Made by a program: the position numbers and the translations under genes
Shown: positions 1-64,000 of the stretch, piece after piece
Layout of the letters: every line of letters begins with the position of its first letter
Position numbering within the stretch: the stretch's first letter is position 1
DNA from: Siphonodentalium dalli
Lineage: Eukaryota; Mollusca; Scaphopoda; Gadilida; Siphonodentaliidae
Direction: 5' to 3'
DNA length: 64,000 nt
Assembly: GCA_032622095.1 (NCBI GenBank)
Contig: CP136065.1
Span: 41,701,503-41,765,502, forward strand
The notes under the pieces: model-generated
Database searches by the model: none
Told to the model about the DNA's origin: nothing
What the model saw: the letters and a program-made list of their open reading frames with translations, nothing else

Positions 1-54
1 GCTGTTGAAGCTTTATTTGGGCGTTTTTTGCCGTTTTGTTGGGTAAAGGGTTAA
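1..54. mobile_element. Group A piggyBac-like MITE, end fragment
   Basis: The terminal 50 bases match the right end of the group A copy at 446-839. They end in TGTTGGGTAAAGGG followed by TTAA. The rest of the copy lies outside the window. Confidence 0.85.
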
Positions 55-119
55 TCTAGATTGATGAATACAGGACAACAGCCAAACAATGGACATATGG
101 ACATTGGGCGGGACCTATC

Positions 120-427
120 TGAATGGATAATGTCACATTCAGCGGGAGTGAAAATGCATTCTGGGAGAGCACTTACTCGGGAGCACATTACTATTACTAG
201 TATCACGATGAGGATGTTGGAGTGGACTGTCAGAGTGAGTACAAGATGACGTCACTTTGACAGCAGCATAAATTATGCTGCTGTATGATAAAATGCCACA
301 TGAGTAGACGAATACAACAGAGGTGAGAAAGCAATATGGGATAGTTCTTACTCGGGAACACATTACTATAAACACAGTGAGGATGTTGGAGTGGACTGTC
401 AGGGCGAATACAAGTGACGTTAGACTA
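120..427 (+). repeat. 144-bp tandem repeat array, part 1 (diverged)
   Basis: Two diverged units are visible. Each has a block like 'GGGAGTGA..TACTCGGGAGCACATTACTATTA' (interrupted) followed by 'GTTGGAGTGGACTGTCAG'. They match the better-conserved units at 5617-6610. A small palindrome around AGCATAAATTATGCT (about 264-280) interrupts the second unit. This is the left edge of an array that later insertions broke up. Confidence 0.7.
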
Positions 428-1034
428 CAGTAATGCCCTAATTAACCCTTTACCCAACAGAACGGCCGTGTGCCAATGCATTCTCTTATATATGCGTGTC
501 GACCATAGGTCGCCTCGCATATATAAGAGAATGCATTGGCTTAACACATTAAAAATTATATAAAATTGTTAAAGAATGTAAGAAAAAATGGTAAAAAGTA
601 TTAAAAAAAGATTTTTTTTAGGCCAATGCATTCTCTTATATATGCGAGGCGACCTATGGTCGACTCGCATATATAAGAGAATGCATTGGCACAGGGCATA
701 ACTGTAACCATCACAATGTGGTCAATGAGCCGGTTCCAATGATATCCATATTTGTATGGTTCTATTGAGACAGACCGAAGATATTTTAGGCCGTTGAAGC
801 TTTATTTGGCCGGTTTTGGCCGGTTTGTTGGGTAAAGGGTTAATCGACTCCCTAACCAGAGCAGAATTATGGGAAACTTTTCAGGATTTAGTCGGAAATA
901 TGGCTTGTTGCCATTCATTGGAAAGCTCTCGAGATGTTTCCAATGAATGGCAACAAGCCATATTTCCGACTAAATCCTGAAAAGTTACCCATAATTCTGC
1001 TCCGGTTAGGGAGTTGATTAATTAGGGCATTACT
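428..1034. mobile_element. Group F foldback MITE (Tc1/mariner-like), carrying a nested group A MITE
   Basis: It begins TA-CAGTAATGCCCTAA (428) and ends TTAGGGCATTACT (1034). The two arms, about 100 bp each, are inverted copies meeting near 930. The group A MITE at 446-839 sits in a TTAA of the left arm, with TTAA on both sides, so the left arm resumes at 'TCGACTCC'. The CAGT terminus and flanking TA suggest Tc1/mariner mobilisation. It has no coding capacity. Confidence 0.85.
442..843 (+). mobile_element. Group A piggyBac-like MITE with two palindromes
   Basis: TTAA target copies lie at 442-445 and 840-843, around an element that begins CCCTTTACCCAACA and ends TGTTGGGTAAAGGG. Inside are two ~69-bp near-perfect palindromes (about 471-540 and 623-690), each running from 'CCAATGCATTCTC' to 'GAGAATGCATTGG', separated by an AT-rich spacer. 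The right side carries GGCCGGTTTTGGCCGG. The TTAA duplication and CCC/GGG ends are piggyBac hallmarks. No transposase is present. Confidence 0.88.
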
Positions 1035-1201
1035 AGTAACGAAATGCCATGTGTAGTCGGATACAGCGGGAGTGAGACACCAATATGGGATTGCTCTCAC
1101 TCGGGAGCACATTACTATTATCGCAATGAGGACTCTGGAGTGGATTGTCAGGTGAGTACAAGATTCCGCCATATTTACAGTAACAAAATACCATGTGTAG
1201 T
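1035..1201 (+). repeat. 144-bp tandem repeat array, part 2
   Basis: About one and a sixth units, from 'GTAACGAAATGCCATG' through 'GGAGTGGATTGTCAGG', close to those at 5617-6610. The array is cut here by the hAT element starting near 1202. Confidence 0.8.
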
Positions 1202-3192
1202 CAGTGATGTAAGTTTTCCGTTTTTTGCCAGTTTTTCGTTCCGTTCCGGCTTCGGTTTTTTTTTTCTGGCTTCCGATTTTTTTGTCCGATTCTTCGTTAG
1301 TGCTTTCACTTTACCGGATGATGTCAAACAATCTTCCGTTTCAGCACACTGAAAGCATTCCGCGATATTGCTTTACCGACCTCCGGTTATGAATAGCACA
1401 TGTCTATTGTTGTTCTTTTCGCGCCTGGATAATTTCTTAGTCGCATTTTAACAATAACAACAATGAGTATTTTAAATCGAGATTCCCCGATCAATGACGT
1501 GGGATTGAAAAACAAATTCAATTGGTCTTGGCTGGAACAAAAAGATGTTCACGGCGACTTTCTATCCGATTACATTAGGAAAATAAACGTTGCTGGAAAG
1601 GTATTGTGCATTTATTGCGGCGATCACATCAAGTACGGTTCGTCGGGAAAAAAAGCCCTGCACAATCATGCATCGTCGGCAAAACACAACACAAGCAGGA
1701 AAACCTTGGCCAACAACCAACCTCTGCCCAGTGTTTTCACCAGTACACAACTTCTGGAACAGGGTGCTGTGTTGAATTCAAATAAACCTCAGACTGAATC
1801 CACAATGAAAGCTGTGTATGGAGCCCCACCAAATGTGATCACCCCAGGTGAGACTGCTGCTGAACCAAAACCATTGCCTGTTGTACACTTTACGGACAGA
1901 GTTTCTCATGCAGAGGCGCTGATATGCAGCTTTATAGCAGAACATTCTCTCCCGCTATCAGTTATGCCAGGGATCATTAAATTGTCTCAAGAGCTGAGCC
2001 AGGACAAAAAAGTTTTAGAAAGTCTAAAAATGGAACGACAGACAGCAACCTATAAATTGAAGGAAGGATTAGCAGGTGTGTCACGTAAAAGGATAGTGAA
2101 TCGCATTTTTCAATTAACTTGGATGAATGCACAAACAAAGCTAACAAAGAACGTGTATTGAATATTCTTGTTTGCTTTTTCGATGATGATCTTCAAAAGA
2201 GTGTTGTAGAACACTATGCATCAGTCACCATGACAACTGCCAATGCCACAACTGTCCACAAGGTTGTTACAGATCTGCTGATTGATGATGACATCCCACT
2301 TGCAAATCTAATTTCAAGTTTATCGGACACCACAAATTATATGAGAGGGAAATTAAATGGATTCGAGACCATGCTGAGAAAAGATATTCCCTCACTTTTG
2401 GATATTGATGGAGATATTTGTCATCACATTCATAATTCAGTAAAATTGTTCTGCAAAGCTTTCGATCGACATGTTGAGAAGTTTGATGATGACATATTCA
2501 TTGACTTTAGGTACAGTCCAGAATCAAGAGAATACTTAGAAGAGATATGTCATATGCTTGGTATAAAATACCAGGTACCAACTGAGAGAATCCAGCATAG
2601 ATGGTTATCAGCATATGATGTTACTGTCCGCAATGAAAGCCTATTTGATGCTTTCATTCTGTATTACAACTGTTGGCTATCATAATATGATCAGGAAACG
2701 TACAAGGACATATTCTTGAATATTTTCAAGAAACTGTCAAAGGAGGCCAAAGTCAGGTACTTTCAGATTGTGAAATTCATGAAGGGGAAGAAGTTAACAG
2801 ATGATGGGGAAAAAGAGGAAACAACTATTATAGAAAAAGTATTCTACGAACGACAACTGACTCTTGTTTGTGTTCATTTGTATTGTGCGCTGCTTCCAAT
2901 TTTCAAATCGTTCGTATTAACATTCAAGATGAAAGAGCCCATGGTACACTGTCTTCATGATGAAGTTGTTGCTTTATTCAGGAATTTTCTGGCATGCTTT
3001 GTTAAAGTAGATTCCATCAAGGATCTGAGTGCTCGGAAGCTATCAAGAATGGATCTATCTGACTCACAGTATCACCTGAAACTGAAACATATCTTTGTTG
3101 GTGAGAAGGCAAATGGCATCTTGCAACAGCTTGATCGTGAGGAGAGAAAGGAATTTCTTGACAAACTGTTGAAGTCATATATTGACACAGCA

Positions 3193-3949
3193 ACATATAT
3201 GTAGGTGTGCCACGATTAATCGTATAATCGATGAACCGTTGATAAAGCCGATAATCGATTACCATTTCCGTAATTTATTTCGGACGTCGGAATACCATGT
3301 TTGTTTTACACAGTTTAATCTACAACCGAAGGTTTAACAACCTTTGATCGTGCATCAGAGAGATTCTGACAACATGAGTATACTTAGATGTTACTAGTAC
3401 AGGCTATTACTTATTGTGTGGTGACTGCTGAATGAAAATCACAATTACTATCACAATTATTTAACATGTTCTGAGTTTTGAAATTTCTGGGTGGGGGGCT
3501 ACCTTTGTGATTGTTATCCATGCACACTCTGGAAGTTTGCTGAAACTTACAGTTTCTGTAACATTAGATTCCTTTTTTTTAGGAACCGCCGGCGGTCTGT
3601 CATGCATTCCTATTTTTATATTGTTTGTATGTTTGGCTATTCATAACACTAAAATTAATGGCTATGTTCGTTCTAATGAACTCACAATTATTATAACCTG
3701 GACATCGCCGAGAAATGTGCTGGTATTGAATACATTGGGCTCATTAGTGATTACCGGTGGTTTATGGTGCACATTATTAACGTAAAAAATTACATCAGCC
3801 GAGTTGTTTAACAAACACCCAGCCAATAGGCCATATTACGGAATACTTCCACTGTTATTGATATTAGGCACGATTAATCGATTATAATCGATTATTGACG
3901 ACCGATTATCGATTATCAAAATCAATAATCGTGGCACCTCTACATATAT
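3193..3949. mobile_element. Non-autonomous hAT-like element with 8-bp target duplication
   Basis: ACATATAT occurs at 3193-3200 and again at 3942-3949. The element between them (3201-3941, 741 bp) begins GTAGGTGTGCCACGATTA and ends TAATCGTGGCACCTCT, giving inverted ends of the TAGAGGTGCCACGATTA type. Subterminal ATCGATTATAATCGATTA-like runs are rich in ATCGAT. There is no credible coding frame. It split the hAT transposase gene in its third segment. Confidence 0.85.
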
Positions 3950-4543
3950 GCAAGGCAAACTTCCTCTGCGAAACGGAGTTCTTGAATCTGTGTCATCTCT
4001 AGATCCACGAGCTATTGGATAGCGTCACAGAATCATTGCTTGAGGGAGTAAAATATTATTTCCCTACTGTCATCACAAGAGACCAATTTGACCAGTATGA
4101 TTTGGAGTGCAGGAGGATTCATCTAGATCCATGTCTGCCGGATTATTCAAATGATTCAAGACTTGATGAGTGGTGGTCAAAGGTTTTGAAGAGTGACTAT
4201 CCAATCTTGGGAAGAGTGGTCAAAGCATGCCGGTCAATTTTTACCGGACCAAGAGTAGAACAATCATTTAGTACTATGAATGATGTAATATCTAAGAGAT
4301 CAAACAGAATGGCTGTCAAAACCTATTCCGCTATTCAAACTGTCAAATATGATCTTCTTTCTAGAGGACAGACGTCTATTGAAAAATTTCATAGAGATGA
4401 CCATCTACCTACTCCAGTGGATAAATCTCTTATATATTACATGCAGACATCATATGGTAGGCACTAGAGGAGGCAGACTAAAAAGGATCAAGTTTCTAAA
4501 TCAAAAGATGTGTCAATTCCAGCTGCTGCTGCTCATTCTCGTA

Positions 4544-4943
4544 TTAACCCTTTACCCAACAAACCGGCCAAAACCGGCCAAATAAAGCTTCAACAGCCTA
4601 AAATATCTTCGGTCTGTCTCAATAGAACCATACAAATATGGATATCATTGGAACCGGCTCCTTGACCACATTGTGATAGTTACAGTTATGCCCTGTGCCA
4701 ATGCATTCTCTTATATATGCGAGTCGACCATAGGTCGCCTCGCATATATAAGAGAATGCATTGGCCTAAAAAAAATCTTTTTTTAACACTTTTTACCATT
4801 TTTTCTTGCATTCTTTAACAATTTTATAATTTTTAATGTGTTAAGCCAATGCATTCTCTTATATATGCGAGGCGACCTATGGTCGACTCGCATATATAAG
4901 AGAATGCATTGGCACAGGGCCCTTATGTTGGGTAAAGGGTTAA
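4544..4943 (-). mobile_element. Group A piggyBac-like MITE in the hAT transposase tail
   Basis: TTAA occurs at 4544-4547 and 4940-4943, with CCCTTTACCCAACA and TGTTGGGTAAAGGG ends. Both ~69-bp palindromes are present. Orientation is opposite to the copy at 442-843, since the GGCCAAAACCGGCC side comes first. It interrupts the basic C-terminal coding tail of the transposase. Confidence 0.9.
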
Positions 4944-5616
4944 AGTGAAAGCATGCCCCAGATCAAAAATAACGGACACAAAAACAAAGAAAAGAAAGGC
5001 TATTCATATTCTAGCCAACAAAGCAAAGGAATCCATTTTGAAAAACTCAAAGAGAAAGCAGGATACGTCATCTCTATCGCACAACAAAAAGATTAGGCTT
5101 CACTGACATGTTTACTGTTTAATTCTTGTACATATATACATTACTGTCAGATATTTGACAGACATACATGTACATGTACTGCAATTGATGTTTTTAATTC
5201 AGTTCAGGACATTTGAAAAGCTTTGAACATGTTTGAAGAAACTTTTGTAAATCTATAAATATTGCTGAACATTTATCTGACACATGTTGTTTGTTAGAGC
5301 CTTTGTATGTAAATATGTCAGCAACAGAGACTATATAATTTATTGGGTGAGTTACTAGTAGACAATATGTATGCTCTGAATTTTTTTTTACTGAATTTTA
5401 TTTACAAAAACAGGAATTTTGAGCTGGATTGTATATCTCTTTTTTTTTTTTTATCATAGAATGCTCCCAGATGCATTCTCAGAGCCTTGAAAATACAAAT
5501 TTTTCTTGGGGGAGAACCCCCAAACCCCCCATTAGCAAGAGGGGGACACCCCCTACCCCACCCTCCCCGCTTGGCCTTCGGCAGATCATGTTCAGGTTTT
5601 TTTTAATTATCCACTG

Positions 5617-6610
5617 TCGGATACAGCGGGAGTGAGAAACCAATATGGGATTGCTCTCACTCTGGAGCACATTACTATTATCGCAATGAGGACTCTGGAG
5701 TGGATTGTCAGGTGAGTACAAGATTCCGCCATATTTACAGTAACGAAATGCCACGTGTAGTCGGATACAGCGGGAGTGAGAATCCAATATGGGATTGCTC
5801 TCACTCGGGAGCACTCTCCGAGCACATTACTATTATCGCAATGAGGACTCTGGAGTGGATTGTCAGGCGAGTACAAGATTCCGCCATATTTACAGTAACG
5901 AAATGCCACGTGTAGTCGGATACAACGGGAGTGAGAAATCAATATGGGATTGCTCTCACTCTGGAGCACATTACTATTATCGCAATGAGGACTCTGGAGT
6001 GGATTGTCAGGTGAGTACAAGATTCCGCCATATTTACAGTAACGAAATGCCATGTGTAGTCGGATACAGCGGGAGTGAGAAATCAATATGGGATTGCTCT
6101 CACTCTGGAGCACATTACTATTATCGCAATGAGGACTCTGGAGTGGATTGTCAGGCGAGTACAAGATTCCGCCATATTTACAGTAACGAAATGCCATGTG
6201 TAGTCGGATACAGCGGGAGTGAGAAATCAATATGGGATTGATCTCACTCGGGAGCACATTACTATTATCGCAATGAGGACTCTGGAGTGGATTGTCAGGC
6301 GAGTACAAGATTCCGCCATATTTACAGTAACGAAATGCCATGTGTAGTCAGATATAACAGGAGTAAGAAAGTAATATGGAATATTTCTTACTCAGGAGCA
6401 CATTACTATTATCGCAATGAGAATGCTGGAGTGGATTGTCAGGCGAGTACAAGATTCTGCCATATTTACAGTAACGAAATGCCACGTGTAGTCAGATATA
6501 ACAGGAGTAAGAAAGTAATATGGAATATTTCTTACTCAGGAGCACATTACTATTATCGCAATGATGACTCTGGAGTGGACTGTCAGGCGAGTACAAGATT
6601 CCGCCACATG
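5617..6610 (+). repeat. 144-bp tandem repeat array, part 3 (about 7 units)
   Basis: The marker TGGATTGTCAGG recurs at 5701, 5856, 6000, 6144, 6288, 6432 and (as TGGACTGTCAGG) 6576. Spacing is exactly 144 bp, except the first interval, which has an 11-bp insertion. Each unit contains a short hairpin made of GGGAGTGAGA and TCTCACTC. Because 144 is a multiple of three, long frames run through it on both strands; this is expected from the period and is not evidence of a gene. Confidence 0.93.
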
Positions 6611-6815
6611 TACATTAGTTATAAGATAATAAGAATAAGTGTGGCTTATAAATCAATGTTATTTTACACATTCTCAAGTTCTTAATAATTATAATGTCTA
6701 ATTGTGTGAGTGCCAGTAGATTGCCTGATGCCTAAGGAGGGTAAAATAGCTCATAAATTGCTAAGAGGTTTTAATTCAGAAATGTTTTCCTGGCAGAAGC
6801 TCCCCCACTCCCCTA

Positions 6816-7209
6816 TTAACCCTTTACCCAACAAACCGGCCAAAACCGGCCAAATAAAGCTTCAACAGCCTAAAATATCTTCGGTCTGTCTCAATAGAAC
6901 CATATATGGATATCATTGGAACCGTCTCCTTGACCACATTGTGATAGTTACAGTTATGCCCTGTGCCAATGCATTCTCTTATATATGCGAGTCGACCATA
7001 GGTCGCCTCGCATATATAAGAGAATGCATTGGCCTAAAAAAAAAAAAATTAACACTTTTTACCATTTTTTCTTACATTCTTTAACAATTTTATAATTATT
7101 AATGTGTTAAGCCAATGCATTCTCTTATATATGCGAGGCGACCTATGGTCGACTCGCATATATAAGAGAATGCATTGGCACAGGGCCCTTCTGTTGGGTA
7201 AAGGGTTAA
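6816..7209 (-). mobile_element. Group A piggyBac-like MITE
   Basis: TTAA at 6816-6819 and 7206-7209 flanks CCCTTTACCCAACA/TGTTGGGTAAAGGG ends. Both palindromes are present (about 6965-7033 and 7111-7179). The spacer is slightly shorter than in the other copies. Confidence 0.9.
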
Positions 7210-7345
7210 CACAAGAGAACACCCTCTTACTTATCAAAGACAAAGTTTTTATATTGTAATTTAATTATAACATGTCAGTATGGGTACCAAAACTGTACAA
7301 AGGCTATTCAAAGAATAATGAGGCACTAAAGAGGCTCCAAGGTAG

Positions 7346-7764
7346 AATCAATCTAGGCCTTAAAATATGGTGCTGCTCATTTACAGAATGAGGTCCCCAG
7401 AGGGTGAATTTTGTGAAGCTACCCTCCAGTGGGCTAGCATCACCAAGTTCATCCTTTGGGGACCTCATTCTGTATGGCCTCATCTGCCATGGGAGACCTA
7501 GACATAGATTTAAGTTCCAAGACATGGTGAATATGGTGATGTGTACCCATTGGGCACCTCGATTGTGCATTGTGTCATCTTTCAATTTGGGGATATAGAG
7601 AAACTAAAAAAAAAGATACTTTCCAAAGACGAGGCCTAAACAAAATGAGGTCCAGATGGTGAATTTAGGGATGCAAGCCGCTGTGCAGGGTAGCGTCACT
7701 AAATTCACCCTCTGGGGACCTCTTCCTGCAAATGAGCAGCACCATATTGAGACCTGAATCAATC
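7346..7764. mobile_element. Group H hAT-like MITE, 8-bp duplication AATCAATC
   Basis: AATCAATC lies at 7346-7353 and 7757-7764. The element (7354-7756) has ends TAGGCCTTAAAATATGG and CCATATTGAGACCTG. It contains two inverted GAGGTCCCCAGAGGGTGAAT modules (left and right) around a middle part with 'CACCCATTGGG' and 'CAATTTGGGGAT'. The two-module structure is shared with the copies at 31557, 41207, 50653 and 62477. Confidence 0.88.
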
Positions 7765-7847
7765 AATATCACAGATCTTCAATCTGTTTACCCATGGGTA
7801 TATATTAATCAAGAGTTACTGTATCCAAGCACTGGATTTGTCACACA

Positions 7848-8446
7848 TGTGTGTCATCCACAGGCAGTTTACGGTGAATACCAGCCTGACTGTAACTCAC
7901 AGACACTCTACATGTGTGTCATCCACAGGCAGTTTACGGTGAATACCAGCCTGACTGTAACTCACAGACACTCTACATGTGTGTCATCCACAGGCAGTTT
8001 ACGATGAATATCAGCCTGACTGTAACTCACAGACACTCTACATGTGTGTCATCCACAGGCAGTTTACGATGAATATCAGCCTGACTATAACTCACAGACA
8101 CTCTACATGTGTGTCATCCACAGGCAGTTTACGGTGAATACCAGCCTGACTGTAACTCACAGACACTCTACATGTGTGTCATCCACAGGCAGTTTACGAT
8201 GAATATCAGCCTGACTGTAACTCACAGACACTCTACATGTGTGTCATCCACAGGCAGTTTACGATGAATATCAGCCTGACTGTAACTCACAGACACTCTA
8301 CATGTGTGTCATCCACAGGCAGTTTACGATGAATATCAGCCTGACTGTAACTCACAGACACTCTACATGTGTGTCATCCACAGGCAGTTTACGATGAATA
8401 TCAGCCTGACTGTAACTCACAGACACTCTACATGTGTGACATCCTA
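7848..8446 (+). repeat. 65-bp minisatellite, 9 copies
   Basis: GTGTCATCCACAGGCAGTTT recurs every 65 bp from 7851 to 8371, and a degraded tenth start appears near 8436. Units differ at only a few sites (ACGGTGAATACC or ACGATGAATATC), so the array is young or well homogenised. Confidence 0.95.
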
Positions 8447-9156
8447 CACAAAATAATCTACCATCCGCAGAGAACTTTTGGTGTAAAAAAATTCTGTTTT
8501 CTAAAGTAACAGTATATCATGACTTTTCAAATAAATGTAGTTTCTGTTGAATGCAATCTAATTGTCTCTCAGTCATAAGTACAAATATTTGACCACAAAA
8601 ACTAGACATGTAACATCCATTTTTCCATTAATATATCACATTATTATAATCAATAAATTTGAAAAATGATACAAGGAAATATGGGTTGATACAAAAATCG
8701 AACTTGGCACTGAAAGGGTTAAATATATGGTTGTGACCAATATTTATATTTATACTTATTATTTCAGATGTCTGCTCAGTATCAAGGTGATGTGAATTCT
8801 GACTGGTCAAACGTATTGATCAGACTCTGTATTTCACGATCAGATAGATAAACTTGCGATGTAACAGGAGCTTGACTTCTGCTATTGATTCAGAAAGTTC
8901 GGATGATGTACCATTGTGACAGAAATGGATTATGACTGTTTTAGTGAAGGTCACCTACCTCATGTTATTTCATATTGTGGATACTGTTCTCATTTTTGTG
9001 TGAGAAATTTCTTGCCTGTATCATGAAAAGTTTTGGATTTTGTATTATTTTTGATCAACCACACCTTATATGGTGCGGTATGGCGAGGGATGACCAGAGT
9101 AGGAAATTGGTGTTTCTTCCCCTTAATCTTCTTCGACCAAGGTCTGTTCGCATCAA
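8447..9156. other. AT-rich stretch with no recognised feature
   Basis: Only short frames are present (60-64 codons), with no family resemblance. One 'CACTGAAAGGGTTAA' resembles an end of the TTAA-flanked MITEs but has no partner. Confidence 0.5.
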
Positions 9157-9268
9157 ATTCCCAACATAAATGTTCTTATCTCGGCGAGTGAGGACGTGTT
9201 TCGCTCTCGCTCTGCCTCGCGCTCTATGCGCAACGCTACGCGGTAATTAATTACCTACTACAGCCAGC

Positions 9269-10245
9269 ATGTCTGCTCAGGCAGCTTACGACATAGTGTC
9301 GAGAACTGTGAAAGTTTCTGTGAATGGCCGTCAGGCACACTCGTTATCCCAGGATAAAGTTGTTTCTGTTTTGGGTGAGGTATGTTCCCTCCAGGACAGA
9401 CTCGAAGCAGTTTATCGAATGGAACGATCCGATGAGTGGTTTATGGTGTTAGATTCGGAGATAGCTGCAAAAAACATTGGACATCAGGATGATTTCTCGT
9501 GCGAGGGAATTACTTTTAAATTTTCGCACTATCTAGAACAGAAAGTCACTGTTCGAGTACACTGGCTTCCGTACCACGTTCCGGGAGGCATGGTTCCCGT
9601 TTCGGGAAGGTGATGTCAGGAAAATTCGTCACCTCCCAAACAAAAGGGATTAGTTATCGGACCGGCGTGAAGGAGTGGGAGTTGAGAGTCGATCACGACA
9701 CCAAGGCTTTGATCCCACACACGACATCCTTCGGTGGGTATAAAGTTTTAATAACAATGGCAGGGAGGCCGCCGCTGTGCCTACGGTGCAACACAGTAGG
9801 GCACAGAAGCAGAAATTGTACGGGCCAAGGGGTTAATGGGACAGCAAACCCTTCAGGACCCCGACCTTCATACGCCGCTGCAGTTTCGCGCGGGCCACAG
9901 CCACAACCAGCCCTGAAACCTGTGGTGGTGGATGGCGAGACTGTTGAAGAGGAGAAGGAAGAAACGCAAACGGAGAAGGAAGAAACGCAAACGGAGGAGA
10001 CCCCGGCAGTTGAAGGTGTAATTGAAGGTCTTGAGGAAACGTCAAAAGAAGGAAAAGAGGAGGAGGAGACATTGAACATGGATACCGAGTCCAACAAGAA
10101 AAGGACCCGGGAACGGACCCCATCTGGGAGCGACTCCGACTCCGTTGACTCGGACCATGCTCCGAAAAAACTTTTAGCTCTAGTCGAGAATTGCCCAATT
10201 GTCATGGGCGGTCCCACCAGGAGGGAACTCATAGACATGACCTAA
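9269..10245 (+). pseudogene. LINE ORF1 (zinc-knuckle RNA-binding protein), one frameshift
   Basis: ORF1 proteins of this LINE group bind the element RNA and help form the retrotransposition complex. The N-terminal part (9269-9613, MSAQAAYDIV...) and the C-terminal part (about 9610-10245) are in different frames, so at least one indel lies near 9580-9610. The second part has a CCHC zinc knuckle, CLRCNTVGHRSRNC (C-x2-C-x4-H-x4-C), at about residues 57-70 of that segment. An acidic Glu/Thr-rich region follows, with a short duplicated EKEETQTE, and then a basic stretch (NKKRTRER). The start at 9269 follows the 5' UTR directly. Similarity to the Tx1 branch is judged from the knuckle context and the ORF2 type. 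Confidence 0.85.
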
Positions 10246-10487
10246 ACAATGGATATCACAGTTCTTCTATTTCTGAACATTACGACATGGATTTGTCCCC
10301 GGATTAATGTAATTTCTATAACGGACCCTAAACGAACCGGACTGCCCACGAACCGCCATATCTTTATGATTATGCAATCGGCTTCGGCCGTTTGTTTGCA
10401 ATTATGCTTTGTTATTATTATTATTATTTACCTTTCCATACAGGTACGTTTCAGTGCACGTGTATTAGCCACTTTATCTGCCAAACA

Positions 10488-13400
10488 ATGATGGATAAAA
10501 TCAAAATAGCCTCGATAAACTGTAATGGCCTGGGCCTCCATAAAAAGCGCCATATCTTGAAATATCACTTTGATCACAATAACTTCAACATAATATTTTT
10601 ACAAGAAACTCATATAATGAAATTATATGAAGCCCGTAACATTTCAAACTCAATGAATTGTGATGGATTTTGGTCTTTCGGATCCAGCCGCTCGTGCGGA
10701 ACTGGAATACTAATATCCAAACACCTAGAATGTAAAGTTCACAAATATAATTATGACTTTGAAGGCAGATATGTTGTCATGGACGCAACTATAAATGGTC
10801 AACCACTTAGACTAATCAATGTATATGGTCCTAATGCACAAGGCGACCGAAAAAAAAAATTCGATAATATTCAAAACCATTTTGTTACAAGCCGGCCTAT
10901 TATCATAGGTGATTTCAATTTTATTACTGATCCAAAACTGGATAAAATAGGAGGTGATGATACCATCCCAGCGACTGGGAAATTATGGCCTACTATAACC
11001 GAAAATTTCAGACACCTTAACAAACAATCTATTTGCACGACATGGCGACAAGGAGCTGTAGCAACGCGTCTCGACCGTTTCTACATCTCTAAGTCGCTTA
11101 TGCCCTCTGTTAAAGACTGTAGCCAACTTGTAGTCGGTTTCACAGACCACGAACTTATTCATTTTACATTATCTGACACCCGGTGCCAAACAATAGGACC
11201 GGGTTACTGGAAAGCCAACACTTCACTGTTTCATTTACAAGAATTTCAAGAGGAATTCAAAACATTTTGGTATGAAATAACTAATGAAATAATTGATGCC
11301 ACGGCAACCACAATTTGGTGGGAAAGCGCTAAACAACGCATCAAAGATTTCATTATTTCATTTTCAAAACAAAATGCACGCAAAGAAAGATCTACTATAC
11401 TAGACATGCAAAAATTATATTATTCTCTAATTGAAGCCGAGAAAACCAATACCGGCAATTATATTGAACAAATAATTGAATTACGCAACAGGCTTAGAGA
11501 CCTACAATCTAAAGCCACATATGGCGCCCATATCAGATCCAAATCTGATTTCCTCGATCATCAAGAGCAGCCGTCTTCTTTCTTCTCTCGGTTAGAAAGA
11601 AAACGTGCATCTCAAATAATAATTACAAATATTAAAGATGGTGAACATACATACACCAAAACTGATGATATTTTATGCAAATTCCGGGAATTCTATTCCA
11701 ACTTATTCACAAAAGAGGAAATTGGGGAAAGTGCTTGCGATTCATTTCTCAAGGATCTTCCTCAAATTTCCTCTTTAGACTCAGCAATGTGCGAGTCGCC
11801 AATCACATTATCTGAAATCAAAAAAGCAGTCAAAGACATGCAAAATGACAAATCACCAGGCAGTGATGGCTTAGCCAAAGAATTTTATGCATCATTCATT
11901 GACATGTTAGCGCCCACACTTCTCGAGGTGTATTCCGATGTTTTCAACAATAAGGCACTTACGCCATCTCAAAACCTCTCATTAATTGTACTTCTTCAAA
12001 AAGACCCTTTACATCCAGAAGAAATGGGCAATTATCGACCTATTAGTCTTCTTAATTACGATTATAAAATCCTATCGAAAATCTTCAGCAACAGACTACG
12101 CAATGTGATATCATCAATAGTTCATCCCGATCAAACGTGTGGCGTGCCGGGAAGAACTATTCTTGATAATGCACATTTGTTACGGAATGTTGTTGATTAT
12201 ACCAATCAGAAGAATGATGAATGCACTTTTATAGCACTAGATCAAGCAAAGGCTTTTGACAGAGTAAATCATGATTATTTACTCAAAACATTAACAGCCT
12301 TCGGCTTTGGCGATAATTTCATCGCATGGGTGAAAGTATTTTATACTGATATTTGTTCCAGTGTCTTGGTTAATCATTATGTATCAGATGATTCAGATCC
12401 ATTCCCTGTCACCCGATCCGTAAGGCAAGGGTGCAGCCTCTCACCTCTATTGTATGTTTTATGCATAGAGCCATTCCTTATTCACCTGCGTAATAATCCG
12501 AAAATTTTGGGTTTGAAAATGCCCGGTACATCAGAAGTGGTCAAGCTCAGTGCGTACGCCGATGATGTAACAGCCATTCTCACATCTGAAAATTCCATCG
12601 GCGAATTATTCAAATCTTGTTTTCTTTTTGGAAAAGCCTCAAAATTAAACATGCACAAAACATGTGGCATTTTTCTCGGAAAATGGAAATCCCGCTCTGA
12701 TCATCCCTTTGGGACCTCATGGGCAAAACACGCTAAAATTGTTGGCATACAATTTGGGAATAACATTCCAGCCGACGATCATTTTCATAAATTATATACT
12801 AAATGTACTGCCTCGTGCAATAATTTATAAGACAGGAAACTCTCTCACTTCGGGAGAGCCAAACACATTAATGTTTTTGCCTGTAGCAAGCTGTGGTATT
12901 ATGCAGGTATAGTTCCAATACCTAAACATTATACCAAATTATTTCAAAAATCTATGTTTTCACATTTCTGGAAAATTAAAGGTGAGCCACTTGCGCGTTC
13001 TGTGTGTCACAATGATGCCCTCAATGGAGGCATTAATTTGTGCCACATTCCAACAAAACAAGCAGCTTTTTATCTTAGCCATATTCAAAGGCTCATAAAT
13101 AATCCTGATGTACGATGGAAACATTTTGCCATCTATTGGATTGGATTCTCACTCCGGCATTATAGGCCGGATTTTGCATCCAATCTCATACCTCACAGCA
13201 TGGACTATACCCCATTGTTTTATTTACAATGTCTTTCCGCTCTCAGGGCGTACAAATCTTGTGTGGACTCAGTTGAGTTCAAAAATATATCAACCAAACA
13301 ATTTTATGATGTTCTAATGTCTAAAGTCATTCGAAGATCAAATGTTGAACAAAATTGTCCAACGTTTGATTTTAGAATTACTTGGACCAATCTTTCTGAT

Positions 13401-13931
13401 AAATTTCTAGATCCATTTTGTCGATCAACATGTTGGCGCGTAATTCATGAAATTCTGCCAACAAATTATAAATTACATAATTTTCATATTGCACGGGATA
13501 ATCGATGCTGTCTATGCAAAGCGGAAGCCGAGACTATACAGCATCTGTTTGTCGACTGCAAAAATATACAATTATTATGGCTACTCATTTTTAATTGGAT
13601 TTCAAATTTTGTCACAGATATTAAAGTATCACCATCTACTAAAGCTATCAGATTTCTGCACCTTCCAGCAGACTTCGCCAAAACACAACGTTCGGCAAGT
13701 TTAGCCCTCATTTCTGAGGCAATCAATACAATTTGGTTTGAAAGAAATGAAACCAAATTCAGGCATAAATGCATTTCTCGAGACAGCCTAGTTGTCGCTT
13801 TTCTAGCGCGACTTCGTGCGCGTATACTAAGCGACTTCCGGCGTCTTGAGAGGTTACATTTCCATGAATATTGGGCACAAAATAATGACATATGTCAAGT
13901 CATAAACGACAAAGTCGTATTCACATTTTAA
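10488..13931 (+). pseudogene. LINE ORF2: endonuclease-reverse transcriptase, one in-frame stop
   Basis: It nicks target DNA and reverse-transcribes the element RNA. The APE-type endonuclease comes first: IASINCNGL, LQETH, INVYGPN, IIIGDFNF, TRLDRFYIS and FTDHELIHF. The reverse transcriptase follows: KSPGSDGLAKEF, YRPISLLNYDYKILSK, ALDQAKAFDRVNH, SVRQGCSLSPLLY and the catalytic box AYADDV at about 12555. A C-terminal Cys/His motif (CCLCKAEAETIQHLFVDC) lies near 13506-13560. The frame is single from end to end except for one TAA at 12828-12830, beyond the catalytic core. I place the start at 10488 because the endonuclease begins there; the frame is open back to 10392, which would add 32 hydrophobic or low-complexity residues. 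The 242-bp gap after ORF1 is typical for two-ORF LINEs. Confidence 0.9.
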
Positions 13932-14426
13932 AAAACGCTCGCAATTTTCCAATTGTCTTTTGTTTTCATATCAATGCACAGCGCATATGCAAATACCATC
14001 ATTTCTATGTTCATAAGACCCGCCCACACACAGTGCTAAATTGACAGGCACTTTAACGGCGTGGCACCGCGAAAAGAACACGTTTCACACCGCAGGCATA
14101 ATATGGCGCCCTAATCAATCAATTACCCAATAAGTAATGTCAATATACAGATGGCGTTATGAGCTGACAAACAGGGTCCATTTGGCACACCAACCTGCCA
14201 TGTGTATCGTTTTCAGACCATAACTCTGGGCGTTTGTTAAGTGTGACACCATGTCAGCATGGTGCCGCAATTAATCAACGCCCAGACTCAGCTTATCTCT
14301 TCGAATCATGTTAACAGACAAACCATTAAATTGGAAAGTGTAAATACTTCCCACATTAGCAGTCCCAACAGTCATCCCCTATCTGTGATATCGCCCTTAT
14401 GTTATGTAATCGGTTTTTAAGGGCTT

Positions 14427-15184
14427 TTGGGAACCCTTGTAAATACATATGTTATCAATTATTTTTCATCTTCCAGGTGCATGCTTTGTATACAGGCTTC
14501 TTAGAACCCACACACTTGTAATTTTATTATCATAATAAATCATTTTGTCTCTAAAAAAAAAAAAAAAAAAAAAAATATTCCCAACATAAATGCTAGGAAG
14601 CCAGTCTTCCAAGTCCTAGGCAATTTAGGGTTTCCCTTAAAGTCATGTTAAATTTCCAAGTAATGTTTTTCTAAAGTCTAGCAGTATAGCTACATGTAGG
14701 ATTCCTTTAACCCTTTACCCAACAGAAGGGCCCTGTGCCAATGCATTCTCTTATATATGCGAGTCGACCATAGGTCGCCTCGCATATATAAGAGAATGCA
14801 TTGGCTTGGGAACCCTTGTAAATACATATGTTATCAATTATTTTTCATCTTCCAGGTGCATGCTTTGTATACGGGCTTCTTAGAACCCACACACTTGTAA
14901 TTTTATTATCATAATAAATCATTTTGTCTCTAAAAAAAAATAAAAAAAAAATATTCCCAACATAAATGCTAGGAAGCCAGTCTTCCAAGTCCTAGGCAAT
15001 TTAGGGTTTCCCTTAAAGTCATGTTAAATTTCCAAGTAATGTTTTTCTAAAGTCTAGCAGTATAGCTACATGTAGGATTCCTTTAACCCTTTACCCAACA
15101 GAAGGGCCCTGTGCCAATGCATTCTCTTATATATGCGAGTCGACCATAGGTCGCCTCGCATATATAAGAGAATGCATTGGCTTA
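14427..15184 (+). repeat. 379-bp tandem duplication of LINE 3' end, flank and half a MITE
   Basis: 'GGGAACCCTTGTAAATACAT' starts about 14429 and again about 14808. The duplicated unit holds the LINE 3' UTR end, its poly(A), the target duplication, about 110 bp of flank, and the left end of a group A MITE up to the base of its first palindrome. The copies differ at very few sites (ACAGGCTTC/ACGGGCTTC and the poly(A)). It must postdate both insertions. Confidence 0.92.
14707..14805 (+). mobile_element. Group A MITE, left fragment left by the duplication
   Basis: TTAACCCTTTACCCAACA and the first complete palindrome are present. The copy is cut off exactly after 'GAATGCATTGGCT', where the duplicated LINE tail starts. 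Confidence 0.9.
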
Positions 15185-15414
15185 ACACATTAAAAATTAT
15201 AAAATTGTTAAAGAATGTAAGAAAAAATGGTAAAAAGTTTTTTTTTTTAGGCCAATGCATTCTCTTATATATATGTAACTATCACAATGTGGTCAAGGAG
15301 CCGGTTCCAATGATATCCATATTTGTATGGTTCTATTGAGACAGACCGAAGATATTTTAGGATGTTGAAGCTTTATTTGGCCGGTTTTGGCCGGTTTGTT
15401 GGGTAAAGGGTTAA
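15083..15414 (+). mobile_element. Group A MITE with second palindrome mostly deleted
   Basis: TTAA at 15083-15086 and 15411-15414 flanks both standard ends. The first palindrome is complete. The second retains only its first ~25 bases (GCCAATGCATTCTCTTATAT) before the right-hand 'GTAACTATCACAATGTGG' block, so one arm and the loop are lost. Confidence 0.9.
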
Positions 15415-15906
15415 ACTAATATATAGCAGTTAAATTGTATTACAACTGAAAGTAGCCGTGGAATATAAATATATAGAAATCTCTTAATATGAATACTCAT
15501 AATGAAATCTGAACATTGTATATCAGGGTTCGTACACCTCCTGAAATTCCTTGAAACCTTTCAAGGGCCCTGGAAAACTCCTTAAATATATAAAGGTATA
15601 TGAAGGTATATGAATCTCCTGGAAAACTCCTTAAATTTTAGTATTATTGGTTCATGATGCCCTTTTAATGTTAATAATATTTATTTAGAATCTTCCGTAG
15701 TCGCCAATCTAGCGACAAATTATGTCTACCACATACAGAGCATTTATAATGAAACAGACTATAGTTGGGGTATGCAGTAACACTGGAAATCCCCAATCTA
15801 TTATTGTATATTTTTACCAGGAAGAAGTTAAATTATGGGATATCTTTTGTGTTTTACACACGTGCGTGAAGCGTGAAAATTGTGTCAAATTCTTTTGTCA
15901 ATAACA

Positions 15907-16090
15907 ATGCCCGGTGGGAAGTGTATTTTTAATCTGGATTGGCTAACAAAGGATCAATACAAACTATGGGTTCAGCGTCATGGTTCAGATAAACATCGTG
16001 CGTATTGTGTCCTTTGCAAAAGTTCGTTTGATGTAGCGAATATGGGTGAATCGGCATTGGTCAGCCACACCAAATCAAACGAGAGGCCGA
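15907..16090 (+). CDS. hAT transposase N-terminal BED finger segment
   Basis: Starting at ATG 15907 (MPGGKCIFNLDWL...), it encodes the first half of a BED-type zinc finger: CVLC, then GESALVSHTKSN. The next expected element, lysines and the second zinc-binding histidine, appears as KKHRTASGG at about 18279 in the other segment. The two halves therefore belong to one protein, now separated. No GT donor is visible at the break, so an insertion is likelier than an intron. DNA binding at the transposon ends is the expected role. Confidence 0.7.
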
Positions 16091-18278
16091 TCACGATCGG
16101 CAGATGTTTAACCCATACCCGGGCGATAGCGATTAGCTATAACTGATAATTTATCAAAGATATGAACACAGGTATCCATATATCAGCACCATCTTGAATT
16201 CAATAGCTCAAATAATTTGTCTTAAGAAGGGGTTAAAGTATTTGTGGTTGCGAAAGGGGGGGGGGGGGTGTTCTAAATCTAATAACTCTATCCTTATTCA
16301 TCCAAGGACCTATCTATGTGAGATCCAAGGGTTTAGTTATTTCTGAGGATATGTTTATAAGTTGAAGTTAGCTCATTGGAAACAAAACTACCAGCTATTC
16401 AAATCTCATTCACTTCTAAAGAGAAATTATAATTAGTTGACAAGCCAGACTGCATAGAACAACATGTGGGATTCCATCTCATATTTAATTTGAACTTTAA
16501 TGACCCCCCCCCCCCCCCATTCTTCCCAGTTGTTATTTGTTTATCAATCATGTCAAAAATGCATGTAGTTTATACAGTATAATTCAAAAATGTTATCTAT
16601 ATAATGTTATACAGCCATGTTATACAGCCATTATATGGTGCGGATGCTGGCCCCAATGATCCCTAAATCGAAAAGATTACCATAGTTAATATAAAGGAAT
16701 GTAACACTGAATCAAATGGTTTCAAGACATAACAATATTTTACAAGTAGCTTGCAGACTAAAACACATAACCTTCACTGTTAATCTTTTAAGCACTCTGT
16801 GGTCCCCAAAATTCAGTCAACCATGACAATATGAACAGATGGGAAAATAAGGTTCCTGGCAATATTATCTGCCATATTGATTTTCAAAATAATGCATCAC
16901 CTATAATCTGTAAGCATATTCAATTGGTGTCTTATTGAACGTTCATTAACTAATGAACCTGATTCAAAAAGAGGGTTCATTTAATATGTTTCTGCATAAT
17001 ACAAACAATAATGAAGATTTATCTGCTTGTAACCTATTGCATATAACAATTATATTGGCTATTAGCCATTATTTTAATGTAATATCAAAAGAATGTGTCT
17101 GAAGGGTTAATATATTTTTCAAAAATCAATTAATCAATTCCACAATCCATAGAAGTTAATAGTGTGAAGATAACCCAAGATAAGACATATGAGGAAGAGC
17201 CCATGTGCATTAAAACATAAATCTGTTGGAAACTTGGAAAGGGTTAATTATTTTCTAAGCATATCAATGGAATATGCAGACAATTGTGTAGGTCATGGGT
17301 CAATTATCAGGCAGCCTGTAATGAAATTTCAAAATTAGATAAACAAGAGCCTGGTGTCATTTATCAAATTTGACAATTAACCAGCCATCAGTATAATATT
17401 GTTTGTTTATCTTGGTATCCATCTAACCACTTGGCCATAGCTAAATAGCAATTAATCATTTCATGAGCTGTTTACAATCTACATGGGCATACACCAGGGA
17501 ATGTTATCATTATATTTCCAATAGAGTTGTCCACCATTCGACCATATACCAGTGTATTTCATGGAACTACATTATAAGTCACTTGAATTATAAAGGGCCA
17601 TAACTCTGTTAAAATATATCGGATCAAACCCAAATTTGAACTTGACCTGTATTTTGGGGTGAGGACCACATGTACCAAATTTGGTGCAGATCAGATGAAA
17701 AATGTTTTGAGTCATAGCAGCTTGCGTGAGTTCTAAGTAAACATTAAGAGTGAAAAGGGTTAATTAAATGATACCAAAAACCATACAGATGAAGACCTTG
17801 CTAAGAAAAACCTAGGTAAGAAATATGAGGCAGATCAGAAGATATATGTTCAACTTATTACATTGGATAGCATGTGTGTGAAGGGTTAATTATTTTCTAA
17901 ACTGATCAACTAATCGATACCAAAAACTATACAGGTGAGGGGTGTGTCATCATAAACCTACATATCAAATATGAAAACAATCAGACAAAAAATACTTTGG
18001 TTATAGCATCGGATAGCTCATGACTATGTGCAGATGCAAAGTGTTAATAATTTCTAAACCGATCAACCGATCGATACCAAAAACTATACAGGTGAGGAGT
18101 GTGTCATCATAAACATAAAATTTGAACAAGATCCGATAAAAAATATTTGAGTAAATGAATCGGATAGCAAGTGTCTACGGACAGACGGACAGACAGACAG
18201 ACGGACAGACGGACGGACGAACGACGGATGGTTGATCCGGACGTCGGCATTATGTGTACCATACATGGTATGGGTACA
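16091..18278. repeat. Bivalve-type dispersed repeat inserted in the hAT gene
   Basis: About 2.2 kb with no coding frame. It contains G and C homopolymers (about 16256-16268 and 16504-16519), an 'AAAGGGCCATAACTCTGTT' block at about 17593, three diverged ~125-bp repeats containing 'ACCAAAAACTATACAGGTGA' (about 17760-18175), and a GACGGACAGACAG run (18178-18222) near its right edge. Exact ends and target duplication were not resolved. Confidence 0.6.
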
Positions 18279-20483
18279 CATAAAAAGCACAGGACAGCCA
18301 GTGGCGGACAGACTTCATCGCAGACGCTTGCCAACTTTAATTATCAAATGCCAGCATCTTCAGCAAATAACAGTACCACTCCTTCTACAAGCAATGCTAG
18401 TATGACAAATCAAAATGTACCCACGCAGCAGTCGCAATTGCCTATTTCCGCGGCAGCAGCTAAAACCGATACACTGACGGCAGAGATACTGTGGTGTATG
18501 AAAATGATTGATGACAATTACTCGTACCGGTCATCTGAAAAGACAAACAAGTTATTCCAAAAAATGTTTCCAGATAGTCAGGTGGCTAAAACATTTGCAT
18601 GTGGAGAATCCAAGAGTAAATATTTAACCTGTTTTGGCATTGCACCTTATTTGTCAGGCTTACTGAAGGATGTTATAAATAAGGAGTCTGTGTTCGTGTT
18701 GTTATTTGACGAAAGCCTAAACAAGAAACTACAGGAAAAACAATTGGATGTCCATGTAAGATACTGGAGGGGTGACCAAGTGGTGACACTTTATATTGGC
18801 ACTGAATTTATGGGTCATGCAACTGCTCAAGATTTATTTGACAAATTTAATTCGTGCATTAAAGACTTGCAATTAAAAAATTTAATTCAGATATCAATGG
18901 ACGGGCCTAATGTCAATTGGCGGTTCTTTAAAATGATGCAGGATGAACTGAAACGTGACGGTAACTCTGAGCTAATCGACATTGGCAGTTGTGGCTTGCA
19001 TGTAATTCATGGTGCATTTTTGGGAGGTGCAGTTGCGACTGGGTGGAGTGTTGACAGTATTCTATCCAGCATGTACTACCTATTCAAGGACACTCCAGCC
19101 AGAAGAGAGGACTTCACCAAAATAACTGGCAGCAGCATATTCCCCCTGAAGTATTGTAAGCACCGCTGGGTAGAAAATCTGCCAGTTATTGACAGGGCTC
19201 TTAAGATGTGGCCATCTATTAAAAAATATGTTGATGCAGTAACGACTAGAAAGGTTCCGGACCCAAAAACAAAATCGATGGAGGTCATCGCAGCTGCAGT
19301 GAAAGATGATCTATTTTTGGCAAAGGCATATTTTTATCAGTCAGTTGCCAAGGAAGTACACCCTTTCTTAGTTAGATATCAGACTGATAAACCTATGGTG
19401 CCCTTCTTACGTAAAGACATCGAGAAATTACTGCGGGACGTTCTTGCAAGGTTTGTAAAAGATGCGACATTAAGTGATGCTACTGACGTGAAAAAACTGG
19501 TATCAATTGATGTGACTGACAAAACAACATGGAAAGATTATTCAAAGATTAACGTGGGTTATTGTGCCGAGCAACAGCTAGGGAAGCTAATGTCAAACAA
19601 GAGGGTGAGTGATAAAGGACGGTTGGAGTTCAGGATAGATTGCCGTAACTTCTTGATAAAACTTGTTGCCAAAATAGTGGAAAAATCACCACTGAAGTAT
19701 TCAATTGTTCAAAATATGGCTTGTTTAGATCCAACTAATTACGGAAAGAAAGAGAAATGCACACAATACATGAAGAGAATTCTTTTCCATCTGTGTGAAT
19801 ACAATTATGTAGTGGAAGCTGATTGTGATGATATCATAAAACAAATGCGTGACTTTATTTCTGAGGCATTACTTGACGAAAGATTCAAGAAATTTAATTA
19901 CATCACTGACAGGATAGATGACTTATTGTATTCAAAATTGGCAGGAGATCCCCAATACGGCAAGTTGTGGAAGATTGTAAAAGCCATGCTTGTCTTATCA
20001 CATGGACAGGCAGCTGTTGAGAGGGGTTTTTCGACAAATAAACAACTTGAAGTGGAGAATTTGAAAAAGGAATCATTGGTGTCTCAGCGTGTTATCAAGG
20101 ACTATTTGATTGAAATTGAGGGACTTGATAATGTGATTATTACAAAACCGCTATTGGTATCTGCCACCAGTGCCAGACTGAAATACCATGCATACTTGGA
20201 CAGTCAGAGAAGAGCAAAGGAAATCACAGCCCAATCTCTGAAACGTAAGGCCACAATCGATGAAATTGACTGTATCAAAAAGAAAAGAAGGAGACTGGAG
20301 GAGGATATTAAACTGTTGAAGCAGTCAGCTGATGATTTTGCAGATAAGGCAGAAACAAGTAGGAAACTAGACTTCATAGTAAAATCAAACAGCCTTAGGA
20401 AAACTGCCAAGGAGAAAAAAGAGTTGCTTGCAGCAGCCACCAAGCAGCTTGATGACAAATTAAACGAACTCAAAAATAACTAA
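18279..20483 (+). CDS. hAT transposase, catalytic and dimerisation part
   Basis: A single open frame of about 735 codons. Conserved hAT landmarks, in order: LLFDESLN (first catalytic Asp), SMDGPNVNW (second Asp), CGLHVIHGAF, CKHRW, and GQAAVERGFSTNKQ with the Glu of the C-terminal dimerisation domain. It ends in a lysine-rich, probably coiled-coil tail (KKKRRRLEEDIKLL). The frame is open upstream to 18171, but those ~36 residues come from the GACGGACAG repeat and the foreign insert, so they are not original. The finger's second half (KKHRTASGG) marks the true junction. No stop or frameshift is seen, so this is the best preserved transposase frame on this hAT. It excises and reinserts its element in the nucleus. 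Confidence 0.85.
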   Translation, partial: HKKHRTASGGQTSSQTLANFNYQMPASSANNSTTPSTSNASMTNQNVPTQQSQLPISAAAAKTDTLTAEILWCMKMIDDNYSYRSSEKTNKLFQKMFPDSQVAKTFACGESKSKYLTCFGIAPYLSGLLKDVINKESVFVLLFDESLNKKLQEKQLDVHVRYWRGDQVVTLYIGTEFMGHATAQDLFDKFNSCIKDLQLKNLIQISMDGPNVNWRFFKMMQDELKRDGNSELIDIGSCGLHVIHGAFLGGAVATGWSVDSILSSMYYLFKDTPARREDFTKITGSSIFPLKYCKHRWVENLPVIDRALKMWPSIKKYVDAVTTRKVPDPKTKSMEVIAAAVKDDLFLAKAYFYQSVAKEVHPFLVRYQTDKPMVPFLRKDIEKLLRDVLARFVKDATLSDATDVKKLVSIDVTDKTTWKDYSKINVGYCAEQQLGKLMSNKRVSDKGRLEFRIDCRNFLIKLVAKIVEKSPLKYSIVQNMACLDPTNYGKKEKCTQYMKRILFHLCEYNYVVEADCDDIIKQMRDFISEALLDERFKKFNYITDRIDDLLYSKLAGDPQYGKLWKIVKAMLVLSHGQAAVERGFSTNKQLEVENLKKESLVSQRVIKDYLIEIEGLDNVIITKPLLVSATSARLKYHAYLDSQRRAKEITAQSLKRKATIDEIDCIKKKRRRLEEDIKLLKQSADDFADKAETSRKLDFIVKSNSLRKTAKEKKELLAAATKQLDDKLNELKNN

Positions 20484-20942
20484 ACCAGATTTACTAGACA
20501 GTGAGGCGTGTAAATAGTGTATTATCACAGTATATATGTTCTTATATTACAAAACTGACTTTGGATTTATGCACATAGATGTTCGTTATTAGATGTTTGG
20601 TGCAGCTGTTAAAATGTATAATGGTAAGATATTTCCATTCACATAATATAATGGTAGACATAGTAAGGTACATGTATGCTTACAGTATAACATACAAGAT
20701 TGCAAAGTTGTCTCTTTTTGACTATTATATAAGGGCCCAGAGGTCTAACTGCAACAACTAGAACAGGCTGTGTTATTACCCTTTCGGTTTAGTGTAACAT
20801 TACACCTAAAAACATTGTAAGTGACAACAAAAATATATGGTACCTTAGTATTAGTATTGACTCCTTGAATTTTCCTCATAACTCCTGGAAAACTCCTGGA
20901 AAACTCCTTGAATTTAGCTTTGTCTCAGGTGTGGGAACCCTG

Positions 20943-22356
20943 ATACATGCAGTCTGTTGATTTATTGTTGATTTGGAATATGTTTGGAAAATTACAGTTA
21001 TTATTATTTTTAACTCCAATGTCGTTATTGGGCTGGGGGTGATAGTTCATAGTAAAATCCATTCAACTACACAAATATCTGAATCCGTACAGTAATATCT
21101 ATTACACCATAAGCTTGACTTGCCAAGGGACTCAAAAATAGACAAACCGTTTCGTGGAAGGGACAATACCTCATTGGGAAATGCAGAAACGACATCACTT
21201 GTTTTGTGCAGAAGATGGCGAAAGGAGTCCCAGAGGCTTTCCACATGGACCGACTTCTGCTGTATAAGGGTTCCCATCTTCCTCGGTGGATCAGAAAGAT
21301 TCAGAAAAACATAGACCAAGAAAGAAATTCTAATGTCGATTCAAAATAGTCCTCAAACGCCCTGGTCTTCCAAGATCCCATTCCATTGTTCCTTCAAACG
21401 CCCTGATCTTTCCAAGATCCCGTTGCATTGTTCCTTCAAACGCCCTGGTCTTTCCAAGATCCCGTTGCATTGTTCCTTCAAACGCCCTGGTCTTCCAACA
21501 TCCGGTTCATTGTTCCTTCGAACCGACTGCAAAGTGCTACGCTGACTCGTGACTGATTCATGCGAATTACTCTATTATTAAATCATTGTTCAGCAACTGC
21601 AAAGTGCTACACTGACTCGACGATTGATTCTTGCGAGATAACTCTAAATTTTGTGGTGAATAGTTTTCAATAGTTCCCAACCATGGACTGTTGAGACCCC
21701 TGAGGCAGAGGAAGCACAGGAACTCCTATCAAAGGGAGCAATGCCATTGTTGCCACCCCGTGACTGGGCTCGAGCCAGCAAATCTATGCCGATACCATGC
21801 GGGCTCTAAATAATTGAATGGCCGCCAAAGGGATGGGAGCCCCTTAAACCGGACCAACTGAGACTTCAATATATGCATGTGGCCACTGATTTAGAAGAGT
21901 CATTTTTATTTTGGTTGGAGCTGATTTCATCAATGCTGTCTCAGAGGATGTCAGTGACAAATTCAACATGATAATCTTGCCGGCAACATAACCGATCGTC
22001 CACGGCGATGAAGCCTCTAAACTGGTAACAACCAGTATAAAGTACTAAGGGAGATCGCAGTTGACGACACCACTGGGGAGCTAGCCAGGAAACTCTTAGC
22101 TCAATTCCGGGGAATGGCTCTTGCCTGTGATCGATCAACAGACCATATGAGTAAATTGCTAGATTATGCTGGGGTTGCACTCCACCTGAAGTAGAACAGC
22201 CACTATCTAGAATGCACATGTACATGTATAGACTATCATTATTTTTTTTAGAAAAAATCCCATGATCACTATTATTTGACTTAAAGACAAAGTGAAATTT
22301 GACATCATTATCAATTTGAGCCAAAAAATCACTATTATCTGCCATCACTATTATTA
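20943..22356. other. No recognised gene; one small tandem repeat
   Basis: At about 21350-21520 four copies of a ~42-bp unit ('CAAACGCCCTGGTCTTTCC') occur. The rest holds only short frames. A stretch at 21680-21850 reads partly like a coding remnant (EWPPKGWEPLKPDQ in one frame) but I cannot assign it to a family. Confidence 0.5.
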
Positions 22357-24163
22357 TAGTCTGGTCGTTGAGACTCGATTTTGAGGTGAACCTAGAACAA
22401 ATTGTTTACAAGCTGTTTTCGGTGTCATCAATCTGAAGGATCATCGGTCACTGCACAGCAAGTCAACCCCCCAATGATTTACGTCTTTAACGTTTGGGTG
22501 TTCTGCTTATCCAACATCTAACTGTTGGGCAAAACAAAAATAGCTCGTGCATGCAACACACCAACTAATGTTTCGCCTCACAGTGCATGGTAGTTTCATT
22601 CGGCATGGTGATTAAATATTGAATGCAACGCCAAAATTTAAGTGCATACTCTAGCGGTATAAGTATTAGTTATATTTCCAGAATTGTCAACACTCCCGGT
22701 GATAATAAACCATACACGTATATCGCAATGCGTATTATACTGTAAAGAAACAGTCATATCTTCAATGGATTAGCACCGAATCTCACCAGATCAAAGAGAC
22801 TGTACATAGTACATTTTATGTAAGACTAATTTTCATTCTGCTACCAACCCGGTTTCTTAGTAGCCAATTATGTTAAAATTACTTCAGTGGCCACTTTACA
22901 ACTAGAATAAGCTACAGGGCAATGCACACTATTAGTTTTCAGTATATTTTTGTTTGAAAATATATTGCCATTACCACCCACGTAATCGTGCTAAATATCA
23001 GGTGATCATCGTTTAAGATGTTATTCCAACATTGAACATTCACCCAATATTGTTAGTTGTGGTTCTGTGTGCAACAGACATGTGTAACATTATGGAAAAT
23101 GGGTAAACGCGGTGATGCGGTTGAAGACAACGTAGTAAGTTTCGCGTAGATGTGGCCTTGGTGAATTCAACCAAATATAATTTCCAGGTATAAACACAGT
23201 CTCTGTCACAGATTATGTAGGCAATTTTGATAAAGTTTTGAATTTATTGAAGACAGTCTATGGTACTCATTTGTGATTTAATAAATTTAGTTCATGGTAC
23301 ACCATCACGCATTCTTGTGATAAAAGCGAAATATTCGTGTTTTATCACTTGATCTGAGGCAACTATAACTACTATTTTGAGAAACGTACAATAGGATCTA
23401 GGCATTCTCCCCAGTACAATATGAACATAATTCATACCGTTTTATAGCAATTAATTTTTTAAGGTTTTATACCGTAGATATCAAAATAAATGGTGATCGG
23501 TCACATTCGTGAGACTGCTCTGAATACATATATTTCTGCTTCTAGAGAAAGCCCGCATAGTCAATACATCCCTACTAAATCCCGTTTAGCTGTTTAATTA
23601 CACATATATCACACGATTCAAGATTAGCGGTACAGACAAAACTGCGTCATTTTTCCGTTTCTGGACACCCAAAAGTCAAGATTTAACCGTTCCACAAGAC
23701 CCTGATTTCGCTTGCTCTCACGTGAGATACATCAGAGTGAATTCGTACATCTCTAATCAAAAGTTTCTCTTATACTTGTAGTCATTCTTCCTCGCAATAT
23801 TCGAGCGTTTGTTCACTCGTATAGGACTAGCTATTCAATTTTGCACTAAATGTAAATTTCATTCGATTTTGTCCATTTTGGTGGCCATTTTGGGAAAAAT
23901 ATTCTACATATATGGTTTACGACTAAGCAATGTTCGTGTATATTTCAATTTATTACGAATTTGGCATTAATTGGAGCACCTGTCGCAGAATTCAGTATTT
24001 TCCGATACATTATGGACGCCATCTTCAATAGAGAATTTTCCCCAAAGCGGATTTTAGCGGATTTTGGATATGTTGTTCCCTACATTCTGCCCGACAATAT
24101 GACACCAAAAACAGCTTGTAAACAATTTGTTCTAGGTTCAATGCTTCAACGACCAGACTATTA
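22354..24163. mobile_element. Non-autonomous element with ~60-bp inverted termini
   Basis: Left end TAGTCTGGTCGTTGA (22357) and right end CGACCAGACTA (24160) begin about 60 bp of inverted similarity, including AACAAATTGTTTACAAGCTG and its complement. TTA lies on both sides (22354-22356 and 24161-24163), compatible with a 3-bp PIF/Harbinger-type or a 2-bp TA duplication. The interior (about 1.7 kb) has no recognisable gene. Confidence 0.75.
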
Positions 24164-24930
24164 GGCACCTTAGAGATAATCTTATAAGATAATCTTATAA
24201 CTTGTATTTTTTTTAAATATATCACATGTCTGATTTGGTTTTCTACTTTTTTGCCCCCGCCCCACCCCAAATCAAGATGTATTTAAACTCGCATATCACC
24301 TTTAATTTTCCACCTTCTTTGTTTTTTAGGTGCTAAATTTGATCCAGTACCATGGAGGAAGTGAAACTGTGTGACAGAAATAAGGAAACGCAAACATCAG
24401 TGGGAAAGCAAGAGCCTGTGAGAGTTCTGACATCATCATGTTCGACCTATGACCGAGTTATGAGATTGAAACATGACCTATTGAATGCAAACATCAACCA
24501 CCGATTGTGCATCTCCTGAGTATGAGGAGAGATTCAGGCCTTATGAACTAAGAACAATGTCACCCCCGAAAACATTACCTGGTAAAGGAAGTGACCTTAA
24601 TCCGGATCTGGTATTTTTCTGTGAACTTACAACAGAAACCACTCGAATGCCAATCCCTGAAATGCCTCACATGCAATTCCAGAGCACAAATACTCAGGGG
24701 TATATCAGGGAGAAGATAAGATTTATGAACGATTGCAAGCTGACCCCCATAGAAAGGGAAAAAAATTCTGAAATCACAAAGGGACAAGGGAATAATAGAG
24801 AATGGCTTGAACAAAGGAAAGGATCCATAACATCAACCAAGTTTAAAGCGTGTTGTTTCATTTGTGAATAATGGAAAATCTTCCCCTGATAATCTGGTGT
24901 CAGATATCTTGGGTTATAAATCCCAAACCT

Positions 24931-25330
24931 TTAACCCTTTACCCAACAGGAGGGCCCTGTGCCAATGCATTCTCTTATATATGCGAGTCGACCATAGGTC
25001 GCCTCGCATATAGAAGAGAATGCATTGGCTTAACACATTAAAAATTATAAAATTGTTAAAGAATGTAAGAAAAAATGGTAAAAAGTGTTAAAAAAAGATT
25101 TTTTTTAGGCCAATGCATTCTCTTATATATGCAAGGCGACCTATGGTCGACTCACATATATAAGAGAATGCATTGGCACAGGGCATAACTGTAACTATCA
25201 CAATGTGGTCAAGGAGCCGGTTCCAATGATATCCATATTTGTATGGTTCTATTGAAACAGACCGAAGATATTTTAGGCTGTTGAAGCTTTATTTGGCCGG
25301 TTTTGGCCGGTTTGTTGGGTAAAGGGTTAA
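24931..25330 (+). mobile_element. Group A MITE inside the YqaJ pseudogene
   Basis: TTAA at 24931-24934 and 25327-25330 flanks standard ends, and both palindromes are present. Coding similarity resumes directly after the right TTAA (AAGTGCTGCAATGGAG). Confidence 0.92.
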
Positions 25331-25629
25331 AAGTGCTGCAATGGAGTGGGGAACACAACATGAGTCTACTGCAATAAACAAGTACATTCAGATTCATTCC
25401 AAGGATAAATGTAAACTTGATGTCTTGCCACAAGGATTGATAGTGCACCAAAATTACGCCTATATTAGGGCATCAACGGATGGCGTTGTAGTGCGCGACT
25501 GTGGAAAGTGTCCAAAAAATTTATTGAGGTGAAGTATCCGCACAAGCAAAGACGCATGTCCCCAGAGGAGGCAATTCAAAATGAAAGTGTCAATGACACT
25601 GTAGCTCAACTTGGAAAGGGAATAATTTA

Positions 25630-27553
25630 ATGTATTACAGTCAATGGAGCCATTAGGAATGTGGAAAGTTGAATATCTAATACATGTTTATAGACATGAA
25701 GAGAAAAGTAAAATCCAAGATGGCTGCTGGCGGCCTTGTTTTCGGCCGAATGACCCCAAAATGAGTCGTTCCCATCTACATGTCATCGTTAACATCCATG
25801 ACAAATTTTATGACGATCAGACTAAAGGTACGACCTGTAGCCCATGCTAAAGAATTTAGTCATACAAAGAGTAAAATCCAAGATGGCTGCTGGCGGCCAT
25901 GTTTTTTGGCCGAATGATCCCAAAATGACTTGTTCCCATCAACATGTCATTATTAACATTCATGACAAATTTTATGATGATCAGACTAAAGGTATGACAT
26001 GTAGCCCGTGCTAAAGAATTTAGTCATACAAAGAGTAAAATCCAAGATGGCTGCTGGCGGCCATGTATTTTGGCCGAATGACCCCAAAATGACTAGTTCC
26101 CATCTACATGTCATTGTTAACATCCATGACACATTTTATGATGATCAGACTAAAGGTACGACCTGCAGCCCGTGCTAAAGAATTTAGTCATACAAAGAGT
26201 AAAATCCAAGATGGCTGCTGGCGGCCATGTTTTTTGGCCGAATGACCCCAAAATTACTCGTTCCTATCTACATGTCAATATTATCATCCATGACAAATTT
26301 CATGATCATCAGACAAACAGTACGACCTGTGGCCCGTGCTAATGGATTAAATTTTTAAATCCAAGATGGCCACTGGCGGCCATATTTTTTGTCCGAATGA
26401 CCCCAAAATAACTCGTTCCCATCTACATTCCAATTTCAACAACCATGACAAATTTTATGATGATCAGACTAAAGGTACGACCTGTAGCCCATGCTAAAGG
26501 ATTTAGTCATACAAAGAGTAAAATCCAAGATGGCTGCTGGCGGCAATGTTTTTTGGCCGAATGACCCCAAAATGACTCGTTCCCATCTACATGTCATTAT
26601 TAACATTCTTGACAAATTTTATGATGATCAGACTAAAAGTAGGACCTGTAGCCCGTGCTAAAGGATTTAGTCATACAAAGAGTAAAATCCAAGATGGCTG
26701 CTGGCGACCATGTTTTTTAGCCGAATGACCCCAAAATTACTCGTTCCCATCTACATGTCATTGTTAATATCCATGACAAATTTTATGATGATCAGACTAA
26801 AGGTACGACCTGCAGCCCGTGCTAAAGAATTTAGTCATACAAAGAGTAAAATCGAAGATGGCTGCTGGCAGCCATGTTTATTGGCCGAATGACCCCAAAA
26901 TTACTCGTTCCCATCTACATGTCAATATTATCATCCATGACAAATTTCATGGTGATCAGACGAACAGTACGACCTGTGGCCCGTGCTAATGGATTAAATT
27001 TTGAAATCCAAGATGGCTGCTGGCGGCCATGTTTTTTGTCCGAATGACCCCAAAATGACTCGTTCCCATCTACATTCCAATTTCAACAGCCATGACAAAA
27101 TTTATGATGATCAGACTAAAAGTACGACCTGTAGCCCGTGCTAAAGAATTTAGTCATACAAAGAGTAAAATCCAAGATGGCTGCTGGCGGCCATGTTTTT
27201 GGGCCGAATGACCCCAAAATTACTCGTTCCCATCTACATGTCAATATTAACATCCATGACAAATTTCATGAAGATCAGACAAACAGTACGGCCTGTAGCC
27301 CGTGCTAATGGATTGAATTTTGAAATCCAATATGGCCACTGGCGGCCATGTTTTTTTTCCGAATGACCCCAAAATTAATTGTTCTGGTCTAAATGTTGAT
27401 GTCAACAGCTATGACAAATTTCATAATGATCCGACGAAAGGTACGACCTGTAGCCTGCATTGTTGACGCCTTACGTACACACGTACACACGTACGACGGA
27501 CGACAAAGCCATGGCAATAGCTCAAACTTTACAAAGTAAAGTTGAGCTAAAAA
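25630..27553 (+). repeat. 164-bp tandem repeat block, 11 copies, in the YqaJ pseudogene
   Basis: AAATCCAAGATGG (with minor variants) recurs at 25711, 25874, 26038, 26202, 26357, 26521, 26685 and onward to about 27328. Spacing is about 164 bp, with some 155-bp copies. Each unit has 'GGCCGAATGACCCCAAAAT' and 'CATGACAAATTTTATGATGA'. It ends in ACGTACACACGTACGACGGACGAC and AAAGTTGAGCTAAAA, an ending I associate with bivalve genome repeats. Confidence 0.9.
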
Positions 27554-28207
27554 GGAAATTAACTATATTTCTTTTGATGCTGAATCCGGTGTCTACATTC
27601 TTGTAAAGAATCACCAAAGAGGTTATTTTGAGCAAGTGACAGTTCAAATGGCATGTGCCTAAGTCAACCAAATAGACTTTGTCATCTGGACTCGTAAAGG
27701 ACTTCTCGTGATCCCAGTTGAGTTCGATGAGACATACTGGGTAGGATCACTGTTGCCTGCAGCACAAACATTTTATTCTCAATTTCTTGTTCTAAAATTC
27801 TAACTTCCTGAATAAAGTTGAAGCTGAAACAAGACAACGCATTAAATGTTTGTTCATCAGGAAATGATTCTTCATCAGGAGAATCTGTGTCGGACATTGA
27901 TGATACATCAGCAAGTATTAGCAGTGTTGATGAGCAAAATATTGCTACACCAGTAATAAATGTAAAGAACCCAAATGTTGACTCACCAACCAATGGACAT
28001 TCTATGCTAGCATGTGCAAAATATTGTAAAGACAAAAGGGCCCCAAACTATTCAAGAGTGAAAGGACATTCTGTGGAAATAACTTCGATTCTACGGAAAT
28101 CCATTCAATCTTAACTCTTATACATAACTCATTGGGAGTTGTTCAGTTACATTGACTTATTATTTCTAGTCATACTATTTCGTGCAATTCGGCATTTTTT
28201 CATGCAA

Positions 28208-28281
28208 TAGACCATTTTCACAATCGACAAGGAATTATCTCCCCTTGTGTGACCCGATGCAGATCAGAGCGAGAGCGAGGC
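28208..28281 (+). repeat. Left terminal inverted repeat of the ISL2EU-like element
   Basis: Pairs with 37272-37334 over TTTCACAATCGA and AGAGCGA(G/A)AGCGAGGC, with a more diverged middle (AATTATCTCCCCT against AATTGCGTCCCCT). Confidence 0.85.
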
Positions 28282-28379
28282 AAATTGTGTCATCATTATT
28301 TCGTTTTTGTTTACGCTGAACACATTTCTTATCTGAGGCATTTGCGCGTACAAACAGACCAACTTTGCGCACTAGAACT

Positions 28380-31300
28380 ATGAATTACAATCGAGGGGAA
28401 TCGCCACAACTACCAGATATTGGTAAGTTAACAACAATATTTATTCCCGTTTGTAACGGCGCGAATTTGCTGTCACTGTCCAGATAAGTTCTGTCAACTT
28501 CTGAATTCATGCCGGTGAATGGGCGTGACCAAAATGGGACACGGGCAAATTATCAATGTTTTAAAGTAAAGCATGCCCATTGATAGCGTATTATATACAG
28601 TGTGTAAATTCTCAGCTAATGTATCTTTCGTCCAATTAATAGTGTCTGTGATTAGTGTTTATTAAGTTACAAGTACATGTAACTCTAATCATCTAATGTC
28701 ACTGAGCGTGAGTGACAATGTCAAGTCATTCAGCTGTTCAGAACTTCAGTTCACTGACAAAGACTAATTTCTCTCATCACATTTAATAGTATTAAAAATA
28801 AAACTACTTAGTATGCACAATATTGTATATTTATTTATTTTACATTATTTTATAGCTATACGTTTTTGGTATGGTACTATTACATTGTTTACAAATTACA
28901 GGTACCGGTACATGACAATACCTGCATTCTTAAAGTTTAAAACATTGTCGGTACTTGCCAAATTACAATATAATCCTGTTGTGTGTGTGAATTAATGTTT
29001 ATTATTATATACATGTACCCACCCATTAACTAACAATTCTTTGTGTTCTCATGTTTATTGCAGGTAAAGACTGCAAAGCAAACACAAGTACATGTAAAGC
29101 AAAGGGTAAATCATCGTCCAGGGGATCACAGTGTTGTGTCTATGGTTGCATGAACTATATATACCGGAAGGATGGAACTAACTCGGGAATTCATTTATTC
29201 AAAGTACCCAAAGATGTGCTGAGCAGTAAGAAGAAATGTGATAGATGGTGTCAGTTAATCAAGCGACAGGATGGTCGAGATGGGTTCTCACTAAATAAAT
29301 CAACAAACATTTGCCACAAACACTTCAAACCAGAATTTATTCATATTTCCATGGTGGCGAAAAAGTGGACTTTGTTGACAGGTGCCGAACCAGTTATTTT
29401 CAACACAGATGACAATCAACAAAAGAGAAAGTCACCACGGAAACTATTGGCCTTCGCATCTACACCTACCAGTGTTACAAAATTTCCAACCGTCACAGAA
29501 GAATTTCAGGTTTGTTAAATAATGATATTTACACATAAGACCAAAATTAAGTATGGCACTTCAAAACTGAATGTGCCATGTGGCTGCAGCTTCATAGTAT
29601 AAAGTGCTTTGTAAACATATCATTAATAACTTATTATACAATTGGAATGTGTGAGTGATTGTAAGGTATGTATGTTACACACATACAGTAATGCCCTAAT
29701 TAATCGACCTCTTTAAAACCAAAGCAGAATTATGGGTAACGTTTCAGGATTTAGTCGGAAATATGGCTTGTTGCCATTCATCAGAGAGCTTTCCGATGAA
29801 TGGCAACAAGCTATATTTCCGACTAAATCCTGAAAAGTGACCCATAATTCTGCTTTGGTAAAGAGGTCGATTACTTAGGGCATTACTGTACATACTGCAG
29901 TTAATTATCAAATGCAACAAGTCTTGAGAATTAAAATGAACATGAAACATTCTTGTGGTCAGGTACATATCAATAATGTTGATTGATTATATGTATTACT
30001 AGCTGGGCACCCGGCATTGCTCGGGTACAGGAGATTAGAAAGAACATAAAAAGCTCACTGTTCCTGATGGTGTATGGATAAAGAGCGTTTGTATTCTGGT
30101 ATTACAATTAATAAATGAAGTAAATCATACCATTCAAGACATCTGAGGTCAATGTGTCCTATTTTATAACACGCCCCATGAAAAATCAACCAGCTGTACC
30201 ATCTTTAAATTCATAGGCTTCAAGTTTAGTCGCCAAGACATATTTATATATTACATTAATTATATTTAATTATTCAATATCATTACAGGTCATTGAATCA
30301 GGCATGGCGACACAAACTGACATGCACTCCATGGTAGATGCTTCAACTCAGACAGACAATCACATGGACAGCCCAGCAATAAACAACAATGATCATAGTT
30401 ATTATTACGATATCAGCTCTATTATGTGTACCAACAGTATACATCATCTAAAAGAAGTTGTTACCCAGATGAGTAAACATATATCTGCCATGGAAAGTAA
30501 AATTAAAACTGCATCTAATTTCATCGAAGAACTCATTGACACAGTTGAAACATATGAAGCCAATCGATTCTGTTTAGAAAATATCAAGGCTGATGATAAT
30601 GCGATGCTTTTTTATTCAGGATTTATGAACTACCAAACATTTGATGAAACTTTCAAATATCTTGAGCCAAATGCCCGTAATATGTTGTATTGGCGTGGAC
30701 AGAGTGATACAGATACTGCAGATGCTAAATTGTATCAAATGTTTGGTGGAAAACCTGGCAAAAAAAGGAAACTGACACTACGTGATGAATTCTTTATGGT
30801 GTTGGTGAGGTTGAAAGTTGGGCTTTTTGTTCGTGATATTTCATCGCGTTTTGAAATATCTGAAAGTCAGTTTTCAAAAATATTTACGACATGGATAAAT
30901 TTTTTGTATTGTGAACTCCCTCCATTGTTTCCATTTCCATCACAGGACAGAATAAGACGTCTAATGCCATCATCATTCCATCAATACCCAACAACAAGGA
31001 TCATTCTTGATTGCACAGAAGTATTCATTGAAATACCATCTTCAATGCTCACACAATCAGAAACATGGTCTAATTATAAACACCACAATACGTTTAAAGT
31101 ACTAGTTGGTGTGACTCCCAATGGTACTGTTTCATTTGTTTCTAGACTGTGGGGAGGTAGAGTGTCTGATAAGGAGACAGTTAAAGAAAGTAGTGTTCTT
31201 AACATGTTGGAGCCTGGTGATAATGTAATGGCGGATCGCGGGTTTGAGATTTCTGATATATTACCAGATGGCGTAACACTCAACATCCCACCATTCAAAC

Positions 31301-31506
31301 ATAAAAATCAGTTGTCATCACAAGAGGTTGAAGATACAATGAACATTGCCAGTGTCAGAATACATGTTGAAAGGGCAATCGGCAGAATAAAAAATTATCA
31401 CATTCTGGATGGAGTAATACCACTCAGCCTAAGTCACATTGCTGATCAGATGTTCACAGTCATATCTTACTTAACATGTTTCCTGCCACCATTGGTTCCA
31501 GAGTGA
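28380..31506 (+). CDS. THAP zinc-finger DDE transposase, three exons
   Basis: Predicted exons are 28380-28422, 29064-29509 and 30289-31506 (568 residues). The donors are TTG|GTAAGT and CAG|GTTTGT; the acceptors are TTGCAG| and ATTACAG|. Phases agree (43 + 446 + 1218 bases = 569 codons with the stop). Exon 2 holds a THAP C2CH finger: CCVYGC, then ICHKHF about 50 residues on. Exon 3 opens with a hydrophilic, probably coiled-coil region, then a helix-turn-helix (VRDISSRFEISESQFSKIF) and a DDE_Tnp_4-like core: IILDCTEVFIE (Asp), NVMADRGFEIS (Asp) and RIHVERAIGRIK (Glu). No stop or frameshift is seen. It would bind the TIRs and cut and paste the element. Intron 2 contains a group F MITE at 29686. 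Confidence 0.85.
29686..29888. mobile_element. Group F foldback MITE in transposase intron 2
   Basis: TA-CAGTAATGCCCTAA at 29686 and TTAGGGCATTACTG-TA ending at 29888. The arms are near-perfect inverted copies with a short GAGAGC loop. It lies wholly in the predicted intron, so the coding frame is untouched. Confidence 0.92.
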
Positions 31507-31548
31507 TATTAATTGTATTATTTTAGTCATTCAATATACAGTGTACAT

Positions 31549-31825
31549 GTAACAATCAAGCCTGAAAATATTGTGTCTGCCATTTGCAGTCTGAGGTCCC
31601 CAGTGGGTGACTTTAGTGATGCTATCCCGCAGTGAGCTAGCATCACCAAATTCACCCTCTGGGGACCTCATTCTGCTTAGCCTTAGGCCTAATTTTCTGG
31701 GAGGTATCTATTGTCTCAAATTAACATTGTTTTTAGTTACATTTTCCCTGTCTGTGAAGTTTCTATATCCCCTAATTTGCCAAAGATAATATGAATAATC
31801 GAGGTGACTAATGGGGGGGGGGGGG

Positions 31826-31861
<36 letters not shown>

Positions 31862-32053
31862 GAACACCAACTTTAACGAGGAACTTCAATCTGATCCTGG
31901 GTCTCCCATAGCAGTTGAGGCCGAAGTGGAATGAGGTTATCAGAGGATGAATTTGGTGATGCTAGCCCACCATGCATGATAGCATCACTAAATTCACACT
32001 CTGGGGACCTCATTCTGCAAATGACAGACACTATTTGCAGGCTTGGTAACAAT
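31549..32053. mobile_element. Group H hAT-like MITE, 8-bp duplication GTAACAAT, with poly-G
   Basis: GTAACAAT lies at 31549-31556 and 32046-32053. The element 31557-32045 has CAAGCCTGAAAATA and GCAGGCTTG ends and two inverted GAGGTCCCCAG modules. Its middle carries an almost pure G run of about 47 bases (31814-31860), which may be an expanded or poorly assembled tract. It sits between the two convergent gene ends. Confidence 0.9.
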
Positions 32054-32383
32054 CCATTGTTATGTCAAAAAGATACCAAACGTTTTTAATGTCAATTTCA
32101 GCTAAAAACAACACAAATGATGTTGAGCATTAAATAAATCCTGATCTTTCACAACATTGTTATGGTTTTTATATACATACATGTACATGTATAAACTGAA
32201 ATTTTAATTGATCAGAACCGTATTTTTCACATTTTCAATGATTCAACCTGATGATTGGGGCGACTTGGAAAGAGGATTCATCTGTAGGCCAAACCACTTT
32301 TCAATTTTTTCCATTCATCAGGTTGAATTATTGAAAGTCCTCTTTCAACCCTGCGAGTGAGAAGTTCTGGAACAAAAACATAC

Positions 32384-33811
32384 TTATAGACAGGGTTTCC
32401 GTTAGTACGGCTCAGCGTCCGTAGGACGGCCTCATTCCCCTCGCATATTATCTGTTTGGTTCATACATATACCAAATGTCAGTCGCAATGTCGTAAACAA
32501 ATCCGGTTACAACGGGAGTTCGGGTGTTAAATAGAATACTGGTGAAAAAGCGGGTCAAATAGCGACGTTAGATACAGCGTAATGCATGTCGCGGTAACAT
32601 CAAAAAATGTCGGACTGCTGAATATGCATGCTCATGCTCGAAAATCCCGTGATATCGTAGGATTACATAATTTGATCAAAGAACGCCGAATTTCTTAGTC
32701 GGGACATTTTTATGCACGGGATTTTCATGAATGAAACTGCTCCTCTCCGAGATCCCGTGCTATCGTACGGTGGTACATAATAAATGGGTCCCCCTGCAGA
32801 GTCCATGAGGTATAGAACGGAGTTTTAGCCAACGTGTTATAAAATATAATTTGGCGGGAGATGTGAACACGTGCGTCGTTGATTGTGCTTGGGGACAACG
32901 CAACTATTATTTACCGTCCTTTGACATTATCTCCATATTGGGGAGGGGGTATGTGTTTGTCTTTATCACCCATGTATGTAATATGGTTCATATGAATGGT
33001 GTTGTTAACTTGTCACTATGAATTCCCACTATAAAGACTGATTTCGGGACAGGTTCCGTTTTACTGTGAAATAAATCACGTTGGGATTTTTTTGACTATG
33101 CGCATAATAAGCAATTGCGGTCGTCAGTTTATGGACTAATATATAGAGACTAGTGAACAAGCTACGCGTTCCGAGTGAAAGATGTCCCTACCCACAGGTA
33201 TTAGGCACAATTTTGTTTTTAAATTTAATAAAAATCTCTTTTTATTAATTTTTTTTGGTGCCAAATACCTGTGTCGCTACCATTCGTATTTTGCCGCTAT
33301 AAATAGCTCCTGCAGTATGACGTCACAGCGCACAAATAGTTTTACGATTGACAGCGTATATCATGTCAGTTTCATTTTCACAGAAGCTGCTTGCAATTCT
33401 AGGAAATACTTTATTCAATTCTCCTTGCTATCTATTATTGGTCAATGCATAGATGTTTTGTAGTGTTTAGATTCATCGGAATCTTATTGTATAAATTTGT
33501 AAACAATAACTAGTAGCTTGTTCATTTATATATAATCTTCAATCAGACGGCAGTCTTATGTGCGTAATTAGTTGATTGATTATCTGGATACCATCAACAG
33601 AATTAATGCACCCACGGAAATGATTGACTTGCGTAATATATACGTAGCTTTGGTTGCTTTGTGAGACTCTTATGTGCAAGGAAATTGCTACTTTTCAGTG
33701 TCAAATAACAAAAGTTTCGCCCGACGGGACGAACCATGGTCGTCCCGTCGCGTTATGTGTTTCCCCAATACGGACTCATCAATTTTCCCCTCGCGGAAAC
33801 CCTGTTATAGA
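32384..33811. mobile_element. Non-autonomous hAT-like element in the nuclease gene
   Basis: TTATAGA occurs at 32384-32390 and 33805-33811, around 32391-33804 (1414 bp). Ends are CAGGGTTTCCG and CGGAAACCCTG. Near the right end is a small palindrome (GACGGGACGAACCATGGTCG). It has no gene. A 7-bp repeat is one short of the usual hAT 8 bp, so one base may have mutated. Confidence 0.85.
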
Positions 33812-34547
33812 ATAAATCTAATTTGGGCAATATTTGTGTATTCCACAAACATTCATCAAACATTATTCTTTCCACAAAAATATCCTGCCCAGGTCCGAAC
33901 CATACAACAAAATCTGTCCACTTCAATTCGGCGACAAACATTTGTCCTTGGACCTGGAAAAACTAGTGATGATTCCTGGCTAGTTTGTAATTTCCATCAC
34001 CATCTTTCTTTATATAGAAACCTCTATCAGAACAAGCTTGTTCAATTGTAAGTCCATGCTTACTTAAGGGGCACTTAACTTCCAAACCCCCATTTGTTAT
34101 ATCAGCTGTTGGGTCGACAACCATGGCATCCAAACTGGCCCCATAGCCTGGTCGCTTCGAGGACAAAATAATTCCTGGTCTGTGCACTAACACTTGACAA
34201 TTATGTGAGCATTTATACAATGTGTATGCCTCAATTGCAGACTGTTCAAATTGTTTTCCATAATTAATGGCAGTAGAATGGGCTTTTCCATACAACATCA
34301 TTTTTATCACACTGTCTGGGAGCCTCGTTCCAAGAATTCTTCCAAAATTGGAAGCAGTCATTTTATATTGGTGAAGTTTTTTCCAAAATTCACACTCGCT
34401 CTGTTTTCTTGTAGATTTTTCTACATAAGAAATTGATTCAGCAGAAATATGTTCATTTGCGAATATCGGTTCCACATATTTCTCAAAGAACTCTTTGTCA
34501 ATTATTTCTGTGTCTAAAATCTCAATATTTTTTTCAATCAAACTTGC

Positions 34548-35659
34548 ATCACACTTAGTGTTCAAACGATTAGTCGACAAATAATCGTCGACGCTGGTTT
34601 TTCGGGTAATCGACTCTAACTTCCACAGTCGACTAGTCGAAATACAGTATCTAATCTCATCAGCTGGCCTTGACAATGCATGGTTTCACTAAATGTGGGT
34701 CAGAAAAGCAGCAAAGATAGCTAGTCTATGTTCAAGAAGCTTTCCAAAGTCCAAACATATGTCCTAATGTCGAGCTTGACATAGAACTACGCCGAAATTC
34801 GCCAATGCGATAATTCAAGTTAACCATTATCATTACAAGAGCAGTAACTCTATATTTGACTTCTAAAAAGTACGTGGTCCATAAACAGTAAATATTAGGT
34901 CGCGGCGTACTTGACCGGCGTCTCACGCATGGTCCAGGTTAATGCCACGTGGTCTTTGCATTGCGTCATTTAGTTTCTACGCTCGCGCACATTTCATACT
35001 CCCTATACCGCGGACGCAAAAATTCGTAGTGCGCATTTCTAACCAACACAGGTAAAGAGGGAGGGGCTTCCACAAAAGTGTTCGTCGACACTAACTGAGT
35101 CTAACTCTCTGCTTGCTACGTACGCCTTACGGAAGTTATGGCAACTTACATGGCAACTTACAAAGTAGGCCTATGTACACATCGTATATATAATCATTAA
35201 TAATTATAATATGTGTCACACAGTCTGTGTGCACGTTTTCTTTTGTTTTGTTTTTTATTTTGAGCTGACTCTGAGACTGAGTATCGTTTATTTTTTATAC
35301 ACTGGCAGGGAAGTATTTATTTGATTTCATGATTAACAGAAAATCCCTCAATTATTTCCTCAATTATTTATTCTCATTATCATCGTAGATTCGTAGGGAA
35401 CTTATTTGCGATCGGTGGGTTTCTAGAGCACCGGTTCATTTGCAACAAAACCACGTGACGTGTCACGTGATTCAATTCTCCGATCACAGTAGAGTGTAAA
35501 TAGTGTGATGATGGCACGGAACTTGTAATTTTCTTTCACATGTGCTTCATTAGTATAAGGTTGGTGATGTATTTGGCTGACTAGTCGACGTCGACTCGAC
35601 TTTTGGTGTTCGACTAGTCGACTCCAGAATCCCAGAGTCGTTTGAACACTAATCACACT
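34548..35659. mobile_element. Non-autonomous hAT-like element, 8-bp duplication ATCACACT
   Basis: ATCACACT lies at 34548-34555 and 35652-35659. The element 34556-35651 (1096 bp) starts TAGTGTTCAAACGATTAGTC and ends GTTTGAACACTA, with GTCGACTAGTCGA-rich subterminal parts on both sides. There is no coding frame of its own. It interrupts the nuclease gene between CCD-type codons (KCD and ASLIEK). Confidence 0.93.
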
Positions 35660-37271
35660 TGCTTGTAACATTATTCACTTGGTTGATGGATTTATTAAGT
35701 GTGCTGTCAGTTTGAATGAATGTTTCCCGACTATACAGCGATGTTGAACACACATTAACATTCATATAAATGTTTTCATCAACATTGCTAACAAAAGCAT
35801 TTTCTGCATTCGTTGAATCAGTTGCCTGTAGAGGGGGGTTGTGGTAAATGAAAAATCCAGAATTTGGACAGGATGCCTCCAGATTGCTGTATAGTGTCCT
35901 TAGTCTGATTGGATCAACTGATCTATTTTGAGGTGCCTGTGGATCATACGTACTACGAGTGGCTGTTCTCTCAGCCGACACCTTCCCAAATGAATGTTTC
36001 TTAATGTTGAGTTGACTCACTGGCTTAGGTGTGACCTTTAGATTTCTTGGCACAATCCATTTATTCAGAACTGAAGTACACGAAAGGGTTACCTTGTCCT
36101 TCTCATTGTGCAGACCTTTGGCATTGAAATCATGGATGGCGAATAGTAATCCCCCGATATGGTTACATTTTGCAGCTCCTTTAACACCAAGGCTGGAAAA
36201 TAATAGTAATTGTCTTTATTGCCATGATATAAATTATAATACTAATATCATTTAGAATTTGGAGAAAATCAGTCATTGATTAGCAAATTATATTATTTAC
36301 ACTCTCACAAATATATAATATCTTTTGAAAGGTGTTAACACAATTCATGGCTATTTCTACAATCACAGACCTTTATGGCTATAGTAAGAATAATATTACA
36401 TTTTAATTTAACAATATATAAAGTAAAACATCTGTATACAAGTGCATGTACAACTTTAGTACACTTTCATTACATGTACCGGTAGATGTATGCACACTAA
36501 ATCTTAAATTATGTCCAGGTATATTATCATGCATGTATATACATGTATACATGTATGTATGTATACATACATATATATCATATCTCCAAAGCAATACTTT
36601 ATATTATTCTAATTCATTCTTACCCTGCTGGACATTCACATGCAGCATATTTGACATCAGCAACTTCATCAAACACAGCTATAACTCTGTATCGTTCTGT
36701 CTTCATTGATGCCTTTACTTTTGCTTTAATCCAAGTGTGATTAAATCCCTTGGCTATTTCATAGCCTGTAACGAATCCTTCTGCAAAGAACTGATACACC
36801 TTCATTTTTTTGTAACAAACACCTTTCATGTCTGTCTCGCCATATTTTTGTGTCCTCGTTACCAGATACGTAAACAATTGGTAAAAGTTCAGTGGAGGGA
36901 ACTGACGCAAATCTTTGCCCCAAACACGATCATTGGCAGTGCCACAAAGTTTTAGAAACGTGATTTCGCTCAATGAATTCAATTCATTGAATATGGAACA
37001 CGAAGCCGAAGCCGATCTCGATACATTGTTTGATTCGCTCGAATTCTGGGAATGCGAATTATTTTCCGCTAACATGAACGCATGACATCTGGCAACCAAA
37101 ATAGATTTATTGCCAGTATATTGCTGATTACGTGCACGTAATATATCCTTCAGCTGAGAAGATTTTAGCTTCCATAATTCATCTAAAGTATAGTCGCAGT
37201 GGACGTCAACATTGTTTATTTTGTCGCCCATGATTTTAGTATGGAATTCTTGGAATATGTCTACACACAGA

Positions 37272-37334
37272 GCCTCGCTTTCGCTCTGCTAAACAGGGGA
37301 CGCAATTGCTTAACTCGATTGTGAAACTGGCCTA
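37272..37334 (-). repeat. Right terminal inverted repeat of the ISL2EU-like element
   Basis: Inverted partner of 28208-28281. It lies about 40 bp upstream of the nuclease start codon, so it probably overlaps that gene's promoter. Confidence 0.85.
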
Positions 37335-38233
37335 TTGGGGCATTTTTCTATTCGTTTACTCTCAAGGCGAAGCATCAAGACTCTTCTTGTTATATATATT
37401 CATATAAGTTGGAATAGTGGGAGAATTGTTAGATTCCACAAAATAGTATATTATACGCTTCCCCACTCACTTTAGATATTATTCAACATAATTCATATTA
37501 ATAACTGTTTATTATAAGGCTGTGTGACGTAGCAGAAAGATCTATATTTCTTTGCTTCAAATTTGTGAATTGGTTAACTTTCTGCGCGGTCATTGGTTTT
37601 CAGGAATTTTCGACGTTCCATTAATTGGCTCTCAGGAATTTGTTACGTCCTTAACGTTTGGTCCTCAGGAATTCTGTCAGTCCATTTATTGGATCTAAGG
37701 AATTCTCTCTATATATAAGTTGCGTTGTTCCCAACGTCAGTGTCATTCGTAATACAACCTTTGACACTTTAGCGCTTAAATCTTTTCACATCATCTTGCC
37801 TCCATATAGTGAGAACTTAAGTCCGAACCAACATCAATATTTCCACTAATTTTCCAATAAGTCCAAATCCATATCAACATTTCCTACTTAGGGAATGTCT
37901 GCATCGTCCCATGCACTACTTAATTGTCCAACCACAGGGTTTGACATACCGTATAAAGATACATAGCTCTACATTGTCCGTAGTTAACTTCCAGCTTTAT
38001 GCACAGTCAACATATATAAAGTCTGCATCAGGCTCTTTCATTGACTGTACTGGTTGCCCGTAGATCAAAGTCAATGCCTATCGGGAACAACACGTCTATA
38101 CTGCAATTAGTGTTATTATATATTTATAGTAGTTATTACTGCTGTGGTATCATCTACTCACCACATTATATAAAGAATGATACAAATGTACATATTCTAA
38201 AGAATAAACTTCATCAAGTTCAACTCAATTCAC
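37335..38233. other. No recognised feature
   Basis: AT-rich. Contains 'TTGGTTTTCAGGAATT'-like phrases repeated three times (about 37590-37700: CAGGAATTTTCGACG, CAGGAATTTGTTACG, CAGGAATTCTGTCAG), a loose ~40-bp tandem repeat. No gene was identified. Confidence 0.5.
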
Positions 38234-39057
38234 AGTTGTCCACCCGACACCAGACTTTCATTTTTGAGGCGCGCGATCGCTCTTGCGCACCATCGCGCGC
38301 CTGAAATTGAACACCAGCGAGCGATCGATTGCGCACCTAGGCCAAATACAGCGAGCGAAGTTGGCCGAACCTGATAATGATATTTTCAGTGTCTTCCCAG
38401 ACGAGATTGGTTAATAATGTGTCCCATTTTCCGTTTTATTACCGCGTTGCGAGAATGCCTGTGTGATGTGTCGCGAGATCAAAGGTGCCGCGACCTAGTT
38501 ACCAATTCCACAACTTTCCATTCACACTGCGGTGTCAATCAACCCGCCCGACGTTTGATCACCGACACCAGTAAATTATTTGAGGTCACACGGTGTCGAA
38601 TGCACAATCTTCTGAATGATTCGAAGCTAAAAATACATTTGAATGATTTCTATGTATGGCTTATGACGTCGCATAAATTCCTGGAAAATCAAATCGAGAC
38701 CACGTGGCCGGGAGATGTTGATATTATTCTGTCAGCATGGAATCGGAGTATTAAATTGATTCTTTATTAATAATTATGAATTACAATTAGTATAGGAGCA
38801 TGTACAATATAAAACATAGTGTGTAACATTCACTTGTGCTTATGGATAGTGGATTAAGCAGTGTTAAACCATCAAAGAGATTCACTGGACATCGACCGTG
38901 AGTTAACTAATTCAATTTACGCGGCATTTATGAATGTATTTCCGGCAATCCGCTGTTTATTTTATCTTGATAGAAACTGCGCGCCTGGGCCCAAAAACTA
39001 GCGAGCGAGACTATGCGCGCCTTCATTTTCTAAAAATGAAAGTCTGCGACCCCTGGA
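38234..39057. mobile_element. Probable TIR-bearing element with one unassigned frame
   Basis: CAGACTTTCATTTTTGAGG (38251) is matched in inverted order by TAAAAATGAAAGTCTG (39031-39046). Both sides have subterminal GCGCGCC and GCGAGCGA motifs. The right edge CGACCCCTGG suggests hAT-like CAGGGGTCG ends. No target duplication was found. GC content is higher than in the surroundings. Confidence 0.5.
38417..38770 (+). CDS. Unassigned 117-codon frame inside the 38.2-39.1 kb element
   Basis: The frame opens MCPIFRFITALRECLCDV and ends KLILY-stop. It has a mixed, protein-like composition (several Cys, Trp and Arg) and contains LNDFYVWLMTSHKF. No domain is recognised. It may be part of an element-encoded protein, or an exon of an unrelated gene, or chance in a GC-richer stretch. 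Confidence 0.3.
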   Translation: MCPIFRFITALRECLCDVSRDQRCRDLVTNSTTFHSHCGVNQPARRLITDTSKLFEVTRCRMHNLLNDSKLKIHLNDFYVWLMTSHKFLENQIETTWPGDVDIILSAWNRSIKLILY

Positions 39058-39268
39058 CTAACTCGGTAAAATCGAGCGAGGCCTTTGGTGAAGTGGCCAC
39101 TCATAGACCTAGACTACAGCTCCAAGCAGACTTGTATATATAGGCTACAGTCCAACTCACCTGTACATATACATGTCCAGATCGAGGTTTGTGAAGATCG
39201 ACCAGCAGAATATCAGATTAATCAAGCCTCCTGACAAGACGACAAAATCTGACTTATATTACCACACA

Positions 39269-39368
39269 NNNNNNNNNNNNNNNNNNNNNNNNNNNNNNNN
39301 NNNNNNNNNNNNNNNNNNNNNNNNNNNNNNNNNNNNNNNNNNNNNNNNNNNNNNNNNNNNNNNNNNNN
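39269..39368. other. Assembly gap (100 N)
   Basis: A run of exactly 100 N, the usual placeholder for a gap of unknown size. Features on either side should not be assumed to be adjacent. Confidence 0.99.
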
Positions 39369-39396
39369 AAACAGAGTCCTCAGATATCACTGTTTC

Positions 39397-39664
39397 TTAA
39401 CCCTTCCATGATTAGAGCTTTCTGATATTTTTGCGAAAAAATTGTGCTAATGGCATTCTCTTATATATGCGAGTCTCCCATATGGAGCCTCGCAAAAATA
39501 AAAGAAAGCATTGACCTAGACATTATTTACCTTTACCTGTAAGCCAGTGCATTCTCTTTTATATACGAGGCTCCCTATGGGACACTCGCATAATATATTA
39601 GAGAAAGCACTGGCACAAGATCTTTAATGTTGCACCAGCGAAGCTCCCGTCATGAAACGGTTAA
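39397..39664. mobile_element. Group B MITE (TTAA, CCCTTCCATGA ends)
   Basis: TTAA at 39397-39400 and 39661-39664 flanks CCCTTCCATGAT and TCATGAAACGG. Inside are two hairpins with the same plan as group A (GCATTCTCTTATATATGCGAG), but with a CTCCCAT..GGAGCCTC centre in place of TCGACCATAGGTCG. Confidence 0.8.
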
Positions 39665-40280
39665 GAAATTATTCATGATCCTATAATTCAATGTGGTCAC
39701 CAGACGTAGGTAGATACATTGAAACATAAATTGTCAGTCCAATATTAAGACTCATTATCTTGATGAGAAAACATTTGTAAAATTCTGAGATAATTTAGCA
39801 GAATTTTTTTTGATATTGTATTGAATTTTGGGCCAGCGCGAAGCCTGACTGCTTCGATTGATGGGGCTCCAACTCCCATCCACCACCCCACCCCAACCCC
39901 CCCCCCCCTGCATGATTCAACGCCCTTGCATCTCTGATAAATTAAGCCTATCAGGGGTACATAATACCAGATGTATATATAACTATATTATGTCTAGGTA
40001 TAAATTGGTGCTGTTAACACCACTGCCACATTTTATATGCATATAGGTCAGGATTTAGTAACACGATCTGGAGAGAAATTGTTGATAATTATACAGCCAC
40101 TTGAGTTTTTGTGAGACAGGACTTCGTTTGCAGTCCCTGAATACCACCCTGAATTATAGATCTGAACATAAGGTTTTCAATAATTTAGCTTGCCAGTAAT
40201 TATTAGTCTGACAGACTATAAGCATTTAAAATCAATGGCGTTATGCAATATACAAGATGATGATTCCTGCCATTATATGC
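39665..40280. other. No recognised feature
   Basis: AT-rich with a C-rich run at about 39885-39908. Only frames under 70 codons. Confidence 0.5.
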
Positions 40281-40681
40281 TTTAACCCTTTACCCAACAA
40301 ACCGGCCAAAACCGGCCAAATAAAGCTTCAACAGCCTAAAATATCTTCGGTCTGTCTCAATAGAACCATACAAATATGGATATCATTGGAACCGGCTCCT
40401 TGACCACATTGTGATAGTTACAGTTATGCCCTGTGCCAATGCATTCTCTTATATATGCGAGTCGACCATAGGTCGCCTCGCATATATAAGAGAATGCATT
40501 GGCCTAAAACAAATCTTTTTTTAACACTTTTTACCATTTTTTCTTACATTCTTTAACAATTTTATAATTTTTAATGTGTTAAGCCAATGCATTCTCTTAT
40601 ATATGCGAGGCGACCTATGGTCGACTCGCATATATAAGAGAATGCATTGGCACAGGGCCCTTCTGTTGGGTAAAGGGTTAA
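40281..40681 (-). mobile_element. Group A piggyBac-like MITE
   Basis: TTAA at 40281-40284 and 40678-40681; both standard ends and both palindromes are complete. Confidence 0.93.
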
Positions 40682-41198
40682 CTCTGGGTAATGAGCAGTA
40701 GATGTCAATGGAGGCCATGGCAATCATTGAGATGAAGCAGATTACTCGCCAATCTGTAGTACATACATGTATATATATTGATAGAACAACACAAGTGTGT
40801 GAACTGGTATAGCATGAGTTTGTTTTGACGCAATGGTAAAACGAGAACTGTAGGTTCAAGATTTACCTCGCATCACAACAAACACGAAGAGTAACATTAT
40901 CATGTTCACACAACTGTGTTGTTCTGTTTTTTGAACACTCTGAAGATTATTGTTTGTAATATACTGAAAATTATGTCGATATTGTTTAAATTTTTAATTA
41001 ATTATATAATTGAAGAAATGTGTGATTTATGTAGACTATTCCACATAATTTGGTGAAAAAAATTTCTATTAAAGTTGATGTCGCCAATGACGTTGTTGAC
41101 ATAATCTGTTTGTATTGTTCAAGAACAATACAAACAATTTTATTGAACATTATGAAATCTTCTGTATTTTGCTGTATTTCACAAAAATAAAGGAATGG
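40682..41198. other. No recognised feature
   Basis: AT-rich, no frame with family resemblance. Confidence 0.5.
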
Positions 41199-42705
41199 GT
41201 TTGCAACAAGCCTGAGTTTAGTGTGCCTGTCATTTGCAGAATGAGGTCCCCAGATGGTGAATTTAATGACCCAATCCCGATAAGCGGGCTAGCACCTCAT
41301 ATGCTATGGGAGATATAGACTAAGATTGAAGTTCCTAAATGCTGAATATTGTGATGTACACCCATTGTAGTGATGTTCCGATAATCGGAATCGGAATCGG
41401 CCATCGGCTGATAATAGCCCATCGGAAATTAATTGTACCTCGCAGTTGAACATCGGCTTTTACCGATTGTCAAAACAAACAAAAACATTCTAGTATATAA
41501 GCGCTATATGCATGCTTTAATAAACAATACACAATACAACCGTATTATTGAATGTAAAACGCAGTTGTAACAACCTAAAAAGAAGTTATTGGCATCGTCC
41601 AAACAGTCTGATATGATTATATAAGCATGGCAATACACCTGCCCGACATATCCTGTGTAATCTGAAGTTATTGGTTCAATCGCGTGGACATGAAATAGAT
41701 TCAAAGAAAGCTTTAACCAGCTGCCCTCATTACAATGTACAGGTAGTTTCCTGTTGAGCACGTGCCATGCTGTGATGTCACATGCTTTGTCAATAATATG
41801 AAGCACGCACTGAATGAATTAGTACAGTCGCAATCAGAATTGTCTTCAATAATTACCAATGTGAGGAGGCCTTATATGCTTAGCTCCACATTGAACTCGG
41901 AGGTTGTGTAGCGAAAAAAAAAATTGAGTAGGAGGAACTATAAAAGCTTCCCAGTTATTAAAAGACAAAAGATGTGACCAATGGGAAATTGGGAAATCTC
42001 AGACAAATATGATAGCAATAATAAGCAATTATTATCCATAAATCTAAATTTAGTTAATAATCATCGCCATTCCATACATTGTTGCAACTTACAAGTATTC
42101 AATCAAGACTTTTATATTGTATGCAAGTGTTCCCCATAGGGTGATAACGTTACTCTGAGTCGGCACCTTTGATCTCTTTGTCAAAACAACTACTGGTATA
42201 GATCAAAGGCAACACACAACTGACGTTGGCGGAAATACTTTCGCGACATTGTGTATATATAATTTTTTGATGAATTTGGCTTTGACGCTATATTGGGATA
42301 TGGAGTGCAAAGGGTGTATATAGGTCCATTATGAGAACAAACGCACAAAATATATAAACATCGGAATCGGAATCGGAAATTGGCCGATTATGCCTCCAGT
42401 TATCGAAAATCGGTCCGATGGGCTTTTACATTATCGGAACATCACTAACCCATTGGAACCTCGATTATGCAATGTGTCGTCTGCCAATTTGGGGATGTAG
42501 AGAAACTTAACTTAAAAAGAAATAGAATCTATGTGAAGAAGTTTCTATAGAAATTTGATAATAAAGAAACTTTCCAGAGAATATGAGGCTTTAGCAGAAT
42601 GAGGTCCCCAGAAGGTGAATTTAGTGATGCTAACCCACTAAATTCACCCTCTGGGGACCTCATTCTGCAGATGACAGGCACGCTAAACTCAGGCTTCGTT
42701 TGCAA
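41199..42705. mobile_element. Group H MITE split by another element; duplication GTTTGCAA
   Basis: GTTTGCAA lies at 41199-41206 and 42698-42705. The element 41207-42697 has CAAGCCTGAGTTTAGTG and CACTAAACTCAGGCTT-type ends. Its middle is interrupted at 41368-42447 by a second element. The first inverted module has lost its right arm; the last (about 42596-42668) is well kept. Confidence 0.9.
41360..42455. mobile_element. hAT-like non-autonomous element nested in a group H MITE
   Basis: ACCCATTG lies at 41360-41367 and 42448-42455. The element 41368-42447 (1080 bp) begins TAGTGATGTTCCGATAATCG and ends TTATCGGAACATCACTA. Subterminal GGAATCGGAATCGG repeats occur on both sides. No gene. Confidence 0.94.
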
Positions 42706-42784
42706 TAAACTCTTTTATTATATGTTCATCAATGGATTATAGAAAAAGTTGCAGTTACATGCAGGCCAGGATATATTGTGTGTA

Positions 42785-42925
42785 ACATTTGCAGAATGAG
42801 GTTCCCGGAGGGTGAATTTAGTGATGCTACCGAGCACAGCATCATCAAATCCTCCCTCTGGAGTCCTCGTTCTGCTTAGGCCTCATCTTCTGGTAAGTCC
42901 CGAATTAACATTGTTTCAGTTACTT
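42785..42925. mobile_element. Group H MITE, left-half fragment
   Basis: One GAGGTTCCCGGAGGGTGAAT module and its inverted partner, followed by the 'AGGCCTCATCTTCTGG' middle part. The right half is missing. Confidence 0.75.
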
Positions 42926-43859
42926 TTGCCATTCTGCAGCATGATTTCTCCAAAGTATAGAAAGCAGGGGTGCAGAGTAGATGCTCACACCCCCTCTAAC
43001 CCAAACTCCAGGCAGAGTTATCTCCCATCACTCTGCTGAGATACCACTGCCATAAGGACATTTGGTAAGGATTTCTTACACGTTCTTAGTTCTTATGTTT
43101 TATGATTAAAATCGTTGATGTCTGGCTCAGTTCATATTGTTCTAATCAATACCGAAAGAATTACCATGATTGCAAACTTTTGGTGGTCAAAATAAGACAA
43201 TAGGTGACTAAATATAGTTCCAACAATATGTAAAATTAGATGTATCGGTCCGCAAAGTACCATCCTTGTGGCAGTGCTATATCGCAGTGATAACGTAGAG
43301 GGCGCTGCATGGAGTTTGCCTCTAACCATCAATCAATGGAAGCTGTCGTGGAGGTGTCCCCCTTTTGTGTTGGGTCACTGACATATGCTTCAGATTCTCT
43401 GGCACATGTTAAGGGAGAACGAGTACTACACTCTGAATGTTAACACAACTGATATGGAATCATAAAATTCATGCAATGAAAAAAAAAATCAGAACACCAG
43501 GATATTATTTTAAATTAGGAATTTAAACAAAACGTGTTACCGAATGTAGCCTGCAGACAATGGGCGTTTACTTGTCAGTTTTACGTGATCAGAGGCATTT
43601 TTTTGCATTTAATGTTGATGAAGTAATTTGTCCGGGACACATAAAATGCAACATTTATTGTGACAACACTTGAAGGCTGTCAAAACAATGAAGGATCAAT
43701 ATATCAAATCCTGTTCTGGATTTAAAAACACACATGGAGTTTAGCCATTTTATGCATAATTTACAGCCCACATAGTTATTATTTGTTATGACTTGCTTGT
43801 AACCATCCCACAAAAATAAATTAATAATAAATAAACTCTTGCCTATTTCATCTGATCTG
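42926..43859. other. No recognised feature
   Basis: Only short frames (longest about 97 codons, on -, at 43655-43948, without family resemblance). Confidence 0.45.
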
Positions 43860-44098
43860 ACAATCCACTTTTCAAAGTTAACCCCTTGCTTCACTAAATG
43901 GATTCTACAATCAGTGTAAAGTATACATTGGACGGGTCTATTATTCATCTGTAGGGATGTTCTAGAAACTTAAGCAGACAACAGATAATAGAAAGTGCAG
44001 AAGGAATCCTATTCATTGGTGGGAAATGTTCAGATAAATAGTTTCGACCAATGGTCGTTTGTTGAACTTATTATATGAACATTTCTTAAGGGACAACT
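43860..44098. repeat. Dispersed repeat shared with 59030-59235
   Basis: 'CTAAATGGATTCT', 'TCTATTATTCAT', 'TTCATTGGTGG.AAATGTT' and 'GAACTTATTAT.TGAACATTTC' occur in the same order at both loci, with indels between. Family unknown. Confidence 0.7.
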
Positions 44099-44099
44099 A

Positions 44100-44332
44100 C
44101 AGTAATGCCCTAAATAATCGACTCCTTAATCACAGCAGAATTATGGGTAATTTTTCAGGTTTTATGCAGAAATATGGCTTGTTGCATGCCATTCATCGTA
44201 TTAACCTCTGTTTAGTATTAACCTCACTGAGAACTTTCCGATGAATGGCAACAAGCCATATTTCCGACCAAATCCTTAAAAATTACTCATAATTCTGCTG
44301 TGGTTAAGGAGTTCATTAGTTATGGCAATACT
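44100..44332. mobile_element. Group F foldback MITE whose loop holds minisatellite units
   Basis: Starts TA-CAGTAATGCCCTAA; the right end is degraded (TTATGGCAATACT). The loop between the arms (about 44198-44226) contains two copies of the 'GTATTAACCTCTGTTTA' unit that forms the array at 44378. Confidence 0.85.
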
Positions 44333-44377
44333 TTTTTTTATTATAGAAAGGGTTAAAGATAAACCACGATAAAATGT

Positions 44378-44751
44378 CTTGCCTCTGTTTAGTATTAACC
44401 TCTGGTTTAGTATTAACCTCTGTTTAGCATTAACGCCTGTTTAGTATTAGCTTCTGTTTAGTATTAACCTCTGTTTGGTATTAACCTCTGTTTAGTATTA
44501 ACCTCTGTTTAGTATTAATGTCTGTTTAGTATTAACGTCTGTTTAATATTACAGTCTGTTTAGTATTAACCTCTGTTTAGTATTAACAGCTGTTTAGTAT
44601 TAACCTCTGTTTAGTATTAACATATGTTTAGTCTTAACCTTAGTATTAACCTCTGTTTAGTATTAACCTCTGTTTAGTATTAACCTCTGTTTAGTATTAA
44701 CCTGTTTAGTATTAACCTCTGTTTAGTATTAACCTCTGTTTAGTATTAACC
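44378..44751 (+). repeat. 17-bp minisatellite (CTCTGTTTAGTATTAAC), about 22 copies
   Basis: The unit CTCTGTTTAGTATTAAC repeats with point changes and a few short units. No open frame of interest. Confidence 0.95.
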
Positions 44752-45373
44752 ATCTGATAATTTACATATGTATTCCCATTCAATCATTTGTAGGGATAAT
44801 CAGTTGAAAAGTTCATGAGACATCCTCAACTCAATACACCTGCTATTAATGAAGGTTTACACAGATATTGAGTTCATACGAATTTTCAACACTGCGGAGG
44901 GTCTAAGACACATTATATAGAAGCGCCCAATCAGGATAGACAATAGAACACACCGACATCGACAAAATCTCGACCGTAATGAGAACGAGACTTACAAAAT
45001 GTTACCAATGGCAAACGTATGAAATAAATGTTTGTCTTTATATGAACATCTATTTGCTCAAACTGTTAGTGGAGATGAGGGTTGTGGGGTATAGGCGGGT
45101 GTTGACAATCAAATCAGCAGATTAAACAGGTCTGTCGGCATACTAATTTACCGTTAATAGGAAAAACTAAATCACCTTTTTTTTATATATCAAAAGTAGG
45201 TTCGTTTAAAGAAGCCTGTGCCGGTATAGCGGAAACCCTGGTTATCGATCGGAAACCAAAAATGTTAACGGACGGACAGCTCAACAGATGGATGGATGGA
45301 CAGACAGACAGACAAACAGACTGATTACATAATACAAACTTTTTGCAAAAGGACGTATAAAAATTAAGAGCTA
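44752..45373. repeat. Unassigned sequence ending in a GACAGACAG-rich tract
   Basis: No gene seen. The right part (45230-45325) has 'GGAAACC', 'GGACGGACAGC' and GATGGATGGACAGACAGACAGAC runs, matching the tails of the bivalve-type dispersed repeats at 18178 and 60890. Confidence 0.5.
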
Positions 45374-45643
45374 GTTACTGACAAGCCTTGAAATAGTGTG
45401 TCTGTCATTTGCAGAATGAGGTCCCCAGAGGGTGAATTTAGTGATGCTACCCCGCATAGTGGGCTAGCAACACCAACTTCACCCTCTGGGGACCTCATTC
45501 TGCTTACACCTCAGCAGAATGAGGTTCCCAGAGGGTGAATTTGGTGATGCTAGCCCGCTATGCGGGGTAGCATCACCAAATTCACCCTCTGGGGACCTCA
45601 TTCTGCAAATGACAGACACGCTATTTCAAGGCTTGATTACTGA
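45374..45643. mobile_element. Group H MITE, short form, duplication (G/A)TTACTGA
   Basis: GTTACTGA at 45374-45381 and ATTACTGA at 45636-45643. The element 45382-45635 has long inverted ends (CAAGCCTTGAAATAG.GTGTCTGTCATT) and two palindromic GAGGTCCCC modules back to back, with almost no middle. It is the most symmetrical copy in the window. Confidence 0.92.
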
Positions 45644-45941
45644 AGCACATGTCCAAAAACAAAATAAGTGATAAATTTTGAGATAAGATAATAAATTAAC
45701 AGTGATATCACTGACAGCTTGAACACATATTTGAAGGTTGTTTTAATACTGACTTACCTGACCATGGAAATAATGTGAATACCAAAAATGGAAGAAAACA
45801 TGACACTGCCAGTAGGATCACGACATTCTTTGGTCGAGCTCTCATTTGAGGACCAGTAAATTGGTCATCAGCAGCTCACTACCTCATCACAAGGGTCAAC
45901 CTGAAAAAAATAAACGGTAGTGGTAACCACAGAAATCTATA

Positions 45942-46088
45942 CAGTAATGCTCTAAATAATCGACTCATTAACCACAGCAGAATTATGGGTAACTTTTCAG
46001 GATTTAGTCGGAAATATGGCTTGTTGTAATTCATCGGAAAGCTCTCATTGAGAGCTTTCCGATGAATGGCAACAAGCCATATTTCCGA
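45942..46088. mobile_element. Group F foldback MITE, right arm truncated
   Basis: TA-CAGTAATGCTCTAA start, complete left arm and loop; the right arm stops at 'CATATTTCCGA'. Confidence 0.85.
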
Positions 46089-46568
46089 AAACAAATATTT
46101 CCAGATTATTAAAGAAGGATAACTCTAGAATGGAAAATACAAACATAATCACGACTCACGAGTCACTCTGAAATAAATATAGTAACATTTACTACACAAT
46201 CATAGCCCTTTATCCTCATACATGTACAGTAAAGGAATGTCAGTACAATACAGTTGTATAACTACAATATAGCTACTAATACATACAAAATGATGAATGT
46301 GACATTTGTAAATTATCGTAATGTGTGCTTTGATTAGACAATTATCGGTCTGCTGTGGATGATGTCTTGTTAGTTTGACAGTGAATGCATCAAGGTCAAA
46401 ATATTTATACTTATAGGTCATCTCTGCCACAGGGCTCATCCAAAGACACCCAATCACCCAATAGTTATACTCAATTTCAAATGTTGTAGATGTTTACCCA
46501 AGAGCAGAAGCATATTTGAACAGATCAAGCAAACGAATCTCAGACATATTTAACAATGAAAGTGTCAA

Positions 46569-46716
46569 TTTAGTCGGAAATATGGCTTGTTGCCATTCAT
46601 TGGAAAGCTCTCAGCGCTTCCCGATGAATGGCAACAAGCCATATTTCCGACTAAATCCTGAAACGTTACCCATAATTCTGCTGTGGTTAAGAAGTCGATT
46701 ACTTAAAGCATTACTG
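46569..46716. mobile_element. Group F foldback MITE, left arm truncated
   Basis: Begins within the left arm at TTTAGTCGGAAATATGG and ends CATTACTG-TA at 46716. Confidence 0.85.
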
Positions 46717-46748
46717 TATATACCCGGGACAATCAGAGGAGACAACCC

Positions 46749-47182
46749 TTGAACCCTTTCATGAGGTTCAGGATGGGAGTTGCACTGGTGCAGATTAAAG
46801 ATCATGTGCCAGTGCATTTTCTTATATAAATGCGAGTCTCCCATAGAGAATGCACTGGCTCACAAAATCAATGTAAATATTGTTAGGCCAATGTATTCTC
46901 TTATATATATAAGCAAGGCTTCCTATGGGAGACTCGAATATATAAAGAGAATGCATTGGTATACAGGTTTTTCGCAAAATTTCAGGAAGCTTCAGTCATG
47001 GAAGGCAGGAGCTGCGCTGGTGCAGCATTAAAGATCCTTTGCCAGTGCATTCTCCCATAGGGATCGAGCCTTGCATATATAAGAGAATGCGAGGCTCCCT
47101 ATGGAAGACTTGCATTTATAAGAGAATGCATTGTCAGTTTTTTTCGCAAAATTTCAGGAAGCTCCAGTCATGTAAGGGTTAA
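46749..47182. mobile_element. Group B MITE, compound of two units
   Basis: Starts with a degraded TTGA-ACCCTTTCATGA and ends TCATGTAAGGG-TTAA. 'TTTCGCAAAATTTCAGGAAGC' (interrupted at other copies) and 'CTGGTGCAGCATTAAAGATC' recur mid-element, so a second copy, or an internal duplication, is fused in. Several partial hairpins with CTCCCATAG centres. Confidence 0.7.
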
Positions 47183-47680
47183 GTAGGATAATTAGACTAC
47201 CTCATCAACGGTCATTTGGCACAAAACACACTCAGTCACTGTCGCGGCCTGTGTGTTCTGTGTGGGAATGCCCTCTAACTTGGTAATTATCCCTTACTAA
47301 ACACACAGCAGTAATGATAAACATGGGAATCAAGCTGTGAGTGATCATTGTACATGTAATCTCATGATGTAACACTGTGGTTTTCGAGCATTAATATCTT
47401 GCATCTCTTCATATGAGCTCTAAAACAAATCAATCTTCCTATGGGTAGCACATCAATAATCTCCAACTAAGCTTCTTTGATGATTGGTTCAATGGTAAAA
47501 TATAATTTAAGTTATCAACCTATATTTGGATTTTAAATACAATTGTGTTTTTGCCAAAAATGACTGAATTTATTTTTCAATATTTGATTGTTATCACCAG
47601 CCCTTCCAAGGCAGGTGGGGATTCATGCTGTCTTTATTATCATAAATCATGCAGATATCGCAGAAACGGTGCAGGGTAGG
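47183..47680. other. No recognised feature
   Basis: AT-rich; no supportable gene or repeat. Confidence 0.45.
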
Positions 47681-47750
47681 ATCAATATATGCACCCTCTG
47701 GGGACCTCATTTTGCAAATGTCAGACACACTATTTCTAGACTTGTTTACA
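47681..47750. mobile_element. Group H MITE right-end fragment
   Basis: 'CACCCTCTGGGGACCTCATT', then 'GCAAATGTCAGACACACTAT' and a degraded CTAGACTTG end. Confidence 0.7.
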
Positions 47751-47780
47751 ATGGTGTGCGAGTACAATTCAGTTTTCTTA

Positions 47781-47871
47781 CAGTAATGCCCTAAGTAATC
47801 GACTACTTAACCACAGCAGAATAATGGGTAATTCTGCTGTGGTTAAGGAGTCGATTATTTAGGGCATTACG
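47781..47871. mobile_element. Group F foldback MITE, 91-bp miniature
   Basis: Both CAGTAATGCCCTAA-type ends are present next to TA, but the arms are reduced to about 45 bp by an internal deletion from 'AATGGGTAA' to the matching point in the other arm. Confidence 0.9.
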
Positions 47872-48850
47872 GTACTGTATAACAAGATCACATTACAATC
47901 AAAACTGGGTCTAGAGACTCTGGTACTTAAATTGATTTCAGAGATGAATGGGGAATGCCCAGCTTGCAACAGCTGGATGTGTAGAAGAAAACAGGAGCAA
48001 ACTGTACTATATGATTTAGCGTTCACAGTATTTATCATAATGTCAAAAGGCAATTGTAAGGTAACGACATAATGTATAATAAAGATGGAATTGGTGATAT
48101 AAATCATATAATATTAAACAAGCGATCAGTTCTTTGTAATGTTTCACCATCTCCTTATTTAGACATGCGCACACAATTTACTACAATCTAGAATACAAAC
48201 ATATACATAAAGTAAAATCATTATTTGGTGTGTTGCATCATCTCCTAATTTAGACCTACGCATTCAATTGACTACGATTTATAATACAACAGTAGTAATT
48301 ATCCTTATTTGGTCTGTGACCTAACTATATATGTTAGGAGAAAATACGAACTGGATTAAAATATTATAATTTCTTTGCAAAATTATATTAGGTACACAAT
48401 TTCTATCTGATCATTCCCCAATTACGAAGTAACGTTTTTGAACCCACACCGGGTACTATATGGGTACTTTGATAACTACGATAATTTCATTGGAGTGATT
48501 CCTCCTGTTTGAAACAATTTATTCCATGGGAATCTCTAGACCCAGTGTTGATTGTGATGAAATTTGGGTCTAGTTTAAACGAGACTGGGCACCGGTATCC
48601 TATAATAGTGTGACTGGTCAGTAAGGCCACAACTGTTCCCCACCACCTACACCGAGCTGAATTTCAAAAGGAATATAAAAATCTGCATTTTTGTATTTTA
48701 ATAAATCCCTATCTAACTTTTAGGGAAAATTGTCAAGAGTCAATAACAATGATTTGAGGAATATTTTCTCTGGGAAGTATAACGTCTATATACAATTGTA
48801 GATCCTTGAATTCTGGAACTATAGCACATGAAAAAGTTCACTGAAATCAT
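47872..48850. other. No recognised gene; small inverted repeat
   Basis: 'CAATCAAAACTGGGTCTAGAG' at 47893 (split: CAATCAAAACTGG / GTCTAGAGA) has an inverted partner near 48532-48565 (TCTCTAGACCCAGTGTTGATTG, in two parts), so 47890-48565 may be one unnamed foldback element. No gene seen. Confidence 0.45.
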
Positions 48851-48943
48851 ATGAATGGCAACAAGCCATATTTCCAACTAAATCCTGAAAAATTACCCAT
48901 AATTCTGATGCGGTTAAGGAGTCGATTATTTAGGGCCTTACTG
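48851..48943. mobile_element. Group F foldback MITE, right arm only
   Basis: From ATGAATGGCAACAAGCC to GGGCCTTACTG next to TA. Confidence 0.85.
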
Positions 48944-49340
48944 TACATGGTCAAATCAAATGTGCAGACCCATTATTATTAAAGTGAAAAGTGGATATCC
49001 CAGCAAAATTTAATAATTTGGTGCCGATCCAAAAAAATGTGCAACATACAAAGCAATACATGTATACTGTCATGATGCTCCCAAAAAAATGGTAAATATG
49101 AAATACAATCCCCATGTGGTCATGTCCGCAATATACTGATTAGCTGTCAATCAACTGATGACAAATAATCATAAATATATAGATACGGTCTGTAATTTCA
49201 TGGTCACTAATTAATTACAATCTAGTGGTCACTAATTAATAACAGAGAAAGGGAATTGGCTGTACAGAGGATAGTAGGTCATGTCACACTTCAAACTCAT
49301 GTTCAGACCAATATACAGCTCAGCTCTTGGCGAAATGGCT

Positions 49341-49481
49341 ATGGGTAAATTTTCAGGATTTAGTCGGAAATATGGCTTGTTGCTATTCATCGGAAAGCTC
49401 TCACCATATTTCCGACTAAATCCTGAAAAGTTACTCATAATTCTGTTGTGGTTTAGGAGTCGATTATTTAGGGCATTACTG
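49341..49481. mobile_element. Group F foldback MITE, left end missing
   Basis: From ATGGGTAAATTTTCAGG through a shortened loop to TTAGGGCATTACTG next to TA. Confidence 0.85.
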
Positions 49482-50008
49482 TACTGCAGCCACCAAAATA
49501 AACTTAATTTATAATAAAGTTAGTTGATATACATGTACATGTAGCAAAAAAATACAGCTATTATTTTAGCAATCAAACCAATGAAACAAAGGCGCAATTT
49601 CTATATAATAACGATAACGATGAACTATATAGACCTCTTGGTAAATACATTACAGACGCCATAAACATGAAAGTTCACCTCTTCTATGGAAAGCCATATG
49701 AGGTATTAATTGTCACATTTTTATGTTCATTTGTATTCATGAGGTTGATTTCTGTCAGTTTTATTCTCTTTTATCATGTCCTTTTAGTATGTTCCTTAGA
49801 GATTAAGCAATTCTGATATTTGTTGAGGGTTATTGTAAAGTACTACTATATAATATTGTTTATAATATCTGGTGAGGCTTTAAATTTGCTCTTATCTTGA
49901 TAAATTTGAAAATGGATTTGCTGTGTTGACATCATAGAGATAGTGGTCAAAACAAATAACTCTCCATATGCTAGACTGCTTGTTATCAAAGACAAGCTGA
50001 GTGGCCTC
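49482..50008. other. No recognised feature
   Basis: AT-rich; no supportable gene. Confidence 0.45.
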
Positions 50009-50471
50009 TTAACCCTTTACCCAACAGAACGGCCCTGTGCCAATGCATTCTCTTATATATGCGAGTCGACCATAGGTCGCCTCGCATATATAAGAGAATG
50101 CATTGGCTTAACACATATTAAAAATGATAAAATTGTCAAAGAATGTAGAAAAATATTATAAATTATTTTTTAAATGTAAGAAAAAATTATAAAATTGTTA
50201 AAGAATGTAAGAAAAAATAGTAAAAAGTGTTAAAAAAAGAATTTTTTAGGCCAATGCATTCTCTTATATATGCGAGGCGACCTATGGTCGACTCGCATAT
50301 ATAAGAGAATGCATTGGCACAGGGCATAACTGTAACCATCACAATGTGGTCAATGAACCAGTTCCAATGATATCCATATTTGTATGGTGTTATTGAGACA
50401 GACCGAAGATATTTTAGGCTGTTGAAGCTTTATTTGGGCGTTTTTGGCCGGTTTGTTGGGTAAAGGGTTAA
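50009..50471 (+). mobile_element. Group A piggyBac-like MITE with expanded spacer
   Basis: TTAA at 50009-50012 and 50468-50471. Both palindromes are complete. The spacer is about 60 bp longer than usual because its 'AAAATTGTTAAAGAATGTA' block is duplicated. Confidence 0.92.
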
Positions 50472-50644
50472 GACAGGTTTTACTGTAATAACAACACAAA
50501 TATAACAACGAAGCCTTCAAATACTTTGATCACTAAAATTCTAAAACCAAAGCTAGTGATCTGTGGAAACACTAAATATTAATCAAGATAAATGTAGATA
50601 AATTATTCCGAGAACAAAAGTTTTTGCCTTTTTTAGGTTTTTAG

Positions 50645-51638
50645 ATGGCAAGCAGGTCTGAAAATATTGTACAGGACATTTGCAAAATGCCGAGCTAGCA
50701 TCACTAAGTTCACCTCTTGGGGACAGGGTCCACGCTGGACCAAAATTTACTTTTGCCAAATGAAATTATTTTTTGCCAAATTATTTAGCATTTGCCAAAT
50801 GCTATCACTGATAGTATCATTTTCTGCAACCTTAAATCTTATGTTTTCGACACTCGCGATTTGAACGACTTTCGATAGAAAACCTGTTAGTTAATAATGA
50901 ATTATACTCGCATCTCTATTGTGGTTTATCATAATACAATAAGGCAATCACCGAACAATACAATCATAGAAGGGTTGCCTCATCAGAAGGGCACATCATA
51001 GGATGATTAGCTATGTAAACATCACCACCACACTAAATACTAGTAATCCCTCAACCATCAGTAATAATGCTATATATGAGATTATCTGCATCTTAACAGG
51101 GGTATTAACTTTACTATAGTGGCTATACCTTATAAAACACCACATGAATGGTATTGATTGACCAACATTTTTCAATTTTCTTGAGGAATTAAAAAGTGAC
51201 TTGCCAAAACTTTTGCCAAATGAAAATATTTTATTGAATTATTTTTGCCATTGGCAAATTCGGCAAGTGGCAGTGGGAAGGCCTCATCTTCTCTGAAAAG
51301 ATCTTTATTATCAAATTAACAAGTTTTTTAGTTTCTTTAAAAAATTCTTTAGAAAGCTACTTTTTCTTTTTCAGTTTAGTTTCTCTTTAACCCCAAATTG
51401 ACAGGCGACACTTTGCATAATCGAGGTGCCCTCTGGGTGCACATCACCATCTTCACCATCTGAGAATTTAAATCTGTGTCTATGTTTCCCATAGCAGATG
51501 AGGCTATGCAGAATTAGGTCCGCGGAGGATGAATTTGGTGATGCTAGCCCACTGTACGAGCTAGGATCACTAAATTCACCCTCTGGGGACCTCATTCTGC
51601 AAAATGTCCGGCATCATATTTTCAGGCCTGATGGCAAG
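50645..51638. mobile_element. Group H MITE interrupted by another element; duplication ATGGCAAG
   Basis: ATGGCAAG lies at 50645-50652 and 51631-51638. Ends CAGGTCTGAAAATATTG and CATATTTTCAGGCCTG. The left module is broken at about 50724 and the middle resumes at 'GGCCTCATCTTCTCTG' (about 51280). Confidence 0.88.
50724..51279. mobile_element. hAT-like non-autonomous element nested in the group H MITE
   Basis: Starts CAGGGTCCACGCTGG; the right edge CAAGTGGCAGTGGGAAG looks like the inverted partner, missing its last bases. Many TTTTGCCAAATG-type motifs lie near both ends. No target duplication survives at the damaged right junction. Confidence 0.6.
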
Positions 51639-51750
51639 TTTTGTAAAAGAAAATGAATTATCTCTGAACCCTGAGGCAAAAACAGCAACATGTAGTTATT
51701 ATACCATGGCGAGTATTTTTCAGAGCATATGAAGCCAATATATCAACATA

Positions 51751-52584
51751 CTGTTATGCCCTAAGTAAATGACCCATTAACTGCAGTTAATTATAATCCG
51801 TTTACAACTGCGGTTAAACCGTAACCGCACTGCAGTTATTTGCCGTAACTGCGGTGGCATCGCAGTTACATGCGGTTAGGTTACCGCAGTTAATAACCCT
51901 TAACTGCTGTTTAATACACCGCACGTAAACGTTAACCTTCCGGTATTTGAATATTTAATGGGAAAGAGAGGGGTACTGTTATCGTTTTGTGTTTTAGCGA
52001 TCACGGCAAAGTGGAAACTTCATAATCGACCAGGAGTTGATTGTATGTTTTTGTTATCACCATCGGTACTCAACACGATATATTTTATGTTTTAATCCCG
52101 ACTTGTTGAAAACTGTATAATTTTGACGTATATATTCTAGTATACGTCCATTGTTCGGTTTGAGAAAAAATACATGCTTATGTTTGAAGCAAAGTAGAGT
52201 GCTGAATTTAATACTAGTAATAGTACATACGCAATTCGCGAATCTAGCTGGCGTGTCACGTTTGTAGTTAATTATGATTATATAGCAACGAATGCAAGAT
52301 CGGAAAACTTAAATATCGGTTTCCGATATCCGAATAATGCCCGACGTTTGAAGAGTGCAGTTGAACCGTTTAAATGCATTTTTGTTTCCCTCACTTTACA
52401 TTTATGATGCATGTGTGGGACTCTAACCCCCACTTTATATTATTATATAATTATCCACTCGAATCCGTTTGAAATTCAGTGACCATTTTAAACGCATCTT
52501 ATAACCGCGGTTAGGTTAAAACGGAACGCAGTTAAACTGGGGTGCCACTTCAGTTAGATGGGCCATTTACTTAGGGCATAACAG
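51751..52584. mobile_element. TIR element related in plan to group F
   Basis: TA-CTGTTATGCCCTAAGTAAAT at the left and ATTTACTTAGGGCATAACAG-TA at the right give ~25-bp perfect inverted ends and a TA target. Just inside are AACTGCAGTTA/TAACCGCGGTTA-rich blocks that may be a second nested element. The interior has no gene. Confidence 0.85.
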
Positions 52585-53360
52585 TATTTGTCAACCTATC
52601 TTATACCTACATGTACTTCGACATTACGTGGAAAAAAATTTGAAGCTCGAATGAGCCATGTCCGTTTAATCTTCCCTTGGCCAATACTTGAAGGTGATTC
52701 TCATAATTATCTCCAACTTTATGAACTTAAATTTAATGAACCTATTCACAGACTAAACTATGAGAAGACTCATTGACGTTCTATATATGTGGACCACAGC
52801 CTTTCATGCAGGACACTAATAACTTTTGCTGCGTTTAAACTAATCTAGATGTTTCCTGTCTAGCATGCTCCCTTATATAATTGATGTACATGCAGTGTTT
52901 GGCTGGCTTCTTAAAGTGATGTGAAACACTCCAGAGATTTTCAGCGATGTTAGTATAATTCTACATTCCCCCAGTTGGCACAGCGCCTGAGTACTAACTT
53001 ATCAGTTTCATGCACCCGAACAATCCATAATATGTCTTTAAGTATCACTCTCCGAATGTCTGTCGGAAAACTCATATAGTAAAGCGATGGGTAAAACTTG
53101 ATAATTGCAAATATCTATACTATAGTGAGAAACAAGAGCATCACTAGGGCCTGGTAAAATATGCCCATGGTAATTCAAACAAAGGGCCATAACTCTGGTG
53201 AAAATTGGGGGCGGAACCAAAATTTTAACTTGACCAATATTTTGGGAAAGTAAACTCACATACCAAATTTCATTCCATTCAGTAGAGATAATATAAAGTT
53301 ATCTGGAAACCAAAAACAAACAGATTTTGAATGGTCTGTGAATAGCATTTGGTTTATTCG
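52585..53360. repeat. Mostly unassigned; bivalve-type repeat at the right
   Basis: 53175-53330 reads 'AAAGGGCCATAACTCTGGTG', 'AACTTGACCAATATTTTGGG', 'TATCTGGAAACC', a diverged copy of the repeats at 17593 and 58440-60890. The rest holds only short frames. Confidence 0.5.
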
Positions 53361-53995
53361 GTATACAGACATTTCCCCACCGGACATTTCCCCACTTTCA
53401 AAAGCGGACATTTCCCCACCCGGACATTTACCCACCGGACATTTCCCCACCCTGCTAATAAAATGCGGACATCAAAGAGTGTTTTGACTGATCAGTGAAG
53501 CCTGGTCAGTGAGGCCATCTCAAGCGATGTCAACTCAGCCGATGTAATGTTTTGACAAACATGAAATAGTGTTTTTACGATATGTTTTGACAGACATGAA
53601 AGAGTGTTTTGACAAACATGAAAGAGTGTTTTAACGATATTGGGACATCAACGCAGTTGAAACAATGTTGTGACAATTATGATCACAGTATGAATTCTAG
53701 TGAGTGAACTCTAGACAGCTATATAACCTTAGCAAAGTTATCGTGGAATCATATCTTCAATCATGGAACTTATTAAGAACAATCGTGGTGGTGATAAATT
53801 GTGTTTCGAAGGCCATGCAGAAGAACAGATATAAAGATATAAAGAGCGTTCTTAGTTATTTATCCAATAATATGTGTGCAAATTTCTATGATGAACATTT
53901 AATTTGATATTTTTTCTGAAGAACAGATCATTTCTATAATGAACATTTAATTTGGCCACAACCACTTCGTCGGCCATGACCAGCCCGGATTATGG

Positions 53996-54217
53996 TTGTC
54001 AATCCGGTGCCTACAGAAGGACCAGACTGCCGCATTGACTGACATCGAGAGATTGAGACTGGGTGAGCCGCCATCGAAGAGAGTTCTACGACAGATGTCG
54101 GCCCTTCAGACCAAACTTAATAAGCTGTGTGTGGATTTCGACAGCGACAAGAAGAGCATGAAAGATTTCCTCGACATCATTGGCCATTCGATCAGAGTCA
54201 AGAAAGATTGTTGTTAA
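53996..54217 (+). CDS. Unassigned 73-codon frame in the GGGGAAATGTCCG element
   Basis: The frame (MSIRCLQKDQTAALTDIERL...) has a charged, helical, protein-like composition with heptad-like LQTKLNKLCVDF. Its third codon positions are visibly GC-richer than the AT-rich surroundings, unlike the chance frames nearby. The frame may extend upstream without an ATG. Stop TAA at 54215-54217, followed by AATAAA at about 54276, a plausible polyadenylation signal. It could be the last exon of an element gene or a captured host fragment. No family recognised. Confidence 0.4.
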   Translation: MSIRCLQKDQTAALTDIERLRLGEPPSKRVLRQMSALQTKLNKLCVDFDSDKKSMKDFLDIIGHSIRVKKDCC

Positions 54218-54321
54218 GTGTATCGTTACTATTTATTGTTATTGCTGTGTATATGTATATAATTTCGTTCATTGAAATAAACATTGATTTTAACACATAC
54301 CCATAGTATGAGTCAATATAC

Positions 54322-54864
54322 CACACGCCCAGGGATGGATCCAGGGATTTTTTGGGGACACCTGTTTTGGGACCATGATATGTCGAAGGCATATCCCGAG
54401 GGCCGTAGGCCCGAGATGGGGGTATGTACGGGGGTAGCCCCCCTCCCTTAGGTGCAGCATTAAAGATCCCGCATAAGAAAATGCACTGGCTTACAAGGTC
54501 AAGATAAAGGCCAATGTATTATCTTATATATGTGAGGCTCCTTAGATGGGAGACTCTCATTTATATAAGAGAATGCATTGGCACAGGATTTTTGCAAAAT
54601 TTCAAGAAGTCCCAGTCATGAAAGGGTTAAAATATTTCTCACTGGACACTTGATTAAGCAAATAAAGGCTCTATATCAACTGTATATTGATGATTTGCAT
54701 TGCATGTTGTTGAATTATAATAGAAGATTTCCTTCAGAATATAAAAAATTCAGCTTTAATAAAACTATCCACTTGCAATTTGGGGACATTTAGGCCACCA
54801 GAGTTTGGGCGCCCAAACCTGTAACAGGTATCAAAAGAGCCCTGGATCCTTCCCTGCACACGCC
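54322..54864. mobile_element. Non-autonomous hAT-like element, duplication CACACGCC
   Basis: CACACGCC at 54322-54329 and 54857-54864. The element 54330-54856 starts CAGGGATGGATCCAGGG and ends CCCTGGATCCTTCCCTG. It carries GC-rich 'GGCATATCCCGAGGGCCG' and 'GGGGGTAGCCCCCCT' stretches and a group B MITE fragment. Confidence 0.93.
54448..54629. mobile_element. Group B MITE fragment
   Basis: 'GGTGCAGCATTAAAGATCC', one shortened and one recognisable hairpin with a CTCCTTAGATGGGAG centre, and a TCATGAAAGGG-TTAA right end. The left terminus is missing. Confidence 0.75.
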
Positions 54865-55039
54865 CCTAGTAACAGTCAACAGGTGGGTAAATGTCCGGTG
54901 GGGAAATGTCCGCTTTGATATTTTGAAAGTGGGGAAATGTCCGGTGGGGAAATGTCCGGGTGGGGAAATGTCCGCTTTGTCATTTCAAGTGCGGGTGGGG
55001 AAATGTCCGGTGGGGAAATGTCCGGGATTCGCTTATTCG

Positions 55040-56139
55040 ACCAATATTAGTGATAGATCAACAGAAACCACCAACTTTGCAGCATCTTAAAATTATGACC
55101 AGTCGCTTGATTATATATATATATACACTTGCTTTCAATCATTATCTGTTTTGATAAATGCCGAATAATGTAATGAACTTTTTTTAGTTCAAAAGAATCT
55201 CGAGTTAATCTGATGGTGTCTACGTGATGTTTTACGTGCAGTCACATGGGACATTTCCTGCATTGTGATGTTGGACTGATAGCCGAGGCATGTTCACTTA
55301 TTCACTCTATGTGTTATGAACATTTATCATAAAATGACGTCATGTTGCATCCCATGAATCGCTTTCTTTGTTTTTAAATTGTGGGATATATCGTCAATTT
55401 TTAAAGACAAATTATGTGAAAAAGGGAAGTGTGTGAAAAAATGTGAGTGAAAACAGTATTAGGCAACACCAAGCCTTGAATCCCTTGATTGTGATTTGTG
55501 AAATCTTGGGGTGCCTTTGTCACCTGTTGCCGATGATAATGGTGTGACACATACATGTATTCAACTTACAGTAAAAGATATTAAAACTAAATTATTTCTA
55601 GGCCACAAGACCTTCACAGCTAGCTCTTGTCCCACACTTTTAACGCATGGGAAAATTATATTACAAAATTATTTCTGGTGACAGAAGCTTTTGTTTCTTA
55701 TTTTAAGCCCCTAAATCAAAATTACAAATTGGAAATGAAATAACTTTCAATATACTATATTTGGTCATACCTTGTGTATATATTCTTGAAACACATGATA
55801 TCCACTTGACATTCGGGGAAAAAAACAAAACTGTTCTCAATGAGGGAGCTAAAGCCCCTGAGTTTGTACTGCCCTGACAAGTTACTAGTCCATGAGAAAT
55901 GAGATCGGGAGAAAGTGAGCAGTGTGCCACATACGGAACACTTTTCCAATAAGCAGAACATCGAATGGCAATCACAAGCTATCAAAATCACTGCCTATCG
56001 CCACCTCTCACTGACGTCGGCACAAAATTTGCTCCACGATCTGATCAATATTGTGAAGCCGTGTATGAGGGGAAGTGCTACAAACTAATAACTAAGGACC
56101 AAATATAACGATGTCTCTCTTAAGTATGAAGATTAAATC
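55040..56139. other. No recognised feature
   Basis: Two overlapping minus frames of 78-90 codons (55703-55991) have no family resemblance and no splice or start context worth noting. Confidence 0.45.
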
Positions 56140-56220
56140 GGGACAATTGCCTCTAAAGCTCGACGATCAAATTTTTATCCTGGGACCCTTGTATATTAGC
56201 TTCCACCATATGGTGATGTA

Positions 56221-56460
56221 CAGTAATGCCCTAATTAATCGACTCCTTTAACCACAGCAGAATTATGGTTAACTTTTCAGGATTTAGTCGGAAATATGGC
56301 TTGTTGCCATTCATCGGAAAGCTCTCCCCGAGAACCCTTGTATATTAACTCCCCGAGAGCTTTCTGATGAATGGCAACAAGCCGTATTTCCGACTAAATC
56401 CTGAAATGTTACCCATAATTCTGCTGTGGTTAAAGGAGTCTATTAATTAGGTCATTACTG
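56221..56460. mobile_element. Group F foldback MITE whose loop holds neighbouring repeat
   Basis: TA-CAGTAATGCCCTAA start and GTCATTACTG-TA end. The loop contains GAACCCTTGTATATTAACT, a 19-base exact match to the surrounding tandem repeat at about 56641. Confidence 0.9.
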
Positions 56461-56949
56461 TAGGTCTATATCATTTTTGTTTACCCTGGGACCCCTGTAT
56501 ATTATTAGCTACCACCGTTTGGTAATGTAGGTCTATATAAAATTTGTACCCCTGGGACATCTGTATATTAGCTACCATAGATTCCGTTACTCATCCAGGT
56601 AATGTGTGACATGAAGGTATATATCAAATTTTTACCCTGGAACCCTTGTATATTAACTACCATACATGAAGGTTCCATTACCCCATACATGTAATATCTT
56701 TGTATATGATCATAAGTTTCTTTCCCCAATTCCTATGTTAAAACGTAACGAAACAAATCGAGATATCTAACAATGTTCACCTCATTAATGAAACAACAGG
56801 TTAATAACAGTTCTGAGTGACGTCAGATACTTCAGGGGTTAACATAACTTATTATCAGACCTGAAAATAGATCAGGTTTTCCCAGCGACGTTCAACGTCA
56901 CAACGTCTTGTCCATTGTCTTTGGCGTGTTTCATATAAGAAAACAGTTA

Positions 56950-57080
56950 TCGCATTGTTTCTTGGTTGACACGAGGAATTGTCAGCCCTTGGAAGTCAAT
57001 ATTCACCTCAGCCGAAGGCCTTGGTGAATATTGACTTCCTCGGTTGACAATTCCTTGTGTCAACCTCAAAATGATGCAAT
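56950..57080. mobile_element. Long foldback within the tandem repeat
   Basis: GGTTGACACGAGGAATTGTC and its inverted partner GACAATTCCTTGTGTCAACC enclose a second inverted pair, AGTCAATATTCACC / GGTGAATATTGACT, with a GCCGAAGGC tip. Outside them TATCGCATTG/ATGCAATAAT continue the symmetry. Probably a MITE of unknown group. Confidence 0.75.
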
Positions 57081-57450
57081 AATGTATAATATAAAATTTT
57101 TATTCCAGGAACCTTGTATATTATTTTAACTCATACATGTAATGTGTGACTTGTAGGTCTATATCAAATTTTTACCCCAGACCCCTGTATATTAGATACT
57201 GTAGGTTCCGTTACTCTTACATGTATATGTGACTTATGGGTCTATATCAAATTTTTACCCCGGGACCCCTATATACCGTATATTCCATTACCCATACATG
57301 TAATGTGTGACATGAAGGTCTAGATATAGCTATATCAAATTGTTACCCTGGGACACTTGTATATTAGATACCATATGTTCCATTACTCATACATGTAATT
57401 TGAGACCTGCAGGTCTATATTGTAACAGTTCTTGTGTCAAAGCAGTTCCA

Positions 57451-57870
57451 TATATGTGACCCGCCATATCAAATCCAGTAGGAAGTCAGGATTTTTTTAC
57501 CCTGTGTCAATGCATTCTTTTATATATGCGAGTCGACCATAGGATGTTTTTTAAATAAATGTTTCTTACAATTTTTAGGACATCAAATAAAAAACATCCA
57601 TTACCCTGCAGGGAGCCCCACACATATATAGAAGCATATAGAAGAGTGTCGTCTGCTTATGTTTGTCTGGGGCTCTGTATGGGTGAAATTATAAAATTGT
57701 TAAAAAATACAAGAACAAATTATTAAAATTGTAAAAAATTGTTAGGCCAATGCATTCTCTTATATATGCGAGGCGACCTATGGTCGACTCGCATATATAA
57801 GAGAATGCATTGGCACAGGGTAAAAAAATCCCGACTTCCGACTGGATTTGATATGGCGGGTCACATATAT
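57451..57870. mobile_element. Group C MITE: group A palindrome inside different ends
   Basis: Ends TATATGTGACCCGCCATATC and GATATGGCGGGTCACATATA extend for about 55 bp of inverted similarity up to ACCCTGTG. Then follow a truncated and a complete copy of the 'CCAATGCATTCTC ... TCGACCATAGG' palindrome known from group A. The interior (57545-57700) is unrelated to group A. Confidence 0.88.
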
Positions 57871-58139
57871 AGGTTGAGGTACATGTACACATACATCATC
57901 GGTGGGCTTCTAGAAGGTTGTACCTGCCATTTTGGCGCAAAACTTTTTATTGCATTTTCGGAATCTATGGGCTCAATTACACAAGTTCCTCATAAAACTT
58001 GCCAATATTTCATTGGGTAAATTGGGGTTCTGAAATGTTGTATCTGTATTCCCTGTGAAAATTTAGTTTTTTCTAAAATGTCATAATTTTTATTTTCGAA
58101 ACTGTTCCTGATAGTTTTTAGTTACTTTTTCCATTTTGG

Positions 58140-58290
58140 GAAGTTTCTATATCCCCTAATTTGCAGAAGATAAAATGCATAGTTGAGGGAACTAAGCAGA
58201 ATAAGGTCCCCAGAGGGTGAATTTAGTGATGCTAGCCCACTATGGGGACCTCATTCTACAAATGACAGGCACACTAAACTCAGACTTGAT
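58140..58290. mobile_element. Group H MITE, right-half fragment
   Basis: 'AAGGTCCCCAGAGGGTGAAT', a shortened inverted partner 'GGGGACCTCATTCT', then 'CAAATGACAGGCACACTAAA' and a degraded CAGACTTG end. Confidence 0.8.
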
Positions 58291-58354
58291 TGACAGTTGT
58301 TCTGAAGGTTGGATGGTGAACGGTCCCCCACATTTTGATTTGAGGGAACGAGAG

Positions 58355-60150
58355 CCAAACGAAAAAATCCACATATGAAATATGCAAACAATCAGATAAC
58401 TGCATTGTAAAAACTGAAGTTATCACCAGGAAACCAAAATAATCGACAAATTATAAGTCAAAAAGGACCATTATTTAATAAATAACTCTGCCAAAACTGG
58501 GAGGACCGAACCCACATTCTAACTTAATCTATAGTCAATTTCAGTTAATTGCATATCGTTTAAATGAATAATTCGGATATTTGCATAAAATATGCATGCT
58601 CCAAACCATTTTCTCATAAAGAGACTATTTTTAATCGTTTATTTGCATAAGGGTCAGACTGTATTCCATTTTTATGCATACGAAAATCACCAAAAATGTT
58701 GATGAGAAGGGCAAAAAAAGTCACCTCATGGTGCTGAATTTATAGCAATTTGTAAATAAAATTTAGCTATTTATGTATTTTATGGGATAACTTAATAAAA
58801 CGTTGTTGATGATGACCATCGCGAGAACATGGCAATTTTCAATTTCTTTACACACGTGCTTTTCTTTCTCTTCTAACATGCTTCTGTTCACACACATTTC
58901 CTGTATGTTTCCATATTTCCTTGTGAATTGCACGATTTATTAAACGAAAAATCTGATCACCCCAATTTCGTGCCCTGTACATGAGTACTGAAATATCAGT
59001 TTCAAGCACTGAATTAACCATTTCTATCCTAAATGGATTCTCCCATTCAGTTATAAAAGTATATTGGAACCATCTATTATTCATTTAGAGGGGTGTTCAG
59101 GTAATAACAGCAGACGCCAGACAGATGAAAAGATAATACAAGAGCAGAATGATTCATGTTCATTGGTGGAAAATGTTTGATTAATATGGTCGCTGAACTT
59201 ATTATTTGAACATTTCCTATGGGAACTACTCATTAAGTGCATAATATGTATGTTTTAAAGTAGCAAATTGCCAAATTTACATAGAGAATGCGTACCGGTA
59301 ACTATATAGAACTCAACAATAGGGGCTTTAGTCTGTCTCAACACCAAGCCACATTTGAAGATTTATACATACTTTTTGCAATACCCCATTGAAAATCACA
59401 TTATAATAAAAGGCCCCCCCCCCCCTCCGAAAATTGGCTTCATTTGGGGCAAGAGCTTTTTAGAAATAAACAAAAAGGACCATAACTGCGGTAAAAATAG
59501 GCGGACAGAACCCAAATTCGAAATTGACCTGTATTTTATATGAGTCATCCATACACTAAATTTGAACTTTAACTGAAGCTATATCACACGGAAACCAAAA
59601 TAATCAGCAGATTCTAAGTCAACAAGGACCATAACTCTGGCAAAAATAGGCGGACCAAACACAAATTTGAAATTGACCTATATTTTAATGTGGGTATTAA
59701 ATCCACATATGAAATATGCAAACAATCAGATAACTCAAAACTGAAGTTATCACCAGGAAACCAAAATAATCAACAAATTATAAGTCAACAAGGACCATTA
59801 TTTAATAAATAATTCCGCCAAAACTGGGCGACTGAACCCAAATTCTAACTTAATCTATAGTCAATTTCAGTTAATTGCATATCGTTTAAATGCATAATTC
59901 TAACATGCTTCTGTTCACACACATTTACAAATTTATAGCAACTTGTAAATAAAATTTAGCTTGAAATATGTATTTTATGGGATAACTTAATAAAAAGTTG
60001 TTGATGATGACCATCGCGAGAGCGCAGACATTCGAATGGGCAATTTTCAATTTCTTTACACATGCTTTTCTATCTCTTCTAACATGCTTCTATTCACACA
60101 CATTTCCTGTATGTTTCCTTATTTCATTGTGAATTGCATGATTTATTACA
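58355..60150. repeat. Duplicated ~500-bp bivalve-type repeat (58355-58950 and 59700-60150)
   Basis: Both copies run in the same order through 'AAATATGCAAACAATCAGATAACT', in parts, 'GAAGTTATCACCAGGAAACC', 'AATCTATAGTCAATTTCAG', 'GTTGATGATGACCATCGCGA' and 'TAACATGCTTCT'. The second lacks an internal piece present at about 58570-58735. Between them lies another 'GGACCATAACTCTGGC' block and the dispersed repeat at 59030. Confidence 0.85.
59030..59235. repeat. Dispersed repeat shared with 43860-44098
   Basis: Same ordered blocks as the copy at 43860, including 'TCTATTATTCATT' and 'GAACTTATTATTTGAACATT'. Confidence 0.7.
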
Positions 60151-61043
60151 ATTTGTATATGAATTTGTTGAATTGGTTTGCTTCATAAGACATTTGTAAA
60201 CACATGCGCAATTGATTCTGGGAATTTCTGTCAGATTCTCTGAATCCTATTGAAAGATAAAGAAATATTTCCGGGAATTCTATCAGATTCAGAGAATCCT
60301 ATTGAAAGTGAAAGTAAGATTACAGGAATTCTATCTATCTATCTATTCTAGCTCTATTAATACACACGGATACAGGAATTTAAATAATATAAATAGGTCC
60401 CAAAATAAATATCACTGTTTACTTTATTGAGATTCATTAACTTCAAATCACAAACACCACTTGTTCTTATAAAGGGAATTATTGTCTTAGCATTCAAAAC
60501 ACCAGGTGAAACAACTACATTCTGTGCAAAAAAAACAGGTGCCACTGATTCTGACATAATCCAGCTGGTACACTCTGTTATGACATTTAAGATGTCATCA
60601 TATCTTTTTATAACAGGCCTCTGTGGGTGAAATAAATATCTGTGTTTTGTTATGATTTATTTTCATATGGGTAATCCACATGTGACATTCAAAAACAATC
60701 AACAGATAACTAAAAGTAAAGTTATCACCCTGAAACCAAAATAATCGACAAGGACCATAACTCCTGCAAAAATGGGCTGACCGAACCCAAATTCAAACTT
60801 GACAGGCTGTATTTTCATGTGGGTATTAATCCACATATGGCATTTGAAAACAATCAGATAACTAAAACTAAAGTTATCATCCGGAAACCATCTGGGACAG
60901 ATGGACACACAGATACATGGACATTGCTGATTTCTATATAGTCTCCCAGCTGAATCTCCTGAATTTTTTTTTTTGAGGGACAATCAGATAGTACACTGTT
61001 ATAAACAGAAAATAGAATTTATGCAGAAATGCACCTTGCAATA
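60151..61043. repeat. Bivalve-type repeat copies; no gene
   Basis: 60220-60340 has a small direct repeat (GAATCCTATTGAAAG twice). 60690-60930 holds two diverged blocks with 'AACAATCAGATAACTAAA', 'AAAGTTATCA' and 'GGACCATAACTCCTGC', ending near GGACAGATGGACACACAGA. Confidence 0.65.
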
Positions 61044-61256
61044 CAGTAATGCCCTAAATAATTCACTCCTTACCCACAGCAGAATTATGGGTAATTTTTC
61101 ATGATTTAGTCGGAAATATGGCTTGTTGACGTTCATGGGAAAACTCTCAGTGAGAGCTTTCCAATGAATGGCAACAAGCCATATTTCCGACTAAATCCTG
61201 AAAAATTACCCATAATTCTGCTGTGGTTAAGAAGTCGATTATTTAGGGCATTACTG
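61044..61256. mobile_element. Group F foldback MITE, complete
   Basis: TA-CAGTAATGCCCTAA at 61044 and TTAGGGCATTACTG-TA to 61256; both arms are full length. Confidence 0.93.
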
Positions 61257-61772
61257 TACATCACAATCGTGTGAACAAACTATCCACGATTTTGTTGGGC
61301 CCGATTCCTCCACTTACGATTAAATCGTGGTCATCTGAACATTCACTTAACTTATTATATCCGAGACACATATAATAATATTTAATCTCCAGGAGATTGA
61401 TGGAAGTAAAGAGCAAAGAATCGAAATTGATACTAAAGTCGTACAGGAGATTTCAGAACTATGTGAAGCGACTATGGAGATAAATGATATCAAAGGACTA
61501 TTCAGACAAGGGGAAAAAAGAGGAAAAATAAAATAAGACCACTATAATAATCCATCTACAGGATCCAGAACTAACAAGGTAAATTGCAAAGCGTCACTTT
61601 ATTTTATTATATGATAGTAGAAAGAATCGACGAAGGAAGAGAATCAGGAAGTTAAAATGTAAAGCGTCACTTGATTTTATTATATATATATATATGCGAA
61701 TGTGTATGTGTGTCCAATTTCACGGTAAAAATTGAAGTTCCCATACCTGGTTGGCATTGGTACTAAAAGAGT

Positions 61773-62022
61773 TAAGAGATCAATACATACCCAAAATTAA
61801 TAGAGAATTGATGTGGCACGAGAGAGAATTAATAGAGGATTGATGTGGCATGAGAGAGTTAAAGAGATCAATACATACCCAAAATTAATAGAGGATTGAT
61901 GTGGCATGAGAGAGTTAAGAGATCAATACATACCCAAAATTAATAGAGGATTGATGTGGCACGAGAGAGTTAGGAGATCAATACATACCCAAAATTAATA
62001 GAGGATTGATGTGGCACAAGCA
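61773..62022 (+). repeat. ~60-bp tandem repeat, about 4 copies
   Basis: 'GAGATCAATACATACCCAAA' followed by 'AATAGAGGATTGATGTGGCA' repeats four times with a shortened unit at about 61820. Preceded at 61580-61690 by a two-copy 'AAAGCGTCACTT' repeat. Confidence 0.85.
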
Positions 62023-62046
62023 CCTGATTAGGATCATATAAAACCA

Positions 62047-62152
62047 AAGCTTCTCACGAATACACTCTTGAGTTTGCAGTATGTTTAGTCTTATCCAAGC
62101 TTCTCATGAATACACTCTCGAGTTTTGCAGTATGTTTAGTTTTATCCACGTG
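62047..62152 (+). repeat. Two-copy ~52-bp direct repeat
   Basis: 'AAGCTTCTCACGAATACACT' and 'GCAGTATGTTTAGTCTTATC' occur twice with minor changes. Confidence 0.8.
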
Positions 62153-62468
62153 TGAACATACTGATTAGAGTCCATACACTGTGAATACCCAACACTTACA
62201 TACTAACACGTGTGTGGCTTGCAGTAAGATCAGAATGCGTTAGCTTATTATATCCGCAGAGAGAAAGTGCATGTGTTTGAGTCACTTTGAGATAATGAAT
62301 AGCACTAAACCAGTGTTATGCAGTGATATGGAGTATGGGTAACAAAGCATACAGGATAAAAGTGATTAAGTTATAAAATTTGGAACAAGGATCTGGATTA
62401 AGCTGTTATATATATAGACTAAGCTTCAAAGCAACTTGAGTGATGAATTAAATGTTGTGATGACAAAG

Positions 62469-62954
62469 CTCCAAGGCAAGCCTGAGGCATTAGTGTGCCT
62501 GTCATTTGCAAAATGAGGTGCCCAGAGGGCAAATTTAGTGATGCTATCCCGCATAGCGGGCTAGCATCACCAAATTTACCCTCTGGGGACCTCATTCTGC
62601 ATGGCCTCATCTGCTATGGGAGACATTGACTCAGCTGAAGTTCCCAAATGGAGAATATTGTGATGTACACCCATTGGGAACCTCGATTATGCAATGTGTC
62701 ATCTGCCAATTTGGGGATGTTGAGAAACAAAACTAAAAAAGAAATGTCAGAAATAGAATCTTTGTGAAGAAGTTTGTATAGAAATTAAATAATAAAGAAA
62801 CTTTCCAGAGAAGATGACGCCTAAGCAGAATGAGGTCTCTAGAGGGTGAATTTAGTGATGCTAGCCTGTTATGCGGGATAGTGTCATTAAATTCACCCTC
62901 TCGGGACCTAATTCTGCAAATGACAGGCACACTAAACTCAGGCATGCTCCAAAG
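62469..62954. mobile_element. Group H hAT-like MITE, near complete
   Basis: CTCCAAGG at 62469-62476 and CTCCAAAG at 62947-62954. The element 62477-62946 has CAAGCCTGAGG and CTCAGGCATG ends, two inverted GAGGTGCCCAGAGGG / CCCTCTGGGGACCTC modules, and the full middle. Useful as the reference copy of the family. Confidence 0.92.
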
Positions 62955-62964
62955 GTACACTCAC

Positions 62965-64000
62965 AGTCTCACACTACCCAACAGACTCCCGGCCTCACAG
63001 TGAAAGGTACACTCACACTACCCAACAGACTCCGGCCTCACACACTACCCAACAGACTCCGGCCTCACACACTACCCAACATACTCCTGGCCTCACACAC
63101 TACCCAACATACTCCTGGCCTCACACACTACCCAACAGACTCCAGCCTCACACACTACCCAACATACTCCGGCCTCACACACTACCCAACATACTCCGGC
63201 CTCACACACTACCCAACATACTCCGGCCTCACACACTACCCAACATACTCCTGGCCTCACACACTACCCAACATACTCCTGGCCTCACACACTACCCAAC
63301 ATACTCCGGCCTCACACACTACCCAACATACTCCGGCCTCACACACTACCCAACATACTCCGGCCTCACACACTACCCAACATACTCCTGGCCTCACACA
63401 CTACCCAACATACTCCGGCCTCACACACTACCCAACATACTCCTGGCCTCACACACTACCCAACAGACTCCGGCCTCACACACTACCCAACAGACTCCAG
63501 CCTCACACACTACCCAACATACTCCGGCCTCACACACTACCCAACAGACTCCGGCCTCACACACTACCCAACAGACTCCGGCCTCACACACTACCCAACA
63601 GACTCCGGCCTCACACACTACCCAACAGACTCCGGCCTCACACACTACCCAACATACTCCTGGCCTCACACACTACCCAACATACTCCTGGCCTCACACA
63701 CTACCCAACATACTCCTGGCCTCACACACTACCCAACAGACTCCAGCCTCACACACTACCCAACATACTCCTGGCCTCACACACTACCCAACATACTCCG
63801 GCCTCACACACTACCCAACATACTCCTGGCCTCACACACTACCCAACATACTCCTGGCCTCACACACTACCCAACATACTCCGGCCTCACACACTACCCA
63901 ACATACTCCTGGCCTCACACACTACCCAACATACTCCTGGCCTCACACACTACCCAACATACTCCGGCCTCACACACTACCCAACAGACTCCGGCCTCAC
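62965..64000 (+). repeat. 27/28-bp minisatellite running off the window
   Basis: Units CCTCACACACTACCCAACA(G/T)ACTCC followed by GG or TGG: 27- and 28-bp variants, about 37 copies. Two sequence classes (CAGACTCC and CATACTCC) alternate in blocks. A long minus frame (VCWVVCEAG repeats) is a by-product of 27-bp units and not a gene. Confidence 0.96.

Follow-up and report, generated by a model that had tools for sequence, protein, structure and literature searches.

A decayed two-gene ISL2EU transposon with a YqaJ-type nuclease gene in the scaphopod Siphonodentalium dalli

Introduction

What might a second gene, encoding a nuclease, do for a cut-and-paste DNA transposon? The question is raised by a locus in a 64,000-nucleotide stretch of the Siphonodentalium dalli genome (GCA_032622095.1, contig CP136065.1, positions 41,701,503 to 41,765,502; hereafter the window). 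A first-pass annotation had read it as an apparently complete ISL2EU-like element in which a transposase gene converges with a gene for a SAP-SWIM-YqaJ nuclease, and had proposed that the two proteins cooperate, the nuclease processing the transposon ends. The two-gene layout with a YqaJ second ORF was described by Han et al. in 2015 (PMC4482050); the window element is a new family with this known layout.

Results

The host element belongs to the ISL2EU group of the PHIS superfamily of DNA transposons, and the stretch 28209-37333 is very probably a decayed copy of a two-gene, cut-and-paste member of that group (Table 1). The class proposed at first was borne out by the insertion into A-AT-T, the THAP-HTH-DDE transposase and the YqaJ second ORF. 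The inverted ends that had been placed at 28208 and 37334 are present, as arms of 23 nt that are 91% complementary (28205-28227 and 37315-37337), but the element proper runs from 28209 to 37333. With AT counted as the target site duplication (TSD), the terminal bases are AGACC (left) and AGGCC (right) in most copies; the terminal inverted repeats (TIRs) of ISL2EU usually begin with GG, according to PMC4482050.

Table 1. Features of the window copy and of the repeats embedded in it (positions are those of the window)
Feature	Position	Strand	Basis or remark
Left TSD, AT	28207-28208	n/a	outer base A before AT
Left TIR	28209-28227	+	inverted-repeat comparison; genome matches of left end
Transposase exon 1	28380-28422	+	GT donor
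Transposase exon 2, THAP domain	29064-29509	+	splice sites; THAP match
Palindromic MITE, transposase intron 2	29684-29890	n/a	self-comparison for inverted repeats
Transposase exon 3, HTH_Tnp_4 and DDE_Tnp_4, including stop	30289-31506	+	Pfam matches
Intergenic inverted-repeat stretch	31557-32047	n/a	self-comparison; copy comparison
Nuclease gene span, two exons, interrupted here	32278-37231	-	gene model
Foreign transposable element, in nuclease exon 2	32391-33804	n/a	TIR CAGGGTTTCCG, 1414 bp
Premature TAG in nuclease, between E-x-K and Q motifs	33963-33965	-	in-frame stop
hAT-like element, in nuclease exon 2	34556-35651	n/a	TIR TAGTGTTCAAACGA, 1096 bp
Nuclease exon 1: SAP-like N-terminus, first CxC of SWIM-like motif	36624-37231	-	
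Right TIR	37315-37333	-	inverted-repeat comparison; genome matches of right end
Right TSD, AT	37334-37335	n/a	outer base T after AT

The left 213 bp matched the genome at 18 places and the right end at 27, with the window copy counted in both. Among the 11 two-ended copies tallied for the TSD (4 more two-ended places were left out), 10 had the AT/AT duplication and all 11 had the outer A and T. When the flanks of the copy L017 were joined on AATT, the joined sequence matched at least 40 places (92-100%), paralogous empty sites, all across the joint; 30 of the 40 among the matches listed had no net gap and 10 had one. A TSD of TA rather than AT was considered and is disfavoured by these gap-free joints.

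The native element is ~6.57 kb long (6565 bp for L017, 6564 bp for L018), which rules out a complete element of 9.1 kb. The window copy measures 9.1 kb because two foreign transposons lie within its nuclease exon 2. Both genes are open in only one of the six copies compared, L017, in which the sole further frame of at least 150 aa is antisense to nuclease exon 1. Internally deleted copies are also present (L019, L020 and L022r), one with filler at the joint; at the deletion joints, one base or none is shared in L019 and L022r.

The three-exon transposase was confirmed, with its frame open in the window copy (568 aa) and GT/AG at both introns at the positions first predicted; its Pfam matches are DDE_Tnp_4 (1.7e-46), HTH_Tnp_4 (2.6e-15) and THAP (8.3e-12). 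The nuclease gene, on the other hand, is broken three times, by a 1414-bp insertion, by a 1096-bp insertion and by the TAG, in place of which a sense codon stands in all six of the copies compared. The description of the locus as apparently complete therefore fails, and this copy could at most be a source of transposase, not of nuclease. As to the predicted structure of the nuclease gene, exon 1 and the GT/AG intron stood, whereas exon 2 starts at 36192 rather than 36195. A short inverted copy of the last nuclease codons lies at about 32233-32278.

Both insertions are younger than the ISL2EU copy that hosts them. The longer one is flanked by the 7-bp TSD TTATAGA (32384-32390 and 33805-33811) and occurs at no fewer than 39 other genome places (95-100%). 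The shorter one, flanked by the 8-bp TSD ATCACACT (34548-34555 and 35652-35659), is found at at least 39 other places (95-98%), and appears hAT-like as classed by its TSD and TIR. The intergenic inverted-repeat stretch is probably an older embedded repeat, since similar stretches flank L024, L025 and L034. The palindromic MITE of intron 2 is missing from L022r, a more diverged copy.

Is the nuclease domain assignment sound? The L017 protein matched YqaJ in Pfam at 1.8e-11, and the nuclease profile matched the exonuclease 3syy (2.8e-11), mimivirus R354 (5yeu, 2.1e-6) and an alkaline exonuclease (2w45, 5.6e-4) in the PDB; its blocks E, GASxD, E-x-K and Q-x-Q align with those of 3syy. The active-site residues named at first hold up: E, D, E-x-K and Q of the catalytic site are conserved across four families, and two of these share only ~35% identity over the domain. 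A phmmer search of the whole nuclease against the PDB gave one match, to a designed protein, which was judged spurious.

The proposed SAP motif passes the Pfam cut-off (23.9 bits) in one related family, that of L064 (1.2e-6, 28.4 bits), but falls below it in the window family (E 0.023, 14.8 bits); in L068 it scores 21.9 bits. As for the SWIM finger, the Cys/His pattern is present but a profile match is absent: segments of four families gave zero Pfam matches to SWIM up to E 10. A CxC...CxH pattern is kept in the four families, with single-copy exceptions in L018, L042 and L046, and CxCx(n)CxH is the pattern of the SWIM domain; this conserved pattern alone suggests the finger. Structure prediction of A1 gave a mean pLDDT of 41, the confident part being the N-terminal SAP stretch only (about 85 for residues 1-10, about 95 for 11-50 and about 72 for 51-60), and A2 gave a mean of 35. 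A PDB fold search with the first predicted model returned zero matches at E 0.001 or better. Consequently, the predicted structure was not used in reading the nuclease.

The convergent layout recurred in 17 of the 18 two-gene places among the matches listed. Of these 18, 7 belong to the window's family, counting the window copy itself; the sole divergent pair among the 18 is at C5:186.57M. Among the matches listed, a partner gene within 10 kb was lacking at 63 of the 81 nuclease places and at 80 of the 98 transposase places; transposase places of at least 60% identity had one in 13 of 21 cases. Another kind of transposon may account for the weaker nuclease matches, one of which was inspected.

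Both genes are under purifying selection between two families, with pN/pS of 0.22-0.30 (transposase exon 3, pN 0.169 and pS 0.774; nuclease exon 2, 0.226 and 0.751; nuclease exon 1, 0.176 and 0.815). Against a third family, the signal for nuclease exon 1 was weaker (pN 0.386, pS 0.835). Within the family, the nuclease genes of L017 and L018 gave a ratio of about 1 (pN 0.0133, pS 0.0120), as for decaying copies.

Discussion

The element resembles the ISL2EU group of PMC4482050 in its AT duplication within A-AT-T, its THAP/HTH/DDE transposase and its YqaJ second ORF. It differs in native length, 6.57 kb compared with an average of about 4.84 kb given there for autonomous consensus sequences, and both genes of the window's family have introns, unlike described ISL2EU. 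Its nuclease also bears SAP-like and SWIM-like motifs; the terms SAP and SWIM are absent from the main text of that paper. A literature search on YqaJ, SWIM, SAP or THAP joined with transposons, judged by titles and abstract starts, returned nothing related.

In profile family and catalytic blocks, the nuclease is like the lambda exonuclease/YqaJ alkaline exonucleases (3syy, SXT-Exo, herpesvirus). To our knowledge, those enzymes are without SAP and SWIM-like parts. Their genes often lie near annealing-protein genes, as reported in PMC3118119. A lambda-exonuclease-like nuclease is also described for KolobokE, which has a transposase of another superfamily (PMC9587614). In the same S. dalli genome, L069/L070 have an ORF in which YqaJ comes after a PF20700 transposase, and we infer this ORF to be of the KolobokE kind; the L070 transposase matches PF20700 only, and neither DDE_Tnp_4 nor THAP. 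Unlike the ISL2EU arrangement here, the KolobokE nuclease sits behind the transposase domain in a single protein (PMC9587614).

How could such a nuclease serve the element? Going by known families, the transposase would bind the ends through its THAP and HTH parts, and its DDE site would excise the element and join it, by cuts staggered by 2 nt, to AATT. We tentatively favour, at a little short of an even chance, a nuclease that stays attached to DNA through its SAP and zinc-binding parts and digests the 5' strands at the excision break. Such 5'-to-3' resection of the double-strand break would steer repair so that the element is copied back from the sister or homologue, giving a gain in copies and, at times, internally deleted ones. 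Enzymes related to the nuclease are exonucleases that work processively from 5' to 3', with a preference for 5'-phosphorylated ends, as set out in PMC3118119.

The internally deleted copies were counted towards resection, and their two joints with one shared base or none against it. Internal deletions are known also among transposons that have no nuclease, which counts against the proposal as well. Counted against the reading of the element as a whole were the partner-less gene places, the within-family ratio of about 1 for the nuclease, the weaker third-family signal, the divergent pair and the poor structure models.

A possible but unlikely alternative is that the protein is mainly a DNA-binding helper, which delivers the transposase to the ends or into the nucleus and whose nuclease fold serves binding. 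PIF/Harbinger elements likewise pair a DDE transposase with one accessory ORF, and the nuclease ORF occupies the place of their Myb-like ORF, whose product is reported to bind the ends and enable nuclear import of the transposase (PMC9179366); the SAP motif, moreover, passes the cut-off in one family. PIF/Harbinger elements differ in having a TWA duplication and an accessory ORF of the Myb/SANT-like type (PMC4482050). Binding alone would need no conserved catalytic residues, so their retention in four families, two of them only ~35% identical, weakens this reading.

Trimming of the excised ends or flanks before insertion, as the first-pass annotation had proposed, is improbable. Although the family is one of end-dependent exonucleases, insertion leaves a simple duplication of 2 bp in A-AT-T, from which signs of trimming are absent, and the related group Spy is reported with one ORF only (PMC4482050). 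The evidence speaks for joint carriage and for conservation between families, not for a nuclease target, and the earlier claim of cooperation in end processing goes beyond it.

We consider it very improbable that the nuclease is cargo for another purpose, for example, attack on competing DNA such as viruses or other transposons. Its relatives are found in phages and viruses, and another kind of transposase bears the same sort of nuclease, but here it adjoins the transposase in several families, and in the same order at nearly all of the two-gene places listed. Finally, two unrelated host genes that happen to flank TIR-like sequences are practically out of the question given the multi-copy paired ends, the target duplications and the empty sites; a check across the genome found the ends together at other copies and both genes at several places, and thus neither of the outcomes, ends not found together or single-copy host genes, that the first reading had named as speaking against it.

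Returning to resection, could its use extend beyond ISL2EU? One genome holds both a separate SAP-, SWIM-like- and YqaJ-bearing gene beside a THAP/DDE ISL2EU transposase and a YqaJ fusion with a PF20700 transposase. It is conceivable, if doubtful, that this nuclease of lambda-exonuclease type serves as a portable module for steering repair and resects excision breaks for both ISL2EU and PF20700 (Kolobok-like) transposases. The window copy by itself is an ordinary decayed insertion. The genome around it, with several ISL2EU families that have convergent transposase and nuclease genes, one copy with both genes open, both genes conserved between families and a second kind of transposon with a similar nuclease, is natural material for the question raised at the outset. 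If the module reading is true, resection would lead to the element being copied back, and cut-and-paste transposition would become a net gain.

Ends, copies and target sites

The window occupies C5:41701503–41765502 of a genome whose size and introns mark it as eukaryotic. The matching inverted termini about 9.1 kb apart that the first-pass annotation described are present in the window as 23-nt arms, 91% complementary and spaced by 9087 nt. Furthermore, a search of the 2.23-Gb genome (9 contigs) with the ends of this element, which spans ~9.1 kb of the window, showed that they are multi-copy, with 18 matches to the outermost 213 bp on the left and 27 to the outermost 213 bp on the right, the window included in both. 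Twenty further places were compared (14 two-ended and 6 picked by the right end alone). Two native-length relatives, L017 and L018, align with the window copy over its whole length except for two stretches, with long blocks at 97.8–99.6% identity; a further copy, L031, likewise matches minus the two stretches, but only from 28528 onward. L021 and L023–L030, elements of ~0.57–5.3 kb (L026, 566 bp) that have only their ends in common with the window element (~86–92%), are likely non-autonomous relatives.

Target sites were assessed in the window and 10 of the 14 two-ended places (n = 11); L024, L025, L027 and L028 were excluded because the left end was lost or altered, the right-end pattern being retained in L024 and L025 and not in L027 and L028. 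AT was found on both flanks in 10 of 11 copies (the exception, L021, has AT and GT), with an outer A before and an outer T after in all 11. When five of the 11 joined flank pairs were used to search the genome for empty sites, all 40 matches listed belonged to the L017 pair; these showed 92–100% identity, spanned the joint in 40 of 40 cases and had no net gap in 30 of 40. L017 thus lies within a repeated sequence, and the copies of that repeat lacking the element read AATT.

State of the copies

The element had been called apparently complete; in fact, the nuclease gene of the window copy, whose exon 2 extends to 32278, contains two inserted stretches and a TAG, whereas the transposase frame, read in the same copy, is open as claimed. 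Both stretches are missing from the other copies compared, and a sense codon replaces the TAG in all six. The first insert (1.4 kb) recurs at no fewer than 39 other genome places, at least 16 of them full length at ~100% identity, and represents a very recent burst. The second, hAT-like insert recurs at 95–98% identity in at least 39 further places; its 8-bp duplication is consistent with hAT.

Features in and around the element and at related loci (window positions unless a contig is named)
Position	Feature	Details
1433–4467	Transposase-like pieces, probably hAT	Last piece matches Dimer_Tnp_hAT (1.3e-5); the two others scanned match nothing in Pfam
9520–13931	LINE-like retrotransposon	ORF with an endonuclease and a reverse transcriptase (RVT_1 2.7e-36); zf-RVT
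18168–20483	771-aa open frame	No Pfam match at E 0.001
29684–29890	Almost perfect palindromic MITE	Transposase intron 2
32233–32336	Short inverted duplicate of the last nuclease codons	Adjoins nuclease stop
32391–33804	First insert	Inside nuclease exon 2; ends CAGGGTTTCCG, 7-bp duplication
33963–33965	TAG (third lesion)	Between E-x-K and Q motifs
34556–35651	Second insert	Inside nuclease exon 2; ends TAGTGTTCAAACGA, 8-bp duplication
C5:186573745–186576572	Divergent transposase/nuclease pair	
C6:226767000–226769500	Open frame (L069, L070)	PF20700 "Mutator-like" transposase, then YqaJ nuclease

Among the six other copies, both genes are open in L017 alone. The transposase is also open in L019; in L018 its codon 7 is a stop, in L031 and L034 exon 1 went with the lost left ends, and in L022 exon 1 is missing and exon 3 is interrupted by 2.4 kb of inserted DNA. 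An open nuclease frame is found in L017, L018 (with one cysteine of the SWIM-like motif altered) and L031; the gene has lost exon 1 in L019 and is out of frame or stopped in L034 and L022. The window element is very probably a decayed two-gene ISL2EU copy.

The intron-2 MITE is present in L017, L018, L019, L031 and L034 and absent in L022r; similar sequence occurs in L035 and, via translation, near window 915–1310. The internal deletions of L019 and L020 have a common right breakpoint (window 37189) and different left breakpoints.

Domains and classification

The transposase matched DDE_Tnp_4 (1.7e-46), HTH_Tnp_4 (2.6e-15) and THAP (8.3e-12). For the nuclease, the L017 protein (665 aa, 658 submitted to Pfam) served as the query. 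The proposed SAP–SWIM–YqaJ fusion held in part. YqaJ was matched at 1.8e-11 and Viral_alk_exo at 4.1e-9; the YqaJ region matched solved exonucleases by profile (3syy, 2.8e-11; mimivirus R354, 2.1e-6; alkaline exonuclease 2w45, 5.6e-4), and the active-site blocks align to 3syy. SAP reached just 0.023 in the window family, passed the Pfam cut-off in the related family L064 (28.4 bits) and fell just short in the distant family L068 (21.9 bits). The CxC...CxH pattern is kept in four families; three of these have an intron that splits it at one and the same position and in the same phase, L068 having no intron there; segments of the four families gave no SWIM profile match at E up to 10.

The window element shows features given for the group in Han et al. 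2015 (PMC4482050), namely an AT duplication in A|AT|T, a transposase with THAP, HTH and DDE parts, and a second gene for a YqaJ nuclease, and is, as far as tested, a new family of the already described ISL2EU type. With AT taken as the duplication, the ends of most copies read AGACC and AGGCC, where the paper usually has GG first. The words SAP and SWIM are absent from the main text of that paper, and a search of titles and abstract beginnings found no link of SAP or SWIM to such a nuclease; we do not claim these parts as new.

Pairing of the two genes

One exon per gene was searched against the genome (at least 98 and at least 106 matches), giving at least 81 nuclease and at least 98 transposase places. 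Other loci with the convergent order, sought at the suggestion of the first-pass annotation, were found: among the matches listed, a transposase match lies no more than 10 kb from 18 nuclease places, the window included; the order is convergent at 17 of them and divergent at one. Seven of the 18 are window-family copies, the window included, and are not independent. By nuclease identity, the paired fraction among the matches listed was 13/27 at ≥47%, 4/6 at 37–46% and 1/48 below 37%, the last being the divergent pair. The lack of partners partly reflects counting from listed matches only; L064 was scored as unpaired, yet its DNA has transposase exons on the opposite strand.

Of the 48 places below 37%, one was inspected, the C6:226.77M frame. 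Open frames of 914–1017 aa hold 18 nuclease-search matches among those listed, this frame included. KolobokE, as described in PMC9587614, has a lambda-exonuclease-like nuclease behind its transposase domain; the C6 frame fits this description, and we would ourselves assign it to that kind. The L068 YqaJ domain is equally close to the C6 ORF (35.5%) and to the window family (35.3%).

A possible role for the nuclease

Could the nuclease act at the donor site? The steps of the transposase are derived from its family and the A|AT|T footprint. Relatives of the nuclease are characterized in PMC3118119 as processive 5'-to-3' exonucleases acting on linear DNA. Cut-and-paste excision would leave linear DNA ends at the donor site; the nuclease may resect them, biasing repair toward copying. 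This is our favoured reading, held tentatively. The internally deleted copies, of which L020 has filler at its joint, are compatible with resection and are not proof of it; at the L019 and L022 joints there is one shared base or none. A Harbinger-like helper function is a doubtful alternative, and trimming of the transposon ends, the end processing first suggested, is less likely still. That the nuclease is cargo for another use seems very improbable.

Selection on both genes

Comparison of the window family with the C7:89.87M family shows saturation at synonymous sites (pS 0.75–0.82), against a pN of 0.17–0.23, in the transposase exon and nuclease exons compared; for nuclease exon 1 of the window and L064 families, pN is 0.386 and pS 0.835. 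Within families, pN is near pS (0.0133 and 0.0120 for L017 versus L018; 0.0144 and 0.0082 in exon 1 for L064 versus L046). Low pN between families together with pN close to pS within them points, on substitution patterns, to a transposon lineage that would require both genes while its single copies decay.
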